DNA of 64,000 nt from Candidatus Saccharimonadota bacterium (lineage in GTDB: Bacteria > Patescibacteriota > Saccharimonadia > Saccharimonadales > Saccharimonadaceae). The notes beneath the pieces are model-generated. The model ran no database searches. It saw only the letters and a list, made by a program, of their open reading frames with translations, and had not been told where the DNA came from. The stretch covers positions 119,322-183,321 of the forward strand of contig JAUMUO010000001.1 in the NCBI GenBank assembly GCA_030530605.1. The letters run 5' to 3'. Shown piece by piece: positions 1-64,000 of the stretch. Each line of letters begins with the position of its first letter. Positions within the stretch are counted from its first letter, which is position 1. The position numbers were made by a program, and so were the translations under genes.

Positions 1-1001
1 GTGAAACTGAAACGGTGGTAGAACCGGCCAAGACCAAGCCGGCCGCAGAGCCAAAACCAAAAAAGCGTGTTGGCCTAGGCATTTTGGTCACTATCCTTAT
101 TCTTCTACTTATCGGTGGCGCTCTTGCCATTGGCTATCTTTGGGGCAACAACACCGTAAAACCAACAGCCACTACCGAAACTAACAATTCTACAACCACC
201 ACTGAAACCACCACTACTGAAGAAGTTGAGTTAACTGATTCCACTTTGAAAAAGGATATCAGTGATAAGGTTGCTACTCTTCACGGCAGGAAATCAGACG
301 ACGGCACTATTAGTTTGGGCTCATTTTCAACTGGGCCACTTGGACCAATCGCATATAAAGATCTGAGCTCAGAAGATAAATTGCGGTTTGTGCTAGATTT
401 GCTTCTTAATAACAACGCCCAACCATTAACCCAAAATGAACGCACCCTAGCAGAATCATTGATTGCTAGTAACCCATCGAAATATGTTGGGATGAGCGCA
501 AATACCACTAATTTTAGTGTGGAGAATTACGATTATTATTCAAATGTAATGAGCTTGCCAATAGAGGTAGTGGAAGCAAAATATTATGACTTATTCGGTG
601 AAAACCCAGAGCTCTTGGAAGAAACGAGAGGAAGGATAGTTGAGGCATGTAGCCTTTATGTGTATAGTGAAAAGGATAAATCCTATATACACTTTAACCC
701 AGTTGGTTGCGGCTCGCCCGTTGTCGCAGGGATGTTGGATTTCTATGTCTATAGCTATACCTTCTCAGGAAAATATGTGTATGTATACATAGCAACAGGC
801 TTAAGTAATCTTAATGATTATTCTATACATACAGGCCTTGATATTGATTCACCAACTTATAAGAAGTTTACAAGCGTAGAAGAAACACAAAACTTCCAGA
901 TAGATGCCTCTAATTATCAAGATTTTACCAAGTATCGCCTTGTTTTCGAGAAAAACGACAAGGGCACTTATTCCTTCAAGCGCACTGAAAAAATAGAATA
1001 A
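1..1001 (+). CDS. Membrane-anchored extracellular protein, 5' end outside window
   Basis: The reading frame is open at the window edge, and the first bases match the inside of the paralogue at 1300, so the true start lies upstream. What is visible: a Lys/Pro/Ala-rich cytoplasmic tail (EPAKTKPAAEPKPKKR), one hydrophobic segment (about residues 20-42 of the visible part), a Thr-rich linker, then a roughly 230-residue extracellular domain with a Cys pair (EACSLY, VGCGSP) and many aromatic residues. I do not recognise the domain. The N-terminal module is almost identical at DNA level to the next gene while the C-terminal domains are unrelated. Probably a surface protein; function unknown. Confidence 0.75.
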   Translation, partial: ETETVVEPAKTKPAAEPKPKKRVGLGILVTILILLLIGGALAIGYLWGNNTVKPTATTETNNSTTTTETTTTEEVELTDSTLKKDISDKVATLHGRKSDDGTISLGSFSTGPLGPIAYKDLSSEDKLRFVLDLLLNNNAQPLTQNERTLAESLIASNPSKYVGMSANTTNFSVENYDYYSNVMSLPIEVVEAKYYDLFGENPELLEETRGRIVEACSLYVYSEKDKSYIHFNPVGCGSPVVAGMLDFYVYSYTFSGKYVYVYIATGLSNLNDYSIHTGLDIDSPTYKKFTSVEETQNFQIDASNYQDFTKYRLVFEKNDKGTYSFKRTEKIE

Positions 1002-1050
1002 ACTAAAGCCTTCAATCTGCCGCTACTTAACAAACCACCAATAAGTGTAG

Positions 1051-1112
1051 TAAAATATAAGCAATGGGAGCGACCCCGTTCTTAATTGAGCGAGGCCAAG
1101 CTCCCGTTTTTA
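1051..1112 (+). terminator. Hairpin with T-run; terminator or very short RNA
   Basis: GGGAGC (1066-1071) pairs with GCTCCC (1100-1105) and is followed by a T-run (1107-1111), so it can end transcription of the upstream gene. A TAAAAT -10-like hexamer at 1051-1056 lies just before the hairpin, so a separate transcript of about 50 nt is possible. The rest of the 1002-1299 gap shows only the promoter of the next gene. Confidence 0.5.
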
Positions 1113-1264
1113 TTCCATTGGGTAACATTGACAGAAGATTAAGAAAGAATCTTTTTGCAATAATTTTTCAGCGCGGGGATATCTTCTTGGACTATTATAT
1201 CATTATTTCTGAAAAATAGCCGATTCAACTGTCCGAAAAAATCGGACAACTGATAAAACTTATG

Positions 1265-1270
1265 CTATAA
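1265..1270 (+). promoter_or_regulatory. -10 element of the gene at 1300
   Basis: TATAAT preceded by TGC (extended -10). It leaves a leader of about 20 nt before the ATG at 1300. The pentamer-rich leader ATTTTCT immediately before ATG recurs before the gene at 4150. Confidence 0.6.
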
Positions 1271-1299
1271 TGGGGATATAATAAAAGGGCATATTTTCT

Positions 1300-2115
1300 A
1301 TGTATGAAGAAAAGAATAAAGCAAACATCAAATCTCCAGATGAGATTGTAATTAGTGAAACTGAAACGGTGGTAGAACCGGCCAAGACCAAGCCGGCCGC
1401 AGAGCCAAAGCCAAAAAAGCGTGTTGGCCTAGGCATTTTGGTCACTATCCTTGTTCTTCTACTTATCGGTGGCGCTCTTGCCATTGGCTATCTTTGGGGT
1501 AACAACACCATAAAGCCAATAGACGATAACGCTCAATCCAGCAATTCCAAAACCAACAATGAAACTGCTACTGAACCAGAACCGAAAGAAGAACAAGCAG
1601 AAGAAAAAGAGGCTATTGCTGAAGATGTTAGCAATCTCGAAAGCCAGCAGCAAGCTTCCGATGAAAACAAGTATCTATATCTCAATGGTTTAGAGGTGAA
1701 ATTGAAAATTAAAATCCCAAATATAATATCGTTCGCCTATGCTACTGACAATCTTTACAATGTATATGTTTGGGGGCACAAGTATAATCCAGGCGAACAA
1801 GCTGTTCCTGCCCAGGGAACTATTATAGCAAATTATAATGAAGATACTATAAGGAATCCGGTATATTTAGGTAGAATATCTTTCGAACATTGCGACTATG
1901 CGACTGCAGATTGCAGCGGTGCTGTCCTTAAATTCAAGGATGATTCGATAGCTTTGGTATATCGCGAATCTACTTCCGCAGCTGAAAAATATGCTTCGGA
2001 AACATGGACTCATGGTGGCGAATCGGCCGCTGACTATGCTGCCAGTGTAACCGCTGATATTAAAATGCTCAAAGAACACTTCACTAATCCGAATAATTAT
2101 ATAGAAATTAAATAA
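1300..2115 (+). CDS. Membrane-anchored extracellular protein (paralogue of the first gene)
   Basis: 271 aa. The cytoplasmic tail (1-45) contains the same Pro/Lys module as the preceding gene, then one transmembrane segment (about 46-68, VGLGILVTILVLLLIGGAL), a Glu/Lys/Asn-rich linker (75-115) and an unrecognised C-terminal domain of about 150 residues with one Cys pair (EHCDYATADCSG). Between about 1355 and 1520 the DNA differs from the first gene at only about five positions, which points to recent duplication or gene conversion of the anchor module. Type II orientation (N-in) expected. Likely displayed at the surface; role unknown. Confidence 0.75.
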   Translation: MYEEKNKANIKSPDEIVISETETVVEPAKTKPAAEPKPKKRVGLGILVTILVLLLIGGALAIGYLWGNNTIKPIDDNAQSSNSKTNNETATEPEPKEEQAEEKEAIAEDVSNLESQQQASDENKYLYLNGLEVKLKIKIPNIISFAYATDNLYNVYVWGHKYNPGEQAVPAQGTIIANYNEDTIRNPVYLGRISFEHCDYATADCSGAVLKFKDDSIALVYRESTSAAEKYASETWTHGGESAADYAASVTADIKMLKEHFTNPNNYIEIK

Positions 2116-2124
2116 CTATAGCCT

Positions 2125-3153
2125 ATGCACATCCCAGTCATCTCAAAAGACCCAGATTTTCCATATATCATTGAGGTTCATTTTGAGAAGACTAGACAGG
2201 TCGCACCAGAACCAGCACCGAAGCATCACTCTAAAATCATCCCCATCCTTCTGGTGGGGATTATAATTGAAGCCGTTATTCTTGGCGCGGTCGCTTGGCG
2301 TTTCCTAATTAAACCAGTGCCAAAAGAAGAGGAGCCGGTTCCATTAGGCACACCGGAAGAAACCGAGGAAGTTCCACCCGCCCCTACGGCGACCCAGACA
2401 CCAGAAACGAAAACATCAGAGGTGGATGAGACCCTGCCAAGTCCACAAAAAATCGCGGAAGAACCTTTGATTTCAATGCCCGCAAATATCACCGCTGCCT
2501 TTGATGAGCTTAAAGACTACATTATTAGTACTGGTCTTGATATGAGTTTCGGCTATATGGATCTCACCACTGGCTACACCTACAAGTATCAAGGCGACCG
2601 CGTTTATTACGGCGCTTCGCTCGTCAAAACTCTGGATGCGATGTATGCTTATGAAAAACTTGGCACCTTCAACTGGTACATCAACGCCCTCATTATTAAT
2701 GCCGCCACCTACAGCAAAAACGACGCCCACGTTTCCTTAGTTGAGGAACTCGGTATTGAAAACTTGAGAAAATACGGCGAAGAAATTGGTATGAAGCACC
2801 ACTTAAAACCATCATCAATTTATCCGAATACTTACTATTTCTGCGACACCACCGTGGACGACCAACTCGCCGAGTGGAAACACCTTTGGTATCTTTATAA
2901 CAATCTCGAAATGGGTTGGGAACTTGGTGAACATTTCCGCATCGGTTGGTGGGGCGTGCTAAGTTTTCCGGGCCATCCCCAGTTTATGTTCAAAGCCGGC
3001 TTCTATGGCCCCTACTATAATGAAACCGGAATTTTCCTAACCGACCAGCCCTACATTTTCACTCTTCTCACCACCAACGGTTATCGTGCCGACAAAGACT
3101 ACATTATGTCGGACCTCTCCCGCCGTGTCTACGAAATCAACCAAAGCTATTAA
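2125..3153 (+). CDS. Membrane-anchored serine hydrolase with beta-lactamase/transpeptidase-like motifs
   Basis: 342 aa: short cytoplasmic N-terminus, one TM segment (about 38-62), Pro/Glu/Thr linker (64-115), then a domain of about 220 residues. The motifs resemble class A beta-lactamases: SLVK at 165-168 (SxxK nucleophile), SKN at 197-199 (SxN) and KAG at 290-292 (KTG box). Known family (beta-lactamase2/serine hydrolase fold) acts on peptidoglycan peptides or beta-lactams; substrate here is unknown and I see no clear general-base Glu. Nine bases after the previous stop, so probably co-transcribed. Could be a D,D-peptidase or a non-catalytic relative. Confidence 0.65.
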   Translation: MHIPVISKDPDFPYIIEVHFEKTRQVAPEPAPKHHSKIIPILLVGIIIEAVILGAVAWRFLIKPVPKEEEPVPLGTPEETEEVPPAPTATQTPETKTSEVDETLPSPQKIAEEPLISMPANITAAFDELKDYIISTGLDMSFGYMDLTTGYTYKYQGDRVYYGASLVKTLDAMYAYEKLGTFNWYINALIINAATYSKNDAHVSLVEELGIENLRKYGEEIGMKHHLKPSSIYPNTYYFCDTTVDDQLAEWKHLWYLYNNLEMGWELGEHFRIGWWGVLSFPGHPQFMFKAGFYGPYYNETGIFLTDQPYIFTLLTTNGYRADKDYIMSDLSRRVYEINQSY

Positions 3154-3159
3154 ATATGC

Positions 3160-3165
3160 TATAAT
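3160..3165 (+). promoter_or_regulatory. -10 element giving a leaderless glycosyltransferase mRNA
   Basis: TGCTATAAT with the hexamer at 3160-3165, only six bases before the ATG at 3172, so transcription should start at or next to the start codon. No ribosome-binding site is present. Confidence 0.6.
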
Positions 3166-3171
3166 ATCTTT

Positions 3172-4095
3172 ATGAATGAACCCCTACTTTCCCTTATTAT
3201 TCCGGTCTTCAACACTGGTGAAGCATTTTTGGAGCTCTATAAATCTATCCAGAAAGACAAGTATAAAAATCTTGAGATTTTAGTGGTAGATGATGGCTCC
3301 ACCGACGATTCTTTGAAAATCTTGCGTGGCCTTGCCGCTAAGGACAAGCGCCTACATATCTTTTCTCAAAAAAACCAAGGTGCATCAAGTGCTAGAAACC
3401 TTGCTCTCAAAAAAGCCACCGGAAAATACGTTTTCTTTATTGATTCAGACGACGACATCCTCCCCAGCCACTTCACTAAACTCACCGCCGAATATGAAAA
3501 AGGCGCCGGCCTAGTTTCTTGTGGCTACCGTTACCACCGCGTTTATAATGATAAGTCCCACGACACTTATGTCAATCCACCCGTCGTGAGAAAACCAAAT
3601 GACACCGACCTCTCGTTTATTCTTCGCCAAGACGTTAAAGACGGCCGGCTCTATGCCGCCACCAACAAGGCTTTCCGAAATGACATTATTAAAAAGGGAA
3701 ATATCGAGTTTGACACTCACAAAAAATTTGCCGAAGATACTAAATTTGTGCTCGATTATCTCACTACCTTAATTAAAAATCACGAGCTAAAAATTAGCTA
3801 TGTCTTGGAGGCTACCTATCTTTACCACTATGGCACCGAAACCAGCACCGTCCGTGAATCTTCATTGATTTGGAAAAACTGGTTAAATAGCTACAAAGAT
3901 TTTCAAAACTTCGCTAAAGAAAATGGTCCGGTTACTAGAAAAGACAAAAGATTACTTCGCCACCTCAAGATCCGTTTTCATATTTCGCACGCTTTTGCTG
4001 TCGCCAGAAGCAACCAAAGTTTTAGCAAGAAATTAAAATATACCAACATTTTCAAACTTCTTCCCGCCTCTATTATTGTGAAGTTCCGCAAGTAG
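3172..4095 (+). CDS. Family 2 glycosyltransferase
   Basis: 307 aa. The N-terminal GT-A domain starts LLSLIIPVFNTGEAF, has VVDDGSTDD (38-46) for the nucleotide and the DSDDD metal-binding motif at 91-95. The C-terminal part is Lys/Arg-rich without clear membrane segments. Family members move a sugar from a nucleotide donor to lipid or glycan acceptors at the cytoplasmic membrane face. Preceded by a leaderless-type promoter. Donor and acceptor cannot be told from sequence; proximity to the glycan locus at 6333-12894 suggests cell-surface polysaccharide. Confidence 0.9.
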   Translation: MNEPLLSLIIPVFNTGEAFLELYKSIQKDKYKNLEILVVDDGSTDDSLKILRGLAAKDKRLHIFSQKNQGASSARNLALKKATGKYVFFIDSDDDILPSHFTKLTAEYEKGAGLVSCGYRYHRVYNDKSHDTYVNPPVVRKPNDTDLSFILRQDVKDGRLYAATNKAFRNDIIKKGNIEFDTHKKFAEDTKFVLDYLTTLIKNHELKISYVLEATYLYHYGTETSTVRESSLIWKNWLNSYKDFQNFAKENGPVTRKDKRLLRHLKIRFHISHAFAVARSNQSFSKKLKYTNIFKLLPASIIVKFRK

Positions 4096-4149
4096 ATTTT
4101 TTATACCACTTGTGCTATTATATAAGCATAAGTAAAATAGGTATTTTCT

Positions 4150-4872
4150 ATGGAACAAATTAGTTTGAACCCCACCGAGAAAAGAAAACTAAATATCGCC
4201 AACATTGTAATGGCCTGTATTACCGTGCTTGCTGTTGCCGGCGCAGTTACTTTTGGTATTCTTTGGGGAATTGAAAGAAATAAAACCCCGGAAGTGGTCG
4301 TCAAAGATTGTTCTCCGTGCACAGAAGGTTCAGCAGCAGCTATCCGTACGCTTAACTTTAACCCAGAAAATATCGCTAATGACGCCAGCAATGGCTACTA
4401 TAATTACTTTGCTAATAATGCTACCGCCGAGCTAAACTACAGTGATGGCACCATTGCTATCCAGGCCGTGTCCCGTTCTACTGCTCCAAACAAGGCCTCA
4501 CTAAAATTAAACTGGGCCGACCTAAATGCTATGTATAAAACCAGCCACGACGAAGCAACTAATAGTGAAATCGAGCTAGAATTCCCACAGAATATTTCCG
4601 ATATCATCATTATTGGCGCCGGCCAGACTGTCGGTATGGAGAGAATACTTTTCCTAATGGAAGATGGCTCGGTTGAGTATGTTCCAGTTGCCGAGGCGGT
4701 CAAAGAAAATAATTTCGCTTCTCGCGGCAAAGTTGAAAATCTCAAAAACATCGTCAAATTCTACAAGGGTGGCTTTGACACCAAAGAAGGTGTTGGCGGT
4801 GGCGCAATGTCTTACGCCCAGGACGCGGATGGCAAAATTTACTTGCTCTACAGCGTTAGCCAGCACGATTAA
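4150..4872 (+). CDS. Single-span membrane protein with extracellular domain
   Basis: 240 aa. Cytoplasmic N-terminus (1-14), TM segment about 15-40, then an extracellular region with a Cys pair right after the membrane (KDCSPC) and a C-terminal domain rich in Asp/Asn (about 60-240). Same plan as the proteins at 1-1001 and 1300 but without sequence identity in the anchor. It shares the ATTTTCT-ATG leader with the gene at 1300. Function unknown; followed by a strong terminator. Confidence 0.75.
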   Translation: MEQISLNPTEKRKLNIANIVMACITVLAVAGAVTFGILWGIERNKTPEVVVKDCSPCTEGSAAAIRTLNFNPENIANDASNGYYNYFANNATAELNYSDGTIAIQAVSRSTAPNKASLKLNWADLNAMYKTSHDEATNSEIELEFPQNISDIIIIGAGQTVGMERILFLMEDGSVEYVPVAEAVKENNFASRGKVENLKNIVKFYKGGFDTKEGVGGGAMSYAQDADGKIYLLYSVSQHD

Positions 4873-4885
4873 TTTTCAAAAAACC

Positions 4886-4924
4886 AAGAGTTATGAAGCA
4901 CTTTACTTCATAACTCTTTATTTT
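4886..4924 (+). terminator. Intrinsic terminator
   Basis: Perfect 13-bp stem AAGAGTTATGAAG / CTTCATAACTCTT followed by TTATTTT. The A-rich 5' flank means it may also work in reverse. Confidence 0.85.
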
Positions 4925-5022
4925 GTATAAAATACAACAAAAAATCGTAGTATGATATCCGTAAGTAGTTTGATTTGGATGGACAGCTAAAGAAAACTAC
5001 AGAAAAATAATTTGGAGATACT

Positions 5023-5670
5023 ATGTTAAAACAAGTAGTGGTCTTTGGTAATAAAACCAGCGAAGACATTATCGGTAATATGATTGAAGATAATCTTCCA
5101 GTGGAAGTTACTAAAGTAGGAAGCGAAAAAGCCAGGCAAATTATTGGCGAAACTGAATCGGCTATTAGGGAACAAACCGAGGAAGAACTTTTGCCATACA
5201 TTGGCAAAGTCGACGCTATTGTGCTTTGCGAACCAGAAATGACGCTATCAAGCATCCAATTTCTAAAGGATAAATACCCAGAGCAGGAGTTTGTTGGCTA
5301 TGGCCAAAATTTAAGTAGGGTTATAAAACAAGAACATACTGTGCGTATATTGCTCCCGCACACGGTAAGACGGATGTCCCGTTACCAAAAAATGAAATCC
5401 GAATGTTTTGGTGTAGAGATTTCTGAAGGCGAATATGATTTTGAAGAAATCCCTGGCCCAAGTTTCACGGAACGTTTTTTAGAAGGTTTCGTAAATGGCC
5501 TAATCATCATTTATACTCCGGCTCTCATTTGTCTGGAAGACCAACTAAAAGAACGCACCAAGTGGCGTGCTACTGTAGTGGATATGTGCGGTTCGCTCTT
5601 TAGGGAAACTTGTAAAGCTCTAAAATTTCGTGGCATTGATGGCGGCTTGTCTCGCGACTTAAAGGGATAA
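5023..5670 (+). CDS. Divergent Asp/Glu racemase-like protein, function uncertain
   Basis: 215 aa, soluble. The layout faintly resembles glutamate racemase (MurI): VDAIVLCEPEMT (about 65-76) sits where the family has the first catalytic Cys (ACNTA), and GLIIIYTPALICLE (about 162-175) sits where the second Cys motif (GCTHYP) is expected, but that Cys is replaced. If the relation is real, the protein should not racemise by the two-base Cys mechanism. GGAGA at 5012 serves as ribosome-binding site. It converges with the TetR gene, leaving only 15 bases between stops. Could equally be an unrelated family. Confidence 0.45.
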   Translation: MLKQVVVFGNKTSEDIIGNMIEDNLPVEVTKVGSEKARQIIGETESAIREQTEEELLPYIGKVDAIVLCEPEMTLSSIQFLKDKYPEQEFVGYGQNLSRVIKQEHTVRILLPHTVRRMSRYQKMKSECFGVEISEGEYDFEEIPGPSFTERFLEGFVNGLIIIYTPALICLEDQLKERTKWRATVVDMCGSLFRETCKALKFRGIDGGLSRDLKG

Positions 5671-5685
5671 TCTCTGTCCGTAAAG

Positions 5686-6276
5686 TTACCGTTTTTTACG
5701 AAGCTTTTCCTCCATTTCGTAAATTCGGCACTTAGAATAGAATATCACCGCGTTTATCCGTTCAGTTGATTTTTCAAAATCACAGGCGTCTCGTTCAATC
5801 CACCACTTGATTTCAAAAATTAAATAATGCTCAATTTCAGAGCAGATTCTCTGGTCAGTCTCCACGGATCTTCTGGTCTTTCTCTCTAACTTTACAAACT
5901 CTAAAATTTTTGGCTCTAGGATTCGTGCTAAATTTTCGAAAGGTTTTTCGTACTGCTGGAGAAAATTAATTACATAGTAATCATCATTTTCCTTCACAAA
6001 ACTAAAGGCTCTAACGAGCCCGGTAGTTAAAAGGCTTTCGTCTCCAAGCCTTCGTTTTAGTTTGACACTCATTTTGCGGTCCTTTGCTCGCACCACGTCG
6101 TGTACCCCCTTATAGTGTCGATAGAACGTTGGCGTGGAGACTTTTGCCACCTTACAAAGTTTTGTTACGGGCAACCTTTCAAAATGAGAATGGCTCCCGT
6201 AAAAATCATACAAAGCACTCTCAACTGCCGCCCTGGTTTTTCTACACCTTTTATCACAAGTATGCCCACTTGACAT
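5686..6276 (-). CDS. TetR-family transcriptional regulator
   Basis: 196 aa. The N-terminal HTH is clear: LPVTKLCKVAKVSTPTFYRHY (about 36-56) matches the TetR helix-turn-helix ending in the typical TFYRHYKG. The C-terminal ligand domain is divergent and has Cys near the start (HTCDKRC). An AT-rich promoter region (6277-6332) lies between it and the divergently transcribed UDP-galactopyranose mutase gene, which is therefore a possible target along with itself. Ligand unknown. Confidence 0.8.
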   Translation of the reverse strand: MSSGHTCDKRCRKTRAAVESALYDFYGSHSHFERLPVTKLCKVAKVSTPTFYRHYKGVHDVVRAKDRKMSVKLKRRLGDESLLTTGLVRAFSFVKENDDYYVINFLQQYEKPFENLARILEPKILEFVKLERKTRRSVETDQRICSEIEHYLIFEIKWWIERDACDFEKSTERINAVIFYSKCRIYEMEEKLRKKR

Positions 6277-6319
6277 AATTATATATTATAGCATAAACAG
6301 AATAAAAAGTCAATATATG

Positions 6320-6325
6320 GTATAA
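6320..6325 (+). promoter_or_regulatory. -10 element, leaderless glf mRNA
   Basis: TATAAT ends seven bases before the ATG at 6333, so the mRNA probably starts at the start codon. There is no Shine-Dalgarno sequence. Confidence 0.6.
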
Positions 6326-6332
6326 TAGCCAT

Positions 6333-7472
6333 ATGGAAATTAGAGATTATAAATATATCGTGGTGGGGGCAGGTTTATTTGGTGCGACAGTCGCCGAGCA
6401 TCTTGCTAGAAAAAATAAAGTACTTGTCATTGAGAAACGCGACCACATTGCTGGTAACATTTACTCTCATTTTGATGAAGAAACCGGTATTGAAGTTCAC
6501 GACTATGGTTCGCACATTTTTCACACAGAATTCCCAGCGGTCTATGATTACCTCACTAAATTTACGGAATTTAATAATTACATTCATACTGTAGACACTC
6601 GTCATAATGGCAAGCTCTATCCCATGCCGATTAATCTTAATACGATTAATTTTCTCTATGGTACTAATTTCGGCCCAGAAGAAGCTGAAAAATTTATCAA
6701 AAGCGAAGCTGAAAAAACCGGCATCAAGGACCCCAAAAATTTTGAAGAAAAAGGCCTCTCTCTAGTTGGCGAAAAACTTTACACTGCCTTCCTCAAAAAC
6801 TATACTAGGAAACAATGGAACACTGATCCTAAAAATCTTGATGCGGCTATTCTTTCCAGAATACCAGTTCGCTATTCTACGGACAATCGCTATTTTATCA
6901 CTGCCAAATATCAAGGTATTCCAAAAGATGGTTATACCAAAATGGTAGAGAATATGTTGAGTTCTGAAAACATCACCACTAAATTAAATACTACCTTCAA
7001 AGATATTGAAAACCAAGTCAGCGATACTGCCACTATTATTTACACTGGCCAAGTTGACGAGCTTTTAGATTATAAATTCGGCCCGCTCCCATATCGCTCT
7101 CTCAGATTTGAAGAAAAGCGTGTTGAAAATTCAGACCAAAAAGAGGCCGTCATCAACGAGGCTGACCTAGATGTCCCTTACACCCGCACTCATGATTATA
7201 AATACTACCAAATTCACCATCCAGAGATCATAAACCAGCCTGTCTCTATCCTTTGTCACGAATATCCAGCCGATTTTGAGCAGGGCGGGGAAGCATATTA
7301 CCCAGTAAATAATGAAGAATCAGAAGCTCTATACCAGAAATATCTAGAGGAAGTTAAAAACACTTATAAGAACCTTATCCTCGGTGGTCGTCTCGGCGCT
7401 TACCTTTATTGGGATATGGATCTCTGCGTCAAGAACGCCCTAGACTTGTGCGAAAAAATGGGCTATAATTAA
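6333..7472 (+). CDS. glf: UDP-galactopyranose mutase
   Basis: 379 aa, the usual family length. FAD-binding Rossmann motif VVGAGLFGA at 10-18, acidic end of the second strand (VIEKRDHIAGN), the family signature DYGSHIFHT (about 62-70), and C-terminal GGRLGAYLYWDMD for FAD/substrate binding. Interconverts UDP-galactopyranose and UDP-galactofuranose, supplying Galf for surface glycans. GalE nearby makes the UDP-galactose. Followed after eight bases by a GtrA protein, probably one transcript. Confidence 0.95.
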   Translation: MEIRDYKYIVVGAGLFGATVAEHLARKNKVLVIEKRDHIAGNIYSHFDEETGIEVHDYGSHIFHTEFPAVYDYLTKFTEFNNYIHTVDTRHNGKLYPMPINLNTINFLYGTNFGPEEAEKFIKSEAEKTGIKDPKNFEEKGLSLVGEKLYTAFLKNYTRKQWNTDPKNLDAAILSRIPVRYSTDNRYFITAKYQGIPKDGYTKMVENMLSSENITTKLNTTFKDIENQVSDTATIIYTGQVDELLDYKFGPLPYRSLRFEEKRVENSDQKEAVINEADLDVPYTRTHDYKYYQIHHPEIINQPVSILCHEYPADFEQGGEAYYPVNNEESEALYQKYLEEVKNTYKNLILGGRLGAYLYWDMDLCVKNALDLCEKMGYN

Positions 7473-7480
7473 GCATAATT

Positions 7481-7891
7481 ATGTTAAAGAAACTCTGGGC
7501 TCTCTACAAAGAGTACGAAGAAATTATCAACTACGTCATCACTGGCGCTTTTGGCACAGTAGTCAATGTTGGTACCTTCACGCTTGCCAGGGCACTGAAC
7601 TTCGACATTACAATCAGCAACGTTGCTGCTTGGGTTATCACCATTATCTTCGTTTATATCTCTAGCAAATTCTTTGTCTTTAAAACCGCTAACAAAACTA
7701 AGAGAGAATCTACTAAAGAATTTATCACATTTGTGCTCGCGCGCCTTGCTACTCTTGGCATTGAAATTCTACTCTTAAATCTCACCATTGAAGCAATGCA
7801 TATGAATGAATTGGTTGCTAAAACCGCTGCGCAAGTAGTTGTAATTATTTTGAACTATATCTTGAGCAAACTATTTGTCTTCACCAAATAG
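7481..7891 (+). CDS. GtrA-family membrane protein
   Basis: 136 aa with four predicted membrane helices. INYVITGAFGTVVNVGTF and the paired VYISSKFFVFK / NYILSKLFVFTK motifs are typical of GtrA proteins. Known members help flip polyprenyl-phosphate-linked sugars across the membrane. Sits directly after glf, which fits a Galf-lipid or related carrier. The 3' end overlaps the convergent galE gene by 37 bases. Confidence 0.88.
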   Translation: MLKKLWALYKEYEEIINYVITGAFGTVVNVGTFTLARALNFDITISNVAAWVITIIFVYISSKFFVFKTANKTKRESTKEFITFVLARLATLGIEILLLNLTIEAMHMNELVAKTAAQVVVIILNYILSKLFVFTK

Positions 7892-8865
7892 TTGATTGTA
7901 TCGCGCATCGCATCAGCTACGGTCAGCTCGGTTTTCCATTCCAAATCCCGCATCGCCTTGTCTGGTACTGCGCAAAGTTCTGGCAAGTCACCCGGACGTC
8001 GCGGTGCAATTTTATAAGGGAGTTTCTTTTTGCTTGCTTCTTCAAACGCAGCAATCATTTCTAGCACTGAAGTCCCGCGTCCTGTACCAAGATTATAAAC
8101 CGAGCAACCTGCGCTCATATGCGTAAGCGCCGCCAGGTGACCCTTAGCGAGATCCACCACATGGATATAATCTCTGATACAAGTCCCATCCGGCGTAGGA
8201 TAATCATCACCATAAACCGAAAGCTCTGGAATTTCACCAGTTGCTACCTTCATTACAATTGGCATCAAATTATTTGGACGGCCATTTGGGTCCTCGCCAA
8301 TTAAGCCAGATGGATGTGCACCTACCGGGTTGAAATAACGAAGTAGCGTTACTGAAAGCCCAGAATCTGCCACGCACGCATCGCTTAAAATCTGCTCGAT
8401 CATAAACTTAGTCTGTCCATACGGGTTAGTAATTCCACGCCCGGTCTCCATAGTTTCATCAAGTCGCGCCACACCCTGGTCGCCATACACTGTTGCTGAA
8501 GACGAGAAAATCAGGGAATTACAACCAGTTTCTTTCATTGCTTTAAGTAAATTTAGCGTCCCTACGATATTATTTTCATAATAGAACAATGGTTTTTCTA
8601 CACTTTCCGCCACCGCTTTAAGCCCGGCAAAATGAATTACTGTATCAAATCCCCGCGAAAGCACCTCAAGCGTTGCAGGATAATCCAATAAATCTACTTT
8701 ATGAAATTCTGGCCTAACCCCAGTGAGCGCCTGAATTTTATCCAGGACACTTTCCTTAGAATTATAGAGATTGTCTAAAATCTCCACTTTATAACCATTG
8801 TTAATTAGCTCTACCACAGTGTGCGAGCCAATATACCCCGTTCCTCCAGTAACTAAAATCTTCAT
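7855..8865 (-). CDS. galE: UDP-glucose 4-epimerase
   Basis: 336 aa, normal length. NAD-binding TGGTGYIG at 6-13, catalytic SSS (121-123) and YxxxK (Y149 to K153, NPYGQTK), plus RYFNPVGAHPSG and NLGTGRGTSVLEM, all characteristic. Converts UDP-glucose and UDP-galactose, feeding UDP-galactose to glf. Transcribed divergently from the sugar transferase at 8905 out of a 39-bp intergenic region with one leaderless promoter facing each way. Confidence 0.95.
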   Translation of the reverse strand: MKILVTGGTGYIGSHTVVELINNGYKVEILDNLYNSKESVLDKIQALTGVRPEFHKVDLLDYPATLEVLSRGFDTVIHFAGLKAVAESVEKPLFYYENNIVGTLNLLKAMKETGCNSLIFSSSATVYGDQGVARLDETMETGRGITNPYGQTKFMIEQILSDACVADSGLSVTLLRYFNPVGAHPSGLIGEDPNGRPNNLMPIVMKVATGEIPELSVYGDDYPTPDGTCIRDYIHVVDLAKGHLAALTHMSAGCSVYNLGTGRGTSVLEMIAAFEEASKKKLPYKIAPRRPGDLPELCAVPDKAMRDLEWKTELTVADAMRDTINYLVKTNSLLKI

Positions 8866-8904
8866 ACCCCTATTATAACATATAAAATATGATATAATAT
8901 AGGT
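8866..8904. promoter_or_regulatory. Back-to-back leaderless promoters
   Basis: Only 39 bases separate two divergent starts. On + the TATAAT at 8893-8898 is six bases from ATG 8905; on - the TATAAT (complement of 8873-8878) is also about seven bases from the galE ATG. The -35 of each must overlap the other unit, so the two transcripts may compete for polymerase. Confidence 0.6.
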
Positions 8905-10329
8905 ATGAAAAAGTACCCTGGTTTTGTCTATGTACTTTGTTTGATGCTCGGCGACGCACTCGCAATTATGGCCTCTTTTCTGTTTGCTTATTTTGTCCGC
9001 ATCAACCTTGACTCGCGCCCATTCTATTTTGAAAAGACCGCTTGGGATATTTTGTTCACTGGGCTTATTATCATCCCGGCTTGGTGGGTGATTTTGGGTT
9101 TACTCGGTCTTTATAGCCGGCGAGTCTATAACAAGCGCGCCCATTTCCCGGAAATTATCCGCTCCTTTATCGCCTCTGTTCTCGGCACGATGGTGCTGAT
9201 TGCCTATCAGTTTTTCTTCAAAACTTCGCTCTTTGCTAGCCGCGCAGTAGCACTTTGGTCGTTGGTTTTTTGCTTTATTACGCTCGTAGCAATTCGTCTA
9301 ATTATTCGTCAAATTCGTCGTTCTGCTAGTGCTCGCTTTACCACCGGTCTCAAAGTCATCGTCATCGGTAACAACAAAAATACCGAGCGTCTGATTGAGC
9401 ACTTTGTTGATTTTCCAGAGGATGGTTTCAGACTAAAGGGAATCGTCGCCGGCAATAGCTTCGTCCCAGAGGAGCTCAGAAAATATCAGTTTACTTCTCT
9501 CCAAACCGCCCTCGAAAAAACCGACCCAGACATTATCTTCCAGACTGATGAATATAAAGCTGAGTATATCTACACAGAGTCTATTAAGCACCATATATTA
9601 TATTATTTTGTGCCTACTGAATCTAGCCTTTCTTCGCACATCGGCGACATTGAGCTCATTGGCGATACGCCGGCTATGCTTGTTAAGGTTACCCCTCTAA
9701 TTGGTGCCGCTCGCATCGGCAAACGTATTATGGATATTGTCTTTGGCCTCATTGCTACCATCATTGCTCTTATCCCAATGATTATCCTTTGGCTCATCTT
9801 GAAATTCTCCGATTTCAAACACTCCCCGATTTATTCTGAATACCGCCTCAGTCGTTACAATAAAAAAGTCAAAATTTATAAATTCCGTTCTATGAAGCCA
9901 GAGTTTTCTGGGCTTTCCCCCGAAGAAGCTTTTGAGAAAATGGGCAAGCCGGAGCTAATCAAAAAATACCGCGCGGGAGGGGATTACATTAAAAATGACC
10001 CACGCGTTACTAAAATTGGCCATTTCCTTCGCCGCACCTCCCTAGATGAACTCCCGCAATTAATCAATGTTCTAAAAGGCGACATTTCGCTCGTCGGTCC
10101 TCGCGCACTTGTACCTGGGGAATTGCGCGACTATGGCGATCGCTCGCTCTTACTTTCCGTTAAATCCGGCCTTACTGGCCTTGCCCAAGTTTCGGGCCGC
10201 CGCGATATTTCCTTTGAAGAACGCCGCGCCCTAGACCTTTACTATATCCAAAACTGGTCCTTCTGGCTCGACCTCCAAATTCTCTTCAGAACCGTCGCCG
10301 TAGTCCTAACCGGCAGGGGCGCTAAGTGA
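8905..10329 (+). CDS. Polyprenyl-phosphate sugar-1-phosphate transferase (glycan initiating enzyme)
   Basis: 474 aa. About four N-terminal membrane helices, a central CoA-binding-like cytoplasmic domain (about 150-265) and the C-terminal bacterial sugar-transferase domain: [11 protein letters not shown] helix, [29 protein letters not shown] and [10 protein letters not shown] motifs. Same architecture as WcaJ/WbaP-like enzymes, which load the first sugar-phosphate onto undecaprenyl phosphate. It starts the operon with a GT4 transferase and an O-antigen ligase/polymerase, each overlapping the next. Sugar specificity unknown. Confidence 0.93.
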
Positions 10330-11462
10330 AGGTGGCTTTAGTCTGTGATTGGTTGGTAAACGTCGGTGGCGCCGAACGTGTGCTTTTAGAGCTCCACAAG
10401 ATGTTTCCGGACGCCCCTATCTATACTTCAAAATATAATGAGAGGGGAATTGATTGGTTCAAAGATGCCGAGGTAAAAACCGGTTACCTTCAACATTTCC
10501 CAAACTGCACTAGAAAAATTATTGGCCCTCTGCGCTCGCGTTGGTTTAGAAAATTAGACCTTACAAATTATGATTTGGTAATTTCTGTCACTGGCGCCGA
10601 AGCCAAAGGAGTTTACACAGGCGGTGGAAAACAAACCGAACACAAAACCGAACACATTTGCTTTTGTCATGTCCCCACCCAATACTACTGGGGGCTCTAC
10701 GATGATTATATGAAAGACCCGGGCTTTGGCTTTCTAAATCCACTCGCTCGCCTGGGCCTTAAAATTTTCGTAAAACCAATGCGAAAGCGCGACCTCGCGG
10801 CTTCAAAGCGTCCAGATTATTATGTCACTATTTCAAAATATGCCAAAGAGGAAATTAAGCGCTTTTATAAGAGGGAAGCAACCATTATTTATCCCCCAGT
10901 TGATACTAAAACATTTTTGCGTAAAAAGTCAAATAGGGAAACGGTGGAAAACTATTTTATAACAACCTCGCGATTTGTCAACTGGAAACGGCTAGACCTC
11001 GCCATAGAAGCTTGTATTAAAACCAACCAAAAACTCATCCTGATTGGTGAAGGTCCAGAAGAAAAAAAGTTAAAGCGTCTTGCTAAAAATCATAAAAATA
11101 TTATTTTCCTACCGAAAATGGATCAGAAAGGTCTTAAAAAATATCTTGAAAATGCTGCGGCCTATCTTTTCCCAAGTAAAGAGCCCTTTGGTATCGCTCC
11201 GGTTGAGGCTCTTGCCGCCGGTTGTCCAGTTATTGCCTACAAAGAAGGTGGCGCGCTTGATTATATTAAAGACAAAGAAAACGGCCTGTTCTTTAACGAG
11301 CAAACCACTAATTCTCTGGCGGCCGCCATTGAAGAGTTCCTCAAATTAAAAGAAGACAAGAAAAGTTTCCTTGCGAAAAAAATCTCCGACTCTGCGCTTC
11401 CCTTTGATACTGAGATTTTCAAAGCTAAAATGAAGGAGTTTATAGATGAAAAAATCGGTTAG
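10326..11462 (+). CDS. Family 4 glycosyltransferase
   Basis: 378 aa. GTG start overlaps the previous stop by four bases (GTGA), indicating translational coupling. The N-terminal domain begins ALVCDWLVNVGGAERVL; the C-terminal GT-B domain has the GT4 signature (FPSKEPFGIAPVEALAAG, about 282-299, containing the E-x7-E pair). Members use nucleotide sugars to extend lipid-linked glycans. Probably adds a sugar to the product of the preceding transferase. Confidence 0.92.
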   Translation: MKVALVCDWLVNVGGAERVLLELHKMFPDAPIYTSKYNERGIDWFKDAEVKTGYLQHFPNCTRKIIGPLRSRWFRKLDLTNYDLVISVTGAEAKGVYTGGGKQTEHKTEHICFCHVPTQYYWGLYDDYMKDPGFGFLNPLARLGLKIFVKPMRKRDLAASKRPDYYVTISKYAKEEIKRFYKREATIIYPPVDTKTFLRKKSNRETVENYFITTSRFVNWKRLDLAIEACIKTNQKLILIGEGPEEKKLKRLAKNHKNIIFLPKMDQKGLKKYLENAAAYLFPSKEPFGIAPVEALAAGCPVIAYKEGGALDYIKDKENGLFFNEQTTNSLAAAIEEFLKLKEDKKSFLAKKISDSALPFDTEIFKAKMKEFIDEKIG

Positions 11463-12894
11463 TCGTATAAATAAATTACTCACCGTACTTCTCTACTTCT
11501 TCCCGCTAGCGCTGTTCTTTTCTTATCATCCGGTTATTTCGCTTGGCTCCTCAGAGACTATGAACTTTGAGTTCTCTATTGCCGAGATTTATCTTCTAAT
11601 TTTCGCACTAACTTCCCTTGCTGACTTAAAAAACTTTTTCAAATATTATGGCAAGCGATTGATTCCCTTTGTCTTGTTTCCCCTCTATGCTGGGCTTTCA
11701 GCTATCTGGTCCCCTAATCATCTCCGCGCCGTCTTCACCACTGGTCTGCTTGGTATTTTAATTTATGTTGCTCTAGAGATAAATCTCATTTTCCGCCAGA
11801 ACGATTCCCTAAAAAATACTCTCCGCCGCTACCTTGTCCAAGCCGCCGTGATTATTTCGGCTTTCTGCTGGCTCCAATGTTTGCTGGACGTGTTGGGTGT
11901 TCCCCGCACTTCCACCGGTCTTTGCGAAGGCTGTGTTTACGATGCTTTTGGTTTCCCTCATCCAAACGGCTTTGCCATTGAGCCTCAATTTATGGGCAAC
12001 CTTCTCCTCGTTCCGGCGCTCCTATCCATCTACAACTTAATTTACGAAGAAAAACTCTTATTTAAGAAAAAATATCTTCAAACTATTATTACCATCTTTT
12101 TAATTGCAACGCTCTTCCTTACTATGTCTCGGGGGGCTATTTATGCCTTCGGTATAGGGCTCGCTATTATCTTCATCTTGCGATTCCCTGTTATAAAATA
12201 TAATGGAAAAAAGTCAAATAAAACCACTTGGCTACTCATCCCCATCACTCTTGCCGGTTTTCTAATTTCTCTTACCACCCAGGGCGCACTTGCACAGGTA
12301 TCTCCAACGAAAGACACTTTCTGGACCGGTGTTACTAAAACCATTCACCAACTTTCACTCGGCAAAGTCGACCTTCGCCCGACCGAGCTTAAAAACCAGC
12401 CTGAAGAAAAACCCGAGGAAACTAAGCCAGAAACGGAAACTCCCGCCCAGTCTGAAGATACTAGCTCCAAATTTTCTGGTTATGTCGAGCAGTCCACCGC
12501 CTTCCGCTCCCAGCTCACGAAAGATGCTCTAGATATTTGGAACGACAGTCCAAAAAATCTTCTCTTTGGCACTGGGCTCGGTTCCGCCGGTATCAAATTA
12601 CTTGAAAAAGATTCGGAACTTGGCACCCCTAAAGAAATCGTCCAAAATCAATATGCCAGCACTTTGCTAGAACTCGGTCTAGTTGGCCTAATTCTTGCCG
12701 TCGTTATTTTCGCAGCTACTCTTGCTTTCGGCCTTTCTGATTTCTCCAAAAACCCTCTCCTCATCGGAGCATCAGCTGCTTTCCTTGTCTCGCTATTCTT
12801 CTTCGGTGGGTTGCCAAACGCCTTACACGTCTATCTTTTCCCACTTTTGCTCGCGAACCCAACCATCCAGCGGGCCAGCCGACATAAAGAGTAA
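11446..12894 (+). CDS. O-antigen ligase/polymerase-like membrane protein
   Basis: 482 aa, about ten hydrophobic helices, with a large extracytoplasmic loop (about 295-365) containing a Pro/Glu/Thr stretch. Residues around LTMSRGAIYAFGIG match the conserved region of the WaaL/Wzy O-antigen ligase family. It would join lipid-linked glycan units to each other or to an acceptor outside the membrane. Starts 17 bases inside the previous gene and overlaps the convergent MurC-type gene by 72 bases at its end. Confidence 0.85.
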   Translation: MKKSVSRINKLLTVLLYFFPLALFFSYHPVISLGSSETMNFEFSIAEIYLLIFALTSLADLKNFFKYYGKRLIPFVLFPLYAGLSAIWSPNHLRAVFTTGLLGILIYVALEINLIFRQNDSLKNTLRRYLVQAAVIISAFCWLQCLLDVLGVPRTSTGLCEGCVYDAFGFPHPNGFAIEPQFMGNLLLVPALLSIYNLIYEEKLLFKKKYLQTIITIFLIATLFLTMSRGAIYAFGIGLAIIFILRFPVIKYNGKKSNKTTWLLIPITLAGFLISLTTQGALAQVSPTKDTFWTGVTKTIHQLSLGKVDLRPTELKNQPEEKPEETKPETETPAQSEDTSSKFSGYVEQSTAFRSQLTKDALDIWNDSPKNLLFGTGLGSAGIKLLEKDSELGTPKEIVQNQYASTLLELGLVGLILAVVIFAATLAFGLSDFSKNPLLIGASAAFLVSLFFFGGLPNALHVYLFPLLLANPTIQRASRHKE

Positions 12895-14070
12895 CAAATA
12901 TCCGTCTGCTAAATATTTGTCGAGCTTCTCTTTTAGTTCTCTCCCCACTTCAGCCGGCTCGGCGTTAGCAGAGTTAGATAGCCTAGCAATAAATTCTACC
13001 GGGGTAAGTACTTTCAAATCTGGATTTTCACGCGTCAGATAAGTCGGTAACCAAAAGATATGCTCTGTTCCCTCAAACACTTTCCTGTAACCAGCCAAAA
13101 CTTCGTGCTGGCGAGTATTCTGGTGTGGCTCATAAACTACTACCACTCCTTTACACCCAGTTCGCTTGGCTTCCTCGCGTGCGATTTCAACCGTAGCTTC
13201 AATTTCCTCCGGGTGGTGCCCATAATCTGAATAAACTCCAGGATGGATACGTTCAAATCTCCTGCCCACACCAGGGAACTCGTTCATAATTTCAACCACT
13301 TCAGAGATAGAAACATCTTTTCCTACTTCCTCACACATCAAAAGTACCGCCGAAATTGCGAGCTTAGCATCATATCTTCGCTTTTCCCCGGCGAGTGTTA
13401 GGCCCGAAATTCCATCGACCGGCTCGCGGATTACCTGCTCGCTTTGGCTCATAAATTTTTCAAAGGCAGCCTTGTAATCCTCTACTGTCGGGTAAATATC
13501 CGGGTGGTCGTAAGAGACGGTTGTAATCACCGAAAGCCACGGATAAAACTTTAAGAAATTGCGATCATATTCATCTGCTTCATAAATTAAGAACTCTGAA
13601 TCATCAGTGTAAGACCCGGCCTCGGCAAAAGGCAAAGTAGACCCAACCAGATAAGATACCGGAAGCCCAAGCTTTAGAGAAGCCCAAGTAATCAGCGCCG
13701 TAGTGGTGGTCTTGCCGTGCGTGCCGGCTACTGCTATCATTTTCAAACCCAACTTTTCTACTAAATAAGCAATTAACTCATCTCTTTTTGAAACGCGCAT
13801 CCCGAGCGAGCGCGCTAGTTTCAGCTCTGGCGCGTCCTCCCCCATTGCTGAAGTATGTACAAACCAATCCACTCCGTTTTCATCAAAACATTTCTGCAGA
13901 AACTTTCCATCCTGGACCCCGATTTTTACCGGGATATTTTCCTTGTATAATTCTGGTGCTACTGCCCCCTCGTGTAAATCTGAACCAAAAACTGAAAATC
14001 CGGCTCGCTTTGCCATTAAAGCCAGCGGCCCCATCCCAGTTCCTGAAATTCCCGCAATATATATATTCAT
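12823..14070 (-). CDS. UDP-N-acetylmuramate--amino acid/peptide ligase (MurC or Mpl type)
   Basis: 415 aa. N-terminal UDP-binding domain with GISGTGMGPLALMAKRAGF and GSD, central ATPase with AGTHGKTTTT (about 113-122), and C-terminal ligase domain with VYEPHQNTR. MurC adds L-Ala to UDP-MurNAc; the closely related Mpl adds a recycled tripeptide. The GTGMGPLAL motif leans towards Mpl, but without another murC in view I cannot decide. Slightly shorter than usual (about 450). Cytoplasmic peptidoglycan precursor step. Confidence 0.85.
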   Translation of the reverse strand: MNIYIAGISGTGMGPLALMAKRAGFSVFGSDLHEGAVAPELYKENIPVKIGVQDGKFLQKCFDENGVDWFVHTSAMGEDAPELKLARSLGMRVSKRDELIAYLVEKLGLKMIAVAGTHGKTTTTALITWASLKLGLPVSYLVGSTLPFAEAGSYTDDSEFLIYEADEYDRNFLKFYPWLSVITTVSYDHPDIYPTVEDYKAAFEKFMSQSEQVIREPVDGISGLTLAGEKRRYDAKLAISAVLLMCEEVGKDVSISEVVEIMNEFPGVGRRFERIHPGVYSDYGHHPEEIEATVEIAREEAKRTGCKGVVVVYEPHQNTRQHEVLAGYRKVFEGTEHIFWLPTYLTRENPDLKVLTPVEFIARLSNSANAEPAEVGRELKEKLDKYLADGYLLLFMSAGPLDGWVREQKWEKIDV

Positions 14071-14090
14071 ATGATATAATTATACCAGAT

Positions 14091-14795
14091 ATGGTGGGTA
14101 AAAAGAGATTAAAGTCCCGGAAAGTTAAAACTTGGCAACTCGCCCTGCTTTTGATTCCCCTCGTTTTTATCTCTGCCACACTTTTTCGTTTTGACCACAT
14201 TAAAATGATTGATTTGAAAAATGCCGTGGTTGCCGCCGATAAAGAAGGTGACCCTGAAAAAATCAAGGATGCCCTAAACGAGCTTAAGAGATTCACCAAC
14301 ACTCACAATATAATTAATATTGAAGAAAGAAACGGGAATTACACTTTATATTTTGGTTCGGGTGAGATTTACCTTGCTAAAGAATACGAGCGCGCTGTCA
14401 CCGCTCTGAAGATGAAAGCCCAAGAGGAGGCCGGGGTCTACGCTAACCCCAACGGTAATATCTATGCCCAGGCGATGGCAGTCTGCCAACCACTGGCACA
14501 CGAATATGGTTGGGACTGGAACACTCCTGATTATATTGCTTGCTATCAAAATGAGCTCGCCAAATTCCCCACCTCGGAAACCATCGAATCTGATATCAAA
14601 GTAGATCTTCCCTCCACTGCGCTCTATCGCTACGATTTCATTTCTCCAATTTTCTCCTTCACTCCCGCCGGCATTATGATGCTCGTCGTTCTTATCCTCG
14701 CCCTTGTTATCATCATCCGCTTCTTCATCTGGATAACCTTAAAGATTGCCCTAATCTTCGGAGTAAAATTTACACTTTACTTTAAAAACTCTTGA
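14091..14795 (+). CDS. Membrane protein with two hydrophobic ends, unknown
   Basis: 234 aa. I use the ATG at 14091 because TATAAT (14075-14080) lies just before it and an earlier start would run back through the murC-type gene on the other strand. A basic N-terminus (KKRLKSRKVK), a TM segment at about 20-38, a soluble extracytoplasmic part (about 40-180) with two Cys (AVCQPL, IACYQ), then one or two TM segments (about 190-225). Not recognised. Confidence 0.7.
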   Translation: MVGKKRLKSRKVKTWQLALLLIPLVFISATLFRFDHIKMIDLKNAVVAADKEGDPEKIKDALNELKRFTNTHNIINIEERNGNYTLYFGSGEIYLAKEYERAVTALKMKAQEEAGVYANPNGNIYAQAMAVCQPLAHEYGWDWNTPDYIACYQNELAKFPTSETIESDIKVDLPSTALYRYDFISPIFSFTPAGIMMLVVLILALVIIIRFFIWITLKIALIFGVKFTLYFKNS

Positions 14796-14814
14796 CAGCC
14801 CCCTTGGGACGCTA

Positions 14815-14859
14815 CAAGTATTTTTAGGTGAAATTTACAATTTCACCTAAAAATACTTG
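14815..14859. repeat. Perfect 21-bp inverted repeat overlapping a -35 box
   Basis: Two 21-bp arms (14815-14835 and 14839-14859) separated by TAC. The core is TTTTTAGGTGAAATT on the left arm. The right arm ends inside the -35 TTGACA (14857-14862) of the next gene. It could be a bidirectional terminator (A/T tracts flank the stem) and/or an operator. Confidence 0.85.
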
Positions 14860-14885
14860 ACAGAGATTACTAGAGGCGGTAAGAT
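14857..14885 (+). promoter_or_regulatory. Sigma70-like promoter
   Basis: TTGACA at 14857-14862, 17 bases, TAAGAT at 14880-14885. Unlike most genes here, this unit has a real leader with a full Shine-Dalgarno AAGGAGG (14902-14908) five bases before ATG 14913, suggesting high expression. Confidence 0.75.
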
Positions 14886-14912
14886 AAGAGTACAAACAAT
14901 TAAGGAGGAAAC

Positions 14913-15119
14913 ATGGCTTACAAGCATGTCAACAGCAAAGGAATTACTTATTATCTTAGAAAGTCTGAAGTCACTCTTCGCGGTGGCAAGCCACAGACTA
15001 TTTACTTCTTCACCAAGACTGAAGACGGTGGCAAGGGTACTCCTTGTGACCTTCCAGATGATCGCCAGGTCAATGAAAACCCAAGAAACGGTTTCTTGAC
15101 TCTTTCCAAGAAGAAATAA
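14913..15119 (+). CDS. Small basic protein, unknown
   Basis: 68 aa, basic, with Lys-rich C-terminus (LTLSKKK) and a central FFTKTEDGGKGTPCDLP. The perfect ribosome-binding site, own promoter and flanking terminator show it is real and probably highly expressed. No membrane segment or signal peptide. Size and charge would fit a ribosome- or nucleic-acid-associated protein, but this is only a guess. Confidence 0.8.
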   Translation: MAYKHVNSKGITYYLRKSEVTLRGGKPQTIYFFTKTEDGGKGTPCDLPDDRQVNENPRNGFLTLSKKK

Positions 15120-15130
15120 TTAGAATACAT

Positions 15131-15168
15131 AAAAAAGTGGCCGGCCGAGCGAATCCCGGCCGCTTTTT
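15131..15168 (+). terminator. Intrinsic terminator
   Basis: AAAAAGTGGCCGG pairs with CCGGCCGCTTTTT (one G-T pair), giving a GC-rich stem with A and T flanks. Confidence 0.9.
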
Positions 15169-15172
15169 GTGT

Positions 15173-15196
15173 TATAATAGTATAAACATAAGGAGG
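15173..15196 (+). promoter_or_regulatory. -10 element and ribosome-binding site of the hydrolase gene
   Basis: TATAAT at 15173-15178 and AGGAGG at 15191-15196, eight bases before ATG 15205. This is one of few units with a conventional leader. Confidence 0.7.
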
Positions 15197-15204
15197 ATAT
15201 TACT

Positions 15205-16152
15205 ATGTGTACAGGTGTACGCTTCAGTGATGACAAAGGTAATATGTATTTTGGTCGCAACTTGGACTGGTCCGTTGGTTACGGTGAAAAAATCGTAATT
15301 ACTCCTAAGGGCTACAATTATCACTCTGCTTTTCTGGGTGATATGGCTCCAAAATATGCCCTCATTGGCATGGGTATTATTCAGGAAAATGTCCCACTCT
15401 ATTTTGACTGTGGCAACGAAGCCGGCCTCGCTATCGCTGGCCTTAACTTCCCGGGCTATGCCCAGTATGAACCAAATGCTGTAGATGGTAAGACTAATGT
15501 CGCTGCCTATGAATTCCCACTTTGGGTTGCGATGAATTTCGCTAATGTTGATGAAGTCGAAAATGCTTTAGGGAATGTCGCAATTGTCGCCAAACCAATC
15601 AACGACAAATACCCAGTTTCTATGCTCCACTGGATTATAGGCGACAAGAATCGTAGCATTGTTGTAGAATATACAAAAGACGGTCTCCAGATTTTCCATA
15701 ACGATGTGGATGTTCTCACCAATCAACCAGGTTACGGCTGGCACAAGGAGAACTTAAGAAACTATATGAATCTCTCGAGCCCTCAGCCAGAAAAAGTTAC
15801 TTGGGGCAAAGCCGAGATGACCGCCTTTGGTTCCGGCTCGCTGATGCGTGGCCTTCCAGGCGACTATTATTCTCCGTCTCGCTTCGTCCGTGTAGCTTAT
15901 CTCAACACTCACTACCCGGTGAAATCTACCGAAGAAGAAAACGTTTCTCGTCTCTTCCACACTCTTACTGGCGTAGCGATGATCGACGGTGCCGCCGCTA
16001 TGGCTACCGGCGATTTTGAGAAGACTGTCTATACTGGTGGCTTCTCTACCGCTACCAACACTTACTATTACAACACCTATGAAGACCCAGCCATCAAAAA
16101 GGCTTCGCTCTCCGATTACGATACTAATAGCGCAGATTTAATTGAGGCCTAA
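15205..16152 (+). CDS. Choloylglycine hydrolase family enzyme (bile salt hydrolase / penicillin V acylase type)
   Basis: 315 aa, full length. It begins Met-Cys, so removal of Met exposes the nucleophile Cys2. The other family active-site residues are in place: R18 and D21 (FGRNLDW), N81 (GLNFPGYA), N173 (LTNQPGY) and R226 (SRFVR). No signal peptide, so cytoplasmic. Known members cleave conjugated bile salts, penicillin V or acyl-homoserine lactones; the substrate cannot be assigned from sequence alone. One base separates it from a short MscS channel gene. Confidence 0.92.
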   Translation: MCTGVRFSDDKGNMYFGRNLDWSVGYGEKIVITPKGYNYHSAFLGDMAPKYALIGMGIIQENVPLYFDCGNEAGLAIAGLNFPGYAQYEPNAVDGKTNVAAYEFPLWVAMNFANVDEVENALGNVAIVAKPINDKYPVSMLHWIIGDKNRSIVVEYTKDGLQIFHNDVDVLTNQPGYGWHKENLRNYMNLSSPQPEKVTWGKAEMTAFGSGSLMRGLPGDYYSPSRFVRVAYLNTHYPVKSTEEENVSRLFHTLTGVAMIDGAAAMATGDFEKTVYTGGFSTATNTYYYNTYEDPAIKKASLSDYDTNSADLIEA

Positions 16153-16153
16153 G

Positions 16154-16684
16154 ATGAATCTTAACTTCTTCGGCACAGAAATCAGCCTAAAAAAGCTCAT
16201 CAATTCTGCGCTCTACATCCTGTTCATCTTGGCTGTCTATCTCATCTTAAGGCGAGTTCTAAAGGTTACGTTTGAAAAGGCTGGCGGCCGAAAAGCCAGC
16301 CTTGCCCAAAGGCAGCGCATCAAGACTATTTCCCAGATGCTCTCCAGTATTTTGAGATATCTGTTTCTCATTATCATCTTGCTGGTCATCTTGTCTATTC
16401 TTGGCGTCAATGTCACTTCTCTACTCGCCGGGCTCGGGATTTTAACTGCCGTCATTGGCCTCGCCTTCCAGGATATGATAAAAGATTTTATCGCTGGGAT
16501 CGCGATTATCGCCGAAAATCAATTCTGTGTCGGCGACACTGTCATCGCCCAGGCCGACGGCTTCAAAGGCACAGTTACTAACATCGGTCTAAAGACCACC
16601 GAAATCACCAACGAAAAAGGCGAAGTCAAAATCCTCGCCAACCACAACATCGATGGGTTGATAAATTGTAGTAGGAACAAGTAG
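16154..16684 (+). CDS. Short MscS-type mechanosensitive channel
   Basis: 176 aa from the ATG one base after the hydrolase stop. Two or three hydrophobic helices, then the pore-helix motif LLAGLGILTAVIGLAFQDMIKDFIAGI (read in two parts, about 93-120) and the beta-domain (VGDTVIAQADGFKGTV, about 130-146). It ends soon after the beta-domain, so it lacks the C-terminal alpha/beta vestibule of E. coli MscS (286 aa). Expected to release solutes on hypo-osmotic shock. Confidence 0.85.
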   Translation: MNLNFFGTEISLKKLINSALYILFILAVYLILRRVLKVTFEKAGGRKASLAQRQRIKTISQMLSSILRYLFLIIILLVILSILGVNVTSLLAGLGILTAVIGLAFQDMIKDFIAGIAIIAENQFCVGDTVIAQADGFKGTVTNIGLKTTEITNEKGEVKILANHNIDGLINCSRNK

Positions 16685-16689
16685 GGTAG

Positions 16690-16930
16690 ATTCCATTCAG
16701 AGCTAAAATTGCTCAGATGGGCATTTTCTTTAGTTGAAGCGCGCCTATTGGGCGAGCGAAGCTGAAAAATTAGTGCTAATGAAATATCTAGACGCAAAAG
16801 GACCTCCTCGCTATAAGTGTATCACCGAGAATGAAGTTCATGGAACAGACATAAAAGCCTTATGGACTTAGAATCTAAGGTAAGGCTTGAAACACTTGAT
16901 GAACTGATTAGGGTTTGGGAAGAAGTCTAG
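16690..16930 (+). pseudogene. Possible gene debris
   Basis: The gap 16685-17040 holds short reading frames only: one ending LLRWAFSLVEARLLGERS, one from 16779 (MKYLDAKGPPRYK..., 30 aa) and one from 16862 (MDLESKVRLETLDELIRVW, 22 aa) overlapping in another frame. This looks like a small decayed or frameshifted gene, but I cannot name it. A terminator follows. Confidence 0.3.
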
Positions 16931-16959
16931 ATAAATAACTTAAAATCTCTACAAAAACA

Positions 16960-16983
16960 CCAGTCCTGATGGGCTGGTTTTTT
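16960..16983 (+). terminator. Intrinsic terminator
   Basis: CCAGTCC-TGAT-GGGCTGG stem followed by TTTTTT. Confidence 0.85.
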
Positions 16984-17015
16984 GAGGCACACTTCCAAAA
17001 GAGGTGGTTATGTGT

Positions 17016-17021
17016 TATAAT
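17016..17021 (+). promoter_or_regulatory. -10 element of the restriction operon
   Basis: TATAAT, 19 bases before ATG 17041. No clear ribosome-binding site in the short leader. Confidence 0.5.
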
Positions 17022-17040
17022 ATAGAGAAGACTAAATACT

Positions 17041-17265
17041 ATGGCAAATTCGAAGCATGTTGGCTTTAGAGCCCCACTAAATAAAGAAGATACGCCTGAA
17101 AAAACTCTTGGGTGTAGAGCTGCTAACCCTGATATATGTAAGTTCAATGGCACAGATTTTTGTGCCTTTTGTAGAGCAGACGGAATGTGTACGCAACCAC
17201 CAAAGACGTGGTCAAAGCAATATGAAAAGCTAAAGGCGGAAGAGAGCGAGAAAAACAATGGCTGA
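17041..17265 (+). CDS. Small Cys-rich protein upstream of restriction enzyme
   Basis: 74 aa with five Cys in a spacing that could bind zinc (GCRAANPDICKF, DFCAFCRADGMC). Its stop lies inside the next gene (eight-base overlap), so the two are translationally coupled. It is not an obvious HTH-type C (controller) protein. The neighbour also begins with a Cys pair. It could be an accessory domain or zinc-ribbon partner of the nuclease; function unknown. Confidence 0.6.
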   Translation: MANSKHVGFRAPLNKEDTPEKTLGCRAANPDICKFNGTDFCAFCRADGMCTQPPKTWSKQYEKLKAEESEKNNG

Positions 17266-18142
17266 TGTTGACCAATGTACGAGATATGCCGAAGAGGGGC
17301 TTTGTGGAAATGCTAGGAGAAGTGCTTTAAGAATTGCAACTATCCAAGATAGCTTTAGAAACATTATATTTCGGGGCAAAAATGCTACTCAAATTGAAAA
17401 AATGTTAGACAAGTTTTCGAGAACGATACGAGAATCTGTGTCGGCAAAATATGGCTTTATTTGTGATTCACTAAAGGCGTCATCAAACGACAACAAGGAT
17501 GGTGCTGATTTATATTGTATAAACAGTAGGACGAAAGAGCGCATTATAATCGAGGTCAAATTTGGGAGTTATACCGACAAGGCGGCTGGCATGGGAAGTT
17601 TTTCGCAGATTTTTGGGACAGACATATTTACAAAAACTTTGTCAACGGATACTCGTAAACAATGGATAACGCTTACCGTCAATGAGTACCCAGATTTATC
17701 AAAGCAAGCATACAGGTCATCTGCAGCTTTAAATCATGCGGTAGATATTTTTAACGCTGAAATGTCGGCTAAAAACTATACTCTAACCGAATCCGAACAA
17801 TCTTTTATGGAAGATTACCTACTTAATAACTCTGGTAGTTATGAGAGTAAGGCTGATAACTATATGCGATTTGAAACCGACAAAAACGGTTCCAAAATTG
17901 TAGAAGCAACACCAGTTGTAAAGGGGCTTGGCGAGTGGGTAGTGAGCAAAGTTAATCCGATTAATATAAAAGACGATAAATCTCGAGTAAACGTGTTCGT
18001 GGCCAATAATGAGACTGGCATAGAAATAAAATTCGTCCTTAATAACAAAAATGATTTCAAGGTAAAAGGAACGAATATCAAGATTCGCTCAAAGTACATG
18101 GTAAACTCTCCAAGCTGGAATGTTTGGATTAGAAAGAAATAA
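17258..18142 (+). CDS. Probable type II restriction endonuclease, PD-(D/E)xK fold
   Basis: 294 aa, soluble. DGADLYCINSRT followed by IIIEVKFGS (about 86-110) gives the D ... ExK catalytic arrangement of PD-(D/E)xK nucleases. The rest is not recognisable, as expected for restriction enzymes. The adjacent, convergent DNA adenine methyltransferase strongly supports the assignment. Recognition site unknown. Low-GC, accessory-looking context beside a tRNA integration hotspot suggests horizontal gain. Confidence 0.7.
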   Translation: MADVDQCTRYAEEGLCGNARRSALRIATIQDSFRNIIFRGKNATQIEKMLDKFSRTIRESVSAKYGFICDSLKASSNDNKDGADLYCINSRTKERIIIEVKFGSYTDKAAGMGSFSQIFGTDIFTKTLSTDTRKQWITLTVNEYPDLSKQAYRSSAALNHAVDIFNAEMSAKNYTLTESEQSFMEDYLLNNSGSYESKADNYMRFETDKNGSKIVEATPVVKGLGEWVVSKVNPINIKDDKSRVNVFVANNETGIEIKFVLNNKNDFKVKGTNIKIRSKYMVNSPSWNVWIRKK

Positions 18143-18193
18143 TAACAATATAGCCCTATTATAGTTGAACTGACTAGCAATCTAACAAGGCAC

Positions 18194-19120
18194 CTAAAGG
18201 AAGAAGAGTGGCTTATCGCCAAACATAGCCTCGTATTCCTTAATCACATCGGCTTTGCCAAAACCAGGAATTGAAATATTCTTTTTTGAAAGCTTGTCGT
18301 AATCGATTTGATTTAAGCGTTCCAAAACTTCTGGTGATTTTGCCTTAAAGAAAATCCACTGGGTGTGATGATCCATTTTATCAGGGTCGGTCTCCTTTAA
18401 TGTGTAATCCTTATAGCCTTGTCTAGGTATAGCAAAGTCCCACCCGTAAAGCTCTTTGTCGAAATACTTCTCAGCTTCTCTAGTGTTATTGTATTGCCAC
18501 ATATCAAAATCTTTGTGTTTAGTGATTGGGGAACTTCTCAACCTTAGGTCTTCGCCAAAATTGCGAGTAGTCCAAATCTGAAAACAACAACGAACGACAT
18601 ATGATTTGCCGTTAAATACAAAGGCGTCCGGAATTAGGGTTTTTTCAAAGACCAACCTTGCTTGTTTGACAAGTTTGTTCTGGGCAGAGTGCTTTTGAAA
18701 TTGAAGCGGCAAGATAAAAGCTACTGTTTCTGTATAATCTAATGCCTTATTAATAAAAGCTGCCGCCATACGAGCTCTGCGACCAAATGGAGGATTCCCA
18801 ATAACAACTACCGATTGCTTGTCTGGCAAATCGTCAGAAATATCGTCATTTAGAAAATCGTGTTTAATTACCTTTTTGTCATTTGGGTCAATATCGCAAG
18901 CATAATAGTCATTATAATTCTCTTTATCGAGTGCTCGTAGGAACGCTCCGCCACCAGCCGATGGCTCTAAGAAGCAGACCTTGCTCAAGTCATAGCCCGA
19001 ATTATTTTTAAGGGTATCTATCAAATCAGCAAGACACTCTTCCGCAATAGAGTCTTTAGTATAAAACTGGTCAAAATCTTTTTCTTGGTTTTTTTCAACA
19101 GAAGTAGAATCATCAGCCAT
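18194..19120 (-). CDS. DNA adenine methyltransferase of a restriction-modification system
   Basis: 308 aa. SAM-binding motif FLEPSAGGGAFLRAL (about 47-61) and catalytic NPPFGR (about 108-113), the N6-adenine or N4-cytosine type; the NPPF form is the common adenine type. The remainder carries the target-recognition part. Converges on the putative nuclease, ending 51 bases from its stop. GAGG lies upstream as ribosome-binding site, with TATAAT (complement of 19149-19154) as promoter. Protects host DNA from the paired nuclease. Confidence 0.85.
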   Translation of the reverse strand: MADDSTSVEKNQEKDFDQFYTKDSIAEECLADLIDTLKNNSGYDLSKVCFLEPSAGGGAFLRALDKENYNDYYACDIDPNDKKVIKHDFLNDDISDDLPDKQSVVVIGNPPFGRRARMAAAFINKALDYTETVAFILPLQFQKHSAQNKLVKQARLVFEKTLIPDAFVFNGKSYVVRCCFQIWTTRNFGEDLRLRSSPITKHKDFDMWQYNNTREAEKYFDKELYGWDFAIPRQGYKDYTLKETDPDKMDHHTQWIFFKAKSPEVLERLNQIDYDKLSKKNISIPGFGKADVIKEYEAMFGDKPLFFL

Positions 19121-19274
19121 AACAGTATTACCTCAATTAACTCTTTCAATTATATCACAAAATAAGCACTTTATTAATCCGTAATTCGCAGGTAATACTG
19201 CAAATCTTCACCTTTCTAATTATCAAGTACAAAATCGTGAAACTCGCTCCAAAAGATAGTCTGACATTCATAAT

Positions 19275-19406
19275 CTAAGAGTCGCACCTAAATACCTCCA
19301 TGAAATTACCTATCGAGCCGAAGTTTGCCTCTATCACTGACCTATACTCGGAATAATGCCTGATCACGTCTAAGTAGTCTTTCGCCTTTAGTCCAGCCTC
19401 AATCAT
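19275..19406 (-). pseudogene. C-terminal gene fragment next to an attachment site
   Basis: A 43-aa open frame (MIEAGLKAKDYLDVIRHYSE..., ending GNFMEVFRCDS) with protein-like composition. The open frame continues upstream to within a few bases of the attachment-site core at 19431 and then meets a stop, so it may be the tail of a gene cut by integration. Family not recognised. Confidence 0.35.
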
Positions 19407-19430
19407 TGCGAATCGGGATTCTATAAAATC

Positions 19431-19462
19431 TGGTGGGGCTCAATTAGCCAGGTTTTAACATT
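19431..19462. repeat. Attachment-site-like repeat, copy 1 (left border of array)
   Basis: Core TGGTGGGGC resembles the end of the tRNA gene at 21116 (complement of GCCCCCACCA). The right arm (AATTAGCCAGG, TTAACA at 19455-19460, TTGTATAG) matches copy 2 at the same offset of 24 bases from the core start. No left-arm TTAACAG boxes are found to its left, as expected for the outer border. Confidence 0.65.
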
Positions 19463-19509
19463 GTATAGGGAGAATATTTGACTTTTTGTCGGAAAAAACA
19501 TAAAAACTA

Positions 19510-19538
19510 TTGACTTTTTTTCTAAACTGTGCTATAAT
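19510..19538 (+). promoter_or_regulatory. Strong consensus promoter of the long RNA
   Basis: TTGACT (19510-19515), 17-base spacer, extended TGC-TATAAT (19533-19538). No open reading frame of useful length follows. Confidence 0.8.
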
Positions 19539-19544
19539 TAAAGC

Positions 19545-20098
19545 ATACTCCGAGTTATGGGGGACGAAGAGTCGCGTAACTTAAAAGAATGATTCTGATA
19601 CGTTTGTTTGTAAGAGGCGTTTTCTGATAATCATGCACTGATTATTGAAACTCGATACGATAACCTCAGTTGATCGTACGGCATAGCCGGATGGAATCCT
19701 GAAATCTATGCGTAGTCGAAAAGAAAACAAGTCTTAAGGCTGAACCGTAGCTCGTTAGACGAGTGCAACTTCTTATTGCTCCCGTCATAGCGGGAAATAT
19801 TAGAAGTCGTCTAAGCGGGAATGCTTGGCAAAACGAGAGGAATCTTTAGTGGTCTTAAACCATATTCTTTGTCGGTAGTGGTACTTTAAGTGAAAAAACA
19901 TTTTTGGATGAACGTATGACTATGATCATATCATCAGAAGAAAATGCGAAGATGTTTTATACTTGCCTATACAATCATTCAGATTGCAAAAGAGCTTTGC
20001 AGAGTAGTACTGCTCAATCTGGAAAAAAATAGAAAAAGATGAAATATCGTTTTCACCGCCCGAAAGGGTTCTCAGCCGCCAGTATACTGGCGGCATTT
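19545..20098 (+). ncRNA. Long structured non-coding RNA, about 550 nt, unassigned family
   Basis: A strong promoter (19510-19538) and a perfect GCCGCCAG-TATA-CTGGCGGC terminator (20075-20094) bracket about 550 bases without coding potential. Many helices are visible: GATAATCA/TGATTATT (19626-19647), CTTCT/AGAAG and TAGACGA/TCGTCTA with an inner CCCG/CGGG (19756-19815), TGGT/ACCA (19849-19862), and a three-way junction AGATT/AATCT enclosing GCAAA/TTTGC and GCAG/CTGC (19980-20020), plus CCC-GAAA-GGG (20059-20068). It lacks the acceptor pairing of tmRNA and RNase P signatures. Size and mobile context recall ROOL/GOLLD-type RNAs, but identity is unproven. Confidence 0.7.
20075..20098 (+). terminator. 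Intrinsic terminator of the long RNA
   Basis: Perfect 8-bp GC-rich stem with TATA loop followed by ATTTT. Confidence 0.85.
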
Positions 20099-20134
20099 TC
20101 TATGCGTAAATATTTTGACCAAATTGTTGGGGAT

Positions 20135-20310
20135 TTAACAGCTGAAATTATAGAGGTAAATTACAATTTTCGACACGTTTTTGTTATAAAAACGGCATAA
20201 AAATAGCCCTCTATTTTTCCGAGGGATTTAACAGATATTTACAGATTGCGGAATAGATAAAAATGATTTTATAAACCGTTTGGTGGGGGCGAATTGTTCA
20301 GGCATTAACA
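20135..20310. repeat. Attachment-site-like repeat, copy 2 (junction between cassettes)
   Basis: Core TGGTGGGGGC at 20281-20290. Left-arm TTAACAG boxes at 20135-20141 and 20228-20234 (146 and 53 bases before the core) match the boxes before the tRNA-end copy (149 and 54). Right-arm TTAACA at 20305-20310 is 24 bases into the site, as in copy 1. This is the arrangement expected for core and arm sites of a tyrosine recombinase. Confidence 0.7.
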
Positions 20311-20380
20311 CTGTATAGAGAAAACATGCAAGTAAGATTAAACTGCGACTATGATATAATGAAATAGAGGTTATTAGATA

Positions 20381-20926
20381 ATGATAAGAAAGGTATTGAC
20401 TACTCCTGATAAAAAATTACGCGACAAGAGCCGGGATCTGAAATCATCAGAGATTCAATCTAAAAAGATTGAGGATTTAGTAAATGATATTTATGAAACA
20501 ATAAAATCTGGGGAGTATGGTGTAGGCATGAGTGCTATACAGATTGGTGAGCCAGTCGCTATCAGTGTAGTTATGATACGCCCTACGCCGAATCGTCCGA
20601 ATTTAGAAAATTTTACTAAGGTTTATTATAACGCAAAGATTGAGAACGTATACGGCGAAAAAGAACCTATGTGGGAGGGTTGCTGTAGTGTATTGGACGA
20701 TGAGTCTAACCCAATTTACGCAAAAGTGCCACGATATAAAAGAATATGCGTAAGGTATTTAGATAGAGTCGGCAAAGAACATGAAGATGTAGTTGATGGT
20801 TTTTTGGCTCATGTTTTACAACATGAAATTGATCATATTAATGGCATCATATTTACAGATTTAGTTCCAAAGTCGGAAATCGTATCTCAGGATGAATATC
20901 GGCGTATATTAGGCATAAAAAAATAA
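20381..20926 (+). CDS. def: Peptide deformylase on a mobile cassette
   Basis: 181 aa with all three family motifs: GVGMSAIQIG (47-56, consensus GxGxAAxQxG), EGCCS (99-103, metal ligand C101) and HEIDH (148-152, two His ligands and catalytic Glu). Removes the formyl group from N-terminal Met of new proteins. It is the only gene of a cassette of about 835 bp between two attachment-like sites. The promoter TATAAT at 20352 precedes it. It may be an extra copy in addition to a core def gene elsewhere, as seen in some phages. Confidence 0.88.
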   Translation: MIRKVLTTPDKKLRDKSRDLKSSEIQSKKIEDLVNDIYETIKSGEYGVGMSAIQIGEPVAISVVMIRPTPNRPNLENFTKVYYNAKIENVYGEKEPMWEGCCSVLDDESNPIYAKVPRYKRICVRYLDRVGKEHEDVVDGFLAHVLQHEIDHINGIIFTDLVPKSEIVSQDEYRRILGIKK

Positions 20927-20966
20927 TATATATTGAGATTTAAAGCGATCAAAGTTGTTTAGGGTA

Positions 20967-21125
20967 TTAACAGATGAATTTATAGGGGTAAAAATGTGCT
21001 TCCAAAGCACATTTTTCGTGCAAAATCAATGCAAAATAGCATACTAGGAATTAGAGGGTACTTAACAGAATTTTACTACTAAAAAATCGGCGAAAAAGCC
21101 GACTTAGATAAAACCTGGTGGGGGC
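20967..21125. repeat. Attachment-site-like repeat, copy 3, at the tRNA 3' end
   Basis: Core TGGTGGGGGC at 21116-21125 is the 3' end of the tRNA gene (CCA included) on the minus strand. TTAACAG boxes at 20967-20973 and 21062-21068 precede it with the same spacing as in copy 2. Short hairpins lie between the boxes (GTGCTTCC-AAAGCAC; GTCGGC repeats at 21088-21102). Confidence 0.7.
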
Positions 21126-21191
21126 AGCTGGGTTCGAACCAGCGACCAATCGGTTATGAGCCGACTGCTCTAACCACTGAGCTATGCCCCC
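21116..21191 (-). tRNA. tRNA-Ile2 (CAT anticodon, probable lysidine-modified)
   Basis: 76 nt with encoded CCA. Acceptor GGGGGCA/TGCCCCC, anticodon loop CTCATAA (anticodon CAT), T-loop TTCGAAC. The AGTGGTTAGAGCAG and GGTCGCTGGTTC blocks resemble bacterial tRNA-Ile2 more than elongator tRNA-Met; lysidine modification would be needed. Its 3' end is the target of the cassette array. Confidence 0.9.
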
Positions 21192-21255
21192 GCCTTTTTT
21201 ATTCTACCATCCCTCCCCCTAAAAGTAAAACGAATATGCTATAATAGTTATGTCT

Positions 21256-21675
21256 ATGAAAGACAAAATCAGGAAAGCTAAATATAATCTGAAACACGAT
21301 TTTCCGCTGGACCGGTTTTTGTTTGCTGTGGCTCTGCTTTTCTTTTTCGCCTGCGTTTGGGGAACGATCTCATCTGTTACTAGAAACTGGGAGCTAGAGC
21401 AGCGCCTTGCCTCCCGCCGCAAGGAACTTGAACTAACTAAACTTGAAGTAGAAAGTGCTAAACTTGAAAATGAATATCTTGCCTCCGAAGAATATCAAGA
21501 GCTCTCCGCTCGTGCCAAACAGAATAAATCTCTAGAAGGCGAAACTCTAGTTTATCTTCCAAAAAACACTGAGCGTGCCAAAACCAAGCATAAAGATAAT
21601 ATCGTAGCAGTAGAGACCGAAGAAGATACTCGCACCAATTTTGAAAAGTGGATGTCTTTCCTTTTCGGGGTTTAA
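21256..21675 (+). CDS. FtsB/DivIC-like septum protein
   Basis: About 139 aa. TATAAT at 21240-21245 is so close that the first ATG (21250) would sit before the expected transcription start, so I prefer the second ATG at 21256. A TM segment (about 23-42) is followed by a coiled coil (RQLAS...LELTKLEVESAKLENEYL) and the FtsB-type end SAKQNKSLEGETLVYLP-like stretch (Y-x-P after a Gly-Glu). FtsB/DivIC helps assemble the division site. An acidic C-terminal extension is present. Confidence 0.7.
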   Translation: MKDKIRKAKYNLKHDFPLDRFLFAVALLFFFACVWGTISSVTRNWELEQRLASRRKELELTKLEVESAKLENEYLASEEYQELSARAKQNKSLEGETLVYLPKNTERAKTKHKDNIVAVETEEDTRTNFEKWMSFLFGV

Positions 21676-21702
21676 ATCTTGCCAGATTTAAGCCGCTTAT
21701 GA

Positions 21703-21708
21703 TATAAT
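21703..21708 (+). promoter_or_regulatory. -10 element, start of the pilin operon (leaderless)
   Basis: TATAAT ends seven bases before ATG 21716. The six following genes overlap or nearly touch, so this is likely the operon promoter. Confidence 0.6.
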
Positions 21709-21715
21709 AGACAGT

Positions 21716-22336
21716 ATGAAGGAAGGTGCGGTAAAGAAAGATTATACCGTCCCTGCCCTGTTTATCACGGCAGTGACTCTGGTTTTTGTATTTTTAGTTG
21801 TCAATTTGATTTTCGGCGGTAAAAAATATCCATCTATAAAAGATGGCGCCACTACTTCTCAGGTTGAAGAATATGCTTACAAACTTCTTGAGAAAGATGA
21901 TGGTACTAATAATCTCGGGTACAACGAAGCCGTTGCTTATTATGTTTCCCAAATCGCCGCCTCAAATGACAAAGAACAGAAATTCAATCTTATGCTTGAC
22001 TTCGCGATTTTCTATGGCAAAACCGGCGATCCATCTTCTGGCCTCCAGGTTCTCGGCGATGTAGATGAAAACATCCCACCTGATGCAAAGTACTATCTTT
22101 ATACGACTTACATTTATCTTTATGAGCGCCTAAATGATGACGCAATGGCTACCGAATATCGCCAAAAAATTGTTGATGAGAAAATTGCTGATTATTTCGC
22201 CGGACTTGATAACGGTACTATCGCGCCGGAAGATTTCAAAACGGAGGAGCCTGTCGAGGAAGAACCTGAAGTAGAACCCGAGAAAGAGTCTGAGCCCGTT
22301 GTCCTTGAAAGTCTTTTTAACGTCGAGGGTCTTTGA
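21716..22336 (+). CDS. Single-span membrane protein with TPR-like domain, pilin operon
   Basis: 206 aa. TM segment at about 13-35, helical repeat-like region (about 50-165: NEAVAYYVSQIAAS, FAIFYGKTGDPSSGLQVL, AKYYLYTTYIYLYERL), then a Glu/Pro/Val-rich tail. Its stop overlaps the next start (TGATG type). Location at the head of the pilin operon suggests a scaffold role like PilN/PilO or a Tgl/PilF-type helper, but this is inference. Confidence 0.65.
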   Translation: MKEGAVKKDYTVPALFITAVTLVFVFLVVNLIFGGKKYPSIKDGATTSQVEEYAYKLLEKDDGTNNLGYNEAVAYYVSQIAASNDKEQKFNLMLDFAIFYGKTGDPSSGLQVLGDVDENIPPDAKYYLYTTYIYLYERLNDDAMATEYRQKIVDEKIADYFAGLDNGTIAPEDFKTEEPVEEEPEVEPEKESEPVVLESLFNVEGL

Positions 22337-23463
22337 TGGAAAAAGTGAAATCTGGTTTCACCCTTCTTGAAGTAGTACTAGTTGTGGCGATTTCGACCTT
22401 GCTCTTCATGAGTGTCGTTATTGGTATTGGTAGCCGTATCGCCACTGGCCGCTATGAAACTGCCAGCACCGAAATCGCCGACTACCTCCGCGATGTTTAT
22501 ACGGTTGCTCTGAACACTGAAAATGCCAGGGAAGGGATTGAGGGTGCCAGGGAATATTGCACGATTTACGGCGCTACGAATTTGAGCGAAACTGCCACTC
22601 CTAAAACCGGCAAGCAACTTTTTACAAATAACACTGTCAACAGTAGTAATGTGACGGCGGAGGACGTCGAGCCTGGTCGTACTAACTGTGCGATTTACGG
22701 GAAAGCGCTTTATTTCGGTGCCAAAGATGGCAAGGTCCACGTTTTCGATGTGGTAGGTGATGTTGTGACTAACGACCTTAAAAAAATGATAGTCGACGGT
22801 AAAGAAGTAGAAACCACCGAGCTAAAACAAATTGAAAATAAGGAGGATATTTTAGATCAGCTTGAAGAAGTTCGTGCCGATATTTTTGCCGCTATTCCGG
22901 ATTTGAATAATAACATCAACAACTTCAATGCAACTATGGCATGCAAACTTTCCCCGGCCGCTGCGCAAACTACTTATGAACCAAACTGGGGAGCGCTTTT
23001 TAAAACCGCCAATTTTGGGGGTAATACCTCTAGAAATTCCGGCGATGATTTTGTAGGCATGGTAATGATTGTCCGCTCCCCAGCCTCTGGGAATGTCCAC
23101 ACCTTCTTCTATGAAAGCCCTAGCTCAACTAGTGCTGATGACTGGCAATTTATTGAAGATTTTGATGATAACAGCAGTAACAACGTCGGGTGTGGTGAGC
23201 TTAGTAAAGATTCATTAGAGTATAAAGACCTAGTTAAAAAGTATTCCCCAGTTCAATTGATTAGAGACCAAAAACAAAGAGAAAAAGATAATCCTGATAC
23301 TGTCCCAGAAAATACTGGTTTTTGTATCGGCTCGGACGATTTCTATGTTTCAATTTCTAATCTGAAAAAGTATGTCGAATTTATTCCTGGTGGTCAAAAC
23401 GCCTCGGCCGTGAAACTAAATGAAAGTACTGACAAAGAGGGAGGAAACCCATGTCACGGCTAA
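22336..23463 (+). CDS. Type IV pilin-like protein
   Basis: 375 aa from the ATG overlapping the previous stop. Class III prepilin signal: SGFTLLEVVLVVAIS with cleavage expected after Gly and Glu at +5, followed by a hydrophobic helix. The long C-terminal domain (about 330 residues) has several Cys (EYCTIYG, TNCAIYG, MACKLS, VGCGEL) that could form disulfides. Much larger than a typical major pilin (about 150 aa), so probably a minor or tip pilin. Confidence 0.85.
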   Translation: MEKVKSGFTLLEVVLVVAISTLLFMSVVIGIGSRIATGRYETASTEIADYLRDVYTVALNTENAREGIEGAREYCTIYGATNLSETATPKTGKQLFTNNTVNSSNVTAEDVEPGRTNCAIYGKALYFGAKDGKVHVFDVVGDVVTNDLKKMIVDGKEVETTELKQIENKEDILDQLEEVRADIFAAIPDLNNNINNFNATMACKLSPAAAQTTYEPNWGALFKTANFGGNTSRNSGDDFVGMVMIVRSPASGNVHTFFYESPSSTSADDWQFIEDFDDNSSNNVGCGELSKDSLEYKDLVKKYSPVQLIRDQKQREKDNPDTVPENTGFCIGSDDFYVSISNLKKYVEFIPGGQNASAVKLNESTDKEGGNPCHG

Positions 23464-24206
23464 AGTCTAAAAAAGGGGATACTTTGATAGAAGTGGTGCT
23501 TTCCTTTGTGATGTTTAGCTTGGTCGCAACAATTTCGCTTGCCGTTATGCACGCCGGCATCTCCGGGGCGGAAGCATCTATTGAGCTTACCCTTGCCCGT
23601 GTTGAAATCGATGCCCAATCCGAGGCTATGCGCTTCATCCAAGAGTCTTACTCTAATGACCGTGCGTACCCGAATCTTTGGCGTGCCATCACTAATACAG
23701 CACTAAATGAAGATTATGGAAAAATCCCAGAACTTTCTAGAAACAACTGCAGTAAGCTTTACGATGATTTCAGCGTCGACCCGACTATAGTGGACTTCAA
23801 CGCCTTTGTGCTTAACTCTCGCCAGATTAACGATGGAGTTGATCCGGTCAGGGATGATTATTATGGCAATACTTTTATTAGTACTAAGGAACCAGGGCAG
23901 ACGGATAAGTTCTCTGAATCTTCTCTAAGTCCAAGAATAATTTATACCACCAAAAGTAGTGTTTCCGAGGACGAAGAAACCACAGATGATAACCTGATGT
24001 CAGACGAGTCATATATTTACATCTACCGCGCTGAAGGGATTTACGATTTTCTAGTCAAAGATACCAAAGAATCTGAGCCTAATAAAAAACTCAGCCACTA
24101 TGATTTCTACGTTTATACCTGCTGGCTTCCGCCCGGTGCCGAACACCCCACTACCATCGGCACAGTCACGCGGCTTTATAACCCGGAGTACTTAAATGCG
24201 CAGTAA
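23451..24206 (+). CDS. Type IV pilin-like protein (PilV/GspI class)
   Basis: 251 aa; starts 13 bases inside the previous gene. Prepilin signal KKGDTLIEVVLSFVMFSL: Gly cleavage site, Glu at +5, but Asp instead of Phe at +1, an unusual variant. Cys pair (NNCSKL, YTCWLP). Probable minor pilin in the same assembly as its neighbours. Confidence 0.8.
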   Translation: MSRLKSKKGDTLIEVVLSFVMFSLVATISLAVMHAGISGAEASIELTLARVEIDAQSEAMRFIQESYSNDRAYPNLWRAITNTALNEDYGKIPELSRNNCSKLYDDFSVDPTIVDFNAFVLNSRQINDGVDPVRDDYYGNTFISTKEPGQTDKFSESSLSPRIIYTTKSSVSEDEETTDDNLMSDESYIYIYRAEGIYDFLVKDTKESEPNKKLSHYDFYVYTCWLPPGAEHPTTIGTVTRLYNPEYLNAQ

Positions 24207-25089
24207 GTCCGGCTTTACAATTCTAGAAACTGCCCTCGCCATGGCTTTCATCTCCTTCTTGATGCTTGCCATCGGTTTTGCAGTAATCCAGATCTCTAAC
24301 ATTTATCAAAAGGGGATCACTATTAAAGTCCTCAATAACAATGGTCGCGAACTCGTGGATGAATTCTCTCGTACTATCCTTGCTAGTAAATACGACAAAG
24401 TTGAAGATAGTGAAGACTCGCACTTTGACTATACCTTTACTGAGGTTAGAGAAGAATTATACGGCGTCGGTACAAGAGGAGAAAACGATGGTACAGGTGA
24501 GGAGAAATTACAGCTTCATGGTGCCTTTTGCCTCGGGAACTACAGTTATATTTGGAATACTGGCTATGCCTTGGATCTTCCTGATTCCGGGGGTGATTCT
24601 ACCCAGATTCCCGTTGATGGCGGGCAAAAAGAATATAGCACCAAAAAAGCTTATCTTATAGTTGGTGAAGATGATCCTAATACTCCCGAAAATGAAACCG
24701 AAACTAAAATCAATTTTCGGCTTGCTCGAGTGCCCGACTCTGGGCGTGAAGTTTGCCGCAGCAACGCCAAAAATAAGGAAGATAATAAGCCGAACGAATA
24801 TGTCGTCACTAAAACCAAAGCGAATAATTACGTCGAAATCCTTTCTGAATCTGAGAACCAATTAGTACTTTACGATTTGACCGTCTTTGAACCGATTTAT
24901 CATCCTGGCACCGGCCATGCCCTCTACTCTGCTAGTTTCATTCTTGGTACCGCCGATGGCGGCATCGACATCACGGTCCCGGGTAACTTCTGTACTGATA
25001 AACCAGAAAATCTAAAAACCGACTTTAATTACTGCTCGATCAATAAATTTAATTTCGCCGCTCGCGCGACTGGAGGACTTGCGATATGA
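24196..25089 (+). CDS. Type IV pilin-like protein (PilW/GspJ class)
   Basis: 297 aa; overlaps the previous gene by 11 bases. Prepilin signal KSGFTILETALAMAFIS, then a hydrophobic helix and a Cys-containing C-terminal domain (GAFCLGN, EVCRSN, GNFCTD, FNYCSI). Order of small pilins before a PilX-like protein matches minor pilin operons of type IV pili. Confidence 0.83.
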   Translation: MRSKSGFTILETALAMAFISFLMLAIGFAVIQISNIYQKGITIKVLNNNGRELVDEFSRTILASKYDKVEDSEDSHFDYTFTEVREELYGVGTRGENDGTGEEKLQLHGAFCLGNYSYIWNTGYALDLPDSGGDSTQIPVDGGQKEYSTKKAYLIVGEDDPNTPENETETKINFRLARVPDSGREVCRSNAKNKEDNKPNEYVVTKTKANNYVEILSESENQLVLYDLTVFEPIYHPGTGHALYSASFILGTADGGIDITVPGNFCTDKPENLKTDFNYCSINKFNFAARATGGLAI

Positions 25090-26417
25090 AAACTAAAAAA
25101 GGTATGGCTTCACTTTATCTTGTAGCTTTTACAACGCTGCTGCTCGGCATCGTTACAATGAGTTTTGCCAGGGTGATGATTAGCGAGAAAAGAGAAGCTT
25201 CGAACAGCGATCTTTCTCAGTCCGCTTTTGACTCTGCCCTCGCCGGGATTGAAGATGCTAAGACGGCAATTATCATGTACGAGATCTGCTTAAATAAGAC
25301 CGACGATGATTCGGTCGGTAGTAATAATGTAAAATGTGGTGATGTCAAAACATGGATGACTAATAGTTTTAAAACAGGCTACTGTGATGCAGTTAAAAAG
25401 ATTTTGAATAATGATCCAGGTGCCACTGGAGAAGTTGAAATCTCGGAGAAGCTCAATCAGGCCTACACATGCGTCCCTATCGCTAATGATGCCCCGACTT
25501 ACCGTTCAGTTCTAAATGAAGATACTCGTTCCCGCGTCATTCCCGCCAAAATCGAGAAAGCTGCAGACGGAAGTAGTCAATACGATAAAGTTGTCGGTAT
25601 TGAACTCCAATGGTTTACACCAGAATCTAATGCGGATGCTCAAGAGAATGTAAGATATATGATTGCTGATGCTACCGCCGCCAATCCTATCCCGCTATTG
25701 TCTAAGGAAGCCGCAATGGATAATATCGACGGTAAAGCCGCACCGATCCTAACTTTCGAACTTTTCCAGACCGATAGCAGTTTCACTATGGCCGAGCTTG
25801 ATCTAAACAATGAGAATAACACTGGCACCGACCATGCTATGATTATGCTTTACCCTAATGATACTAAAGCCAATGGCGAAAAAGGCACCTTCGTTTCCGC
25901 CCAAAATTTGTTAGATGCTTCTAACAAAAGCAATCAAGCCGCCCTTAACGCCTCTCTTAATTATGGCGATAGCGTCGTCCCGAAGATAGTTTCTTGCGGC
26001 TATAGGAATAGTGGTGAAGCCCGTTGCCGTGCTACCATCCAGTTCCCGGACCCTTATAACGGCGGGACTCGTGCTGAGCAGACTTTCCTGTTCCGCGTTT
26101 CGCTTCCGTATGGTTCCCCTCAGACCGATTTTAGTATTAAACCATGTTTGGAAATAACTGGTGAGGAATGCACTAAGTATGCTAATTTCACCGGGGCTCA
26201 ATATATCGTCGATTCCACCGGTCGTGCCAGTACACTCTATCGCCGTATTATCGCCCGTATTGAAACCGCACCGAAATTCATCTTCCCAGAGTACGCTATC
26301 CAGGTCTCCGGTAATAATTCCACCGTCGAAAAGAATTTCTGGGTCACTGAAAATTGTTGGTCCACTGATGGCAAGGGTAATTCCACCACTTGCGCAAACA
26401 ACGGAGATACAAACTAG
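25086..26417 (+). CDS. PilX/GspK-like minor pilin-type protein
   Basis: 443 aa; ATGA overlap with the previous gene. N-terminus MKTKKGMASLYLVAFTTLLLGI resembles PilX-type proteins that keep a Gly before the helix but lack the +5 Glu, followed by AFDSALAGIEDAKTAI typical of the helix continuation. The C-terminal domain is large with several Cys. GspK-like proteins lack the +5 Glu and cap the pseudopilus tip; the same may apply here. Confidence 0.75.
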   Translation: MKTKKGMASLYLVAFTTLLLGIVTMSFARVMISEKREASNSDLSQSAFDSALAGIEDAKTAIIMYEICLNKTDDDSVGSNNVKCGDVKTWMTNSFKTGYCDAVKKILNNDPGATGEVEISEKLNQAYTCVPIANDAPTYRSVLNEDTRSRVIPAKIEKAADGSSQYDKVVGIELQWFTPESNADAQENVRYMIADATAANPIPLLSKEAAMDNIDGKAAPILTFELFQTDSSFTMAELDLNNENNTGTDHAMIMLYPNDTKANGEKGTFVSAQNLLDASNKSNQAALNASLNYGDSVVPKIVSCGYRNSGEARCRATIQFPDPYNGGTRAEQTFLFRVSLPYGSPQTDFSIKPCLEITGEECTKYANFTGAQYIVDSTGRASTLYRRIIARIETAPKFIFPEYAIQVSGNNSTVEKNFWVTENCWSTDGKGNSTTCANNGDTN

Positions 26418-26420
26418 ACT

Positions 26421-28217
26421 ATGAAAAAAGATTGTGCTAAAATGAAGGAAATGAAGGTGCGAAAATTCCATAAGCCGGAGGTTTTAAATCGGCTCGACAA
26501 AAAAGTCGTTGGCACCTTTTCTATGGCCATTGTTTTAATCGCTACTGCTAGTATTATGGGGATAATACTTTCCAATAACAGTTTTGCCGCCACTAATAGA
26601 TTTAAAAAAGGCAAACCTTTGACTAAATTTGATCGCATTATGTATTGGCCGGACGGGGTGATGGGAGATATCGAATGTAATTTGAGCTTGCCCGCCACAT
26701 CTCCACCGAAATGTTACCAGCCAATTCCTCAGGAATATGCACTGGGCTTTATTAACAATGAAAAAACTATCGAACGGGCTGCCCGTAATATCAATATAGA
26801 AGGAGGTAAGGCCAAAGGAAAAACTGGGATACAAGCTGATTTTCTTGGGAAACGTAGCACTCAAATCTCTGGCAAAAGAAGCCCTCTAAAATTTATAGAT
26901 CTCTTTAACGGGGCATCTTATATGGGCAATCTTTATGATGTGCGGGTTTACGCTTATGGGAGTGCCAAGGTCAGGACCTATAAGAATTCGGTAATAGAAC
27001 ACTATCATACTGGAGGGGAGTACGCGGCGTCAGAATGGCATTTTTATCCACGTAATACACTTAAGGCTCTTGATGAGTTGTACTATAGCGACGAGGAGGA
27101 TATTGTCGAGAGTGAAGGAGATGACCCAAAAGATAGCTGTACGGATATTAAAGAAAAAGATCCCACCGACCCGAAAGGTAAGAAAACTATTACCGTCGGT
27201 CAGAGATGTACCTATGACAAGAATGCTTATCGCGATGCTAGTGGCAATATCATTTATACTGGTGTTTTTCGAGAGGGTAGCAATTACGGCCCAGTTAGAT
27301 ACACCGCTGCCGAAATGGAAGCATATCTTGAAAATAAGGAGAATAGTGTCAGGCTACTCGGGGTAGGGGGCTCAGGAACCTTTAAAGGTACAGTAGCATT
27401 TATGGATATTGATAAATGGTCAGGCGAAAGATATGCTGCTGCATCTGGTGTAGATTCTGTTTTTACTACATGGAACAGTGAAGAGTATGCAGATCGCGCA
27501 AAGGAAAACGGTAAAAGTGACAAAATGGTCTATGACAACAGCTATTTTAAGCAGATGAACTTTTGTCAGGACCCAACTCCGGATAAAGCCTGCTACTATG
27601 CCTGGGGCGGGAGTACTGAAGAGGGTAAAACCACTAGAGAGACGGCTCGTTTGTGGTTTAACTTTTCATCAAGTAGTACTACTCCGTTCGCACTAATTTA
27701 TAGTGGAAGTGGCCACGGCTCAATGATTGAGTCATCCCAATTTTATATCACGCATGTTCTGATGGATGATTTAGCGGAGATCCCAGAAGGTATCATTGCT
27801 TCTGCTCAAAATTTCCAGCGCGATTTTGAAAGTTTGTATGGACATACTTTAGAAAATGATAAAAATTTTCCAGTTGACTGGAAATCCGAAACCGATCGAG
27901 TCTTGAGATTTTTCCCGATTTATCAATATGCCAGTTATACTCCCTATACTATGAACGAATTGCTAAAGGAAGTATCAGATATAGAGCTAAAATGGTATTC
28001 TTGCCCCCAGATGACGGATGATTGTCTCGTCCCGTATGACCCAGAGCATGATAACGGAAAAGAGATAGTTGGCGGAGAGGAGTACTTTAACGGCTACGAT
28101 TTTATCGATGGTAATAAAGTGTATTATGCCAGCATGGGTGATCCCCTGGAAGTAAACTTCCCAAATACATGTTATAGTGATAATACTAGTACCAAGGAGA
28201 TAAACAATGTCGAATAG
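26421..28217 (+). CDS. Large exported protein of the pilin operon, unknown
   Basis: 598 aa. A charged N-terminus is followed by a hydrophobic segment (about 33-52, SMAIVLIATASIMGIIL) ending SFAA, either a signal peptide or an anchor. The remaining 540 residues are Asp/Asn/Tyr-rich with scattered Cys (IECNLS, PKCYQP, DSCTDI, RCTYD, NFCQD, ACYYAW) and no recognised domain. Three bases after the PilX-like gene. Likely a surface or pilus-associated protein. Confidence 0.7.
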   Translation: MKKDCAKMKEMKVRKFHKPEVLNRLDKKVVGTFSMAIVLIATASIMGIILSNNSFAATNRFKKGKPLTKFDRIMYWPDGVMGDIECNLSLPATSPPKCYQPIPQEYALGFINNEKTIERAARNINIEGGKAKGKTGIQADFLGKRSTQISGKRSPLKFIDLFNGASYMGNLYDVRVYAYGSAKVRTYKNSVIEHYHTGGEYAASEWHFYPRNTLKALDELYYSDEEDIVESEGDDPKDSCTDIKEKDPTDPKGKKTITVGQRCTYDKNAYRDASGNIIYTGVFREGSNYGPVRYTAAEMEAYLENKENSVRLLGVGGSGTFKGTVAFMDIDKWSGERYAAASGVDSVFTTWNSEEYADRAKENGKSDKMVYDNSYFKQMNFCQDPTPDKACYYAWGGSTEEGKTTRETARLWFNFSSSSTTPFALIYSGSGHGSMIESSQFYITHVLMDDLAEIPEGIIASAQNFQRDFESLYGHTLENDKNFPVDWKSETDRVLRFFPIYQYASYTPYTMNELLKEVSDIELKWYSCPQMTDDCLVPYDPEHDNGKEIVGGEEYFNGYDFIDGNKVYYASMGDPLEVNFPNTCYSDNTSTKEINNVE

Positions 28218-31200
28218 GCTAAAGTTTGGTTTAGGACTAATGATTTTCTTCAGTTTTCTCTTCGTCTCAAATGTTTCTGCTACAGATTATAATCGAGCGC
28301 TTTCCGGAGCTTCCTGGTATTATTACACTATAGACCAAACCGATAAGAATAAGTATAGTGATGATGATATGCTTTACGTTCCATTTGGTGAAGTGAATTC
28401 TGAAAAAGTGGCTGTCCCTGCCAAAACTTGTCAGAGTTATGGTGGGTTCTGGGCCCTCCTTAAGAACGGTTATGAAGAAGGTTCAAATGGAGAAACTATC
28501 TTGTCTGGTAAACCAGTTTCGGCTACAGTGTTGAGCGATGTTTACTATAAGGATATGACTTGGGCTGCTACCGGGTATACATCTTTCAAAGAACCATCTG
28601 CTCATCAGTCCGCACCGCAAGACGACAATGGCTCCGGCGTTAAAGCTACAGCTTATGGCGACATGGGATCCGTACTTGGCGCCTATCAGACACTTATAAA
28701 TACTTCTGCCGTTCCAGAATCTGCCAAAGAAGATGTCGGGAATCTTAGCTATTTCTGTGCGAGCTCCAACCCATCTAATATTCCGAATGTCACAGCTGAT
28801 TTTGTAAGTTTCTCGACCGTTTCACTACGGGATGATTATGCCAGTGCCCCTGTCGTTAATGGCCAAGGTTATATTTCAGAGCCAATAGTAGTAGATAACA
28901 GCCAAAAAACGATTACAGTTACTTTTCGCCACTACCTCGCAAAAACTATTGAACACGAGCTTGCAAGTGCGAAAGTCCCATATGAGCTTAGCACTGGCGA
29001 TGGAGCGAATGTGGAAGTCCCATATGAGCTTAGCACTGGCGATGGAGCGAATGTCCAGACTGGTACCATGGGAAATCGTTTTGATATCGGTGGGGTCAAT
29101 TACTACGCCAGCGCCCCAGTTGAAGAAACAGTAAACTTAGACATTACCGCAGGAGATGATATAACTTACTGTCAAAAGATTACTTTTAATGGTGGGAATC
29201 CGATATCCTACAATTTGGCAGATTATAGAATAGTAGGTGGAGGGGAAAACCCGGCTTCTTCTAGCGTCTGCGTGACTGTTCGCGTGATTGTTTCATCGCC
29301 AGAAACTGTGTCTAGCTGTGACCAAGGCGGAGATGGCGAAATGTTCGTAGACAAGAACGGCAACTCTGTCGCCGGAAATAGCGTGCTCGGTAGTACAATT
29401 ACTACTGTTGGTATTTCTAAAAATGGTATTCTAGAAACTACCACCGCTGCTTCTCGGGATGACACTAAGATAGTCTATACTAAGCCTGGCGACATGGTCC
29501 AGTTCTCGTACGCACTTTGCTTTGGTCCCCATAATGTCAGTAATGCCAGTACTGCTACTGCTACTGGTTCAAATAATCACCCAAGCGTTTTTGAAATTCA
29601 TGTCGGTGATGCAAAAGAGGATGATGAGTACCTCTTTGGCCGAGCAGACGGGCTTCTCGGCCAGACTGTTTATGTTTGGCCCAATGATGTTAGAGACAAC
29701 AATATTACTTTAAATTCTTTTTACTATTTTGGCTCTCATGTTGGCAAAGCCCCCAGCCAAATCTTAGGTTCAGAACAATATATTACAATTGACAATACTA
29801 AAAAACAAATCTCTTTTGCATCTCCAGACGACAAAGGTGGCTCAAGCCCTTATGCTCCAGTCATCGTCGGCGGCACTCTTAGCCAGACCCTGGCATATCA
29901 GGATCTAGCAGTTTGGCCGACGTATTTGTCAAAGTCTGGCTCGACAAGAGGCCCATACAACGAAGACTCTCGTGACTATGTGTGGGGGAATATTAAATTC
30001 CAAGGCGAGTTGAAAAATTACCTAGAAGCTTACCGGGATTATCAGGCTGGATATACCTCTCCTTCCGGTAACTACCTCTTTAGCGAAGATGAGATTACTA
30101 AAACTGTAGGTGCGGCTACTCCGTATAATTTTGATACTAAAATTAGCTCTGAAATCACCAATCATCCTTCTAGCACTGTTGAGCCCGGTGACGAGATTGA
30201 AGTCGCTGCGAACATTGATATCCTCCCACGGACTAACCCTATAACCAGTGACAAAAATAAAAATGGTCAGCTTGTTCCATATGCCACTGCTACGCCGGAT
30301 GACACTAAAGTTGAAGTTATCGAGCTTGTCATAAGAGACGTAGTCGACATTAACAATGAAAAAAAATATAGCTATAAGGACAAGTATGGCGTTCATGAAG
30401 CTACTATAAAAGAAATTCTAAATGGCGAAAACAAAGATACGTTCACTAATAGTATGATTTGTAATATGTACCAATATTATCTTGGTAGTGACCTCGGCGA
30501 ATGTAGTTCGACTATTGTCAAAGGCAACAATAAGATGGTTAAAGACGCAGCACTAAAAGTGTTAGGGAATCCGGACTCCAACCCCGAAGGAGAAATGGGC
30601 TACTTTAACACGAATAACCCTAATGAAGCTATCACGCGTATCGTCCCAGATGTTGAAGCAGGTTACAAGTACTGCATAGCTATAGGTATTAATCACGGCG
30701 ATTCACACAATCTCCCTGGACAGGTTTTAACAGAAAATGATGCTATCAATGAGTATAGTGTTAGCCAAGGTACGAGTGCGTCCGTCCGAACCACCTGGAA
30801 GACCTCTAAATTCTCCTGTCGCACTGTTACTAAGAAACCGAATTTCCAGATTTGGAACAGTGGCGCCTACATGGACGGTGGAGCAGCTGCCTCTATCACG
30901 AATAAAACTGTCAATACCAAAGTAAGTTCGAATCTTCCGCAAACCGATGCGGATGAAAAGCATCGCGCCACGAATCCCTCCACCTTTGGTTCCTGGGCAG
31001 AGTATTTCATCGTTTCTAAAGGCAGCATCACTGGGCTTGCTTCGGCTTCTGCTCTCGGCTATAGAAGTCCATTTGTTTGGTATGAAACCGACAAGAGTGG
31101 GAATAAAACTGAGCATATCGACTATTTTGCTGCCACCGGTTTCGGTACTGGGAAATCAGATTTTTGCACCCTTTCCCACCTTACTATTGCCAACACGAGC

Positions 31201-32307
31201 TGTGAGTCTAACAATTCAGGTGGTTATGCCGGTGGAGACGCAGATAATGCTGCCCTTGAAGCCTACAAACAGAGGATTTTGAATTATTACACTAATGATG
31301 CAACATCCGGTGACGGTGTCATTTACGGCGGGAATTACAGCGACCTCGGCGCCGGCTTTATCTATGGTAAACAAAATGGCGCCGACTATCTTAAAGTTCT
31401 AGGCAACTTCAATATAAATGAACCTATTACTCGCGAATTCGGCGAAGGCACACTGGTAATCGAAGTTGAGGGGCGTCTCACTGTCGATGCGAATATTTGC
31501 CTTGGCACTGGCATTTGCAGAAATGGTAGCTCTTCCGCTTGGCAAGGTGGCTATGATCAACATACGAACGACTTATCTCTTTACTGGGATAATGATACTA
31601 ACTCGATTAACGGCAACGACCTTTCTAATCTTCCTCAAGTTATTCTCATTGCAGAAAATATCGATATTGGCTCGGAAGTTTCTCAAATTGACGCTTGGCT
31701 TATCACTAGCTCAGATGATAAAAATTATGATGGGGGCACAATTAATACCTGTGAAGGGTTCAAGAATCGCAAGACCGGTTCAAATACCTGTTGGAAGACC
31801 TTAAAGATTAATGGCCCGGTGGTTACGTCTAACCTGATGTTGAACCGTACCGGCGGTGCTTGGCCTGGTTTCTCTGGTGATGTTGGCAATCCTGCCTATG
31901 ATAAACTACATGAAGAAATGGAAAAGGGAATAGCTGAGCTTATTAATAACGCAACTGACAACCAGAGCGATCCTATAAACATAGAAGCTACACAGTACTG
32001 CAACGGTAGTCTTGTTCCACAAGCTTGTGTAAAAAGCAGAATCAAAACCATCGCTGAACGAACGTTCTTAGAAGGTAGAAGTGAAGCCGAAGTCAAAGCT
32101 TACAAGAATTCTGGCAATTTCTCAGCCGAGAAATCTACGGTTTCAGTCAACAATGCTACCGTGCGGGACCTCACCTGTGACGGCTCCATCACTCCCGCTG
32201 AAATCTTTGATCTTCACCCCATCGTCTATTACTGGGCTATTGCTGAAGCGCAGAAGGGTAACCAAGCTATTGTTACTTACGCTCAAGAATTCGCCCCGAG
32301 ATACTAA
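28207..32307 (+). CDS. Very large secreted protein, possible pilus tip or adhesin
   Basis: 1366 aa, the largest protein in the window. Signal peptide (about 1-26, ending NVSA). Many Cys pairs, a 14-residue perfect tandem repeat (VPYELSTGDGANV, about 257-284) and a C-terminal part (about 1060-1250) with alternating short hydrophobic strands (TLVIEVEGRLTVDANI, LPQVILIAENIDIGSEV) like a beta-helix. No C-terminal anchor. Overlaps the previous gene by 11 bases. In an epibiont such a protein could bind the host cell; that is inference. Confidence 0.7.
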   Translation: MSNRLKFGLGLMIFFSFLFVSNVSATDYNRALSGASWYYYTIDQTDKNKYSDDDMLYVPFGEVNSEKVAVPAKTCQSYGGFWALLKNGYEEGSNGETILSGKPVSATVLSDVYYKDMTWAATGYTSFKEPSAHQSAPQDDNGSGVKATAYGDMGSVLGAYQTLINTSAVPESAKEDVGNLSYFCASSNPSNIPNVTADFVSFSTVSLRDDYASAPVVNGQGYISEPIVVDNSQKTITVTFRHYLAKTIEHELASAKVPYELSTGDGANVEVPYELSTGDGANVQTGTMGNRFDIGGVNYYASAPVEETVNLDITAGDDITYCQKITFNGGNPISYNLADYRIVGGGENPASSSVCVTVRVIVSSPETVSSCDQGGDGEMFVDKNGNSVAGNSVLGSTITTVGISKNGILETTTAASRDDTKIVYTKPGDMVQFSYALCFGPHNVSNASTATATGSNNHPSVFEIHVGDAKEDDEYLFGRADGLLGQTVYVWPNDVRDNNITLNSFYYFGSHVGKAPSQILGSEQYITIDNTKKQISFASPDDKGGSSPYAPVIVGGTLSQTLAYQDLAVWPTYLSKSGSTRGPYNEDSRDYVWGNIKFQGELKNYLEAYRDYQAGYTSPSGNYLFSEDEITKTVGAATPYNFDTKISSEITNHPSSTVEPGDEIEVAANIDILPRTNPITSDKNKNGQLVPYATATPDDTKVEVIELVIRDVVDINNEKKYSYKDKYGVHEATIKEILNGENKDTFTNSMICNMYQYYLGSDLGECSSTIVKGNNKMVKDAALKVLGNPDSNPEGEMGYFNTNNPNEAITRIVPDVEAGYKYCIAIGINHGDSHNLPGQVLTENDAINEYSVSQGTSASVRTTWKTSKFSCRTVTKKPNFQIWNSGAYMDGGAAASITNKTVNTKVSSNLPQTDADEKHRATNPSTFGSWAEYFIVSKGSITGLASASALGYRSPFVWYETDKSGNKTEHIDYFAATGFGTGKSDFCTLSHLTIANTSCESNNSGGYAGGDADNAALEAYKQRILNYYTNDATSGDGVIYGGNYSDLGAGFIYGKQNGADYLKVLGNFNINEPITREFGEGTLVIEVEGRLTVDANICLGTGICRNGSSSAWQGGYDQHTNDLSLYWDNDTNSINGNDLSNLPQVILIAENIDIGSEVSQIDAWLITSSDDKNYDGGTINTCEGFKNRKTGSNTCWKTLKINGPVVTSNLMLNRTGGAWPGFSGDVGNPAYDKLHEEMEKGIAELINNATDNQSDPINIEATQYCNGSLVPQACVKSRIKTIAERTFLEGRSEAEVKAYKNSGNFSAEKSTVSVNNATVRDLTCDGSITPAEIFDLHPIVYYWAIAEAQKGNQAIVTYAQEFAPRY
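28975..29055 (+). repeat. Two-copy 42-bp in-frame tandem repeat
   Basis: Copies start at 28975 and 29017; 39 of 39 compared bases are identical (GTCCCATATGAGCTTAGCAC...). Identical DNA implies a recent duplication or slippage and a site able to change length without frameshift. Confidence 0.9.
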
Positions 32308-32311
32308 AACC

Positions 32312-32340
32312 TTGACAAGAAAATACATGTGATGTATAAT
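32312..32340 (+). promoter_or_regulatory. Consensus promoter of initiator tRNA
   Basis: TTGACA (32312-32317), 17 bases, TATAAT (32335-32340), right after the stop of the large secreted protein. Confidence 0.85.
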
Positions 32341-32358
32341 ACACTAGTATCTTAACAT

Positions 32359-32435
32359 CGCGGGGTAGAGCAGCCTGGTAGCTCGTTTGGCTCATAACCA
32401 AAAGGCCGTTGGTTCAAATCCAACCCCCGCCACCA
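32359..32435 (+). tRNA. Initiator tRNA-fMet (CAT)
   Basis: 77 nt with encoded CCA. Unpaired C1-C72 at the acceptor end and the AGCCTGGTAGCTC D-arm are initiator features. The anticodon stem is TTTGG/CCAAA, so only two of the three usual G-C pairs next to the loop are kept (29:41 is T-A). Loop CTCATAA. Confidence 0.93.
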
Positions 32436-32451
32436 GATTGTGTTAAGATTA

Positions 32452-32491
32452 AAAATGGGCTCACGATATCCCCCTATCGCGAGCCCATTTT
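32452..32491. terminator. Bidirectional intrinsic terminator
   Basis: ATGGGCTC...GAGCCCAT stem with inner CGATA/TATCG pairing, A-run before and T-run after. Ends the tRNA unit and, in reverse, serves the flavoprotein gene at 32496. Confidence 0.88.
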
Positions 32492-32495
32492 TTTG

Positions 32496-33914
32496 TTAAG
32501 CTAACTTCTTCGCCGCCAGTCTAATCAACTCACTCCACTCCCCATTTGGATGTGGAGTACTAGCTATTTCAAGCACAGACAAACCGTGCCTAATACAAAG
32601 CGCCACTTCTTGCAGATTGGCTGCTGCATTTGGCGCCATCATTGTAGCGCCCAAAATTTTACCTTGCTGGTTAGACAGCATCTTGATAAAACCAAGTTTG
32701 AAATCAGAAACCGCAGAAGCTGTTACCGTCGAGAGTGGCAACATCGCTTTATTATACTTCATATCCCTCTTTGTTAGGTCGTCTTCGTTCATTCCTACCG
32801 TGGCTACTTGCGGGTTAGTATTTATAACTCTAGTAAAGCCGTCATAATTAACCATATTCTTATTTTTACCAAGCATATTTACTGCGGCAATACCCGCCTC
32901 ATAGTTCGCAAGTTCCGTCGCACTGTCGCCACCAACCACATCTCCAGCCGCATAGATATTTTTTGCTGTAGTCTGAAGAGTTTTTTCTACAAAGATGCCT
33001 TTCTTGTCAAAGTTTACACCAGCATTCTGAAGGCCAAGATCTGTATTCGGCTTTGACCCAGTTGCCACCACAATACACTCCACTCGCACCGCCTTTTCCT
33101 GGCCATTACGAGACAAAGTCACCCTCGTAGAAGTCCCATCATTACTGGCCGCCACCGCACGAGTACTGGTCAAAATCCTTACTCCGAGCTTCTTTTCAAG
33201 GTAGGCTGCCATAATTTGTCCGACTTCCTCATCCTCACGTGGAAGAAGCCTCTCGGAAAGCTCAATTAGGGCTACTTTTACACCTAGCCCAGCAAAATAC
33301 TCTGCCACTTCTACTCCACTCGCACCGCCGCCAATTACCATCATACTCTTTGGCAATCGCTCAATCTTCAAAATACTAGCAGGAGTATAATGCTTAACAT
33401 CAGAAAGACCAGTAATCTCAGAATCTTTTGGTACTGCGCCAGTAGCGATTAAGAACTTAGTAGCTGAAAGAGTTTTGCCATCCGTTCCAGCTTTTGCTTC
33501 TTCTGCGGTTGGAGTAGAAGGAAGCTTTTTCCTCACCGAAATTTCGTTAGCAGAAATAAAATGGGCAAGGCCGTTAATACAGACAACGCCGTCTTCTTCT
33601 AAGGATTTCTTGGAGTATTTTTCACCAACTCGCGCAATTGCCCTTTGCTGGACTTTGTAAGCTGTTGGATAATTATAACGCAAATTTGTAGAAGTTATAC
33701 CAAACTTTACTCCTGCCATTGCTTCAGCATAAAGATGTGCGAAATTTTGGGCCGCAAGGTAGGGAATGTCTCGCTCATTTAAGGTTGCTCCGCCAAGTTT
33801 TTCCGCTTCTACAAGCGCAACTTTTTTCTTAGCCTTCGCCAAACTCCGCGCCGCTGTGACCCCAGCTGCGCCACCTCCTATTACTATGACATCGTATTCA
33901 AAACTTTTTCCCAT
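32496..33914 (-). CDS. Dihydrolipoamide dehydrogenase-like flavoprotein lacking redox cysteines
   Basis: 472 aa. FAD motif VIGGGAAGVTAA (11-22), NAD(P) motif MMVIGGGASGVEVAEYF (about 190-206), YAAGDVVGG (FAD pyrophosphate) and the C-terminal dimer domain with HPNGEWSEL. Where the family has the disulfide C-x4-C (GGTCLNVGC), this protein reads GGATLNERD (41-49), so both Cys are gone (T44, D49). It may be an NAD(P)H oxidase-like or another non-disulfide reductase. Alone on the minus strand with a 3' terminator shared with the tRNA. Confidence 0.85.
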   Translation of the reverse strand: MGKSFEYDVIVIGGGAAGVTAARSLAKAKKKVALVEAEKLGGATLNERDIPYLAAQNFAHLYAEAMAGVKFGITSTNLRYNYPTAYKVQQRAIARVGEKYSKKSLEEDGVVCINGLAHFISANEISVRKKLPSTPTAEEAKAGTDGKTLSATKFLIATGAVPKDSEITGLSDVKHYTPASILKIERLPKSMMVIGGGASGVEVAEYFAGLGVKVALIELSERLLPREDEEVGQIMAAYLEKKLGVRILTSTRAVAASNDGTSTRVTLSRNGQEKAVRVECIVVATGSKPNTDLGLQNAGVNFDKKGIFVEKTLQTTAKNIYAAGDVVGGDSATELANYEAGIAAVNMLGKNKNMVNYDGFTRVINTNPQVATVGMNEDDLTKRDMKYNKAMLPLSTVTASAVSDFKLGFIKMLSNQQGKILGATMMAPNAAANLQEVALCIRHGLSVLEIASTPHPNGEWSELIRLAAKKLA

Positions 33915-33918
33915 ATCT

Positions 33919-34248
33919 CTATATTATTTTACCATAATTTTTATAAATATACGCTAAATCTTCATCATATTTTTTTAATCTCAAGCTAGCTGCGCGCCTA
34001 ATATCATCCGCCGTAATAAACTCCCTTCTTTCTGCCCACTGCTCTACCTCGTCGGCCACCTTCTCTGCTACAATTTTTGCGGATCCCGTATGGCGACCTA
34101 AAACTCTTGCTTCAAACATAATATCATCAATCAATTTCTTTCTGGAAAACTTCACCTTCTTTTTATCCGCACGAGCCTTTTGTTCGGAAGCCTTACTAAC
34201 TGCTTGTGCTTTTTTATATTTTGCTTTTGCTTTTTCTGCTAGTCTCAT
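33919..34248 (-). CDS. Stand-alone ATP-cone domain protein
   Basis: 109 aa. A Lys/Ala-rich basic helix (1-33) precedes an ATP-cone-like domain: VKFSRKKLIDDI (about 32-43), then ITADDIRRAASLRLKKYDEDLAYIYKNYG (in two pieces, about 78-106), which matches the end of the ATP-cone (strand-helix ending in A-Y-x-x-Y). ATP cones sense ATP/dATP in ribonucleotide reductases and NrdR. No NrdR zinc ribbon is present. Four-base ATGA overlap with the membrane gene upstream. Confidence 0.65.
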   Translation of the reverse strand: MRLAEKAKAKYKKAQAVSKASEQKARADKKKVKFSRKKLIDDIMFEARVLGRHTGSAKIVAEKVADEVEQWAERREFITADDIRRAASLRLKKYDEDLAYIYKNYGKII

Positions 34249-34946
34249 TGAGCCCTTTCCAGAAGTTTAAATGCGATGATAAATACGGCCAAAGCTATAT
34301 AGCAAATTCCAGTAAAAATCCTAAGAAAAGTTTTGTTTCTTACGCGCCATCTCTGAATTTCTGCCAAAGTTGTACCGTTTTTAATAAGCAATTTCATTAT
34401 GATTAAAGGCATAACCGTTATCAAAGCATATCCCACTAATGCTAAAATTATTACAGCTTGTGGTAAGTTTAGAAGGGAATTAGCCGCAATTAATATTAAA
34501 ACTACCGAAAATGGCAACTCTGCAACCACGGTGGTCATCCCTAGCGCCATCCCTTCTACTGGTGTATCGACTTTTCCAGCTCTTTTTCTAAAGTACTTTG
34601 CTGCGAAATCCGGAATCCAGAGCATTGTATTTTTGCCACGTCTAAAATAAAGCCCAATCACCATTACAGCCATCGCGATTGCCAGACTAGACAATAAAAT
34701 TAGACCATTTTCAACTAGAGGATGGCTATTTATCAATAAAATCAGCAACATTGTTGTGGAAATTAATAAGACAGATAATAAAAAGGAACCTAAAATAAAT
34801 CCACAGGTTACACTGCGAGTAGTTTTTTTGACTTTTCGTCCTAAACTTTCATTATACAGCAAAAGCAATGTCCCTGTTCCAAGCTGTAAGCCGGCGTTTG
34901 CTATACTTGCAAGCATAACCACTAAGACATCAACTAAGCCTTCCAT
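34245..34946 (-). CDS. Six-helix membrane protein, unknown
   Basis: 233 aa with about six hydrophobic segments (5-27, 45-70, 82-98, 130-155, 158-180, 205-228). A central Gly in VEGMALGMTTVVAELPF and gene size resemble small exporters of the LysE/DsbD-like superfamily, but no diagnostic motif is visible. Co-transcribed with the ATP-cone protein and perhaps the flavoprotein downstream. Confidence 0.65.
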   Translation of the reverse strand: MEGLVDVLVVMLASIANAGLQLGTGTLLLLYNESLGRKVKKTTRSVTCGFILGSFLLSVLLISTTMLLILLINSHPLVENGLILLSSLAIAMAVMVIGLYFRRGKNTMLWIPDFAAKYFRKRAGKVDTPVEGMALGMTTVVAELPFSVVLILIAANSLLNLPQAVIILALVGYALITVMPLIIMKLLIKNGTTLAEIQRWRVRNKTFLRIFTGICYIALAVFIIAFKLLERAQ

Positions 34947-35097
34947 ATCTATAATTATACCATAAGAATTATCTAAACATAAGAATTATAAAAAACATTA
35001 TTTACAACACTTGTACCGAAGTTAAAAAATACAATCAAAGTCTCTTCAGAAATGCTTATGATTGTAGAATTTTTTGAAACCATCTTATGATAAAAAT

Positions 35098-36153
35098 ATG
35101 AAAAATTTAAGTCACATCGCACTTTGTGCACTCAACCTTATTTTGGCTCTGTCGGCCACGCTCCTTCCCCTAAAACCAACCGCTGTTTTTGCGGATGATA
35201 TAATCGCCGGTGATTCAACCTCGGAAAGTCCCCCATCTACTATGATATCAACTACGGACGACTCGCCCATCTCGTCGACCTGTAAAGATGGCTATGAATA
35301 CGTGGAAGCGGTTGAGAAATGTTATAAAAAATGCCAGGAAGGCTGGGAACGTAATCCCGAGACTAATCGTTGCCGCAAAATCCGTACGGAAACTAAAGCA
35401 GAGAGCCCTTCGTCTGTCTCCACTGCCCCGTCTTCCGATGGCTCGTCAGCCGCCTCTTCGCCTGCCCCAACTTCTACTATAGATGGCTCAAGCTCGGCTG
35501 CCAAACCTGCCTCGACCTCGTCAGCTGCCACATCTACAGGGTCTTCGTCAACTTCATCGCCCACTTCTTCTCCGCCCACTAAAGAGACTACTATTCAAAC
35601 TTGTAAAGATGGTTACGAATATGTAGAAACAGCCGGAAAATGTTACAAACAGTGTCAAGACGGCTATGAGCGTAATCCTGAAACCAATCGCTGCCGTAAG
35701 ATCCCAAATGAATCAGAGTATGAAACTGAGTCCACTAGCTCTACTAAGTCCTCCAAATCTATAAAAACTTCCGACCCTACCACCTGTAAAGATGGCTATG
35801 AATATGTTGAATCCGCCGGTAAATGCTATAAAGCTTGCTCTGAGGGCCAAGTTCGCAGCCCTGAAACCAACCGCTGTAAAAAAGCCGAAGCTAAAACCTC
35901 TGAACTCAAAGAATGTCAAGACGGCTACGAGCGTAATCCTGAAACCAATCGTTGCCGCAAGATCAAAGATAACACCGGCGCCGATTATGGTATTGAGGTT
36001 CCAAACACTGGTGGTGGCGGCTCGTCTTTTGTTGCCGGGGGTGTTATTATTGCGCTTCTTACTGCTATTGTTGCCTTTATAGCCTTTCAATATCGCCTAG
36101 AAATTAAAGAGTTTATCAAAAAACGCTTCAAAAAGTCTGAAAAATCTTCCTAG
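35098..36153 (+). CDS. Secreted Cys-rich repeat protein with wall-anchor-like tail
   Basis: 351 aa from ATG 35098; an in-frame TTG 24 bases earlier is less likely because the -10-like TATGAT (35085-35090) sits in between. Signal peptide ends about residue 32 (AVFA). Three full repeats of CKDGYEYVE...GKCYK...ERNPETNRCRK (about 33 residues, four Cys each) plus a partial one, linked by Ser/Thr/Pro/Ala stretches. The tail has VPNTGG, a hydrophobic helix and KKRFKK, like a sortase signal. Probably a surface-displayed, elongated adhesin-type protein. Confidence 0.78.
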   Translation: MKNLSHIALCALNLILALSATLLPLKPTAVFADDIIAGDSTSESPPSTMISTTDDSPISSTCKDGYEYVEAVEKCYKKCQEGWERNPETNRCRKIRTETKAESPSSVSTAPSSDGSSAASSPAPTSTIDGSSSAAKPASTSSAATSTGSSSTSSPTSSPPTKETTIQTCKDGYEYVETAGKCYKQCQDGYERNPETNRCRKIPNESEYETESTSSTKSSKSIKTSDPTTCKDGYEYVESAGKCYKACSEGQVRSPETNRCKKAEAKTSELKECQDGYERNPETNRCRKIKDNTGADYGIEVPNTGGGGSSFVAGGVIIALLTAIVAFIAFQYRLEIKEFIKKRFKKSEKSS

Positions 36154-36212
36154 CACCCCTGTTCTAGCACTCTTGAATTTTAACTGCTAGTTTGATACAA
36201 TAGTATCAAGAA

Positions 36213-36239
36213 TTAGCACTCGCGTATAATGAGTGCTAA
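36213..36239 (+). promoter_or_regulatory. CIRCE operator of dnaK
   Basis: Perfect TTAGCACTC-N9-GAGTGCTAA. The nine-base spacer contains TATAAT (36225-36230), so HrcA bound here would cover the -10 box. Predicts heat-shock control by an HrcA repressor elsewhere in the genome. Confidence 0.95.
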
Positions 36240-36268
36240 AGACACTATAAGTGAAAGGAGCTAAAAAT

Positions 36269-38146
36269 ATGAGTAAAATTATCGGAATTGACCTCGGTAC
36301 CACCAACTCGGCCTTTGCCTATATGGTTGCTGGTAAGCCAGAAGTCATCACTAATGCTGAAGGTGATCGCACTACTCCGTCCGTGGTGGCTGTTACCAAA
36401 AAAGGCGAGCGCCTTGTTGGTAAAGTCGCTCAAAGACAGAGAGTTACTAACCCGAAAAATACTATCTATGGCATCAAGCGTCTAATTGGTCGTAAGTTTG
36501 AGGACAAGGAAGTCCAACACGACCTAGATATTATGCCATACAAAATTGTTAAGAAAGGGAACCAAGCTGCTGTGGAGCTTGATGGCAAGGTTGAAACTCC
36601 AGAAGAAATTTCTGCTATGGTGCTTTCCAAGATTAAAGCTGACGCCGAGGCTTTCCTAGGTGAGGAAGTCACTGAAGCTATCATTACCGTCCCGGCCTAC
36701 TTTGATGATTCTCAGCGCCAGGCTACTAAAGACGCTGGTAAAATCGCTGGCCTTGAAGTCAAGCGTATCATCAACGAGCCGACCGCTGCCGCTCTTGCTT
36801 ATGGTCTTGAATCTAAAAAAGATGAACAAATTGTAGTTTTCGACCTCGGTGGTGGCACCTTCGATGTTTCCATTTTGGAACTCGGCGACGGTGTCTTTGA
36901 AGTAAAGTCTACCAATGGTGATACTCACCTCGGTGGTGAAGATTTCGACAATATCATTGTTAACTATCTCCTTGACGAATTCAAGAAGGAATCCGGTATT
37001 GATATCAAAGATGATGCTGCTGCTATGCAACGTATCAAGGACGAGGCTGAAAAAGCCAAGAAAGAGCTATCTTCTGCCACTTCTACCGATATCAACCTCC
37101 CGTTCCTCACTGCTGACGAGGATGGTCCAAAACACTTCGAGCACACTTTGACTCGTGCCAAGCTTGAAGAATTGGTTGAGCCGCTACTAGACCGTCTTGA
37201 AGAGCCAGTCAAAAAAGCTTTGAAGGACGCTAAGCTTGAAGCTAAAGATATCGACGAAGTTGTGATGGTTGGTGGTATGACCCGTATGCCAGCCGTCGTT
37301 GAACGAGTCAAGAAATTCTTTGGTAAAGACCCAATGCAAGGTGTTAACCCAGATGAAGTCGTGGCCGTCGGTGCTGCTATTCAGGGTGGCGTTCTCCAGG
37401 GCGACGTTAAAGATGTTCTTCTCCTTGATGTTACCCCACTCTCTCTCGGCATTGAGACTATGGGCGGTGTCAGCACCAAGTTAATTGAGAGAAACACTAC
37501 TATCCCAACCAGCAAATCTGAAGTTTTCTCCACTGCTGCTGACAACCAGCCGTCCGTAGAAATTCACGTCCTTCAGGGCGAGCGCGAATTCGCAAACGAT
37601 AACAAATCTCTTGGTCGCTTCATTCTAGACGGTATCGCTCCGGCTCCACGTGGTGTTCCACAGATTGAAGTTACCTTCAACCTTGATGCCAACGGCATTC
37701 TAAATGTCACCGCTAAGGATAAAGGCACTGGCAAAGAGCAGTCCATCACCATCCAGAATTCTGGCAATATGAGCAAGGAAGATATCGAGAAGGCTCGCGC
37801 CGAAGCTGAGGCCCACGCCGAAGAGGACAAAAAGAAGCGTGAATCTGTCGACGCCAGAAACCAGCTTGAAAACGCAGTCTATCAGGCTGAAAAAATGCCG
37901 AATGAATACAAGGATAAAATCAGCGACGATGATAAAAAGACCATCGAAGAGGCTGTCAAAGAAGCCAAGGAAGTCTTAAACGACCAGGAAGCTGATAAGG
38001 AAAAACTTGAAAACGCCGCCAAAGAACTTTCAAACAAGATTATGCCAATTGGCGCAAAAATGTACCAGCAAGAAGCTCCAAAGTCCGACGATAAAAAGGG
38101 CGACAAAGGTAGCGACGAACCGGTTGAAGGCGAAGTTGTAGAATAA
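36269..38146 (+). CDS. dnaK: Chaperone DnaK (Hsp70)
   Basis: 625 aa from ATG 36269, eight bases after AAAGGAG; the in-frame GTG at 36251 lies before the ribosome-binding site and is not used. [38 protein letters not shown] and the substrate-binding domain are all present; the tail ends in Asp/Glu-rich GEVVE. ATP-driven folding chaperone working with DnaJ and GrpE. Here monocistronic, with dnaJ 5 kb away but also under a CIRCE-like site. Confidence 0.98.
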
Positions 38147-38151
38147 ACAAA

Positions 38152-38176
38152 AAAGAGCCATTTTGGCTCTTTTTTG
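38152..38176 (+). terminator. Intrinsic terminator of dnaK
   Basis: AAAAGAGCCA-TTT-TGGCTCTTTT stem with T-run. Confidence 0.88.
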
Positions 38177-38248
38177 TTGACTTATTACAGCGTAAGCACT
38201 ATAATTATAGATAGTACTTAAGGTTATATTTTAATAGGAAGGTGTTAA

Positions 38249-39448
38249 ATGAAGAAGAAACTATCTGTTTTTATCTTGGCGCTTTTCACTGCTGCTAGTG
38301 TTTTTGCCCCAAGCGTTTCCGCTATCTCTGGCGGCTCAGTTAATTGTGATAAACTAAAAACTACTTTCAGCGCAGACAGCTCTGAGTCTGGCGGTGCCAC
38401 AATTACTCTTTCTGAAAACTGTAAAATTGACAACATTTACATCAAGAACGGTCAAAATATCACTCTTGATACCTCTGGCCATACCCTTGAAGCCAAAATC
38501 ACGATTGAATCTGGAGGTAAGTTAACTATTGCTAGTTTCAATACCCCTGGCACTATCTCTGGCCCTATTGATAACCACGGCAGCGTTTCTATCACTGGTG
38601 GTAAATTTACCTCTGACCCTTCCAAATATCTTGCTGATGGCTATACCACCAGCGTAGCTGGCGGCCTTTATGTTGTCTCCGCTAAGAAAAACTCTTCTTC
38701 TACCATTGACACTTCCAAAATCAGTGCCTCAAATGAAAATATCAAAAACGCTCTCATTAAAACTTTAGAAGCTCAAGCTAAAAATCCAGACACTAGCACT
38801 GAAAACGGCCGTACTCTGGATCAGCTCTTGAATGCTATCAAAGTTGGGCATAATCTTTCCGCCGCCTTGAACGTTGCTTCGGTTACAGAAGTCTCCAGCG
38901 CTCTTCAAAGTGTTATCCTTGAAAAAACCGCTGGTATGAACCTTGGCTCCGTTAGTAATGTCAACTTTGTTGTCACCGATACTACCAGCAGTAGCTCGGT
39001 TAATCTAACTAAGTTAGCTGCCCCGGTTAAAGTCACGCTCGGCGTACCGGAAGCTTATAAAGCTGCTTTGAGAGAGCACGGCGTCGAAATCATCCATGTT
39101 GGCTCTACCGATAGTGGGGGCTACGAAGCTAACGCTATCTCTGGGGTCTCTTTTGACAATGCCGGCAACATCACCTTCGAAACCTCTGAATTTTCCGCTT
39201 TTGCTATGGCTTATGATGGTGAGCCCATCACTGCCGCCGCTAGTGGTGAGACTGCCACTCCTGCGGCGTCCGGTTACATTGAAGAAACACCTGAAGATGT
39301 CGTTGCCCCAGATACTGCTGGTTTCCTGGGTATTGACCTCACTGTCTACAATTTGCTTATGATTATCGGTATTTCGCTTGTGGTTATTGCCTTTATTGCT
39401 TATGCTACAAAGCGCGCCTATATCAGAAGCAAAATTTCCTGGAAATAA
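38249..39448 (+). CDS. Secreted membrane- or wall-anchored protein
   Basis: 399 aa. The ribosome-binding site AGGAAGG precedes ATG 38249. Signal peptide ends near SVSA (about 25). An N-terminal beta-rich part (about 30-140, NGQNITLDTSGHTLEAKITIESGGKLTI) looks like a solenoid or polymer-forming fold and resembles that of the next gene. A central alpha/beta region follows, then APDTAGF, a TM helix (about 365-388) and a basic tail. The APDTA motif is a degenerate form of the VPNTG tail of its neighbours. Confidence 0.75.
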   Translation: MKKKLSVFILALFTAASVFAPSVSAISGGSVNCDKLKTTFSADSSESGGATITLSENCKIDNIYIKNGQNITLDTSGHTLEAKITIESGGKLTIASFNTPGTISGPIDNHGSVSITGGKFTSDPSKYLADGYTTSVAGGLYVVSAKKNSSSTIDTSKISASNENIKNALIKTLEAQAKNPDTSTENGRTLDQLLNAIKVGHNLSAALNVASVTEVSSALQSVILEKTAGMNLGSVSNVNFVVTDTTSSSSVNLTKLAAPVKVTLGVPEAYKAALREHGVEIIHVGSTDSGGYEANAISGVSFDNAGNITFETSEFSAFAMAYDGEPITAAASGETATPAASGYIEETPEDVVAPDTAGFLGIDLTVYNLLMIIGISLVVIAFIAYATKRAYIRSKISWK

Positions 39449-39529
39449 TTCAACAAAAGTCTTGTGCTTAAAAGATTTTGTGATATAATCAAAGTATCAT
39501 AAGGTCATATACAAAAAGGAAAAATTAAA

Positions 39530-40597
39530 ATGAAAAGGAAATTTTTAAGAGGAGCCACTCTTGGTCTCACTCTTTCAGCGGCTAGCAGCCTAGCACTAGC
39601 TAGTCTTGCCTCCGCTACGACCATCACCACGGAACATTGTAGCGAATTTGTGAATGCGGTTAATGCCGCCGAAAGTGGTGACACTATCGTCTTAGGACTA
39701 AACTGTACCAAGCATATTACTATCTCCGGCAACAAATCGATTACGATTGATTTGGCAGGGAACAGACTAAGCGAATACTCTAGTTTTGATGTTATCACTA
39801 TCGAAGAAGGTTCCACTTTGGAGATAACTGACAGCGTTGGTGGTGGCGTAGTCAAAGCTGGCAACACTAATCAACTTGCGATAAATAATGCTGGCACTAC
39901 TGATGCTAACAATGTAATAATTTGGGGTGACATCAATAATGCTGGTGCCCTCAATTTTGAAGGGGTGACTTTAGACCCAGAGAACTACTATCCTTACCCG
40001 ACCTATACGATTACTAACTCTGGCACTCTTACCACTAGTGGTGAGCCTGCCGCTAACCTCTTCAAGGGTACGCCGATTACAAATACTGGTACCGTAGAAC
40101 TCACCGCTGCTACCTTCACTGCCCGTCCAGATGGCAGCTTTGTTCCTGAAGGTTATGAAATCGTAGAAGAAGATGGCAAGTTTATAGTCCGCCCGGTTCC
40201 TACTACTCCAGAAGAACCTACTGAGCCTACTGAGCCAGAAAATCCTACTGAACCAGAAGATCCTTCTAACACTCCAACTGAACCAACTGAAACTCCTACA
40301 AATAATGAACCGACCAAACCTGTCGACCAAACACTAGATGAAGAAGACCCATCTCTTGATCCACTTGGTGAAACTTATACTGTTGCCCCAACCGCAAAAC
40401 CAACCGTAAAACCAGCTACAAACTCGGCTCAAACCCCAGCCGTTCCGAATACTGGCGATAAAGAAGAAGTCAAAGAAGTCGGCTCGACAATGGATATAAA
40501 TCTCATCCTCTTTGCTATGGCCTTCGGCTTTGGTGCTCTCCTTATAGTCGTGTTTATCAAAGGAAAACACGCCGCCAACGAAAAAGTAATGTATTAA
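39530..40597 (+). CDS. Secreted protein with Pro/Thr/Glu stalk and wall-anchor-like tail
   Basis: 355 aa. Signal peptide ends near LASA (about 29). The N-terminal region (about 30-200) has the same ESGDTIVLGLNCTKHITISGNKSITIDLAGN pattern (seen in pieces) as the previous protein, a parallel beta-type fold. A repetitive PTEP/PENPTEPEDP stalk (about 225-275) and VPNTGDK, TM helix, GKHAANEK tail follow. Probably sortase- or membrane-anchored surface protein. The two neighbours look like paralogues. Confidence 0.77.
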   Translation: MKRKFLRGATLGLTLSAASSLALASLASATTITTEHCSEFVNAVNAAESGDTIVLGLNCTKHITISGNKSITIDLAGNRLSEYSSFDVITIEEGSTLEITDSVGGGVVKAGNTNQLAINNAGTTDANNVIIWGDINNAGALNFEGVTLDPENYYPYPTYTITNSGTLTTSGEPAANLFKGTPITNTGTVELTAATFTARPDGSFVPEGYEIVEEDGKFIVRPVPTTPEEPTEPTEPENPTEPEDPSNTPTEPTETPTNNEPTKPVDQTLDEEDPSLDPLGETYTVAPTAKPTVKPATNSAQTPAVPNTGDKEEVKEVGSTMDINLILFAMAFGFGALLIVVFIKGKHAANEKVMY

Positions 40598-41250
40598 GCC
40601 TTTTTGATCTTGACCGATTTCTTAGTAGCTTTAGATTTAACAGTCTTAGGTTTTGTAGCCGTGGTTTTAGCCACACCCTTAGAAACAGCAATGATTAGTC
40701 CGGTAGTTACAATACTGCCGGCCAGGGCTACTAGAATATCTTGCATCGTATCGTCCACCCCTTCCGAAATCAGCTCTTGCATATGCGTGCCAAAGAATTT
40801 ATCACTTCCATATTCAAAACATTCCCAAAGCGTTGCCGCGAGCATTGCGAAGCTAATCATAAAAAGACATCTAAACCACTTGGCTGGCATCTGCTTCTTG
40901 GTGAAAACTTGTTCCAAAACTTCCCAAGCCACCACCGTTGCCAGTACCCCGGAGCCACAATGCACAATCTTATCAAATGGCGCCCAAGCTTTATAGACGT
41001 CAAGATCAATTCCTAACACCATTGCCGGAATTAAAAAGATATAATAAGCCAACTCTGTCTGGTCTGACAGTTTTAGATGAAAAACGTGTCGCCAGATTTC
41101 TGGTGCGAACGCTAAAGCGATAGTCGCAAGGTAGCTCCAAATTTTATGGAACTGCGTCCCTGGTACGAGGTATAGCACTGACAAAAGCACCCCCACTGTA
41201 ATAATAATAACTTTGACACACAGATTTATCTGCTTAATATATTGTTTCAT
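40594..41250 (-). CDS. YjdF/DUF2238-like membrane protein
   Basis: 218 aa, about six membrane helices. Conserved-looking acidic and His residues DKIVHCGSGVL (about 95-105), WECFEYGSDKFFGT (about 140-153) and DDTMQDILVALAGS match the pattern of the YjdF/DUF2238 family of unknown function. Lys-rich C-terminus. Converges on the surface protein, overlapping its stop by four bases. Confidence 0.65.
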   Translation of the reverse strand: MKQYIKQINLCVKVIIITVGVLLSVLYLVPGTQFHKIWSYLATIALAFAPEIWRHVFHLKLSDQTELAYYIFLIPAMVLGIDLDVYKAWAPFDKIVHCGSGVLATVVAWEVLEQVFTKKQMPAKWFRCLFMISFAMLAATLWECFEYGSDKFFGTHMQELISEGVDDTMQDILVALAGSIVTTGLIIAVSKGVAKTTATKPKTVKSKATKKSVKIKKA

Positions 41251-41327
41251 ATTTTCTCCACACAGAGTTAACTTCTTTCTCCCATTTTACCACACTTTAT
41301 GATATAATAACACCCATAAGGAGTAAT

Positions 41328-42518
41328 ATGGATAAAAACAAATTAATTTTGATTACCAACCCTGGTAGCAGCTCTCGTAAGTATGCCCTTTATAAAGGCA
41401 CTGATCTCGTTTGCTCGCTCCACTTTGAATTTGAAGGCAAAGAAATTATTTGCACTTTAAAGAAGGCCGACGGCTCTAAAAAAGTCTTGAAGCAAACCTT
41501 TAAAGAATTAACTAGCACCGTCGCGAACATTAATCGCATCCTCACTGAAGAAGGTTATCTTGGCGGTATGTCCAAGATTGACGCCATCTTAGCTCGTGTG
41601 GCCTGTCCGGGTGAGTATTTCACAGAGGACCACATCGTTGACGAAGCATACCTAAAGGCTTTAGAGAAAGGCAAGAAGCGCGCCCCTCTCCACGTTCCTG
41701 TGGTTGCTGGCGAAATTGAACACTTTGTCAAAAGTTTCAAGGACACTCCGATTTTAGCTATTTCTGATACTTCCTTCCACACCGATCGCCCAGATTTAAT
41801 GAAGTACTATGGTTTTGATACCGACATCGCCGACAAGGCCGACATCAAGAAATTTGGCTATCATGGTCTTTCTATCGGTTCCATTGTTAATTATATGAAG
41901 GAACAGGATATCCTCCCGGAGAAGTTAATCGTTTGCCATCTTGGCTCCGGCTCTTCTCTTACCGCTGTCTTTGAAGGTAAGTCTCTTGACACTACGATGG
42001 GCTATTCCCCAATCGGTGGTCTCTTAATGGCTACTCGCTGTGGCGATATGGACCCGGCTGCCGCTCTCGCTTTGAAGCGTTATCTTGGCTACGAGTCCGA
42101 CGAGTCTATTGAAAAATATCTCAACAAAGATTGTGGTCTTCTCGGTGTTTCCGGCCAGTCCGACGATATGCGCGAGATTTTGAGACTCCGCGATGAAGGC
42201 GACAAAAGAGGGACCTTTGCCCACGCTATGTATGTTTACCGCGTCCAGAGTTGTATTGGCCAGATGGCTGCTTCTCTCGGCGGCGTCGATGCCATTGTCT
42301 TCACCGCCACCATCGGCGAACGCTCTGACGAAATTCGTCGCACCGTCACTCAGAAATTAAGTTACCTCGGCTTCTCCCTTGACGACGATAAAAACGTCGG
42401 CGATTTTGAAGAACGCCACGTCAACATTGCCGCTGATGGTTCTAAACCGATTTGGGTCATCAGAACCGACGAATTTGAAGAAATGCTTCGCCGCGCGGCT
42501 CTACTTCTGGAGAAATAG
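41328..42518 (+). CDS. ackA: Acetate kinase
   Basis: 396 aa, usual length. ITNPGSSSRKYALY at the N-terminus, HLGSGSSLTAV (about 205-215), TTMGYSPIGGLLMATRCGDMDPAA and the C-terminal FTATIGERSDEIRR are all typical. Makes ATP from acetyl phosphate, probably a main energy step in a fermentative reduced genome. AAGGAG (41316-41321) is the ribosome-binding site, with TATAAT at 41302. The last base is shared with the next GTG start. Confidence 0.96.
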   Translation: MDKNKLILITNPGSSSRKYALYKGTDLVCSLHFEFEGKEIICTLKKADGSKKVLKQTFKELTSTVANINRILTEEGYLGGMSKIDAILARVACPGEYFTEDHIVDEAYLKALEKGKKRAPLHVPVVAGEIEHFVKSFKDTPILAISDTSFHTDRPDLMKYYGFDTDIADKADIKKFGYHGLSIGSIVNYMKEQDILPEKLIVCHLGSGSSLTAVFEGKSLDTTMGYSPIGGLLMATRCGDMDPAAALALKRYLGYESDESIEKYLNKDCGLLGVSGQSDDMREILRLRDEGDKRGTFAHAMYVYRVQSCIGQMAASLGGVDAIVFTATIGERSDEIRRTVTQKLSYLGFSLDDDKNVGDFEERHVNIAADGSKPIWVIRTDEFEEMLRRAALLLEK

Positions 42519-43084
42519 TGCAGCAAGTTTCAGATAAAGAAACCAAAATCATCCTCGAGTTGGCCGAAAAGGCTTTAAAACTTAAGGGTGATTTTGTTGA
42601 GCTTGGTTGCTACAAGGGCGACACTTCGCTCTTGCTTCAAAGATTACTACATCAAAATGGGGAAGACCGCCAGCTCTGGCTTTATGATTCTTTTGAAGGT
42701 CTGCCAGAAAGAACCAAAGAAGATGCTTCCGTCGCTGGTGATGGCTTCAAAAAAGGGGAATTAGATGTTACGAAAAAAGAAGTGGTTCTAAAATTCAAAA
42801 AGGCTGGACTCCCTGTCCCGAAAATCAAAAAAGCCTTTTTTGAAGATCTAACTCCCGAAGATCTTCCCGAAAAAATTGCCTTTGCGTTCCTGGATGGCGA
42901 CCTTTATACCTCTATCAAGACTTCTCTAAATTTAGTGCTCCCCCGCCTTACTAAAAATGCTATCTTGCTCGTTCATGATTATAATAATCCTCAGCTCCCC
43001 GGCGTTGCTAAAGCTGTGGATGAACATTTTTGGCAGAAGCAAGAAGTTTATGAGACCCTAGCACTCTTGCATAACAAGTGCTAA
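42518..43084 (+). CDS. TylF/class I SAM-dependent methyltransferase-like protein
   Basis: 188 aa; GTG start overlaps the ackA stop by one base, so translation is coupled. [17 protein letters not shown] (about 23-39) is the SAM-binding loop, [13 protein letters not shown] (about 57-69) and [22 protein letters not shown] (in parts, about 125-147) match TylF/macrocin O-methyltransferase-like proteins. Substrate unknown; could be a sugar or glycan. Its last bases hold the CIRCE-like operator of dnaJ. Confidence 0.8.
43058..43084 (+). promoter_or_regulatory. CIRCE-like operator of dnaJ, inside the previous gene
   Basis: CTAGCACTC-N9-AAGTGCTAA differs from the perfect CIRCE at two outer positions. 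The stop codon TAA of the upstream methyltransferase is part of the right arm. A TACAAT -10 (43090-43095) lies six bases before ATG 43102. Confidence 0.8.
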
Positions 43085-43101
43085 AGTGCTACAATAATAA
43101 T

Positions 43102-43995
43102 ATGTCAAAACGCGATTATTATGAAGTTTTGGGCGTGTCAAAAAACGCCTCTGATGATGAGATTAAAAAGGCTTACAGGAAGCTCGCCATTAAATATCAT
43201 CCCGATAAAAATCCCGGCGACAAAGAGGCCGAGGAAAAGTTCAAGGAAGTTTCCGAGGCCCATGAAGTTCTCTCCGACAAACAGAAACGCGCACGCTACG
43301 ACCAATTTGGTCACGCCGGCGTTAACGGCGGTTCTGGTAATCCGTTTGGTAATGGTGGTAACCCATTTGGCAATTTCAACGGCCAGTCTTTCAGTTTCGA
43401 GTTCGGCGGCGGTGGCCTAGACGATATTTTAGGCTCGCTCTTTGGCTTTGGCCCGGGTGCTCGCCGTCCTCGTCGTGGCGCCGATTATCGCACCCAAGTT
43501 ACCATCACTTTTGAAGAATCTATCTTTGGCACCGAAAAACAAATCAGCGCGAACGGCTCTAGCTTCAAAGTTAAAATCCCTGCCGGCATCGACGACGGTA
43601 TGCAGATTCGCCTGCGCGGCAAGGGTGGCGAAGCTCCAGAAGGTGGCGAAAAGGGTGATCTCTATGTTCTCATCCACGTCAAGCCACACAAACATCTCAC
43701 TCGCGAAGGTACCCTGATTCTTTCCGAGGAAAAAATCAGTATGGTTGATGCTGCTCTTGGTACTGAAATTGATGTTGAAACTGTCGACGGCAAAATCACT
43801 ATGAAAGTTCCGGCCGGCACCCAATCTGGCACTCCGTTCAAGCTTTCCGGTCACGGCGTCCCGTTCCGTGCTGATGGCGACCGCGGTCCACACATTGTCA
43901 CCATTATCGTTGAAACTCCTAAAAACCTGTCTAAAAAGCAGCGCGAGATTCTTGAAGAATTCAAGAAGACCAAAAAGCGCGGCATCTTCGGTTAA
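43102..43995 (+). CDS. DnaJ-family co-chaperone without zinc fingers (CbpA-like)
   Basis: 297 aa from ATG 43102, chosen because the TACAAT -10 sits just before it. J-domain at 4-68 with HPD at 33-35, then a Gly/Phe/Asn-rich linker (about 72-118) and the two C-terminal beta domains ([22 protein letters not shown] in parts). No CxxCxGxG repeats, so a type II (CbpA/DjlA-like) J-protein. Stimulates DnaK ATPase. Heat-shock control by the CIRCE-like site. Confidence 0.92.
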
Positions 43996-44015
43996 AGCGT
44001 GGTATAATAATAGAT

Positions 44016-44537
44016 ATGAAAGCAAGATTTCGTGTTCTGATTTTGAGCCTAGTGGCATTGTCTGCGCTGGTAGCTTTGCCGGTCAAAGCAGACGATAAAA
44101 CCCCTGTACTTTCCAAAGAACAAGCGGGCGCGATTTCTCAATCTTGTGATTCTATAAAGCAATCTCTAAAAAAGCTTCAAAAAGCCGACACGAAAACTCG
44201 CTCTTATCTTGGTGGCATCTACGAAGATTTTATTACCGATTTAATCAGTCCGTTAAACCTTCGTCTGACTAGAAATAATCTCCCGAACACCACCCTCACC
44301 ACTCTCCACTCTGATTTGATTCTAAAACGCCAGGATTTCGCTCAGAAGTTTACACTCTATGAGCAAAGCTTTGAAGTCCTACTTACTGCGGACTGTCAAA
44401 ATAATCCTGAAGATTTTTATCAAAAACTCCAAGAAACCAGAAAAGCCAGAAATACTTTGGAACAGTCCACCGAAGCTTTTCGGATGCTCCTTGAGAAGCA
44501 TCAAAATGCCGTCCAAACCCTGAAAGGAACTCTATGA
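44016..44537 (+). CDS. Secreted helical protein, unknown
   Basis: 173 aa. Signal peptide about 1-25 (ALPVKA). The mature part is alpha-helical with two Cys (SQSCDSIK, TADCQNN). TATAAT (44003-44008) lies seven bases before ATG, leaderless type. Overlaps the next gene by four bases (ATGA), so the pair forms an operon. Confidence 0.7.
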   Translation: MKARFRVLILSLVALSALVALPVKADDKTPVLSKEQAGAISQSCDSIKQSLKKLQKADTKTRSYLGGIYEDFITDLISPLNLRLTRNNLPNTTLTTLHSDLILKRQDFAQKFTLYEQSFEVLLTADCQNNPEDFYQKLQETRKARNTLEQSTEAFRMLLEKHQNAVQTLKGTL

Positions 44538-44932
44538 CGCCCGAAGAACTTCCAGAGAAAAAGAATCATAACCTCCTACTATTAGGCATTGGTGCGACCC
44601 TAATCGCTATGCTCACCACTGGTATCAGCATTATTATTTATCACAAATCTGGTGACATCTATCTAGACCGCTCTCGTCCGGGCTTTCTTCCAGATAAGGA
44701 GGAAATTGAAGATCGTAGTGACGACGAAGAATATATTTTCTCGGAAAATGGACCTGTCACTAAGTATGATTTAGACGAATACTTGAAGATGTTCGATGAA
44801 GAGCTCAAAGATTTGGATGAACTAAAAAATCCTTATTCTGCCGAGCCACTTTCAGATGATGCTCTTGGCATCCCGCCTAAAAAAGTTGAGCCAGCTCCAG
44901 TTCCTGAAGAAGAACCAGCCGAAGAATACTAA
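44534..44932 (+). CDS. Single-span acidic membrane protein, unknown
   Basis: 132 aa. Short N-terminus, TM segment about 14-36, then a strongly acidic tail (DRSDDEEYIF, MFDEELKDLDELKNP) ending with Pro/Glu repeats. Coupled to the secreted protein upstream. Function unknown. Confidence 0.7.
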   Translation: MTPEELPEKKNHNLLLLGIGATLIAMLTTGISIIIYHKSGDIYLDRSRPGFLPDKEEIEDRSDDEEYIFSENGPVTKYDLDEYLKMFDEELKDLDELKNPYSAEPLSDDALGIPPKKVEPAPVPEEEPAEEY

Positions 44933-45012
44933 AATACAACAGTATTATTTACAAACTATCTTTACTTTTTGATTTCTTGGGCGTAAAATCTATAGAAATA
45001 ACTGGAGGTATT

Positions 45013-45234
45013 ATGGGAGTATTACAAGAAATGCTCTTAAGAAACGGACTAATATTAAGAAATTCAGACGGCTCTTACTCAACTTTGAGCGATTGTGCCG
45101 TTCGTTCCGGAGTCACCATTACAGATTCTTCCGGCCGGGTTACTCACCGCATCGAAAACAGCACCTGGCCAGGTGAGCTCGTCCTTCGTAACGTTTCCAC
45201 TGATTTAGTTGAAGAACGTATCCGTGTTGCTTAG
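45013..45234 (+). CDS. Small protein, unknown
   Basis: 73 aa from ATG 45013, because GGAGGT (45004-45009) lies just before it; an upstream TTG start is possible but lacks such a site. Beta-rich composition (RNSDGSYSTLSDCAVRSG, VTITDSSGRVTHRI). No signal peptide or membrane segment. Converges with the membrane gene on the other strand. Confidence 0.6.
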   Translation: MGVLQEMLLRNGLILRNSDGSYSTLSDCAVRSGVTITDSSGRVTHRIENSTWPGELVLRNVSTDLVEERIRVA

Positions 45235-45677
45235 CTACGATAGAATAAAATATCAAGATATGCCGTGCCAATCCCCACCATCATAATGATGCCGAGATTG
45301 GCATTTATGAAAGAGAGAATTTGGCGCGATAAATCATCAAACGAAAACCATTCTGCAATCGAGCCAGCGAGCAGGGAAGTAATTAGCGCCGAGAGCAAAA
45401 GCGCCTCGGCGATTCTTAGTAGTCCGAACATCCCTCCACGAGAAGATTTAAAATATAAAATCATCGGAAAACCAACTACAAAAATCAGATAAATCAGCGC
45501 TTTCGATTTACCATCTGGCAAACCGAAATTAATATTGTGGAGCAGCTGTAGAATTTGTGGAGAAAATACCTCTGCCACTGCCACACCTGCGATAGAAGCT
45601 AGTACCGCCGGCCCCATATGTTTCCGTATGGCGAAGAATATTGCGAAGAATAATACCAAAACAAATATAATAACCAT
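45231..45677 (-). CDS. Membrane protein, about four helices, unknown
   Basis: 148 aa from the ATG at 45677, which lies six bases after a TATAAT on the minus strand; the longer frame (to 45767) would begin upstream of that promoter. Helices at about 2-16, 23-42, 60-75, 90-112 and 122-142. No known motif. The stretch 45768-45895 between it and comEC contains only the comEC promoter (TAGAAT at 45881). Confidence 0.6.
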   Translation of the reverse strand: MVIIFVLVLFFAIFFAIRKHMGPAVLASIAGVAVAEVFSPQILQLLHNINFGLPDGKSKALIYLIFVVGFPMILYFKSSRGGMFGLLRIAEALLLSALITSLLAGSIAEWFSFDDLSRQILSFINANLGIIMMVGIGTAYLDILFYRS

Positions 45678-45895
45678 AACCATATTATACCATAGAATAA
45701 TGTTGTATTTATAACATTGTAAAATTGTTAAAATTAGAAGCGGTTTAAAGGCGTTAGCCGTAAGCATTGTTAAGCGGTTTTACCCCTGTCTAAAAAGCTA
45801 GCGCTGGAGTTTCCCCTTAATCTGTGATATTGCCTCTTTTGCCTCTAAAAATCAAGCCTTGTTTTTCGGTACACCTCAACTAGAATAAGTCTAAA

Positions 45896-46981
45896 ATGAA
45901 AACCAAGCTTCACATCTCCGCTCTCCCCATCATCTTCTGCGTGATTATTATCGCGCTGGATATTTTTGCGCTCGGAGCCGGCATTATTAAACAGCCTAAA
46001 ACCAAACAAAATCAAGCCGAACCCCTGCTCATAGACTTCAAAACCGATTTCAAAGAACGCATCAAATCCGCCCTGCCAGACGAATCCGAGGGGCTGGCTC
46101 TTGGTTATTTGCTCGGCGACAAGTCCGAACTCGGGGCGTCCCTAAAAGAAATTATTGCTGCCGTCGGGCTGACACATCTTATCGTTGCTTCCGGCGCACA
46201 CCTTGGTATCATTTTGAAATTCGCCAAAAAATCTTTCGGCAAAATCTCACGCATCGTCGGCCTAATCGCAGCTTTAGCTTCCGTCGCACTTTTTATTGGT
46301 ATCATCGGTCTTACACCCAGCGCCCTCCGTGCCGGCTTAGTTGCAACACTCAGCCTGCTTGCCACTTATTTCGGTCGCGATTTGAAACCAGGCCGCCTTA
46401 TCCTTTACGCTGCCACTGCCACCATTCTCATCAATCCGCTCTACCCTACCAACCTTTCTTGGTTACTTTCCTTCGCTTCCTTTTCGGCCATTTTAATTCT
46501 CGCACCAGCTTTAGAGCTTTATTTTTATGGTCCCGACAAAAAGCCCGGCACTCTTGCCAGTCTTCTCATCGCCTCACTTTCCGCTACCCTTCTCACCGCG
46601 CCAATTTTGCTTTTCTACTTCGGCCAAATCTCGCTCATTTCCATCCTTGCTAACCTTCTCATTTCTCCCACGCTCGCTGTCACAATGCTATTTACTTTTC
46701 TAACCGGTGTCTTGCCAAACCCTATTGCCGCTTTTCTCACACACCTTCTTGTCCAATATCATATCACCGTTTCTACTATACTCTCTGAACAGACCATCTT
46801 TCTAATTAACATCGACAAAAATAACCCCCTAGTTTTCCTAGTTTATCTACCGATTTTAATCGGGTATATTTATCTTAAGCGTTCATCCCGATTATCACCA
46901 CGGCATAGTATGCGGCAAAAGCCAGAAGCATCAAAAATCCTTCTCGCCGAGAAATCTTTTTCTGGGTTTTCGCAAAAATAA
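45896..46981 (+). CDS. comEC: ComEC/Rec2 competence channel, core domain only
   Basis: 361 aa, about ten membrane helices. GLTHLIVASGAHLGIIL (about 90-106) and PSALRAGLVATLSLLA (about 141-156) match the ComEC competence domain. The N-terminal OB-like part is reduced to a short stretch, and the C-terminal metallo-beta-lactamase nuclease domain is missing, while full-length ComEC is about 750 aa. Forms the inner-membrane channel for single-stranded DNA uptake. The pilin operon and a secreted SNase in this window fit a DNA-acquisition role. Confidence 0.88.
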   Translation: MKTKLHISALPIIFCVIIIALDIFALGAGIIKQPKTKQNQAEPLLIDFKTDFKERIKSALPDESEGLALGYLLGDKSELGASLKEIIAAVGLTHLIVASGAHLGIILKFAKKSFGKISRIVGLIAALASVALFIGIIGLTPSALRAGLVATLSLLATYFGRDLKPGRLILYAATATILINPLYPTNLSWLLSFASFSAILILAPALELYFYGPDKKPGTLASLLIASLSATLLTAPILLFYFGQISLISILANLLISPTLAVTMLFTFLTGVLPNPIAAFLTHLLVQYHITVSTILSEQTIFLINIDKNNPLVFLVYLPILIGYIYLKRSSRLSPRHSMRQKPEASKILLAEKSFSGFSQK

Positions 46982-47837
46982 ACAAAACTATTGCCGACAC
47001 AATTAGCATCGCAAGGTCCACCATCTGGAAACTGCCTGGCGTCACCGTCCCAAAAATTGCCACCGGCACACCAAGCACAATACAAATGTTAAAGATGTTG
47101 CTACCGATAATGTTGCCAACCGCGAGATCCGCCTCGCCTTTTCTGGCCGCTGCCACGGTTGTGACAAGCTCCGGCAAGGAAGTCCCAAACGCAATTACGG
47201 TCAGAGCGATAATCCTATCAGAAACACCAATTTCCGTTGCAATCGCCGTCGCCGAATTTACGATTAGTTGGCTACCAATAATCACGCCCGCCACCCCGAC
47301 TAAAACTAGTAGTAGGGAAACAGACAATTTAAATTTTGGCTTCTCGGCCTTTTTCTCGGATTTTTTTCTGCGCGCCAAAGCAATTAAATAATATAAGAAA
47401 ACTAAGAAGAATAAAATAATTGCGATACCGTCCGAACGCGTAATTATATTTTCGCTACCACCCGAAATCTGGATGTCCAGAAACAGCACGACTAAAAGCA
47501 CTGAAATCAATAAACAAATTGGTAGTTCTTTACAAATAGTATTGGCCCGCACTCGTATTGGTTTTATCAAAGCCGCTAGCCCCAGAATCAACAAGATGTT
47601 AATAATGTTGCTACCAATTACATTGCCGAGCACCATATCAGTGTTACCGGCAGCTAAGGCTTGCATCGAAACTGCGAACTCTGGCGCACTCGTACCAAAG
47701 GCAATGATGGTGAGCCCGATTAGCATTTTAGAAACTTTGAAATTTGCCGCGGTAGATGAAGCGCCGTCCACAAAAATATCCGCACCTTTAATCAAAAGTA
47801 CGAAACCAACCAGTAGTAAAACGATTTGCCACCACAT
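46875..47837 (-). CDS. Ca2+/Na+ (CaCA family) antiporter, YrbG type
   Basis: 320 aa. Two homologous halves, each with the alpha-repeat: IGLTIIAFGTSAPEFAVS (about 41-58) and IALTVIAFGTSLPELVTT (about 204-221), both followed by GNVIGSNIINI / GNIIGSNIFNI. About ten helices. Exchanges Ca2+ for Na+ or H+ across the membrane. Its 3' end overlaps comEC by 107 bases. Confidence 0.93.
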   Translation of the reverse strand: MWWQIVLLLVGFVLLIKGADIFVDGASSTAANFKVSKMLIGLTIIAFGTSAPEFAVSMQALAAGNTDMVLGNVIGSNIINILLILGLAALIKPIRVRANTICKELPICLLISVLLVVLFLDIQISGGSENIITRSDGIAIILFFLVFLYYLIALARRKKSEKKAEKPKFKLSVSLLLVLVGVAGVIIGSQLIVNSATAIATEIGVSDRIIALTVIAFGTSLPELVTTVAAARKGEADLAVGNIIGSNIFNICIVLGVPVAIFGTVTPGSFQMVDLAMLIVSAIVLFIFAKTQKKISRREGFLMLLAFAAYYAVVIIGMNA

Positions 47838-47894
47838 AATTCCATTTTACCATAAAAGCTTTAAAATTATACCGAAACGTGCTAAAATATAAGT

Positions 47895-48872
47895 ATGAGG
47901 TTTGACGAGAAACCAAAGAGGAGGAGTTTACATCTCGGTAAATCTCGCGTTGATGTTTCGCGCGAGGAGAAACCTTCTCGTTCCAAAAGAATTTCTCGTT
48001 CCAAAAAATCTTTTAAACCTGAAAAAGAAGAATTTACAGAAGATTTGACGGTCTATTTTCGTGAAAAACCAGAGAAGCTCCCAGAGGGTTATGATGAAGA
48101 TGAAACTTTTGGCGAAAGCTTAAAAGGCGCTATGAAAAATCACATTCCGCTTGTGGTAGCCGGTGCTGCTTTACTTATTGCGATTGGTTTTTTCACTGGA
48201 TTTATCCCTGGCCTATTCAAGCACGATGAGCCGGAGACAAACACCGTTTCTGCTACTACCGAACCCGCTGAAAGGGTCAAGACTATTTTTACGCAGGGCA
48301 AGTTTAATCTAAGCACCGAGAACACCGATGCCGGTGTTGATATTATTTGCGAGACCAGTACAGATGAAGAAGGGAACGAGAAAAAAACTTGTCGCACCAA
48401 GACGGAGGAAGATAAGAAGAAAGAGCAAGAAGAAAAAGAGCGCGAAGAACAAGAGAAAAAGGCCAAAGAAGAGCGTGAAAAAGAAAAGATCGAAGATGAG
48501 GCTAAAAAAGAGCTCAAACAAAAACAGGCTGAAGAAGCTGCCAAAGAGACCACCACGAAATCTAACGAAAAGTCCAAGACCGACACCGGCCCGATTCGGG
48601 TTACTGGTATTACGAGTATTTCCGGTTGCCCAGCTGAAGCCGTTGCCGGCAGTGTAATTGTCTTAAAGGCTAATGCCCTCCCGTCTAGCGCCGCCAACAT
48701 TAATGTAATATGGTCTACTACTAGTTCGGCTAGCGTAGTTTATGATAATACTGGCAACGTCGCCACGGTTTCCGTTGGTTCTGGCGAAAGAGTTATTGTC
48801 ACTGCTATGACCATAGATGGTGGTTATTCAGAGCACTGTTCCTTCCCCATCGTCTCTGAGCTTACAAGATAG
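47895..48872 (+). CDS. Membrane protein with coiled-coil and Ig-like domain
   Basis: 325 aa. Basic cytoplasmic part (1-80, RSKRISRSKKSF), TM segment (about 85-105), linker with two Cys (IICETS, KTCRTK), a highly charged helix (about 170-220, repeated KKEQEEKERE) and a C-terminal bacterial Ig-like domain (about 240-320, NVIWSTTSSASVVYDNTGNVATV). Probably surface exposed. TAAAAT -10 sits shortly before the start. Located directly upstream of the tRNA-Arg used by the mobile element. Confidence 0.72.
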   Translation: MRFDEKPKRRSLHLGKSRVDVSREEKPSRSKRISRSKKSFKPEKEEFTEDLTVYFREKPEKLPEGYDEDETFGESLKGAMKNHIPLVVAGAALLIAIGFFTGFIPGLFKHDEPETNTVSATTEPAERVKTIFTQGKFNLSTENTDAGVDIICETSTDEEGNEKKTCRTKTEEDKKKEQEEKEREEQEKKAKEEREKEKIEDEAKKELKQKQAEEAAKETTTKSNEKSKTDTGPIRVTGITSISGCPAEAVAGSVIVLKANALPSSAANINVIWSTTSSASVVYDNTGNVATVSVGSGERVIVTAMTIDGGYSEHCSFPIVSELTR

Positions 48873-48882
48873 CCAAAATATG

Positions 48883-48888
48883 GTATAA
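48883..48888 (+). promoter_or_regulatory. -10 element of tRNA-Arg
   Basis: TATAAT in ATGGTATAATATA, ten bases before the mature tRNA 5' end. Confidence 0.65.
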
Positions 48889-48898
48889 TATATAAAGT

Positions 48899-48975
48899 GC
48901 ACCCTTAGCTCAGTGGATTAGAGCGTCTGTCTTCGGAACAGAAGGTCGTGGGTTCGAATCCCTCAGGGTGTACCA
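48899..48975 (+). tRNA. tRNA-Arg (TCG anticodon), integration target
   Basis: 77 nt with encoded CCA. Acceptor GCACCCT/AGGGTGT, anticodon loop CTTCGGA (anticodon TCG, reads CGA), T-loop TTCGAAT. The serine recombinase gene on the minus strand runs into it and ends inside the D-arm. Confidence 0.93.
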
Positions 48976-50562
48976 TTCTGAAATTAAGCCCTCTTTGAGG
49001 TCTTTTTTCATCTGTTGAGACCCGGTTCGAGCTAAAATAAATTGGCGTCTCAGTTTAGGATACTGTTTTTCGATAGGGACTAAGTACTTAACAGGGGAGA
49101 ACTGAATGGTTCGACCCGATAATCTCAAATCTGCACCTAGCCTTTTTATTACAGCTCTTTTTCGTTCCCAATCATCTGAATCAAAATCTTCCTTGGCATA
49201 GCGCGCGAACATAAAAATATCATTTGCCTTTTCTCTCCAGTCATTCACTATGACTTTAATTTTTTCACGGTCCGCTTCTAGCTTGTCAATCTCTTTTCGC
49301 AGAGATTCTTGCTCAGCTAAAAAGAACGCAGTATCATCAAACAGACCCTTATAAACTGCTCGCCTAAGACTGTTCAGCTCATTGTTCTTTTCCGCTATCC
49401 TCTTATTTATACTAGCTATCTTTTCATTTTGGTCGGAGACCTCTATTTCATCCTCCTCAGCTAATGCCTCAATAGCTATCTTATAGAAATCTTCATCGAT
49501 AGTATAGCGGCACAACTCGTCCTTAATTTGCTTTACTAGCTCGTCCTCGCGCACATAGATCCCATGATTTTTACACTTTACACCGTGCTTTTTACCGCAA
49601 CAATGGCAGTAGTGGTACTCTTTAACAGTGCCATCTTTTAATTTTTTGAATTTTTTCTCGGTTACAATAGCATAGCCACACTCGGCGCACCTAAGCATCC
49701 CCCTAAGGAGGAATTGGTATGGTTCAGTCTGCGGTCGGCTAGCATGCTTTGGATTAAGAAATTTTTGCATTTGCTCGAACTGTGCGTCAGAAATCATAGG
49801 GGGGTGATTCCCATTATATATGCGACCACCCCACCTAAACTTACCCGTATAAAATGGATTTGATAGTAAGCCGCGCACTGTGTTATAACACAGTGGCGTT
49901 CCGCCCTTTCTTTTTGTTTGGTGAATACGAATCATCAATTCTTCATTCGCGATTCTAACCAATTCGGCAATAGAATATGTACCAGTAAGCGCCCTACGCC
50001 AAAGCTCGACAAATCGGTCAAACATAATAGGGTCCTTAATTATCTTCTTCTCAAGCCGATCATTGGTATAGCCTATAGGTGGGTTGCTAGGATAATCTCC
50101 TTTTTCTGCTTTAGAAGTCATACCACGTGTAACTTTCGCTTTTAGTTCTTTGATAAACCGGCTATTCATACTATTTTCGATAGTAAACAGAAGCTCATCA
50201 CTTTCTCGATACCACTTCTCATGCGTGCGGATTCCAACTAATACTCCACTGTCAAGTAGCCATTGAAGGTCACCGCCATCCTTCGGGTTACGTGAAAGAC
50301 GACTTGTATCCCATGCAAGAATAACATCGTACTTGCCCTCCTGTATACCCTTCATCATCCCCTCAAAGATTGGTCGAACTCCAGGCATTTTTGCGCTCTT
50401 TGATTCTTGCAGTATATCTACAATCCGCAAATGCTCATTCTCAGCAACTTCCTTCATTGCTCGAATTTGGTCGTCAATCGATTGGACTTGTTTGTCTTCC
50501 GATTCAGTAGACTTGCGTGCATAGAGTACAGCTTTTTGTTTAGTAATCTTAATAGGGTTCAT
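48910..50562 (-). CDS. Large serine recombinase (integrase of the element)
   Basis: 550 aa. N-terminal resolvase domain with AVLYARKSTES (catalytic S18), AWDTSRLSRNPKDG; recombinase domain (about 155-260, PPIGYTND, YNTVRGLLSNPFYTG); zinc ribbon (CAECGY, CHCCGKKHGVKC, about 295-335); a long coiled coil (about 375-435). Integrates and excises DNA at att sites. The last 21 residues (YTLRDSNPRPSVPK...) are encoded by the antisense strand of the tRNA-Arg gene, so the present C-terminus was created by integration. ATG is preceded by AGGAG; a structured leader lies upstream. Confidence 0.93.
   Translation of the reverse strand: MNPIKITKQKAVLYARKSTESEDKQVQSIDDQIRAMKEVAENEHLRIVDILQESKSAKMPGVRPIFEGMMKGIQEGKYDVILAWDTSRLSRNPKDGGDLQWLLDSGVLVGIRTHEKWYRESDELLFTIENSMNSRFIKELKAKVTRGMTSKAEKGDYPSNPPIGYTNDRLEKKIIKDPIMFDRFVELWRRALTGTYSIAELVRIANEELMIRIHQTKRKGGTPLCYNTVRGLLSNPFYTGKFRWGGRIYNGNHPPMISDAQFEQMQKFLNPKHASRPQTEPYQFLLRGMLRCAECGYAIVTEKKFKKLKDGTVKEYHYCHCCGKKHGVKCKNHGIYVREDELVKQIKDELCRYTIDEDFYKIAIEALAEEDEIEVSDQNEKIASINKRIAEKNNELNSLRRAVYKGLFDDTAFFLAEQESLRKEIDKLEADREKIKVIVNDWREKANDIFMFARYAKEDFDSDDWERKRAVIKRLGADLRLSGRTIQFSPVKYLVPIEKQYPKLRRQFILARTGSQQMKKDLKEGLISEWYTLRDSNPRPSVPKTDALIH
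48967..48975. other. Candidate left attachment core of the 12-kb element
   Basis: GGTGTACCA, the tRNA 3' end, recurs at 61015-61023. If both are the crossover region, the element spans about 48976-61014. Nine bases can match by chance, so this is tentative. Confidence 0.35.
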
Positions 50563-50696
50563 AATTCTCCTTTACCAAAAAGGGCAGCCGCTGTTCTACA
50601 TCCAGAGCTACAAAGCCCTTTCTGCACGGCTACCCTATATTGGGCAGAAAACAAACGGCTTTATAGCATATCTGAATGTAGAACACTTTTATTATA
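50563..50696 (-). ncRNA. Structured 5' leader of the recombinase mRNA
   Basis: On the minus strand a TATAAT (complement of 50691-50696) places the start near 50684, exactly where a 14-bp stem begins (50684-50671 with 50606-50593, one G-U). Inside are AAAGCC/GGCTTT (50662-50657 with 50617-50612) and TTTCTGC-type GCAGAAA pairing (50650-50644 with 50625-50619). The terminal loop GGGTAGCCG (50635-50627) can pair over nine bases with CGGCTGCCC (50590-50582) downstream, which is followed by TTTTT and then the AGGAG site. This gives a pseudoknot resembling a riboswitch or attenuator. No known family recognised. Confidence 0.65.
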
Positions 50697-50702
50697 TCAT
50701 AA

Positions 50703-52943
50703 TTAGTTCTTCTCTTCCATATCAACACCACTATTATCATCGAAAAATACTAGTGGTATAATAAGCCATCGTTGCCCATTATCCTCATCTCTCTCATATT
50801 TGATGATTTTCGCTCTTTTAAGCGTTGGAATATAGACTTTTTTAAGCATATCAAAATTTGGAGTGTGCCTGGTTTTATCATAGTGGTAAGTTGAGAGCTC
50901 ATCCTGTGTAATACCTTTTGCTGTTTCATCGAGTTCTTTTTTTGCCAAAAATGCTTGCAGTATGTAAGCCTTATAAAAATTTAGTATTTCTGGGGCCACT
51001 CCATAGGACATACCCTCTTTTATAACCCCCCATAATTTTACGGCTTCATCGATGTCGTCATTGGTTGCAACAATTTTTCCGTCAACCATTCTAAACGGGG
51101 CATTAAGGAGAGCGATACCCTTAACTAGTGCCATGAATTGTCTAACTTTACGTCTTGTGCCGGATGTCACAAAAGGTAGATTTTCGTAGAACCGAGCCTT
51201 CAGATATTCGTCATCACCAATATCTATATACTTGACGCCGAGGTTCTTAATATAGAGAATTCTATCCTTTAGGTTGTTACGTTCTTCATTACCATCAAGC
51301 CAATCCTGATATGCCTGCTCGTTTTTATCTCTAGTGATGCTTACGTCTACACTTGCTCTAATCGCCTCTTCTGTATTCTCAGGACTGAGGATGAAACTTC
51401 TTGTTCGTTCTTGCTCATCTATCCGGAGGTTGGCAGAGCAGAAGAACACCGATGAGAAGCCTAGGATATAGCTATCTTGAGCAGTATTTTTGCCACCTTT
51501 ACCTTTATTGGTTAGCATAAAAGGAGTTTTCTTAGAGTCATGAGAAAGGAAAGAACGCAAATTTGCAAGCAGTTGAGGATTGGGTTGGTCTTCAAAAATA
51601 AGAATCTTTCTCTCTAGGTCAGTATATTCTATCTTATCCTTATCTACCTTCTTAAATTTTTCATTGTAATAGGGCGCTGTCGGGCTAGTGTTCCCATAAG
51701 AGTAGACATCTTGCTCGGGGAAAAGATGGCTTATTTCATTGACTAAATAAGTTTTGCCAGATGAGCTTTCAGCATTCATAATAATATTAAGCTGTAGCTT
51801 CTCTGTGTATGTTAGTAACATAGCTAAGAAGACAATGATCTTATTCTCATAATTACCCTTAATGGTTAAGTCGAGAACTCTGGCAATATCATCAATAGTT
51901 ATTTCTCTAAACTGCGATACATCAATAGGTTTAGCCCCGCAATAATACTTAGCATATTTTGAAAATAGCTCATCAGCTGTGCCATATTTTTTAGTGAAAT
52001 AGTCTGTAAGATCTGCATGAGTGCCATCCTTGAACGGAAGCGAAATTTTATAGATAGATGCCGTAGGTATGCGATCGGATAGGCGTTGAGCAAGCTTTTT
52101 GAAGCCATTTTCGCCAGCTTCATCTTTATCCATACATAGATAGATATTGCGTATGCTTTTTAGTGAGTCAATCCACTCATCCTTAAATGTTTGAGCGCCT
52201 CCACCACCTGTGACTACGGGCATTTTAACGCCATCTTGAATAGCAATAATCCGATCTAGCTCACCCTCGCAGATAAGCACATCACTCGAAGAGCTCTTTG
52301 CTAATTGATCCTCACCTACGAGCAATAATTTTGAGCCAGTTGGATAAACTATATACTTTGGAGTCTGATTGTTTCTGCCCATTGCCTCCGCCATTACTTC
52401 CGCGGCTTCATCCTCTGGTGTCCTCCGAAGTTTTACATAGGCCACATTACCAAGCTTATCGAAAATAGGTATCATAAACCCATGACGCCCGCCAAATTCT
52501 CCAATGCCAAGCATAAACCTATCAATACTATCATTATTAATGCCACGGCCGTTAAAGTAGCTACGGACAACTTCGCGAGTTTTTCTATGGATACTTCGTG
52601 CTGTTTGCTCAATTGATCGCTCGGGCTTATTCTCGATGGACATTCTGTTCATCTTGTGCTCAGCGTCATATTCTTCATAGTCTCCAAAGAACTTCCGAAG
52701 TGTTACATAATTTCCATCTTCCCCACACTTGAAACAGTGGTATGTGCAACTGCTAAGGTTAAAGCTACAGTGTAGCTCCTCTCCACGCGTCCGACGGTCG
52801 TCATCGCACCCATTAAACGGGCAAGGAAAATAAATTTCAGTTTCACCCTTGCCATTTTTCTTTTTCTCAGTATCAGAGATACCATGGTTGCTAAGGTACG
52901 AGATAAACTCACCCTCGTTCATATTAGCTGGGTTACTTACCAT
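50703..52943 (-). CDS. Primase/helicase of the mobile element
   Basis: 746 aa from the ATG at 52943, which follows AAAGGAGA; a longer TTG frame is less likely. The N-terminal zinc finger (about 38-75: CPFNGCDD..., CTYHCFKCGEDG) is of CHC2 type. A Toprim domain (about 220-290: VLICEGELDRIIA, YLCMDKDEAG) follows. Then a P-loop NTPase (about 385-500, NIIMNAESSSGKTYLV, with an acidic ILIFEDQPN Walker B) of the helicase kind. Would start and unwind DNA for replication of the excised element. The end resembles a winged-helix region. Confidence 0.88.
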   Translation of the reverse strand: MVSNPANMNEGEFISYLSNHGISDTEKKKNGKGETEIYFPCPFNGCDDDRRTRGEELHCSFNLSSCTYHCFKCGEDGNYVTLRKFFGDYEEYDAEHKMNRMSIENKPERSIEQTARSIHRKTREVVRSYFNGRGINNDSIDRFMLGIGEFGGRHGFMIPIFDKLGNVAYVKLRRTPEDEAAEVMAEAMGRNNQTPKYIVYPTGSKLLLVGEDQLAKSSSSDVLICEGELDRIIAIQDGVKMPVVTGGGGAQTFKDEWIDSLKSIRNIYLCMDKDEAGENGFKKLAQRLSDRIPTASIYKISLPFKDGTHADLTDYFTKKYGTADELFSKYAKYYCGAKPIDVSQFREITIDDIARVLDLTIKGNYENKIIVFLAMLLTYTEKLQLNIIMNAESSSGKTYLVNEISHLFPEQDVYSYGNTSPTAPYYNEKFKKVDKDKIEYTDLERKILIFEDQPNPQLLANLRSFLSHDSKKTPFMLTNKGKGGKNTAQDSYILGFSSVFFCSANLRIDEQERTRSFILSPENTEEAIRASVDVSITRDKNEQAYQDWLDGNEERNNLKDRILYIKNLGVKYIDIGDDEYLKARFYENLPFVTSGTRRKVRQFMALVKGIALLNAPFRMVDGKIVATNDDIDEAVKLWGVIKEGMSYGVAPEILNFYKAYILQAFLAKKELDETAKGITQDELSTYHYDKTRHTPNFDMLKKVYIPTLKRAKIIKYERDEDNGQRWLIIPLVFFDDNSGVDMEEKN

Positions 52944-53091
52944 GGCGCTTTCTCCTTTCCTTTGCAATTAGCCGCGTTAGCTCCGCTAAATTTAACAACT
53001 CTTGCTCGGCCTCTTTGTCGGATATACTTTGGCCAAATTTGCGCTCGTGTGTTTCCTGGAAGGTATGAATAAGATTCTTTGAGATGAACAC
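52933..53091 (-). CDS. Small mobile-element protein, unknown
   Basis: 52 aa, GTG start with GGAGGA four bases upstream; the stop overlaps the primase start by 11 bases, so the two are translationally coupled. Sequence HTFQETHERKFGQSISDKEA then ELLNLAELTRLIAKERRKR: a short helical protein with the KFGxxISxxEA pattern common in small proteins beside recombination or replication genes of integrated elements. Function unknown. Confidence 0.7.
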   Translation of the reverse strand: MFISKNLIHTFQETHERKFGQSISDKEAEQELLNLAELTRLIAKERRKRHGK

Positions 53092-53180
53092 AAGTCCTCC
53101 TTTGCTATGCTACCCCATTTATGTATGGGCCGCCCAGCCGGGATAACTTTTAACCAGGCGGCTTAGGCAAATCATATAAT
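53092..53180 (-). promoter_or_regulatory. Promoter and folded leader of the primase operon
   Basis: On the minus strand a TATTAT/TATATGAT-type -10 (about 53171-53181) precedes a stem GCCGCC/GGCGGC (53162-53157 with 53134-53129) and a hairpin CCCAT/ATGGG (53129-53125 with 53118-53114), then AAAGGAGG and the GTG at 53091. Simpler than the other leaders of this element. Confidence 0.45.
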
Positions 53181-53271
53181 ATCACTAAATTTTTGAACAT
53201 GAAAAACTAAGTATACCGAAAAATGGTACCATAATGTAATCTGTTAATCCATAGTCGATACCTAAGTATAC

Positions 53272-53775
53272 CTAAATTTTTGATAATTTCTGAAGTTTTT
53301 TCAACTTACGAGGAGTGAGTATTGCTTCTGTCCTGAATATGATAGTATCTTTATCTATCTCTAGCAATTCTGGGGCTAAGGTTTTGACAGCCTCATTATC
53401 GCTAAATACTTGAGTCCTCAGGTATTTATTCTGGACATCTACGCCTGATTTTTTTAGCATTTCCCGGGTAATCTTCTTGCCACAATATTTATATGCGCAT
53501 TTAAGAACTTTAAAAGGAAGGCAATCATCTTTGAGCTTGGAAATAATCTTCCAGTTTTCTTCGCCATCGGTTCTGATAAGAAGAGTGAGCCTCTCTGTAT
53601 CTAACTTTAAGTATACCTTTTGATTTTTTCGAGAGTCTTTTATTCTCTGAATATCATCTTCGGCCATTCTAACAAACATTTCCCCACCATCTTCCGCATC
53701 AACCTCCTCGATACTGCGTAGCCCATTCATCTCGCTATTTTCACGCGCCCAATCCGTATCATTCAGCAAGAACAA
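53272..53775 (-). CDS. Unknown protein of the mobile element
   Basis: 167 aa by a TTG start touching the previous stop; an internal ATG (53730, MNGLRSIEE) would give 152 aa and I cannot decide. Mixed alpha/beta, charged, Lys-rich end (RKLKKLQKLSKI). Central WKIISKLKDDCLPFKVLKCAYKYCG carries three Cys. No known domain. Follows the gene at 54072 directly, so the two are co-transcribed. Confidence 0.6.
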   Translation of the reverse strand: MFLLNDTDWARENSEMNGLRSIEEVDAEDGGEMFVRMAEDDIQRIKDSRKNQKVYLKLDTERLTLLIRTDGEENWKIISKLKDDCLPFKVLKCAYKYCGKKITREMLKKSGVDVQNKYLRTQVFSDNEAVKTLAPELLEIDKDTIIFRTEAILTPRKLKKLQKLSKI

Positions 53776-54072
53776 CTAAGGCAATGATTTATTTGGTATA
53801 TAGTTCGGGTCTATGACAGAGCGATAGTTATTGACAAAATCCATATTTACGAGGCAATCTGCATCTATGACCTGGTCAATCATTAATTTTATGGCTATCT
53901 CCATTTGTCTCATTGCGGTAATCAAATATTTTTTAGCGGCGCCATTTCTGTTAAGATATTCTTGTGCTTCTTTAAAATCATATTTAAAAATATAGCCAAA
54001 ACTATTGATGCGTTGTTCTATAATCGCATCGAGCACGGCGCTCTCTTCTGGTGTCAGTTCTCTTAAGTTCAT
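53776..54072 (-). CDS. Unknown helical protein of the mobile element
   Basis: 98 aa. LRELTPEESAVLDAIIEQRI and AKKYLITAMRQMEIAIKLMIDQV indicate an all-alpha protein. GGGATA lies upstream as a weak ribosome-binding site; TATAAT (complement of 54094-54099) forms the promoter, divergent from the leader RNA at 54174. Size and position suggest a regulator or replication accessory protein; function not shown. Confidence 0.65.
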   Translation of the reverse strand: MNLRELTPEESAVLDAIIEQRINSFGYIFKYDFKEAQEYLNRNGAAKKYLITAMRQMEIAIKLMIDQVIDADCLVNMDFVNNYRSVIDPNYIPNKSLP

Positions 54073-54160
54073 CTGTTATCCCTTTTGTTGTATATTATAC
54101 CACAGGACTCGGCTACAAACCAGTAGGCCAAAGAACCTTTAAAACTTAACCAATTTATGA

Positions 54161-54166
54161 TACAAT
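54161..54166 (+). promoter_or_regulatory. -10 element of the envelope operon
   Basis: TACAAT; expected start about 54173, which coincides with the first base of the outer stem of the leader RNA. The -35 is weak. Confidence 0.5.
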
Positions 54167-54173
54167 AGTAAGC

Positions 54174-54396
54174 GCTTAGACATTCAAAATTTGACAAATC
54201 AACCCTGGCAGTTTGACTGCTGGTTTCAAGGAAATCTTGTGGCTAGGTGCCCGAGTTTGGTTCTTGAAACCAGATTTGTCAAAAGTCTAAGCAACTTGGT
54301 ACGTAGCCACATTTTTCATGGCATACACGGAAGTTGCTAGAGCTAGCCACTCCTAGACGTACCATCATTATAAAATTAAGTAGTCTAGGAGAAAGT
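54174..54396 (+). ncRNA. Riboswitch-like structured leader of the envelope operon
   Basis: Perfect nested stems: GCTTAGAC (54174-54181) with GTCTAAGC (54285-54292); TTGACAAATC (54191-54200) with GATTTGTCAA (54273-54282); inside a three-way junction, hairpin GCAGT-TTG-ACTGC (54208-54220) and an 11-bp stem CTGGTTTCAAG (54220-54230) with CTTGAAACCAG (54263-54273). The large loop has GTGGCTA (54239-54245), complementary to TAGCCAC at 54304-54310 and again at 54344-54350. Downstream CTCCTAGAC (54350-54358) pairs perfectly with GTCTAGGAG (54383-54391), hiding the Shine-Dalgarno. GGTACGT (54298-54304) pairs with ACGTACC (54357-54363) and competes with that stem. No known riboswitch motif recognised. 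Confidence 0.75.
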
Positions 54397-55653
54397 ATGT
54401 CGAGACGTAGACGTGGAAAAAAGAACAATACTCCCTTAATCGCCGTTCTTGTTGCGGCTGTAGCTATTGGGGCTATCGTTTACCTTGTTAGCTCTTTTTC
54501 TGGAGGAGATTCCGGCTGCGGCTCTCGTGAGGAAGACACTGAGAGAAGTGGCTATTGTGTTACAACTAGAAATGATTACGATGAACTAGTTATTGTAACC
54601 GGAAATACACAAAATACCCCTGCTCCGGACTTAGATTTTACACAAGGGGAACTATATAATATTTTGGGTGGTGTTTTCTATAGTGCAGAAAGAGGCAGTA
54701 GTCCTAGTGTTTCAATAGTATCAGCTTCTGGTGATAATCACACGATAGACTACAAAGCAAAATATAAGGTAGCCCAAAATATTATCGCATCCAATAACGA
54801 GCTAAAGAAACTCGGCAAAGAGCTCAATAAAGCCATAAAGAGTTCGCCGCTTGAACCTGGTGCAGATTATTTAGGTGGTATTATAGAAGCAAGTAATCTT
54901 ATATCTAACACCGCTAAAAATCCCATCATCATTGTAGTTGGCTCTGGCTATAATGACTCAGGCGCTTTAAACTTCGCCTCGAGTGAAATATTAAATTCAT
55001 ACTTACAAAACTCTGACAGTATCACCTCCATTCTTTCGCAGAACAGGCAAACAAAGGAAGGTGCTCTAAATGGAGCATCAGTTTACTGGTATAATATTGG
55101 TGATGTTGTCTCTCCACAGTCTAGCATGAATAAGTACAAAGAGGATACCAGAGGGATATATACACTTGCATTGGACTATTTGGGGGCCGGGAGAATTAGC
55201 CTTAACAACTATACTGGAGTAACAGCAGACGCTAAATCGGTACCATCGGAGTACAGTGTGCAGCAAGTTTATGTTGATGAACTCAAAATTGGAGATACAT
55301 TTAGCGTTAATGAAAACATTGGTCGTTTTTATCCGGATAGGGATGTGCTTATAGAACCAGCCGAAGTTAAGGAAAAACTCACATCTTTTGCCAAACGTTT
55401 TAATCCTGTAAGCGATACTAAGCTCAAGCTAACAGGCTATATTGCTTTTTGTGTTGATGACGGTCAGCTAGGACTTTCTCGTGCAGAAACTATCAAAGGT
55501 ATACTGATTGAGCTAGGGGTGCCTGGAGACAAAATAGAAACGCATGGTGAACGTGGCTCTCCACCAGAATCTCCAAACGAGTCTTATACCTGTCAAAGTA
55601 ATCTTCCGGAAACTGAGCGCAGGACAGTACAGATAGAAGTGGTAAAGGGCTAG
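54397..55653 (+). CDS. Membrane-anchored protein with OmpA/MotB-like domain (vWA-like centre)
   Basis: 418 aa from ATG 54397, just after AGGAG (54387-54391). Basic N-terminus (SRRRRGKK), TM about 14-34, extracytoplasmic Cys cluster (GCGSREED, GYCVTT), a central domain (about 55-260) with ELVIVTGNTQNTP and NPIIIVVGSGYNDSGALNF like von Willebrand A or a related fold, and a C-terminal OmpA-like domain (about 310-418: LTGYIAF, LGLSRAETIKGILIELGVP, ERRTVQIEV). OmpA-like domains bind peptidoglycan. First gene of a five-gene envelope operon on the mobile element. Confidence 0.78.
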   Translation: MSRRRRGKKNNTPLIAVLVAAVAIGAIVYLVSSFSGGDSGCGSREEDTERSGYCVTTRNDYDELVIVTGNTQNTPAPDLDFTQGELYNILGGVFYSAERGSSPSVSIVSASGDNHTIDYKAKYKVAQNIIASNNELKKLGKELNKAIKSSPLEPGADYLGGIIEASNLISNTAKNPIIIVVGSGYNDSGALNFASSEILNSYLQNSDSITSILSQNRQTKEGALNGASVYWYNIGDVVSPQSSMNKYKEDTRGIYTLALDYLGAGRISLNNYTGVTADAKSVPSEYSVQQVYVDELKIGDTFSVNENIGRFYPDRDVLIEPAEVKEKLTSFAKRFNPVSDTKLKLTGYIAFCVDDGQLGLSRAETIKGILIELGVPGDKIETHGERGSPPESPNESYTCQSNLPETERRTVQIEVVKG

Positions 55654-55654
55654 C

Positions 55655-56524
55655 ATGTTTAAGACTTACGAAGATTTTGAATCCCACGAACACGCTTTCA
55701 ATACGTTTTTTGCCACAAGTCTTTCCTGCGCAATATGCTTGATTATTGGCGGCCTATTAGCCTTAGCGGATTTCTTTTCGAGTTCTAACTCATGGATTGT
55801 ATTCATAGTCCTAGTTTTGATTCCTCTCATAGTGTTCGTAGCTGTGTCTGGCGAATCAGAATTTAGAACTGCATATTATAAGACTTGGCGTGATAAAATC
55901 ACAGGTTGGTTAGACCGTTCAAAAATACTTAGGCGTTTTGCCAAACAATATAGAATTAAAGACTGGAAAACAAAACTAGACCAAATTGAAGCTGACGGAA
56001 GATGGAATTTCCATGCGGACACCAACTATATGCATAGACTAACAGAACAGCGTGATCTCCTTCTTAGCAGAATCTACCAAGAATATCTTAACAAAATGGC
56101 AGCACAGGAAAATATTATAACAGAGGCAAATAGAGCGTTATCAAACACCTATGTTGAACTTGAGACCGTAAAAAGGACTGAAGAAATTGCAAAAACTTTG
56201 ATGGAAGATGCAAAATCGTCAGGAGAACTTTATAAACAGAGGCAAAATTACAGTGCAAAAAGGATAGAACATAGCATCGCTACAAGAGCTAAAATTGATG
56301 CTGAGCATCATCTACAAGAAATGGAGCGTGAAGCCCAAAAAATCACTGATAATTATCGGGCCACAACATACCGTGTTAAAAAAATCTTTTATGCTAGATA
56401 TGCCAAATATACCGAGTCGGCAATCAAGAAAATAAATAGAATCAATGGGCTAAAATATACGATAATCGATATGCCTGAAGCTGAAACGTGGGTTAATAAT
56501 CCAGCTGGAAAGGAGCTGAAATGA
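55655..56524 (+). CDS. Two-helix membrane protein with long coiled coil
   Basis: 289 aa. TM segments at about 20-42 and 46-66 near the N-terminus, then a cytoplasmic helical region (about 70-250) rich in Lys/Glu/Gln (QRDLLLSRIYQEYLNKMAAQ, AHHLQEMEREAQKI type stretches). One base after the OmpA-like gene. Four-base overlap with the next gene. No recognised family; probably a structural partner of its neighbours. Confidence 0.7.
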   Translation: MFKTYEDFESHEHAFNTFFATSLSCAICLIIGGLLALADFFSSSNSWIVFIVLVLIPLIVFVAVSGESEFRTAYYKTWRDKITGWLDRSKILRRFAKQYRIKDWKTKLDQIEADGRWNFHADTNYMHRLTEQRDLLLSRIYQEYLNKMAAQENIITEANRALSNTYVELETVKRTEEIAKTLMEDAKSSGELYKQRQNYSAKRIEHSIATRAKIDAEHHLQEMEREAQKITDNYRATTYRVKKIFYARYAKYTESAIKKINRINGLKYTIIDMPEAETWVNNPAGKELK

Positions 56525-57054
56525 AAATATTTAACTTCTTACATAGGAGAAAAAACGAAGACGAAGAATTAGATTGGCGTGATTTAAACTCGCTGCCCAA
56601 GGAAGCCGTCTCAAAAAAAGAGTTAGATAGTCTTCAAAAAGAAGTGGTTGAAGAACTTAGACAACTTCAAGAGGACGCTATTAGAGATGCTGGCGAAACC
56701 TCTACGGCAAAACCCCAAACTCTCTATTACTATCATAAATACATTGATGCTAAATTCAGCAAAGAAGACTTTGACATTGATACCTACTTTACCAAAAAAC
56801 AAAATATAATAGATCAGAAATATGCCGAAGGATTAGGAGATATAAAGTCTGAGTTCACGGGCTACAAGGAGTTGCTTACAGAAATACGAGAAGTCGACCA
56901 ACGTCTTAGACGAAAAATAAATAAGCTTGATCCAAGCTCTAATATTGATTTAGAGGCAATAGGCACATATGACGATTCTGAAATGCTTCTCGTGCAAATC
57001 AATGAGCTTTCCGCAGGCATTAATTGGAAAGAACTTGGAAAGGAGGAAAAATGA
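56521..57054 (+). CDS. Soluble coiled-coil protein of the envelope operon
   Basis: 177 aa, no membrane segment, acidic and helical (SKKELDSLQKEVVEELRQLQ). ATGA overlaps at both ends, so translation is coupled with the membrane proteins on either side and a complex with them is likely. Function unknown. Confidence 0.68.
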   Translation: MKIFNFLHRRKNEDEELDWRDLNSLPKEAVSKKELDSLQKEVVEELRQLQEDAIRDAGETSTAKPQTLYYYHKYIDAKFSKEDFDIDTYFTKKQNIIDQKYAEGLGDIKSEFTGYKELLTEIREVDQRLRRKINKLDPSSNIDLEAIGTYDDSEMLLVQINELSAGINWKELGKEEK

Positions 57055-57926
57055 AAATTTTGAGAAGGCGCAAAAAGGGGGACGTTAAAGACGGCAAACG
57101 CCCAGATAAAACAAAGAATAAAGCTCAAAATGATGAGAAGATCGACATACCGAAAGAAAATCTTCATCAGACTATTTTTGGGGTCCGTTTCCCATGGGAA
57201 GCTGTCTTCTTTGTTACTGTAGGCTTGCTCAGTGAAGTAGTCGATGCTATGTTTTTAAATTCAACACTTGAGACATTAGGCAAAGATTTGAATCCAATAG
57301 TGGCTACTATTATCTCATATATAGTAGGTGCTGGGTGTTTCTTCTCTATGGCTTTTGTTGGATTCCAACTTGGAAATCGACGATATTATACTAGGTTTGG
57401 AGAGAAAATTTCCTATGGCTTTTGGGCCGTGGCTGGGGTTGCACTTGTCTTAGCGAAGTTACTAGCCGGCTTAGTTGGCGGAGGGTTGGATGATGTTATC
57501 GCTGGCAATATGAGCCTTGGGGATTTGTTGGCCTCAGAAGCATTTATTTCAAACGCTGTTATAGCCTTTGTCCAAATGGTGCTTTATATTGGCACCGGGT
57601 TCATGACTAGAGATAGTGTGCGAATCTTAACAGACAATGACCTAAGAGAATATTTCTTAGCTCGACGACGGTATAAAAAACTTCTTGATGAACTTTCAGA
57701 CCAACGCGGCGACATCGTTGAAGACATATCTAAATTAAAAGCATATCCAAAATATGCGGAGAGACTTGTCGAGTCTAAGCGCTCAGTAAAGAAAAATGTA
57801 GCCCAATATAATGAGTCAGCGAGGGCCCTAATAGAAGCACGCATGGCCATCTCAGTTGAACCAGATTTAATGGAAGATATGTACGATAACGCTATGGCAA
57901 AAGAAGGACGCCCAACGAAGAAATAG
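57051..57926 (+). CDS. Four-helix membrane protein with cytoplasmic helical tail
   Basis: 291 aa from ATG 57051 (GGAGG at 57040). Very basic N-terminus (MKILRRRKKG), membrane helices at about 45-65, 80-105, 115-140 and 165-185, then a helical charged C-terminus (about 200-285). Gly-rich LLAGLVGGGLDDVIAG lies between helices. Not recognised. Its topology with two charged cytoplasmic tails resembles a scaffold rather than a transporter. Confidence 0.68.
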   Translation: MKILRRRKKGDVKDGKRPDKTKNKAQNDEKIDIPKENLHQTIFGVRFPWEAVFFVTVGLLSEVVDAMFLNSTLETLGKDLNPIVATIISYIVGAGCFFSMAFVGFQLGNRRYYTRFGEKISYGFWAVAGVALVLAKLLAGLVGGGLDDVIAGNMSLGDLLASEAFISNAVIAFVQMVLYIGTGFMTRDSVRILTDNDLREYFLARRRYKKLLDELSDQRGDIVEDISKLKAYPKYAERLVESKRSVKKNVAQYNESARALIEARMAISVEPDLMEDMYDNAMAKEGRPTKK

Positions 57927-57935
57927 GAGGCTATC

Positions 57936-58739
57936 ATGGGAAAGAACCGTGGCTTAATTTGGCTAAAAGCAATCTTTCTAGGCTTGGCGATGGCTGGAGC
58001 CCTTTTTCTGCTGATAACTAACTTAAGACCCACTAAACCGCCAGTTACTACTGGTGATCAAGATAATGATGCTGAAGAGATATACGAAGTCAAGTCAGTA
58101 GTAGATGGCGACACATTTAAAATAGATTTCAACGGCAGTGAAACTTCAGTTCGTCTTATAGGTGTTAATACCCCAGAGACTGTCGACCTTAGAACTACGG
58201 TTGAATGTTTTGGGCAAGAAGCTTCAGATTATCTTAAAAATCTCTTGGAGGGTAAAAAAGTAAAAATAGAAGTTGATTCTTCTCAAACGGATCGGGATAA
58301 GTATAATAGACTGCTCAGGTATACTTACCTTAACGGGGAAGATGTAGGATACAAGATGATTAGTAACGGATATGGTTACGAATATACCTACAATGTACCA
58401 TATAACAAACAAGATATGTATAAAAAAGCGCAAGATGAAGCAAGCAAAAACAAGCTTGGTCTATGGGCTGATGGGGTTTGCTCTAAAAGTGATACAACCA
58501 CTAATAAAACCGAAGATACACAAAGCGCTATAACTCCAACGGAAAAAGGACCTACCGCGGAGAACAATTCTGCCGATTGCAACATCAAAGGTAATATTAG
58601 CTACAGTGGCGAAAAGATCTATCACGTTCCAGGACAACAATATTACAATTCTACTAAAATTAATACCGAGTACGGAGAAAGATGGTTCTGCTCCGAGGAA
58701 GAAGCTCAAGCAGCTGGTTGGCGAAAAGCCAAGGTGTAA
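57936..58739 (+). CDS. Membrane-anchored or secreted SNase-type nuclease
   Basis: 267 aa. N-terminal TM or uncleaved signal (about 9-30), then a thermonuclease domain (about 50-185): KSVVDGDTFKI, RLIGVNTPET (Arg and Glu of the active site) and DKYNRLLRY (second Arg), all three catalytic positions kept. A Thr/Asn-rich linker and a C-terminal Cys-containing domain (about 220-267, CNIKGNISYSGEKIYH, ERWFCSEEEAQAAGWR) often fused to SNases. Would degrade DNA/RNA outside the cytoplasm, for nucleotide scavenging or entry. GGAGG precedes the start. Confidence 0.88.
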   Translation: MGKNRGLIWLKAIFLGLAMAGALFLLITNLRPTKPPVTTGDQDNDAEEIYEVKSVVDGDTFKIDFNGSETSVRLIGVNTPETVDLRTTVECFGQEASDYLKNLLEGKKVKIEVDSSQTDRDKYNRLLRYTYLNGEDVGYKMISNGYGYEYTYNVPYNKQDMYKKAQDEASKNKLGLWADGVCSKSDTTTNKTEDTQSAITPTEKGPTAENNSADCNIKGNISYSGEKIYHVPGQQYYNSTKINTEYGERWFCSEEEAQAAGWRKAKV

Positions 58740-58770
58740 CCCTAATAGCACGATAACAAGAAAGGACATT

Positions 58771-58986
58771 ATGATGCGTAAGGATGTTGTAACGCAAAAG
58801 TGCACAAAAGAAGCTTTTGAAAGTGGAGAGTGTGATTATATATCATGGGATAAAGACTCCCTAATACTAGAGCAAGGGAAGATTGTAGGGGCAACATTAA
58901 TAGCCACAGTAGTAATTATAACCATAATCTGCTCCATTAAGGGGGCAAAGCTGGATAGGTATAGTAAAGGCGCGTGCAATAAGTAA
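58771..58986 (+). CDS. Small single-span membrane protein
   Basis: 71 aa (or 70 from the next ATG). AAAGGA lies before the start. A Cys-containing soluble N-terminus (QKCTKEAFESGECDY), TM about 38-57 and a short basic tail with two more Cys. Last gene of the envelope operon. A longer in-frame reading overlapping the nuclease gene is unlikely. Confidence 0.6.
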   Translation: MMRKDVVTQKCTKEAFESGECDYISWDKDSLILEQGKIVGATLIATVVIITIICSIKGAKLDRYSKGACNK

Positions 58987-59009
58987 ATCATCTCTTTAGG
59001 ATAATAAAT

Positions 59010-59237
59010 CCTGTTCACTGTACACCCGTAATTCTAGCAGTGGTATCACTAGGCTCTTTTGTGGTGTCTGTCTCGTCATACGAGATATATAAAAATGTTC
59101 AAAATATAATGGGAACAGCCCCTCCGTACTTTTCTAAAAAGAAAATAATACTTTTTGTACAATATTTAGCTAATTTTTCCTCTTATCCCAACGGCAACAC
59201 CTCTGAAAGATTTACTATAATAGCAAATAAAGCATGA
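59010..59237 (+). CDS. Doubtful small reading frame
   Basis: An open frame (GTG 59040, 65 aa, or read from further upstream) with one hydrophobic stretch (LGSFVVSVSSYEIY). No ribosome-binding site or good start codon. The gap 58987-59325 otherwise contains the promoter of the next gene. Could be a remnant or non-coding. Confidence 0.2.
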   Translation, partial: PVHCTPVILAVVSLGSFVVSVSSYEIYKNVQNIMGTAPPYFSKKKIILFVQYLANFSSYPNGNTSERFTIIANKA

Positions 59238-59242
59238 ACGTT

Positions 59243-59271
59243 ATTGACAAAAATAAGCATGTGTGGTATAA
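59243..59271 (+). promoter_or_regulatory. Consensus promoter
   Basis: TTGACA (59243-59248), about 17 bases, TATAAT in GTGGTATAATATAAG (to about 59271). AAGGAGG at 59309-59315 precedes ATG 59326. Confidence 0.75.
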
Positions 59272-59325
59272 TATAAGCACGTAGCACTTTTACAAGTTGG
59301 AAAATCTAAAGGAGGACGCGTTATA

Positions 59326-59919
59326 ATGAAAAAATACGAGATTTCAGAAATTTCCAAAACAGTTACAGTCAATGGCAAGGAGATTACAGTCTACCGAATT
59401 AGGGCGCTAAAAGATTTTACGGTTGAAGCGTGGAATAGGCTCAAGGCATTCAAGAAGGAAATACATGCAGGAGATCTTGGTGGTTATGTCGAGAGTGAAG
59501 AAAATCTCTCTCAGGATGGTAACTGCTGGATAGCTGGTAATGCTACTGTCTGCGGTAACGCTTCTATATCTGAGAACGCCTACGTTGGTGGTCGTTCATG
59601 GGTAGTAGAAAATGCTAAAGTCTGTGGTAATGCAAAGGTATGTGTTGGAAGCCGGCTGTTTGGCAATGCGGAAGTATCCGGAAATGCTTGGTCTTATGGG
59701 TTTACAACCCTAAAAGACAATGCAAAGCTTACAGGGAACGCACATGTGTGTTCAACAACTATCAAAGATAATGCTGTAGTCTGTGATAATGCATATATTG
59801 ATAATATTAGCCCTGCGATTTCAGGGAATAAAGTTATCAGTGGGGATGCCAAACTGGTCTTCAATGGCCTGCTTGAATTCGGGTTAGATGAACCCTCCGT
59901 GCTAGCAGCAAACGATTAA
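59326..59919 (+). CDS. Right-handed beta-solenoid (pentapeptide/hexapeptide-like repeat) protein
   Basis: 197 aa. After a small N-terminal domain (1-65) comes a regular repeat of about six residues with Asn/Ala/Val at fixed places: CWIAGNATVCGNASI, NAYVGGRSWVV, NAKVCGNAKV, NAEVSGN, NAKLTGNAHV, NAVVCDNAYI. This is a beta-helix. Similar proteins occur on phages and mobile elements with unknown roles. Strong promoter and perfect Shine-Dalgarno suggest high expression. Could be a structural or a DNA-mimic protein; unproven. Confidence 0.75.
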   Translation: MKKYEISEISKTVTVNGKEITVYRIRALKDFTVEAWNRLKAFKKEIHAGDLGGYVESEENLSQDGNCWIAGNATVCGNASISENAYVGGRSWVVENAKVCGNAKVCVGSRLFGNAEVSGNAWSYGFTTLKDNAKLTGNAHVCSTTIKDNAVVCDNAYIDNISPAISGNKVISGDAKLVFNGLLEFGLDEPSVLAAND

Positions 59920-59936
59920 GTTTTAGTTTTTCCAAC

Positions 59937-59970
59937 AAAAAGTCCCAGGCAACCAGCCTGGGCTTTTTGA
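59937..59970 (+). terminator. Intrinsic terminator
   Basis: AAAAAGTCCCAGGC-AACCA-GCCTGGGCTTTTT type stem with T-run. TTTTTCCAAC just before it is complementary to GTTGGAAAA in the 5' leader (about 59295-59303). Confidence 0.85.
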
Positions 59971-59983
59971 TTCTAGATCCAAT

Positions 59984-60769
59984 CTAAGACTTTTCTCGCT
60001 CGTTGTCAAGAAGATCACCATATAAATATACTAAAATATCTTCGGAGCTAATTTGAGTATCTTCATTAGCCCTAGTTATTCGCATTTCAAGCTCTCTTGT
60101 TTTTAAAATCTCTTTTCGTTCTTCATTCTCTAATAAATAATTGTGCTTGTGATCTTGCCCAAACATATTGTAGGGATTACCACCATGATACTCAAGTTGA
60201 GGATATTTCTTGCTCTTTTTACCCCACCATAATGGCGAAAGATCCTTGGCTAAATCAAGCCAAATCTCGGCCACGCGCTTAGAATACTTTGTAACTTCGT
60301 CCTCTTTGCCACGCGTCACAGAAGACGTATAATAAAAAGCAGTAGCACCTAGCACACTATGACAAAACTTTCTAATCTCTTCATAGTTTCTAGGAAACTT
60401 AAATTGGTCCAATGACTCCTTCAATTCATGACACATTTTTGTTACGAATTTATTATCCAAGAAAGCTTTGTCACTTATAGTTTCATAGTATGTCTCATCG
60501 TTAAGCAAATATCTTGTATAAGTATATCCTTTCTGTCCGTCATTTTCTATATCTTCTGCAAAATCCACGCCAGTAATTTTTTCTTCTTTATCGTCTTTGA
60601 AAATATTCTCATCGTAGACATATTCTTTGTTTTCTTTCAAAACCTGTTCTGCCTCCACAGACTCCATCTGGCTATCTTCTCCTGAGCTATCGGCCTTTAA
60701 AAATTCGTCCATGTTCCACTTACCATCAATTTGTTCATTATTAACGCTATTTTTTTCTAAATTTTCCAT
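59984..60769 (-). CDS. Unknown acidic protein of the mobile element
   Basis: 261 aa, very acidic (N-terminal 80 residues rich in Glu/Asp). Central helical region (CHELKESLDQFKFPRNYEEI, FCHSVLGATAFYY) and WLDLAKDLSPLWWGKKSKKYPQLEYHGGNPYNMFG (in parts) have several Trp/Tyr. No known domain. GAAAGG precedes the start; TATACT-type -10 lies about 30 bases upstream and the structured element at 60857-60912 lies further up. Possible anti-restriction or regulatory protein by composition, but this is speculation. Confidence 0.62.
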   Translation of the reverse strand: MENLEKNSVNNEQIDGKWNMDEFLKADSSGEDSQMESVEAEQVLKENKEYVYDENIFKDDKEEKITGVDFAEDIENDGQKGYTYTRYLLNDETYYETISDKAFLDNKFVTKMCHELKESLDQFKFPRNYEEIRKFCHSVLGATAFYYTSSVTRGKEDEVTKYSKRVAEIWLDLAKDLSPLWWGKKSKKYPQLEYHGGNPYNMFGQDHKHNYLLENEERKEILKTRELEMRITRANEDTQISSEDILVYLYGDLLDNEREKS

Positions 60770-60830
60770 AGGATGCCTTTCACTTTATTCGTATTAGTAT
60801 AAGTATACCACAAAAGTATTACCCATAATA

Positions 60831-60920
60831 CACCCCTAGCTTCGCAGGGGTTATAGCTAGACGGCTTGGGGGACTCTGCCCCATGCAAAAAACAATGGGA
60901 ATAGCCATCTAGGTTTTTGT
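60831..60920 (-). other. Bistable structured element upstream of the gene at 59984
   Basis: CTAGATGGCT and AGCCGTCTAG (complements of 60903-60912 and 60857-60866) form a 10-bp stem with one G-T pair. Inside are CCCAT/ATGGG and GGGG/CCCC hairpins; after it ACCCC/GGGGT and CTAGC/GCTAG offer alternative pairings. On the minus strand a TATAAA hexamer lies about ten bases before the stem. On the plus strand the stem is followed by GTTTTTG, so it may instead be a terminator there. Confidence 0.5.
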
Positions 60921-61009
60921 ATTTATATCAGATTGTCATTTGAGTCTTTGAGCCAAATATGGTAATATTATTAAGCATATCATCTCTTATGATGGTTGCA
61001 ACTTCTTGC

Positions 61010-61105
61010 ACTACGGTGTACCACCGTAGAAGCCGAAGCAAGCAGAAAAGCTTGCTTTTCTGCTTAGTGAGGCGCCGCCCGGTGGAAGACGCGCGAAGCG
61101 CGGCT
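61010..61105. repeat. Cluster of hairpins at the probable right end of the element
   Basis: Consecutive inverted repeats: CTACGGTG-TA-CACCGTAG type (61011-61028), AAGCAGAAAAGC/GCTTTTCTGCTT (61037-61062) and GCGCG/CGCGC pairs near 61089-61103. The first contains GGTGTACCA (61015-61023), equal to the tRNA-Arg 3' end. Could be host terminators or attachment-site structure. Confidence 0.5.
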
Positions 61106-61111
61106 ACTATT

Positions 61112-61348
61112 TTATTTTTTTACCTTCTTCAGTTCATAAACCTTATCAACTTGGTCACACACATTTGAGGAGTGAGTCACAATAATCACACACTTTCCGT
61201 CTTTGTGTGCCAACTTCTTAAAAATCTCCAAGATCTCTTCCTCGGTCTGCTTATCAAGATTGCCGGTCGGCTCGTCTGCCACAATCATTTTCGGGTTATA
61301 AGATAAGCTTCTTGCTATTGCGACTCTTTGTTGCTCGCCGCCAGGCTA
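61112..61348 (-). pseudogene. ABC exporter ATPase, C-terminal remnant (MacB/LolD type)
   Basis: About 77 codons start at the ABC signature GGEQQRVAIAR and run through Walker B (MIVADEPTGNLD) and the H-loop (IIVTHS). Walker A is missing. Upstream, in another frame, LGIGLTLILISSLAA is a permease-type membrane helix, so two genes are fused at the GGCGGCG stretch by deletion. Non-functional. Confidence 0.8.
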
Positions 61349-61675
61349 CTAATTAGTATCAACGTTAGTCCGATTCCAAGCAGTTATTGGAAGTCTCGCT
61401 CTCGGCCTTTTTGATATTGCTACCATTTAGAGAAACGTTATAAGTATAGTAATAACTTTCAATCAAGTCACTCTCGCCAAATTTCTTCGGTCAAACGAAA
61501 TAGTCAGCTCCTTATCATAGGCACTTTTGTAAGAGCTAATCAGGTCCGATGCCGTATTATTAATTGCGAGTGTAATTGTACTTGCGCAAGCGATTACTAG
61601 AATAATAATTCCGATTAAGATATTTCGTCCTTTATTTCTAGTAATGGAAATCAGCGCGTTTTTAAATATAAACAT
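61349..61675 (-). pseudogene. ABC exporter permease (FtsX/MacB type), N-terminal remnant
   Basis: An ATG frame of 70 codons begins MFIFKNALISITRNKGRNIL, typical of FtsX-type permeases, with one TM helix, then shifts frame. A second piece (SDLIESYYYTYNVSLNGSN) and the last TM helix follow in other frames. At least two internal deletions separate the pieces. Confidence 0.75.
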
Positions 61676-61731
61676 AGTTTCCCTTCCTGTACTTATATTA
61701 GATATGATACCGGGCGAGGCTAAAACGAACC

Positions 61732-62664
61732 TTAAAAACGCACGATAAATTTAGTGTTTTTATCACTTTCGCAAGATATTTGCCAACCATTTTGGCTACA
61801 AATTGCTTTGGCGATGGCTAACCCGAGGCCTGAACCTTCCTTAGTCTTGTCGGTCTGATAGAACCGGTCAAAGATTTTTTCTAAATCCTTTTTATCAATC
61901 GTCTTGCCATCATTTATAACCATAAACTCGTTTTGATTTAGCACAACCGATATCTTCTTATCGCCGTATTTAGTAGCATTATCTAGTAAAATATCTAGCA
62001 CCTGCAAGAAATCTTGTTTCGGAAGAAGTCGTTTTGTGTCTTTGGCTTTCTTGCTAAAAACAATTTTGCCAGTAAACTTCGGCTTGAAAATCTCAATCCG
62101 CTCGCCTATCGTGGCATTTAAGTCCACCTGCTCGGAAGGACTTTTAGTTATCCCGCCAGCATCCATTTTAGCAAGCTTTAATAAATCCAGCACTAACTTA
62201 TTCGCGTGCGTGATTTCATTTTCAATGTTATTTTTCCATTCCTCGCTACCCTTAGCCACTTCTATCGCTTCCATATTGGCTTCAATCACCGCCAGCGGAG
62301 TTTTGAGTTCGTGCGAGGCATTGGCGATAAACAATTTTTGCTTATCGTAGGATTCTTTTACCGGTGCCACGATTTTTTCTGATAGATAATAGGAAATTAA
62401 AAATACAATCACTTCAACGGTAATACCGACGCTCAGTAGCGTAGCGAGAAGCCTAGAGCTACCTTCCTTTCGGTCGTTCTTGATGTAATCTCGCAGCTCT
62501 TGGTCATTGTCCGGAGCATCAAAAATCGCTGGTCCGGCAAACGGTTTTGGCTCTGGCCGAAGTGTGGACGAGAAAAGCATAATGCTACTGCCGGCCACAA
62601 GCAGGACGGCAGTAGTAATCGCCATAGTTATAATAATGATTTTATTACGAAGTTTCTTAAACAT
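61732..62664 (-). CDS. Sensor histidine kinase
   Basis: 310 aa. TM helices at about 11-31 and 75-93 flank a short extracytoplasmic loop. Dimerisation/phosphoacceptor ANASHELKTPLAVI (H at about 117), N-box DILLDNATKYG, and ATP-lid FDRFYQTDKTKEGSGLGLAIAK. Located one base after the response regulator gene. Next to an ABC-exporter remnant of the kind often controlled by such systems (drug or peptide stress). Confidence 0.93.
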   Translation of the reverse strand: MFKKLRNKIIIITMAITTAVLLVAGSSIMLFSSTLRPEPKPFAGPAIFDAPDNDQELRDYIKNDRKEGSSRLLATLLSVGITVEVIVFLISYYLSEKIVAPVKESYDKQKLFIANASHELKTPLAVIEANMEAIEVAKGSEEWKNNIENEITHANKLVLDLLKLAKMDAGGITKSPSEQVDLNATIGERIEIFKPKFTGKIVFSKKAKDTKRLLPKQDFLQVLDILLDNATKYGDKKISVVLNQNEFMVINDGKTIDKKDLEKIFDRFYQTDKTKEGSGLGLAIAKAICSQNGWQISCESDKNTKFIVRF

Positions 62665-62665
62665 T

Positions 62666-63325
62666 TTAGCTTTCCAATAATTTATAACCTAGTCCGCGAA
62701 TCGCGACAATTTTAGCGTGACTATGTACATTACGAATTAATTTGCGAATTCTGGAAATGTAGGTTTCGACATAATTGTCTTCACCAAAAGTATCCTCTCC
62801 CCAAACTTTAGCCAGCAAGTGCTCCTTACTAATTAGCGTTTCTGGGTTTTTCAAAAATTCTGTGACAATCTCAACTTCCTTAGCAGTGAGTTGTGTTCCG
62901 TTCAAAGTCGCATTTGATTTATCCAGTGTAAGATCGCCGAAAGTAATTTTAGCAGTATCAATTGCTTTTGGCCGGCGGACCAAGGCCTTAATCCTGGCAA
63001 TCAGCTCCACGGTCTTAAATGGTTTAGCAAGATAATCGTCTGCGCCCCTGTCCAGGTGCCCGACTTTAGTTTCAATTTCCGAAAGTGCCGAAAGCATAAT
63101 CACCGGAGTCTGAACATTTTTTTCGCGCATCCGCTTCAAAATATCTGTGCCGGATAATTTTGGCAGCATAATGTCTAAAACCACGCAATCGTAAATGTCG
63201 CTTAGAGCCTTATTAAGTCCCTCCTCGCCATCTGGCGCAATATCAACCGAAATACCCTGTCTTTCCAAGTTGTGCCTTACGGCGTCGGCTAACAATTTTT
63301 CATCTTCTACGTATAATACTCTCAT
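62666..63325 (-). CDS. OmpR-family response regulator
   Basis: 219 aa. Receiver domain with DCVVLDIMLPKLSG (phospho-acceptor Asp about 51) and LAKPFKTVELIA (Lys about 101); C-terminal winged helix (about 125-219: LTAKEVEIVTEFL, YVETYISRIRKLI, IRGLGYKL). A TATAAT-type promoter and GGAG lie upstream in 63326-63360. Partner of the kinase directly downstream. Confidence 0.95.
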   Translation of the reverse strand: MRVLYVEDEKLLADAVRHNLERQGISVDIAPDGEEGLNKALSDIYDCVVLDIMLPKLSGTDILKRMREKNVQTPVIMLSALSEIETKVGHLDRGADDYLAKPFKTVELIARIKALVRRPKAIDTAKITFGDLTLDKSNATLNGTQLTAKEVEIVTEFLKNPETLISKEHLLAKVWGEDTFGEDNYVETYISRIRKLIRNVHSHAKIVAIRGLGYKLLES

Positions 63326-63379
63326 GGTGTGCTCCTATTTAATTATAATATAATTATGCAGGCCGAAGTTAAAATGAAC

Positions 63380-64000
63380 CTAAAAATCAACTTCTAAATT
63401 ATCTGGGCGTATCATCCCGTCCCTTTTATTTTCCTCAATTACTTTACGCACATTACTATTAGTTGGCGAAACACCAGCCTTCTTAAATTTCTTAGAAAGT
63501 TCTCGCCCGATAAAGGATTCTTCTTCTGAATAAATACAACCGCAGTATTTCTGCATGTACATCCCGGCCGCACGCGCCGCGTCCTGGCCTTCTCTCCAAC
63601 CTTCACGAAAATCGCGATACAAAAATTTTAGGCCGTATTCCTCCGCCATTGCGGTAAGTAACCATTTTATGTAATCGTGTTTTTGGTAAATACTGTATAA
63701 AAGCGTAGTAGAGATAGTGTCATAGCCATTTTCTTTAGCATATTCACAAAGCCTTCTAAAACGCAGTGGGTAGCAATACTCCTCGCACCTGTTATTCAAA
63801 TTATTTTTACAAGTATTTACATTACAAACAAATTCATCAAAACCATAAACATCATCAAGAACAAGCTTAACCTTTATATCGTCCGCATATTTTTTCAGAC
63901 AATCTCGCCTCAGTTTATATTCCTGATATGGATGGATGTTGGGATTATACCAAAAAAGTGTTGGTTCAATACCTTCTTTTCGCAAAGTTTTGATACAGTA
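63380..64000 (-). CDS. queH: Epoxyqueuosine reductase QueH, 5' end outside window
   Basis: The frame is open to the window edge (the visible part reads YCIKTLRKEGIEPTLFWYNP), so the N-terminal CCxxC part is missing only because of the cut. YNPNIHPYQEYKLR, NRCEEYCYPLRF, STTLLYSIYQKHD and GWREGQDAARAAGMYMQKYCGCIYSE (in parts) are typical QueH motifs. Reduces epoxyqueuosine to queuosine in tRNA. Fe-S/metal Cys pairs are visible at RCEEYC and KYCGC. Confidence 0.9.
   Translation of the reverse strand, partial: YCIKTLRKEGIEPTLFWYNPNIHPYQEYKLRRDCLKKYADDIKVKLVLDDVYGFDEFVCNVNTCKNNLNNRCEEYCYPLRFRRLCEYAKENGYDTISTTLLYSIYQKHDYIKWLLTAMAEEYGLKFLYRDFREGWREGQDAARAAGMYMQKYCGCIYSEEESFIGRELSKKFKKAGVSPTNSNVRKVIEENKRDGMIRPDNLEVDF

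Follow-up and report, generated by a model that had tools for sequence, protein, structure and literature searches.

The 3' ends of tRNA genes in Saccharibacteria appear to serve as docking sites for mobile single-gene cassettes, which carry an att site with arm-type boxes and would be moved by a trans-acting recombinase. We put the probability of this reading at roughly 80%. Saccharibacteria are tiny bacteria that live on other bacteria, and how their very small genomes gain genes is poorly understood. The argument is carried by comparison, which provides the cassette borders, the transfer between tRNAs and between species, the 6-bp core, the arrays, the coherent att types, and cassettes free of recombinase genes. 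Cassette-bearing genomes in this comparison are mostly of ruminant gut origin.

The array described here lies in a window of 64,000 nucleotides, the whole stretch of DNA that was analysed, and consists of 2 cassettes stacked at one tRNA gene (Table 1). An initial annotation, made from the sequence, had placed 3 cores, 4 TTAACAG boxes, and 2 TTAACA boxes here, and all of their positions and spacings proved correct. The 2 cassettes it had sized at about 850 and 835 bp are exact units (19431-20280 and 20281-21115) whose ends match the end profiles. The proposed cores were located correctly, but the element common to all cassette sites is the 6 bp TGGTGG and not 10 bp, and core 1 matches only the first 8 bases. 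The anchoring gene was named tRNA-Ile2, and its CAU anticodon and sequence resemblance indicate that it probably is one, although ARAGORN labels it tRNA-Met.

Table 1. Features of the cassette array, in window coordinates.
Feature	Position	Strand	Basis or remark
tRNA gene, anticodon CAU	21116..21191	minus	ARAGORN and Rfam; 3' CCACCA end (TGGTGG on the + strand) is the putative integration target
Cassette 1, 850 bp, att type B, predicted structured non-coding RNA gene	19431..20280	+	whole unit recurs elsewhere
Cassette 2, 835 bp, att type A, peptide deformylase gene	20281..21115	+	end profiles match both borders
Core TGGTGG, distal junction	19431..19436	+	sequence; crossover region deduced from junction comparison
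Core TGGTGG, internal junction; attP layout together with flanking ends	20281..20286	+	sequence and junction comparison
Core TGGTGG, tRNA junction	21116..21121	+	sequence and junction comparison
Cassette 1 left end, type B: GGCTCAATTAGCCAGGTTTTAACA	19431..19470	+	left-end profile
Cassette 2 left end, type A: GGGCGAATTGTTCAGGCATTAACA	20281..20320	+	left-end profile
Cassette 1 right end, two TTAACAG boxes, terminus TTATAAACCGTT, type B	20121..20280	+	right-end model R1, E=1.6e-24 (window sequence itself part of the model)
Cassette 2 right end, two TTAACAG boxes, terminus TTAGATAAAACC, type A	20955..21115	+	right-end model R1, E=9.8e-37 (window sequence itself part of the model)
Arm-type box TTAACAG, 146 bases before core 2	20135..20141	+	
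Arm-type box TTAACAG, 53 bases before core 2	20228..20234	+	
Arm-type box TTAACAG, 149 bases before core 3	20967..20973	+	
Arm-type box TTAACAG, 54 bases before core 3	21062..21068	+	
Left-arm box TTAACA, 24 bases after core 1	19455..19460	+	sequence
Left-arm box TTAACA, 24 bases after core 2	20305..20310	+	sequence
RNA gene promoter TTGACT-17-TATAAT	19510..19538	+	sequence; conserved in homologues
Predicted structured non-coding RNA, ~555 nt, with terminal intrinsic-terminator-like hairpin at 20075-20099	19545..20099	+	
Peptide deformylase ORF, 181 aa	20381..20926	+	Pfam PF01327, E=3e-37
Hairpin and T-run in cassette 2 right end, terminator-like for the tRNA transcript, supplied by the cassette	21081..21102	minus	sequence

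TTAACAG by itself occurs in the window at chance level (11 seen against 10.8 expected). The full arrangement, box-N-box-N-TGGTGG, has 2 matches in the whole 678-kb genome, both of them in the window array, and a reversed-pattern control has none; the paired boxes are thus not scattered through the genome. With the right-end profile, a second array was found in the same genome, with 2 more right ends at tRNA-Val(UAC), including that of a 711-bp Nudix cassette.

Several other features of the window deserve mention in their own right. The island to the left of the array (15.17-19.43 kb, 4.3 kb that are absent in G059) is not claimed to be a further cassette, since no TGGTGG border was found at 15.17 kb. 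Within it, at 17258-19120, a type II DNA methyltransferase (18197-19120, PADLOC E=1e-67) faces a 294-aa ORF that may be its restriction enzyme. Downstream of a DivIC-like gene, a cluster of prepilin-like genes (22333-26417; N-termini GFTLLEVVLV, GDTLIEVVLS, and GFTILETALA) would fit type IV pilus or DNA uptake functions. A large serine recombinase gene with a resolvase domain (50095-50532, minus strand) near a tRNA-Arg (48899-48975) is a second, unrelated integrative element.

Same-genus tRNA(CAU) loci have the same right end beside the tRNA with other genes behind it, and some of these sites are empty. The right-end model R1, a sequence-only model, was built from 14 right ends. It finds right ends in 130 of 174 same-genus genomes, with up to nine per genome, and in 3 of the 61 genera sampled in the family. 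The left-end motif, sought in one genome per species across 84,980 species, occurs in 105 stretches, and among the matches listed all records are Saccharibacteria, mostly from ruminant gut, except for one "uncultured bacterium." Cassette content differs between genomes, a comparison that the initial annotation had proposed.

We collected 123 distinct cassettes of 595 to 3001 bp (median 1000). Exactly one ORF of at least 80 aa is present in 109 of them, and the main ORF is directed toward the tRNA in 96 of 121, with a median distance of 104 bp from the core to its start. In 73 of the 123 cassettes (12 expected) a TATAAT is located close to the left end, at a distance of 36-115 bp from the core. 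Terminator-like hairpins in the right end are found on the tRNA's strand in 97/123 (12 in shuffles) and on the gene's strand in 44/123 (4 in shuffles). Every unit has the same orientation relative to the tRNA, and the largest arrays hold eight cassettes. These shared ends, mostly single genes, and arrays of up to eight bear out the integron-like logic first suspected from 2 units. The central proposal of the initial annotation is also supported, namely mini-cassettes that lack an integrase, have att sites of core-and-arm type, and are stacked beside a tRNA. The arrays of about eight cassettes (L337, 1-17000, and L332, 1-16000) belong to a different genus of the same family, where they adjoin tRNA-Ala and tRNA(CAU). 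In distal array members the left-end profile often finds no recognisable left end. In one array (L099, oriented 2790-10427), 7.6 kb separate a left end from the following right end; this interval holds defence-like genes and a truncated serine recombinase and may have arisen by insertion of a large element.

Evidence for movement comes from whole units that recur in new surroundings. Full-length copies of the 850-bp cassette 1, 87-90% identical to it, are found at a tRNA-Val (L290) and a tRNA-Leu (L292) and also in L289, with unrelated flanks. A 705-bp Nudix cassette is found in copies 93-95% identical at tRNA-Val (L094), tRNA-Ile2 (L099), and tRNA-Phe (L126), again with unrelated flanks. The lack of a clean empty site at the tRNA 3' end had been named in advance as grounds against the cassette model, and such sites were found: in G059 and G033 the neighbouring gene is followed directly by tRNA-Ile2, while in G039 a cassette sits exactly at TGGTGG. 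We infer from these sequences that whole units have moved between tRNA genes and between species, the comparisons being between species and not within a strain.

The ends of the cassettes are asymmetric. The left end is short, TGGTGG-N4-5-AATT-N3-CAGG-N2-TTAACA, and the right end spans ~160 bp, contains two TTAACAG boxes, and abuts TGGTGG, the reverse complement of the CCACCA at the tRNA 3' end. The core is TGGTGG at nearly all junctions compared. The bases that follow it are the tRNA's own at tRNA junctions, whereas at internal junctions they are those of a cassette left end (GG[GC]N-N-AATT...CAGG..TTAACA), which suggests that exchange occurs within these 6 bp. Only this TGGTGG is common to the different sites, and this points to site-specific recombination. 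The core is shared with the tRNA end and direct arm-type repeats lie on the element side, as in tRNA-type tyrosine-recombinase att sites. TTAACA boxes on both sides of a cassette share one direction, and the ends lack inverted repeats. RNAalifold on 14 right ends recovered no conserved RNA fold that could be an analogue of attC (5 pairs, no compensatory change).

TGGTGG is present at 79 of 81 junctions between a right end and a tRNA, and 78 of the 161 distinct tRNAs in these loci end in this way. The target tRNAs are Met/Ile2 (25), Phe, Val (three anticodons), Ile (two), Leu, and Ala (two), and attB shows no conserved sequence beyond TGGTGG and general tRNA features, a point that weighs against the main reading. 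By sequence, then, the site appears to be any tRNA ending in CCACCA; the anchor of the window array resembles tRNA-Ile2, but docking is not specific to that tRNA.

Cassettes fall into 2 att types. Type A has a GAATT-type left end and an ...AAAATC-like right end, and type B has other left ends, mostly CCAGGTTTTAACA, with right ends that are ...ACCGTT/ACCTGAA-like. In 110 of the 123 cassettes both ends are of the same type (odds ratio 68, p=2e-18). The p-value is indicative only, because the types were defined after the sequences had been viewed and cassettes related to each other do not count as fully independent. This agreement within one cassette supports the cassette as the moving unit. The 2 types can be interleaved within one array (L094), and the window array consists of a B followed by an A.

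Cargo is varied. Among 118 main ORFs there are 10 Nudix proteins, 6 methyltransferases, at least 4 GNAT proteins, and 3 of peptidase S51, together with 2 each of deformylase, LysE, serine hydrolase, and DHH, and others. In 17 of the 118 the ORFs have a common N-terminal membrane anchor (GLKIATAIAC...; MEQN...GLKIATAIACIVAVCGIGFGVYG) and variable C-terminal parts (e.g., L065, L069, L107, and L127); these are possibly variable surface proteins. The cargo matches listed include no recombinase, capsid, or terminase family, and no packaging genes beyond a Nudix cross-match to a portal model.

Cassette 1 has no ORF of 60 aa or more and is predicted to be a structured RNA gene, which suggests that cassettes can carry RNA genes. 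Seven homologues were aligned, giving a predicted structure of 191 pairs. Changes on both sides were found in 27 pairs, compared with 10.0 +- 2.2 in shuffles (0 of 500 reach 27), and the folding z is -3.5. In the alignment, 96% of cells are paired versus 38-45% in a slid control, which is partly biased because the structure was derived from the same alignment. The cassette matches no Rfam family. Homologues of the RNA are located at L288-L293, and the copy in G059 (L291) is near a tRNA-Gln without recognisable cassette ends.

The array loci scanned contain no recombinase-like ORF except one host Xer gene that is nearby by chance, and the genome of the window has no PF00589 match in an assembly 95.7% complete. 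Nearly all other genomes have one Xer-like protein of ~312 aa, which starts at the core-binding domain and lacks an arm-binding domain. Among 82 genomes at least 95% complete, the number of PF00589 proteins is uncorrelated with the number of right ends (Spearman -0.01, n=82), and right ends are present in 28 of the 41 with at most one such protein. In G108 and G100 (96% complete, 4 right ends each) the single PF00589 protein is Xer-like and serine recombinases are absent. The one intact tyrosine recombinase of G264 (99% complete, with 7 right ends) is likewise Xer-like and is accompanied by a fragment and by one serine recombinase. A serine recombinase as the mover was rejected, PF00239 being absent from the cassette-bearing G034, G100, G103, G108, and G152. 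The absence of a recombinase from the cassettes, combined with carriers that have only a Xer-like enzyme, suggests that the enzyme acts in trans. With no linked integrase, and no serine recombinase in some carriers, the candidates are a Xer-like enzyme or a helper outside the assemblies, and since these are draft assemblies a helper could be unbinned.

A two-domain, arm-binding integrase of a phage, plasmid, or conjugative element could move the cassettes, which would make them true satellites of a helper, and we consider this a serious possibility at slightly under even odds. The att layout, in which the core lies between a pair of arm boxes and a single one, resembles the sites of lambda-type integrases and favours such an enzyme. 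The 2 att types suggest 2 enzymes, and many genomes have extra integrases. The initial annotation had spoken of minimal satellites moved in trans, and the cassettes do lack an integrase, but no helper phage with matching sites was found. Exact left-end patterns have 0 matches in IMG/VR, where a loose pattern gave chance matches only, and phage and plasmid records contain no matching sites. The proposed tyrosine recombinase with a matching att site was not recovered either, as none of ~38 loci around non-Xer tyrosine recombinases has matching ends. A TTAACAG...TGGTGG beside a broken integrase (L279) lies within coding sequence and was taken as chance.

The host Xer-like enzyme could instead move the cassettes itself, with the right end as an accessory sequence, so that they would be parasites of chromosome-dimer resolution like dif modules. 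Genomes with only Xer favour this: the enzyme is present in nearly all genomes, it is the sole tyrosine recombinase found in G108 and G100 and the intact one in G264, and G108 and G100 have no serine recombinase. The crossover region has the same length, 6 bp, as that of pdif sites (PMC13141974). However, the flanks of TGGTGG are not dif-like half-sites, a search for dif near xer recognised nothing shared, proteins of ~312 aa have no space for an arm-binding domain, and genomes with Xer yet without cassettes are common. We regard it as rather unlikely.

The remaining alternatives concern the type of movement itself. A trans-acting transposase that leaves TGGTGG as a 6-bp target duplication would produce X-TGGTGG-element-TGGTGG-tRNA, identical in appearance by sequence alone, but ends that are not inverted repeats, TTAACA boxes with the same direction on both sides, the constant orientation to the tRNA, and a target that is nearly always TGGTGG make it very improbable. 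A shade less credible still is that cassettes recombine homologously through their conserved ends once DNA has been taken up naturally, and that no site-specific enzyme takes part. Saccharibacteria are naturally transformable (PMC10633639) and the ends within one att type are similar enough, but where a cassette has moved to a different tRNA gene the junctions have just 6 bp in common, a single array can have A and B types interleaved, and first insertion at an empty tRNA is seen without flanking homology. Least probable of all is that a popular integration site has collected separate prophages or islands, of which the units are what decay has left. This would suit the unrecognisable distal left ends and the common use of tRNA ends by islands but is largely refuted by the intact recurrence of whole units at different tRNAs. 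Against it also stand 123 cassettes of the same compact size and layout, mostly with one gene and with no recombinase, capsid, or terminase among the matches listed.

We return to cassettes moved by site-specific recombination, for which we infer a circular form, tyrosine chemistry, supply in trans, excision, and array growth by repeated integration. A cassette would circulate as a small circle whose att site comprises the ~160-bp right end with two TTAACAG boxes, TGGTGG, and the ~30-bp left end with one TTAACA. Recombination between this att site and the TGGTGG (CCACCA) that closes the 3' end of a tRNA gene would be carried out by an enzyme provided in trans, most likely a tyrosine recombinase. 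The tRNA would stay intact with the cassette beside it, its gene usually directed toward the tRNA. Repeated integration would stack cassettes into arrays, and recombination between adjacent cores could free one again. Cassettes would bring their own promoter, and the right end would provide terminators, including one for the tRNA. Natural DNA uptake is a plausible route for cassettes between cells.

If most of the species sampled in one genus share such a cassette system, it would be a main channel of gene flow. The variable genes (Nudix hydrolases, methyltransferases, anchored variable proteins, deformylase, and a new RNA) would then have known locations, and a recombination site accepting any CCACCA-ending tRNA would allow docking broadly. 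Experiments now have a defined target in the missing enzyme. No earlier description of such a cassette system was found in the searched literature, subscription papers excluded.

Among known systems, integron cassettes are similar in forming arrays of short, mostly one-gene units with the same orientation, shared recombination ends, and highly varied cargo (Nudix, GNAT, methyltransferases, and hydrolases). In contrast to integrons, there is no IntI or linked integrase in the array loci, the genome of the window being free of PF00589, and many tRNA ends take the place of an attI platform. The sites have arm-like boxes and crossover in a 6-bp TGGTGG in place of a foldable attC, and many Saccharibacteria cassettes have their own promoter. 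The dif/pdif modules of Acinetobacter plasmids, moved by XerCD in trans, are likewise small, recombinase-free gene modules with a 6-bp crossover, several of them adjacent. A pdif site measures 28 bp, its XerC and XerD half-sites separated by a 6-bp spacer, and such sites alternate in orientation (PMC13141974). The site described here, however, is ~200 bp, asymmetric, constant in orientation, and at chromosomal tRNA genes, and its TGGTGG is flanked by TTATATAAAATC and GGGCGAATTG, which are not dif-like and contain no recognisable XerC/XerD half-sites.

CIME/IME, PICI, and tycheposons resemble the cassettes in integration at tRNA 3' ends, tandem accretion, and a possible helper in trans. Those elements carry many genes and mostly have an integrase or are ICE-derived, whereas the cassettes are ~1 kb with one gene, no integrase was found in any of them, and a single type of site is used at about ten tRNA anticodon classes. 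SEs are also integrative elements of the tyrosine-recombinase type with defined ends; they encode intA, tfp, intB, and srap, have a median size of 15.7 kb, and are found in Gammaproteobacteria (PMC10214605). Judged by sequence, the cassettes have the sites that tRNA-integrating tyrosine-recombinase elements would be expected to have, but are cut down to one gene and lack the enzyme. We lean slightly toward viewing them as a third natural system for the capture of gene cassettes beside integrons and Xer modules, in which tRNA 3' ends would be distributed docking sites for cassettes of one gene or one RNA, with two att specificities and a recombinase encoded away from every array, possibly the host Xer.
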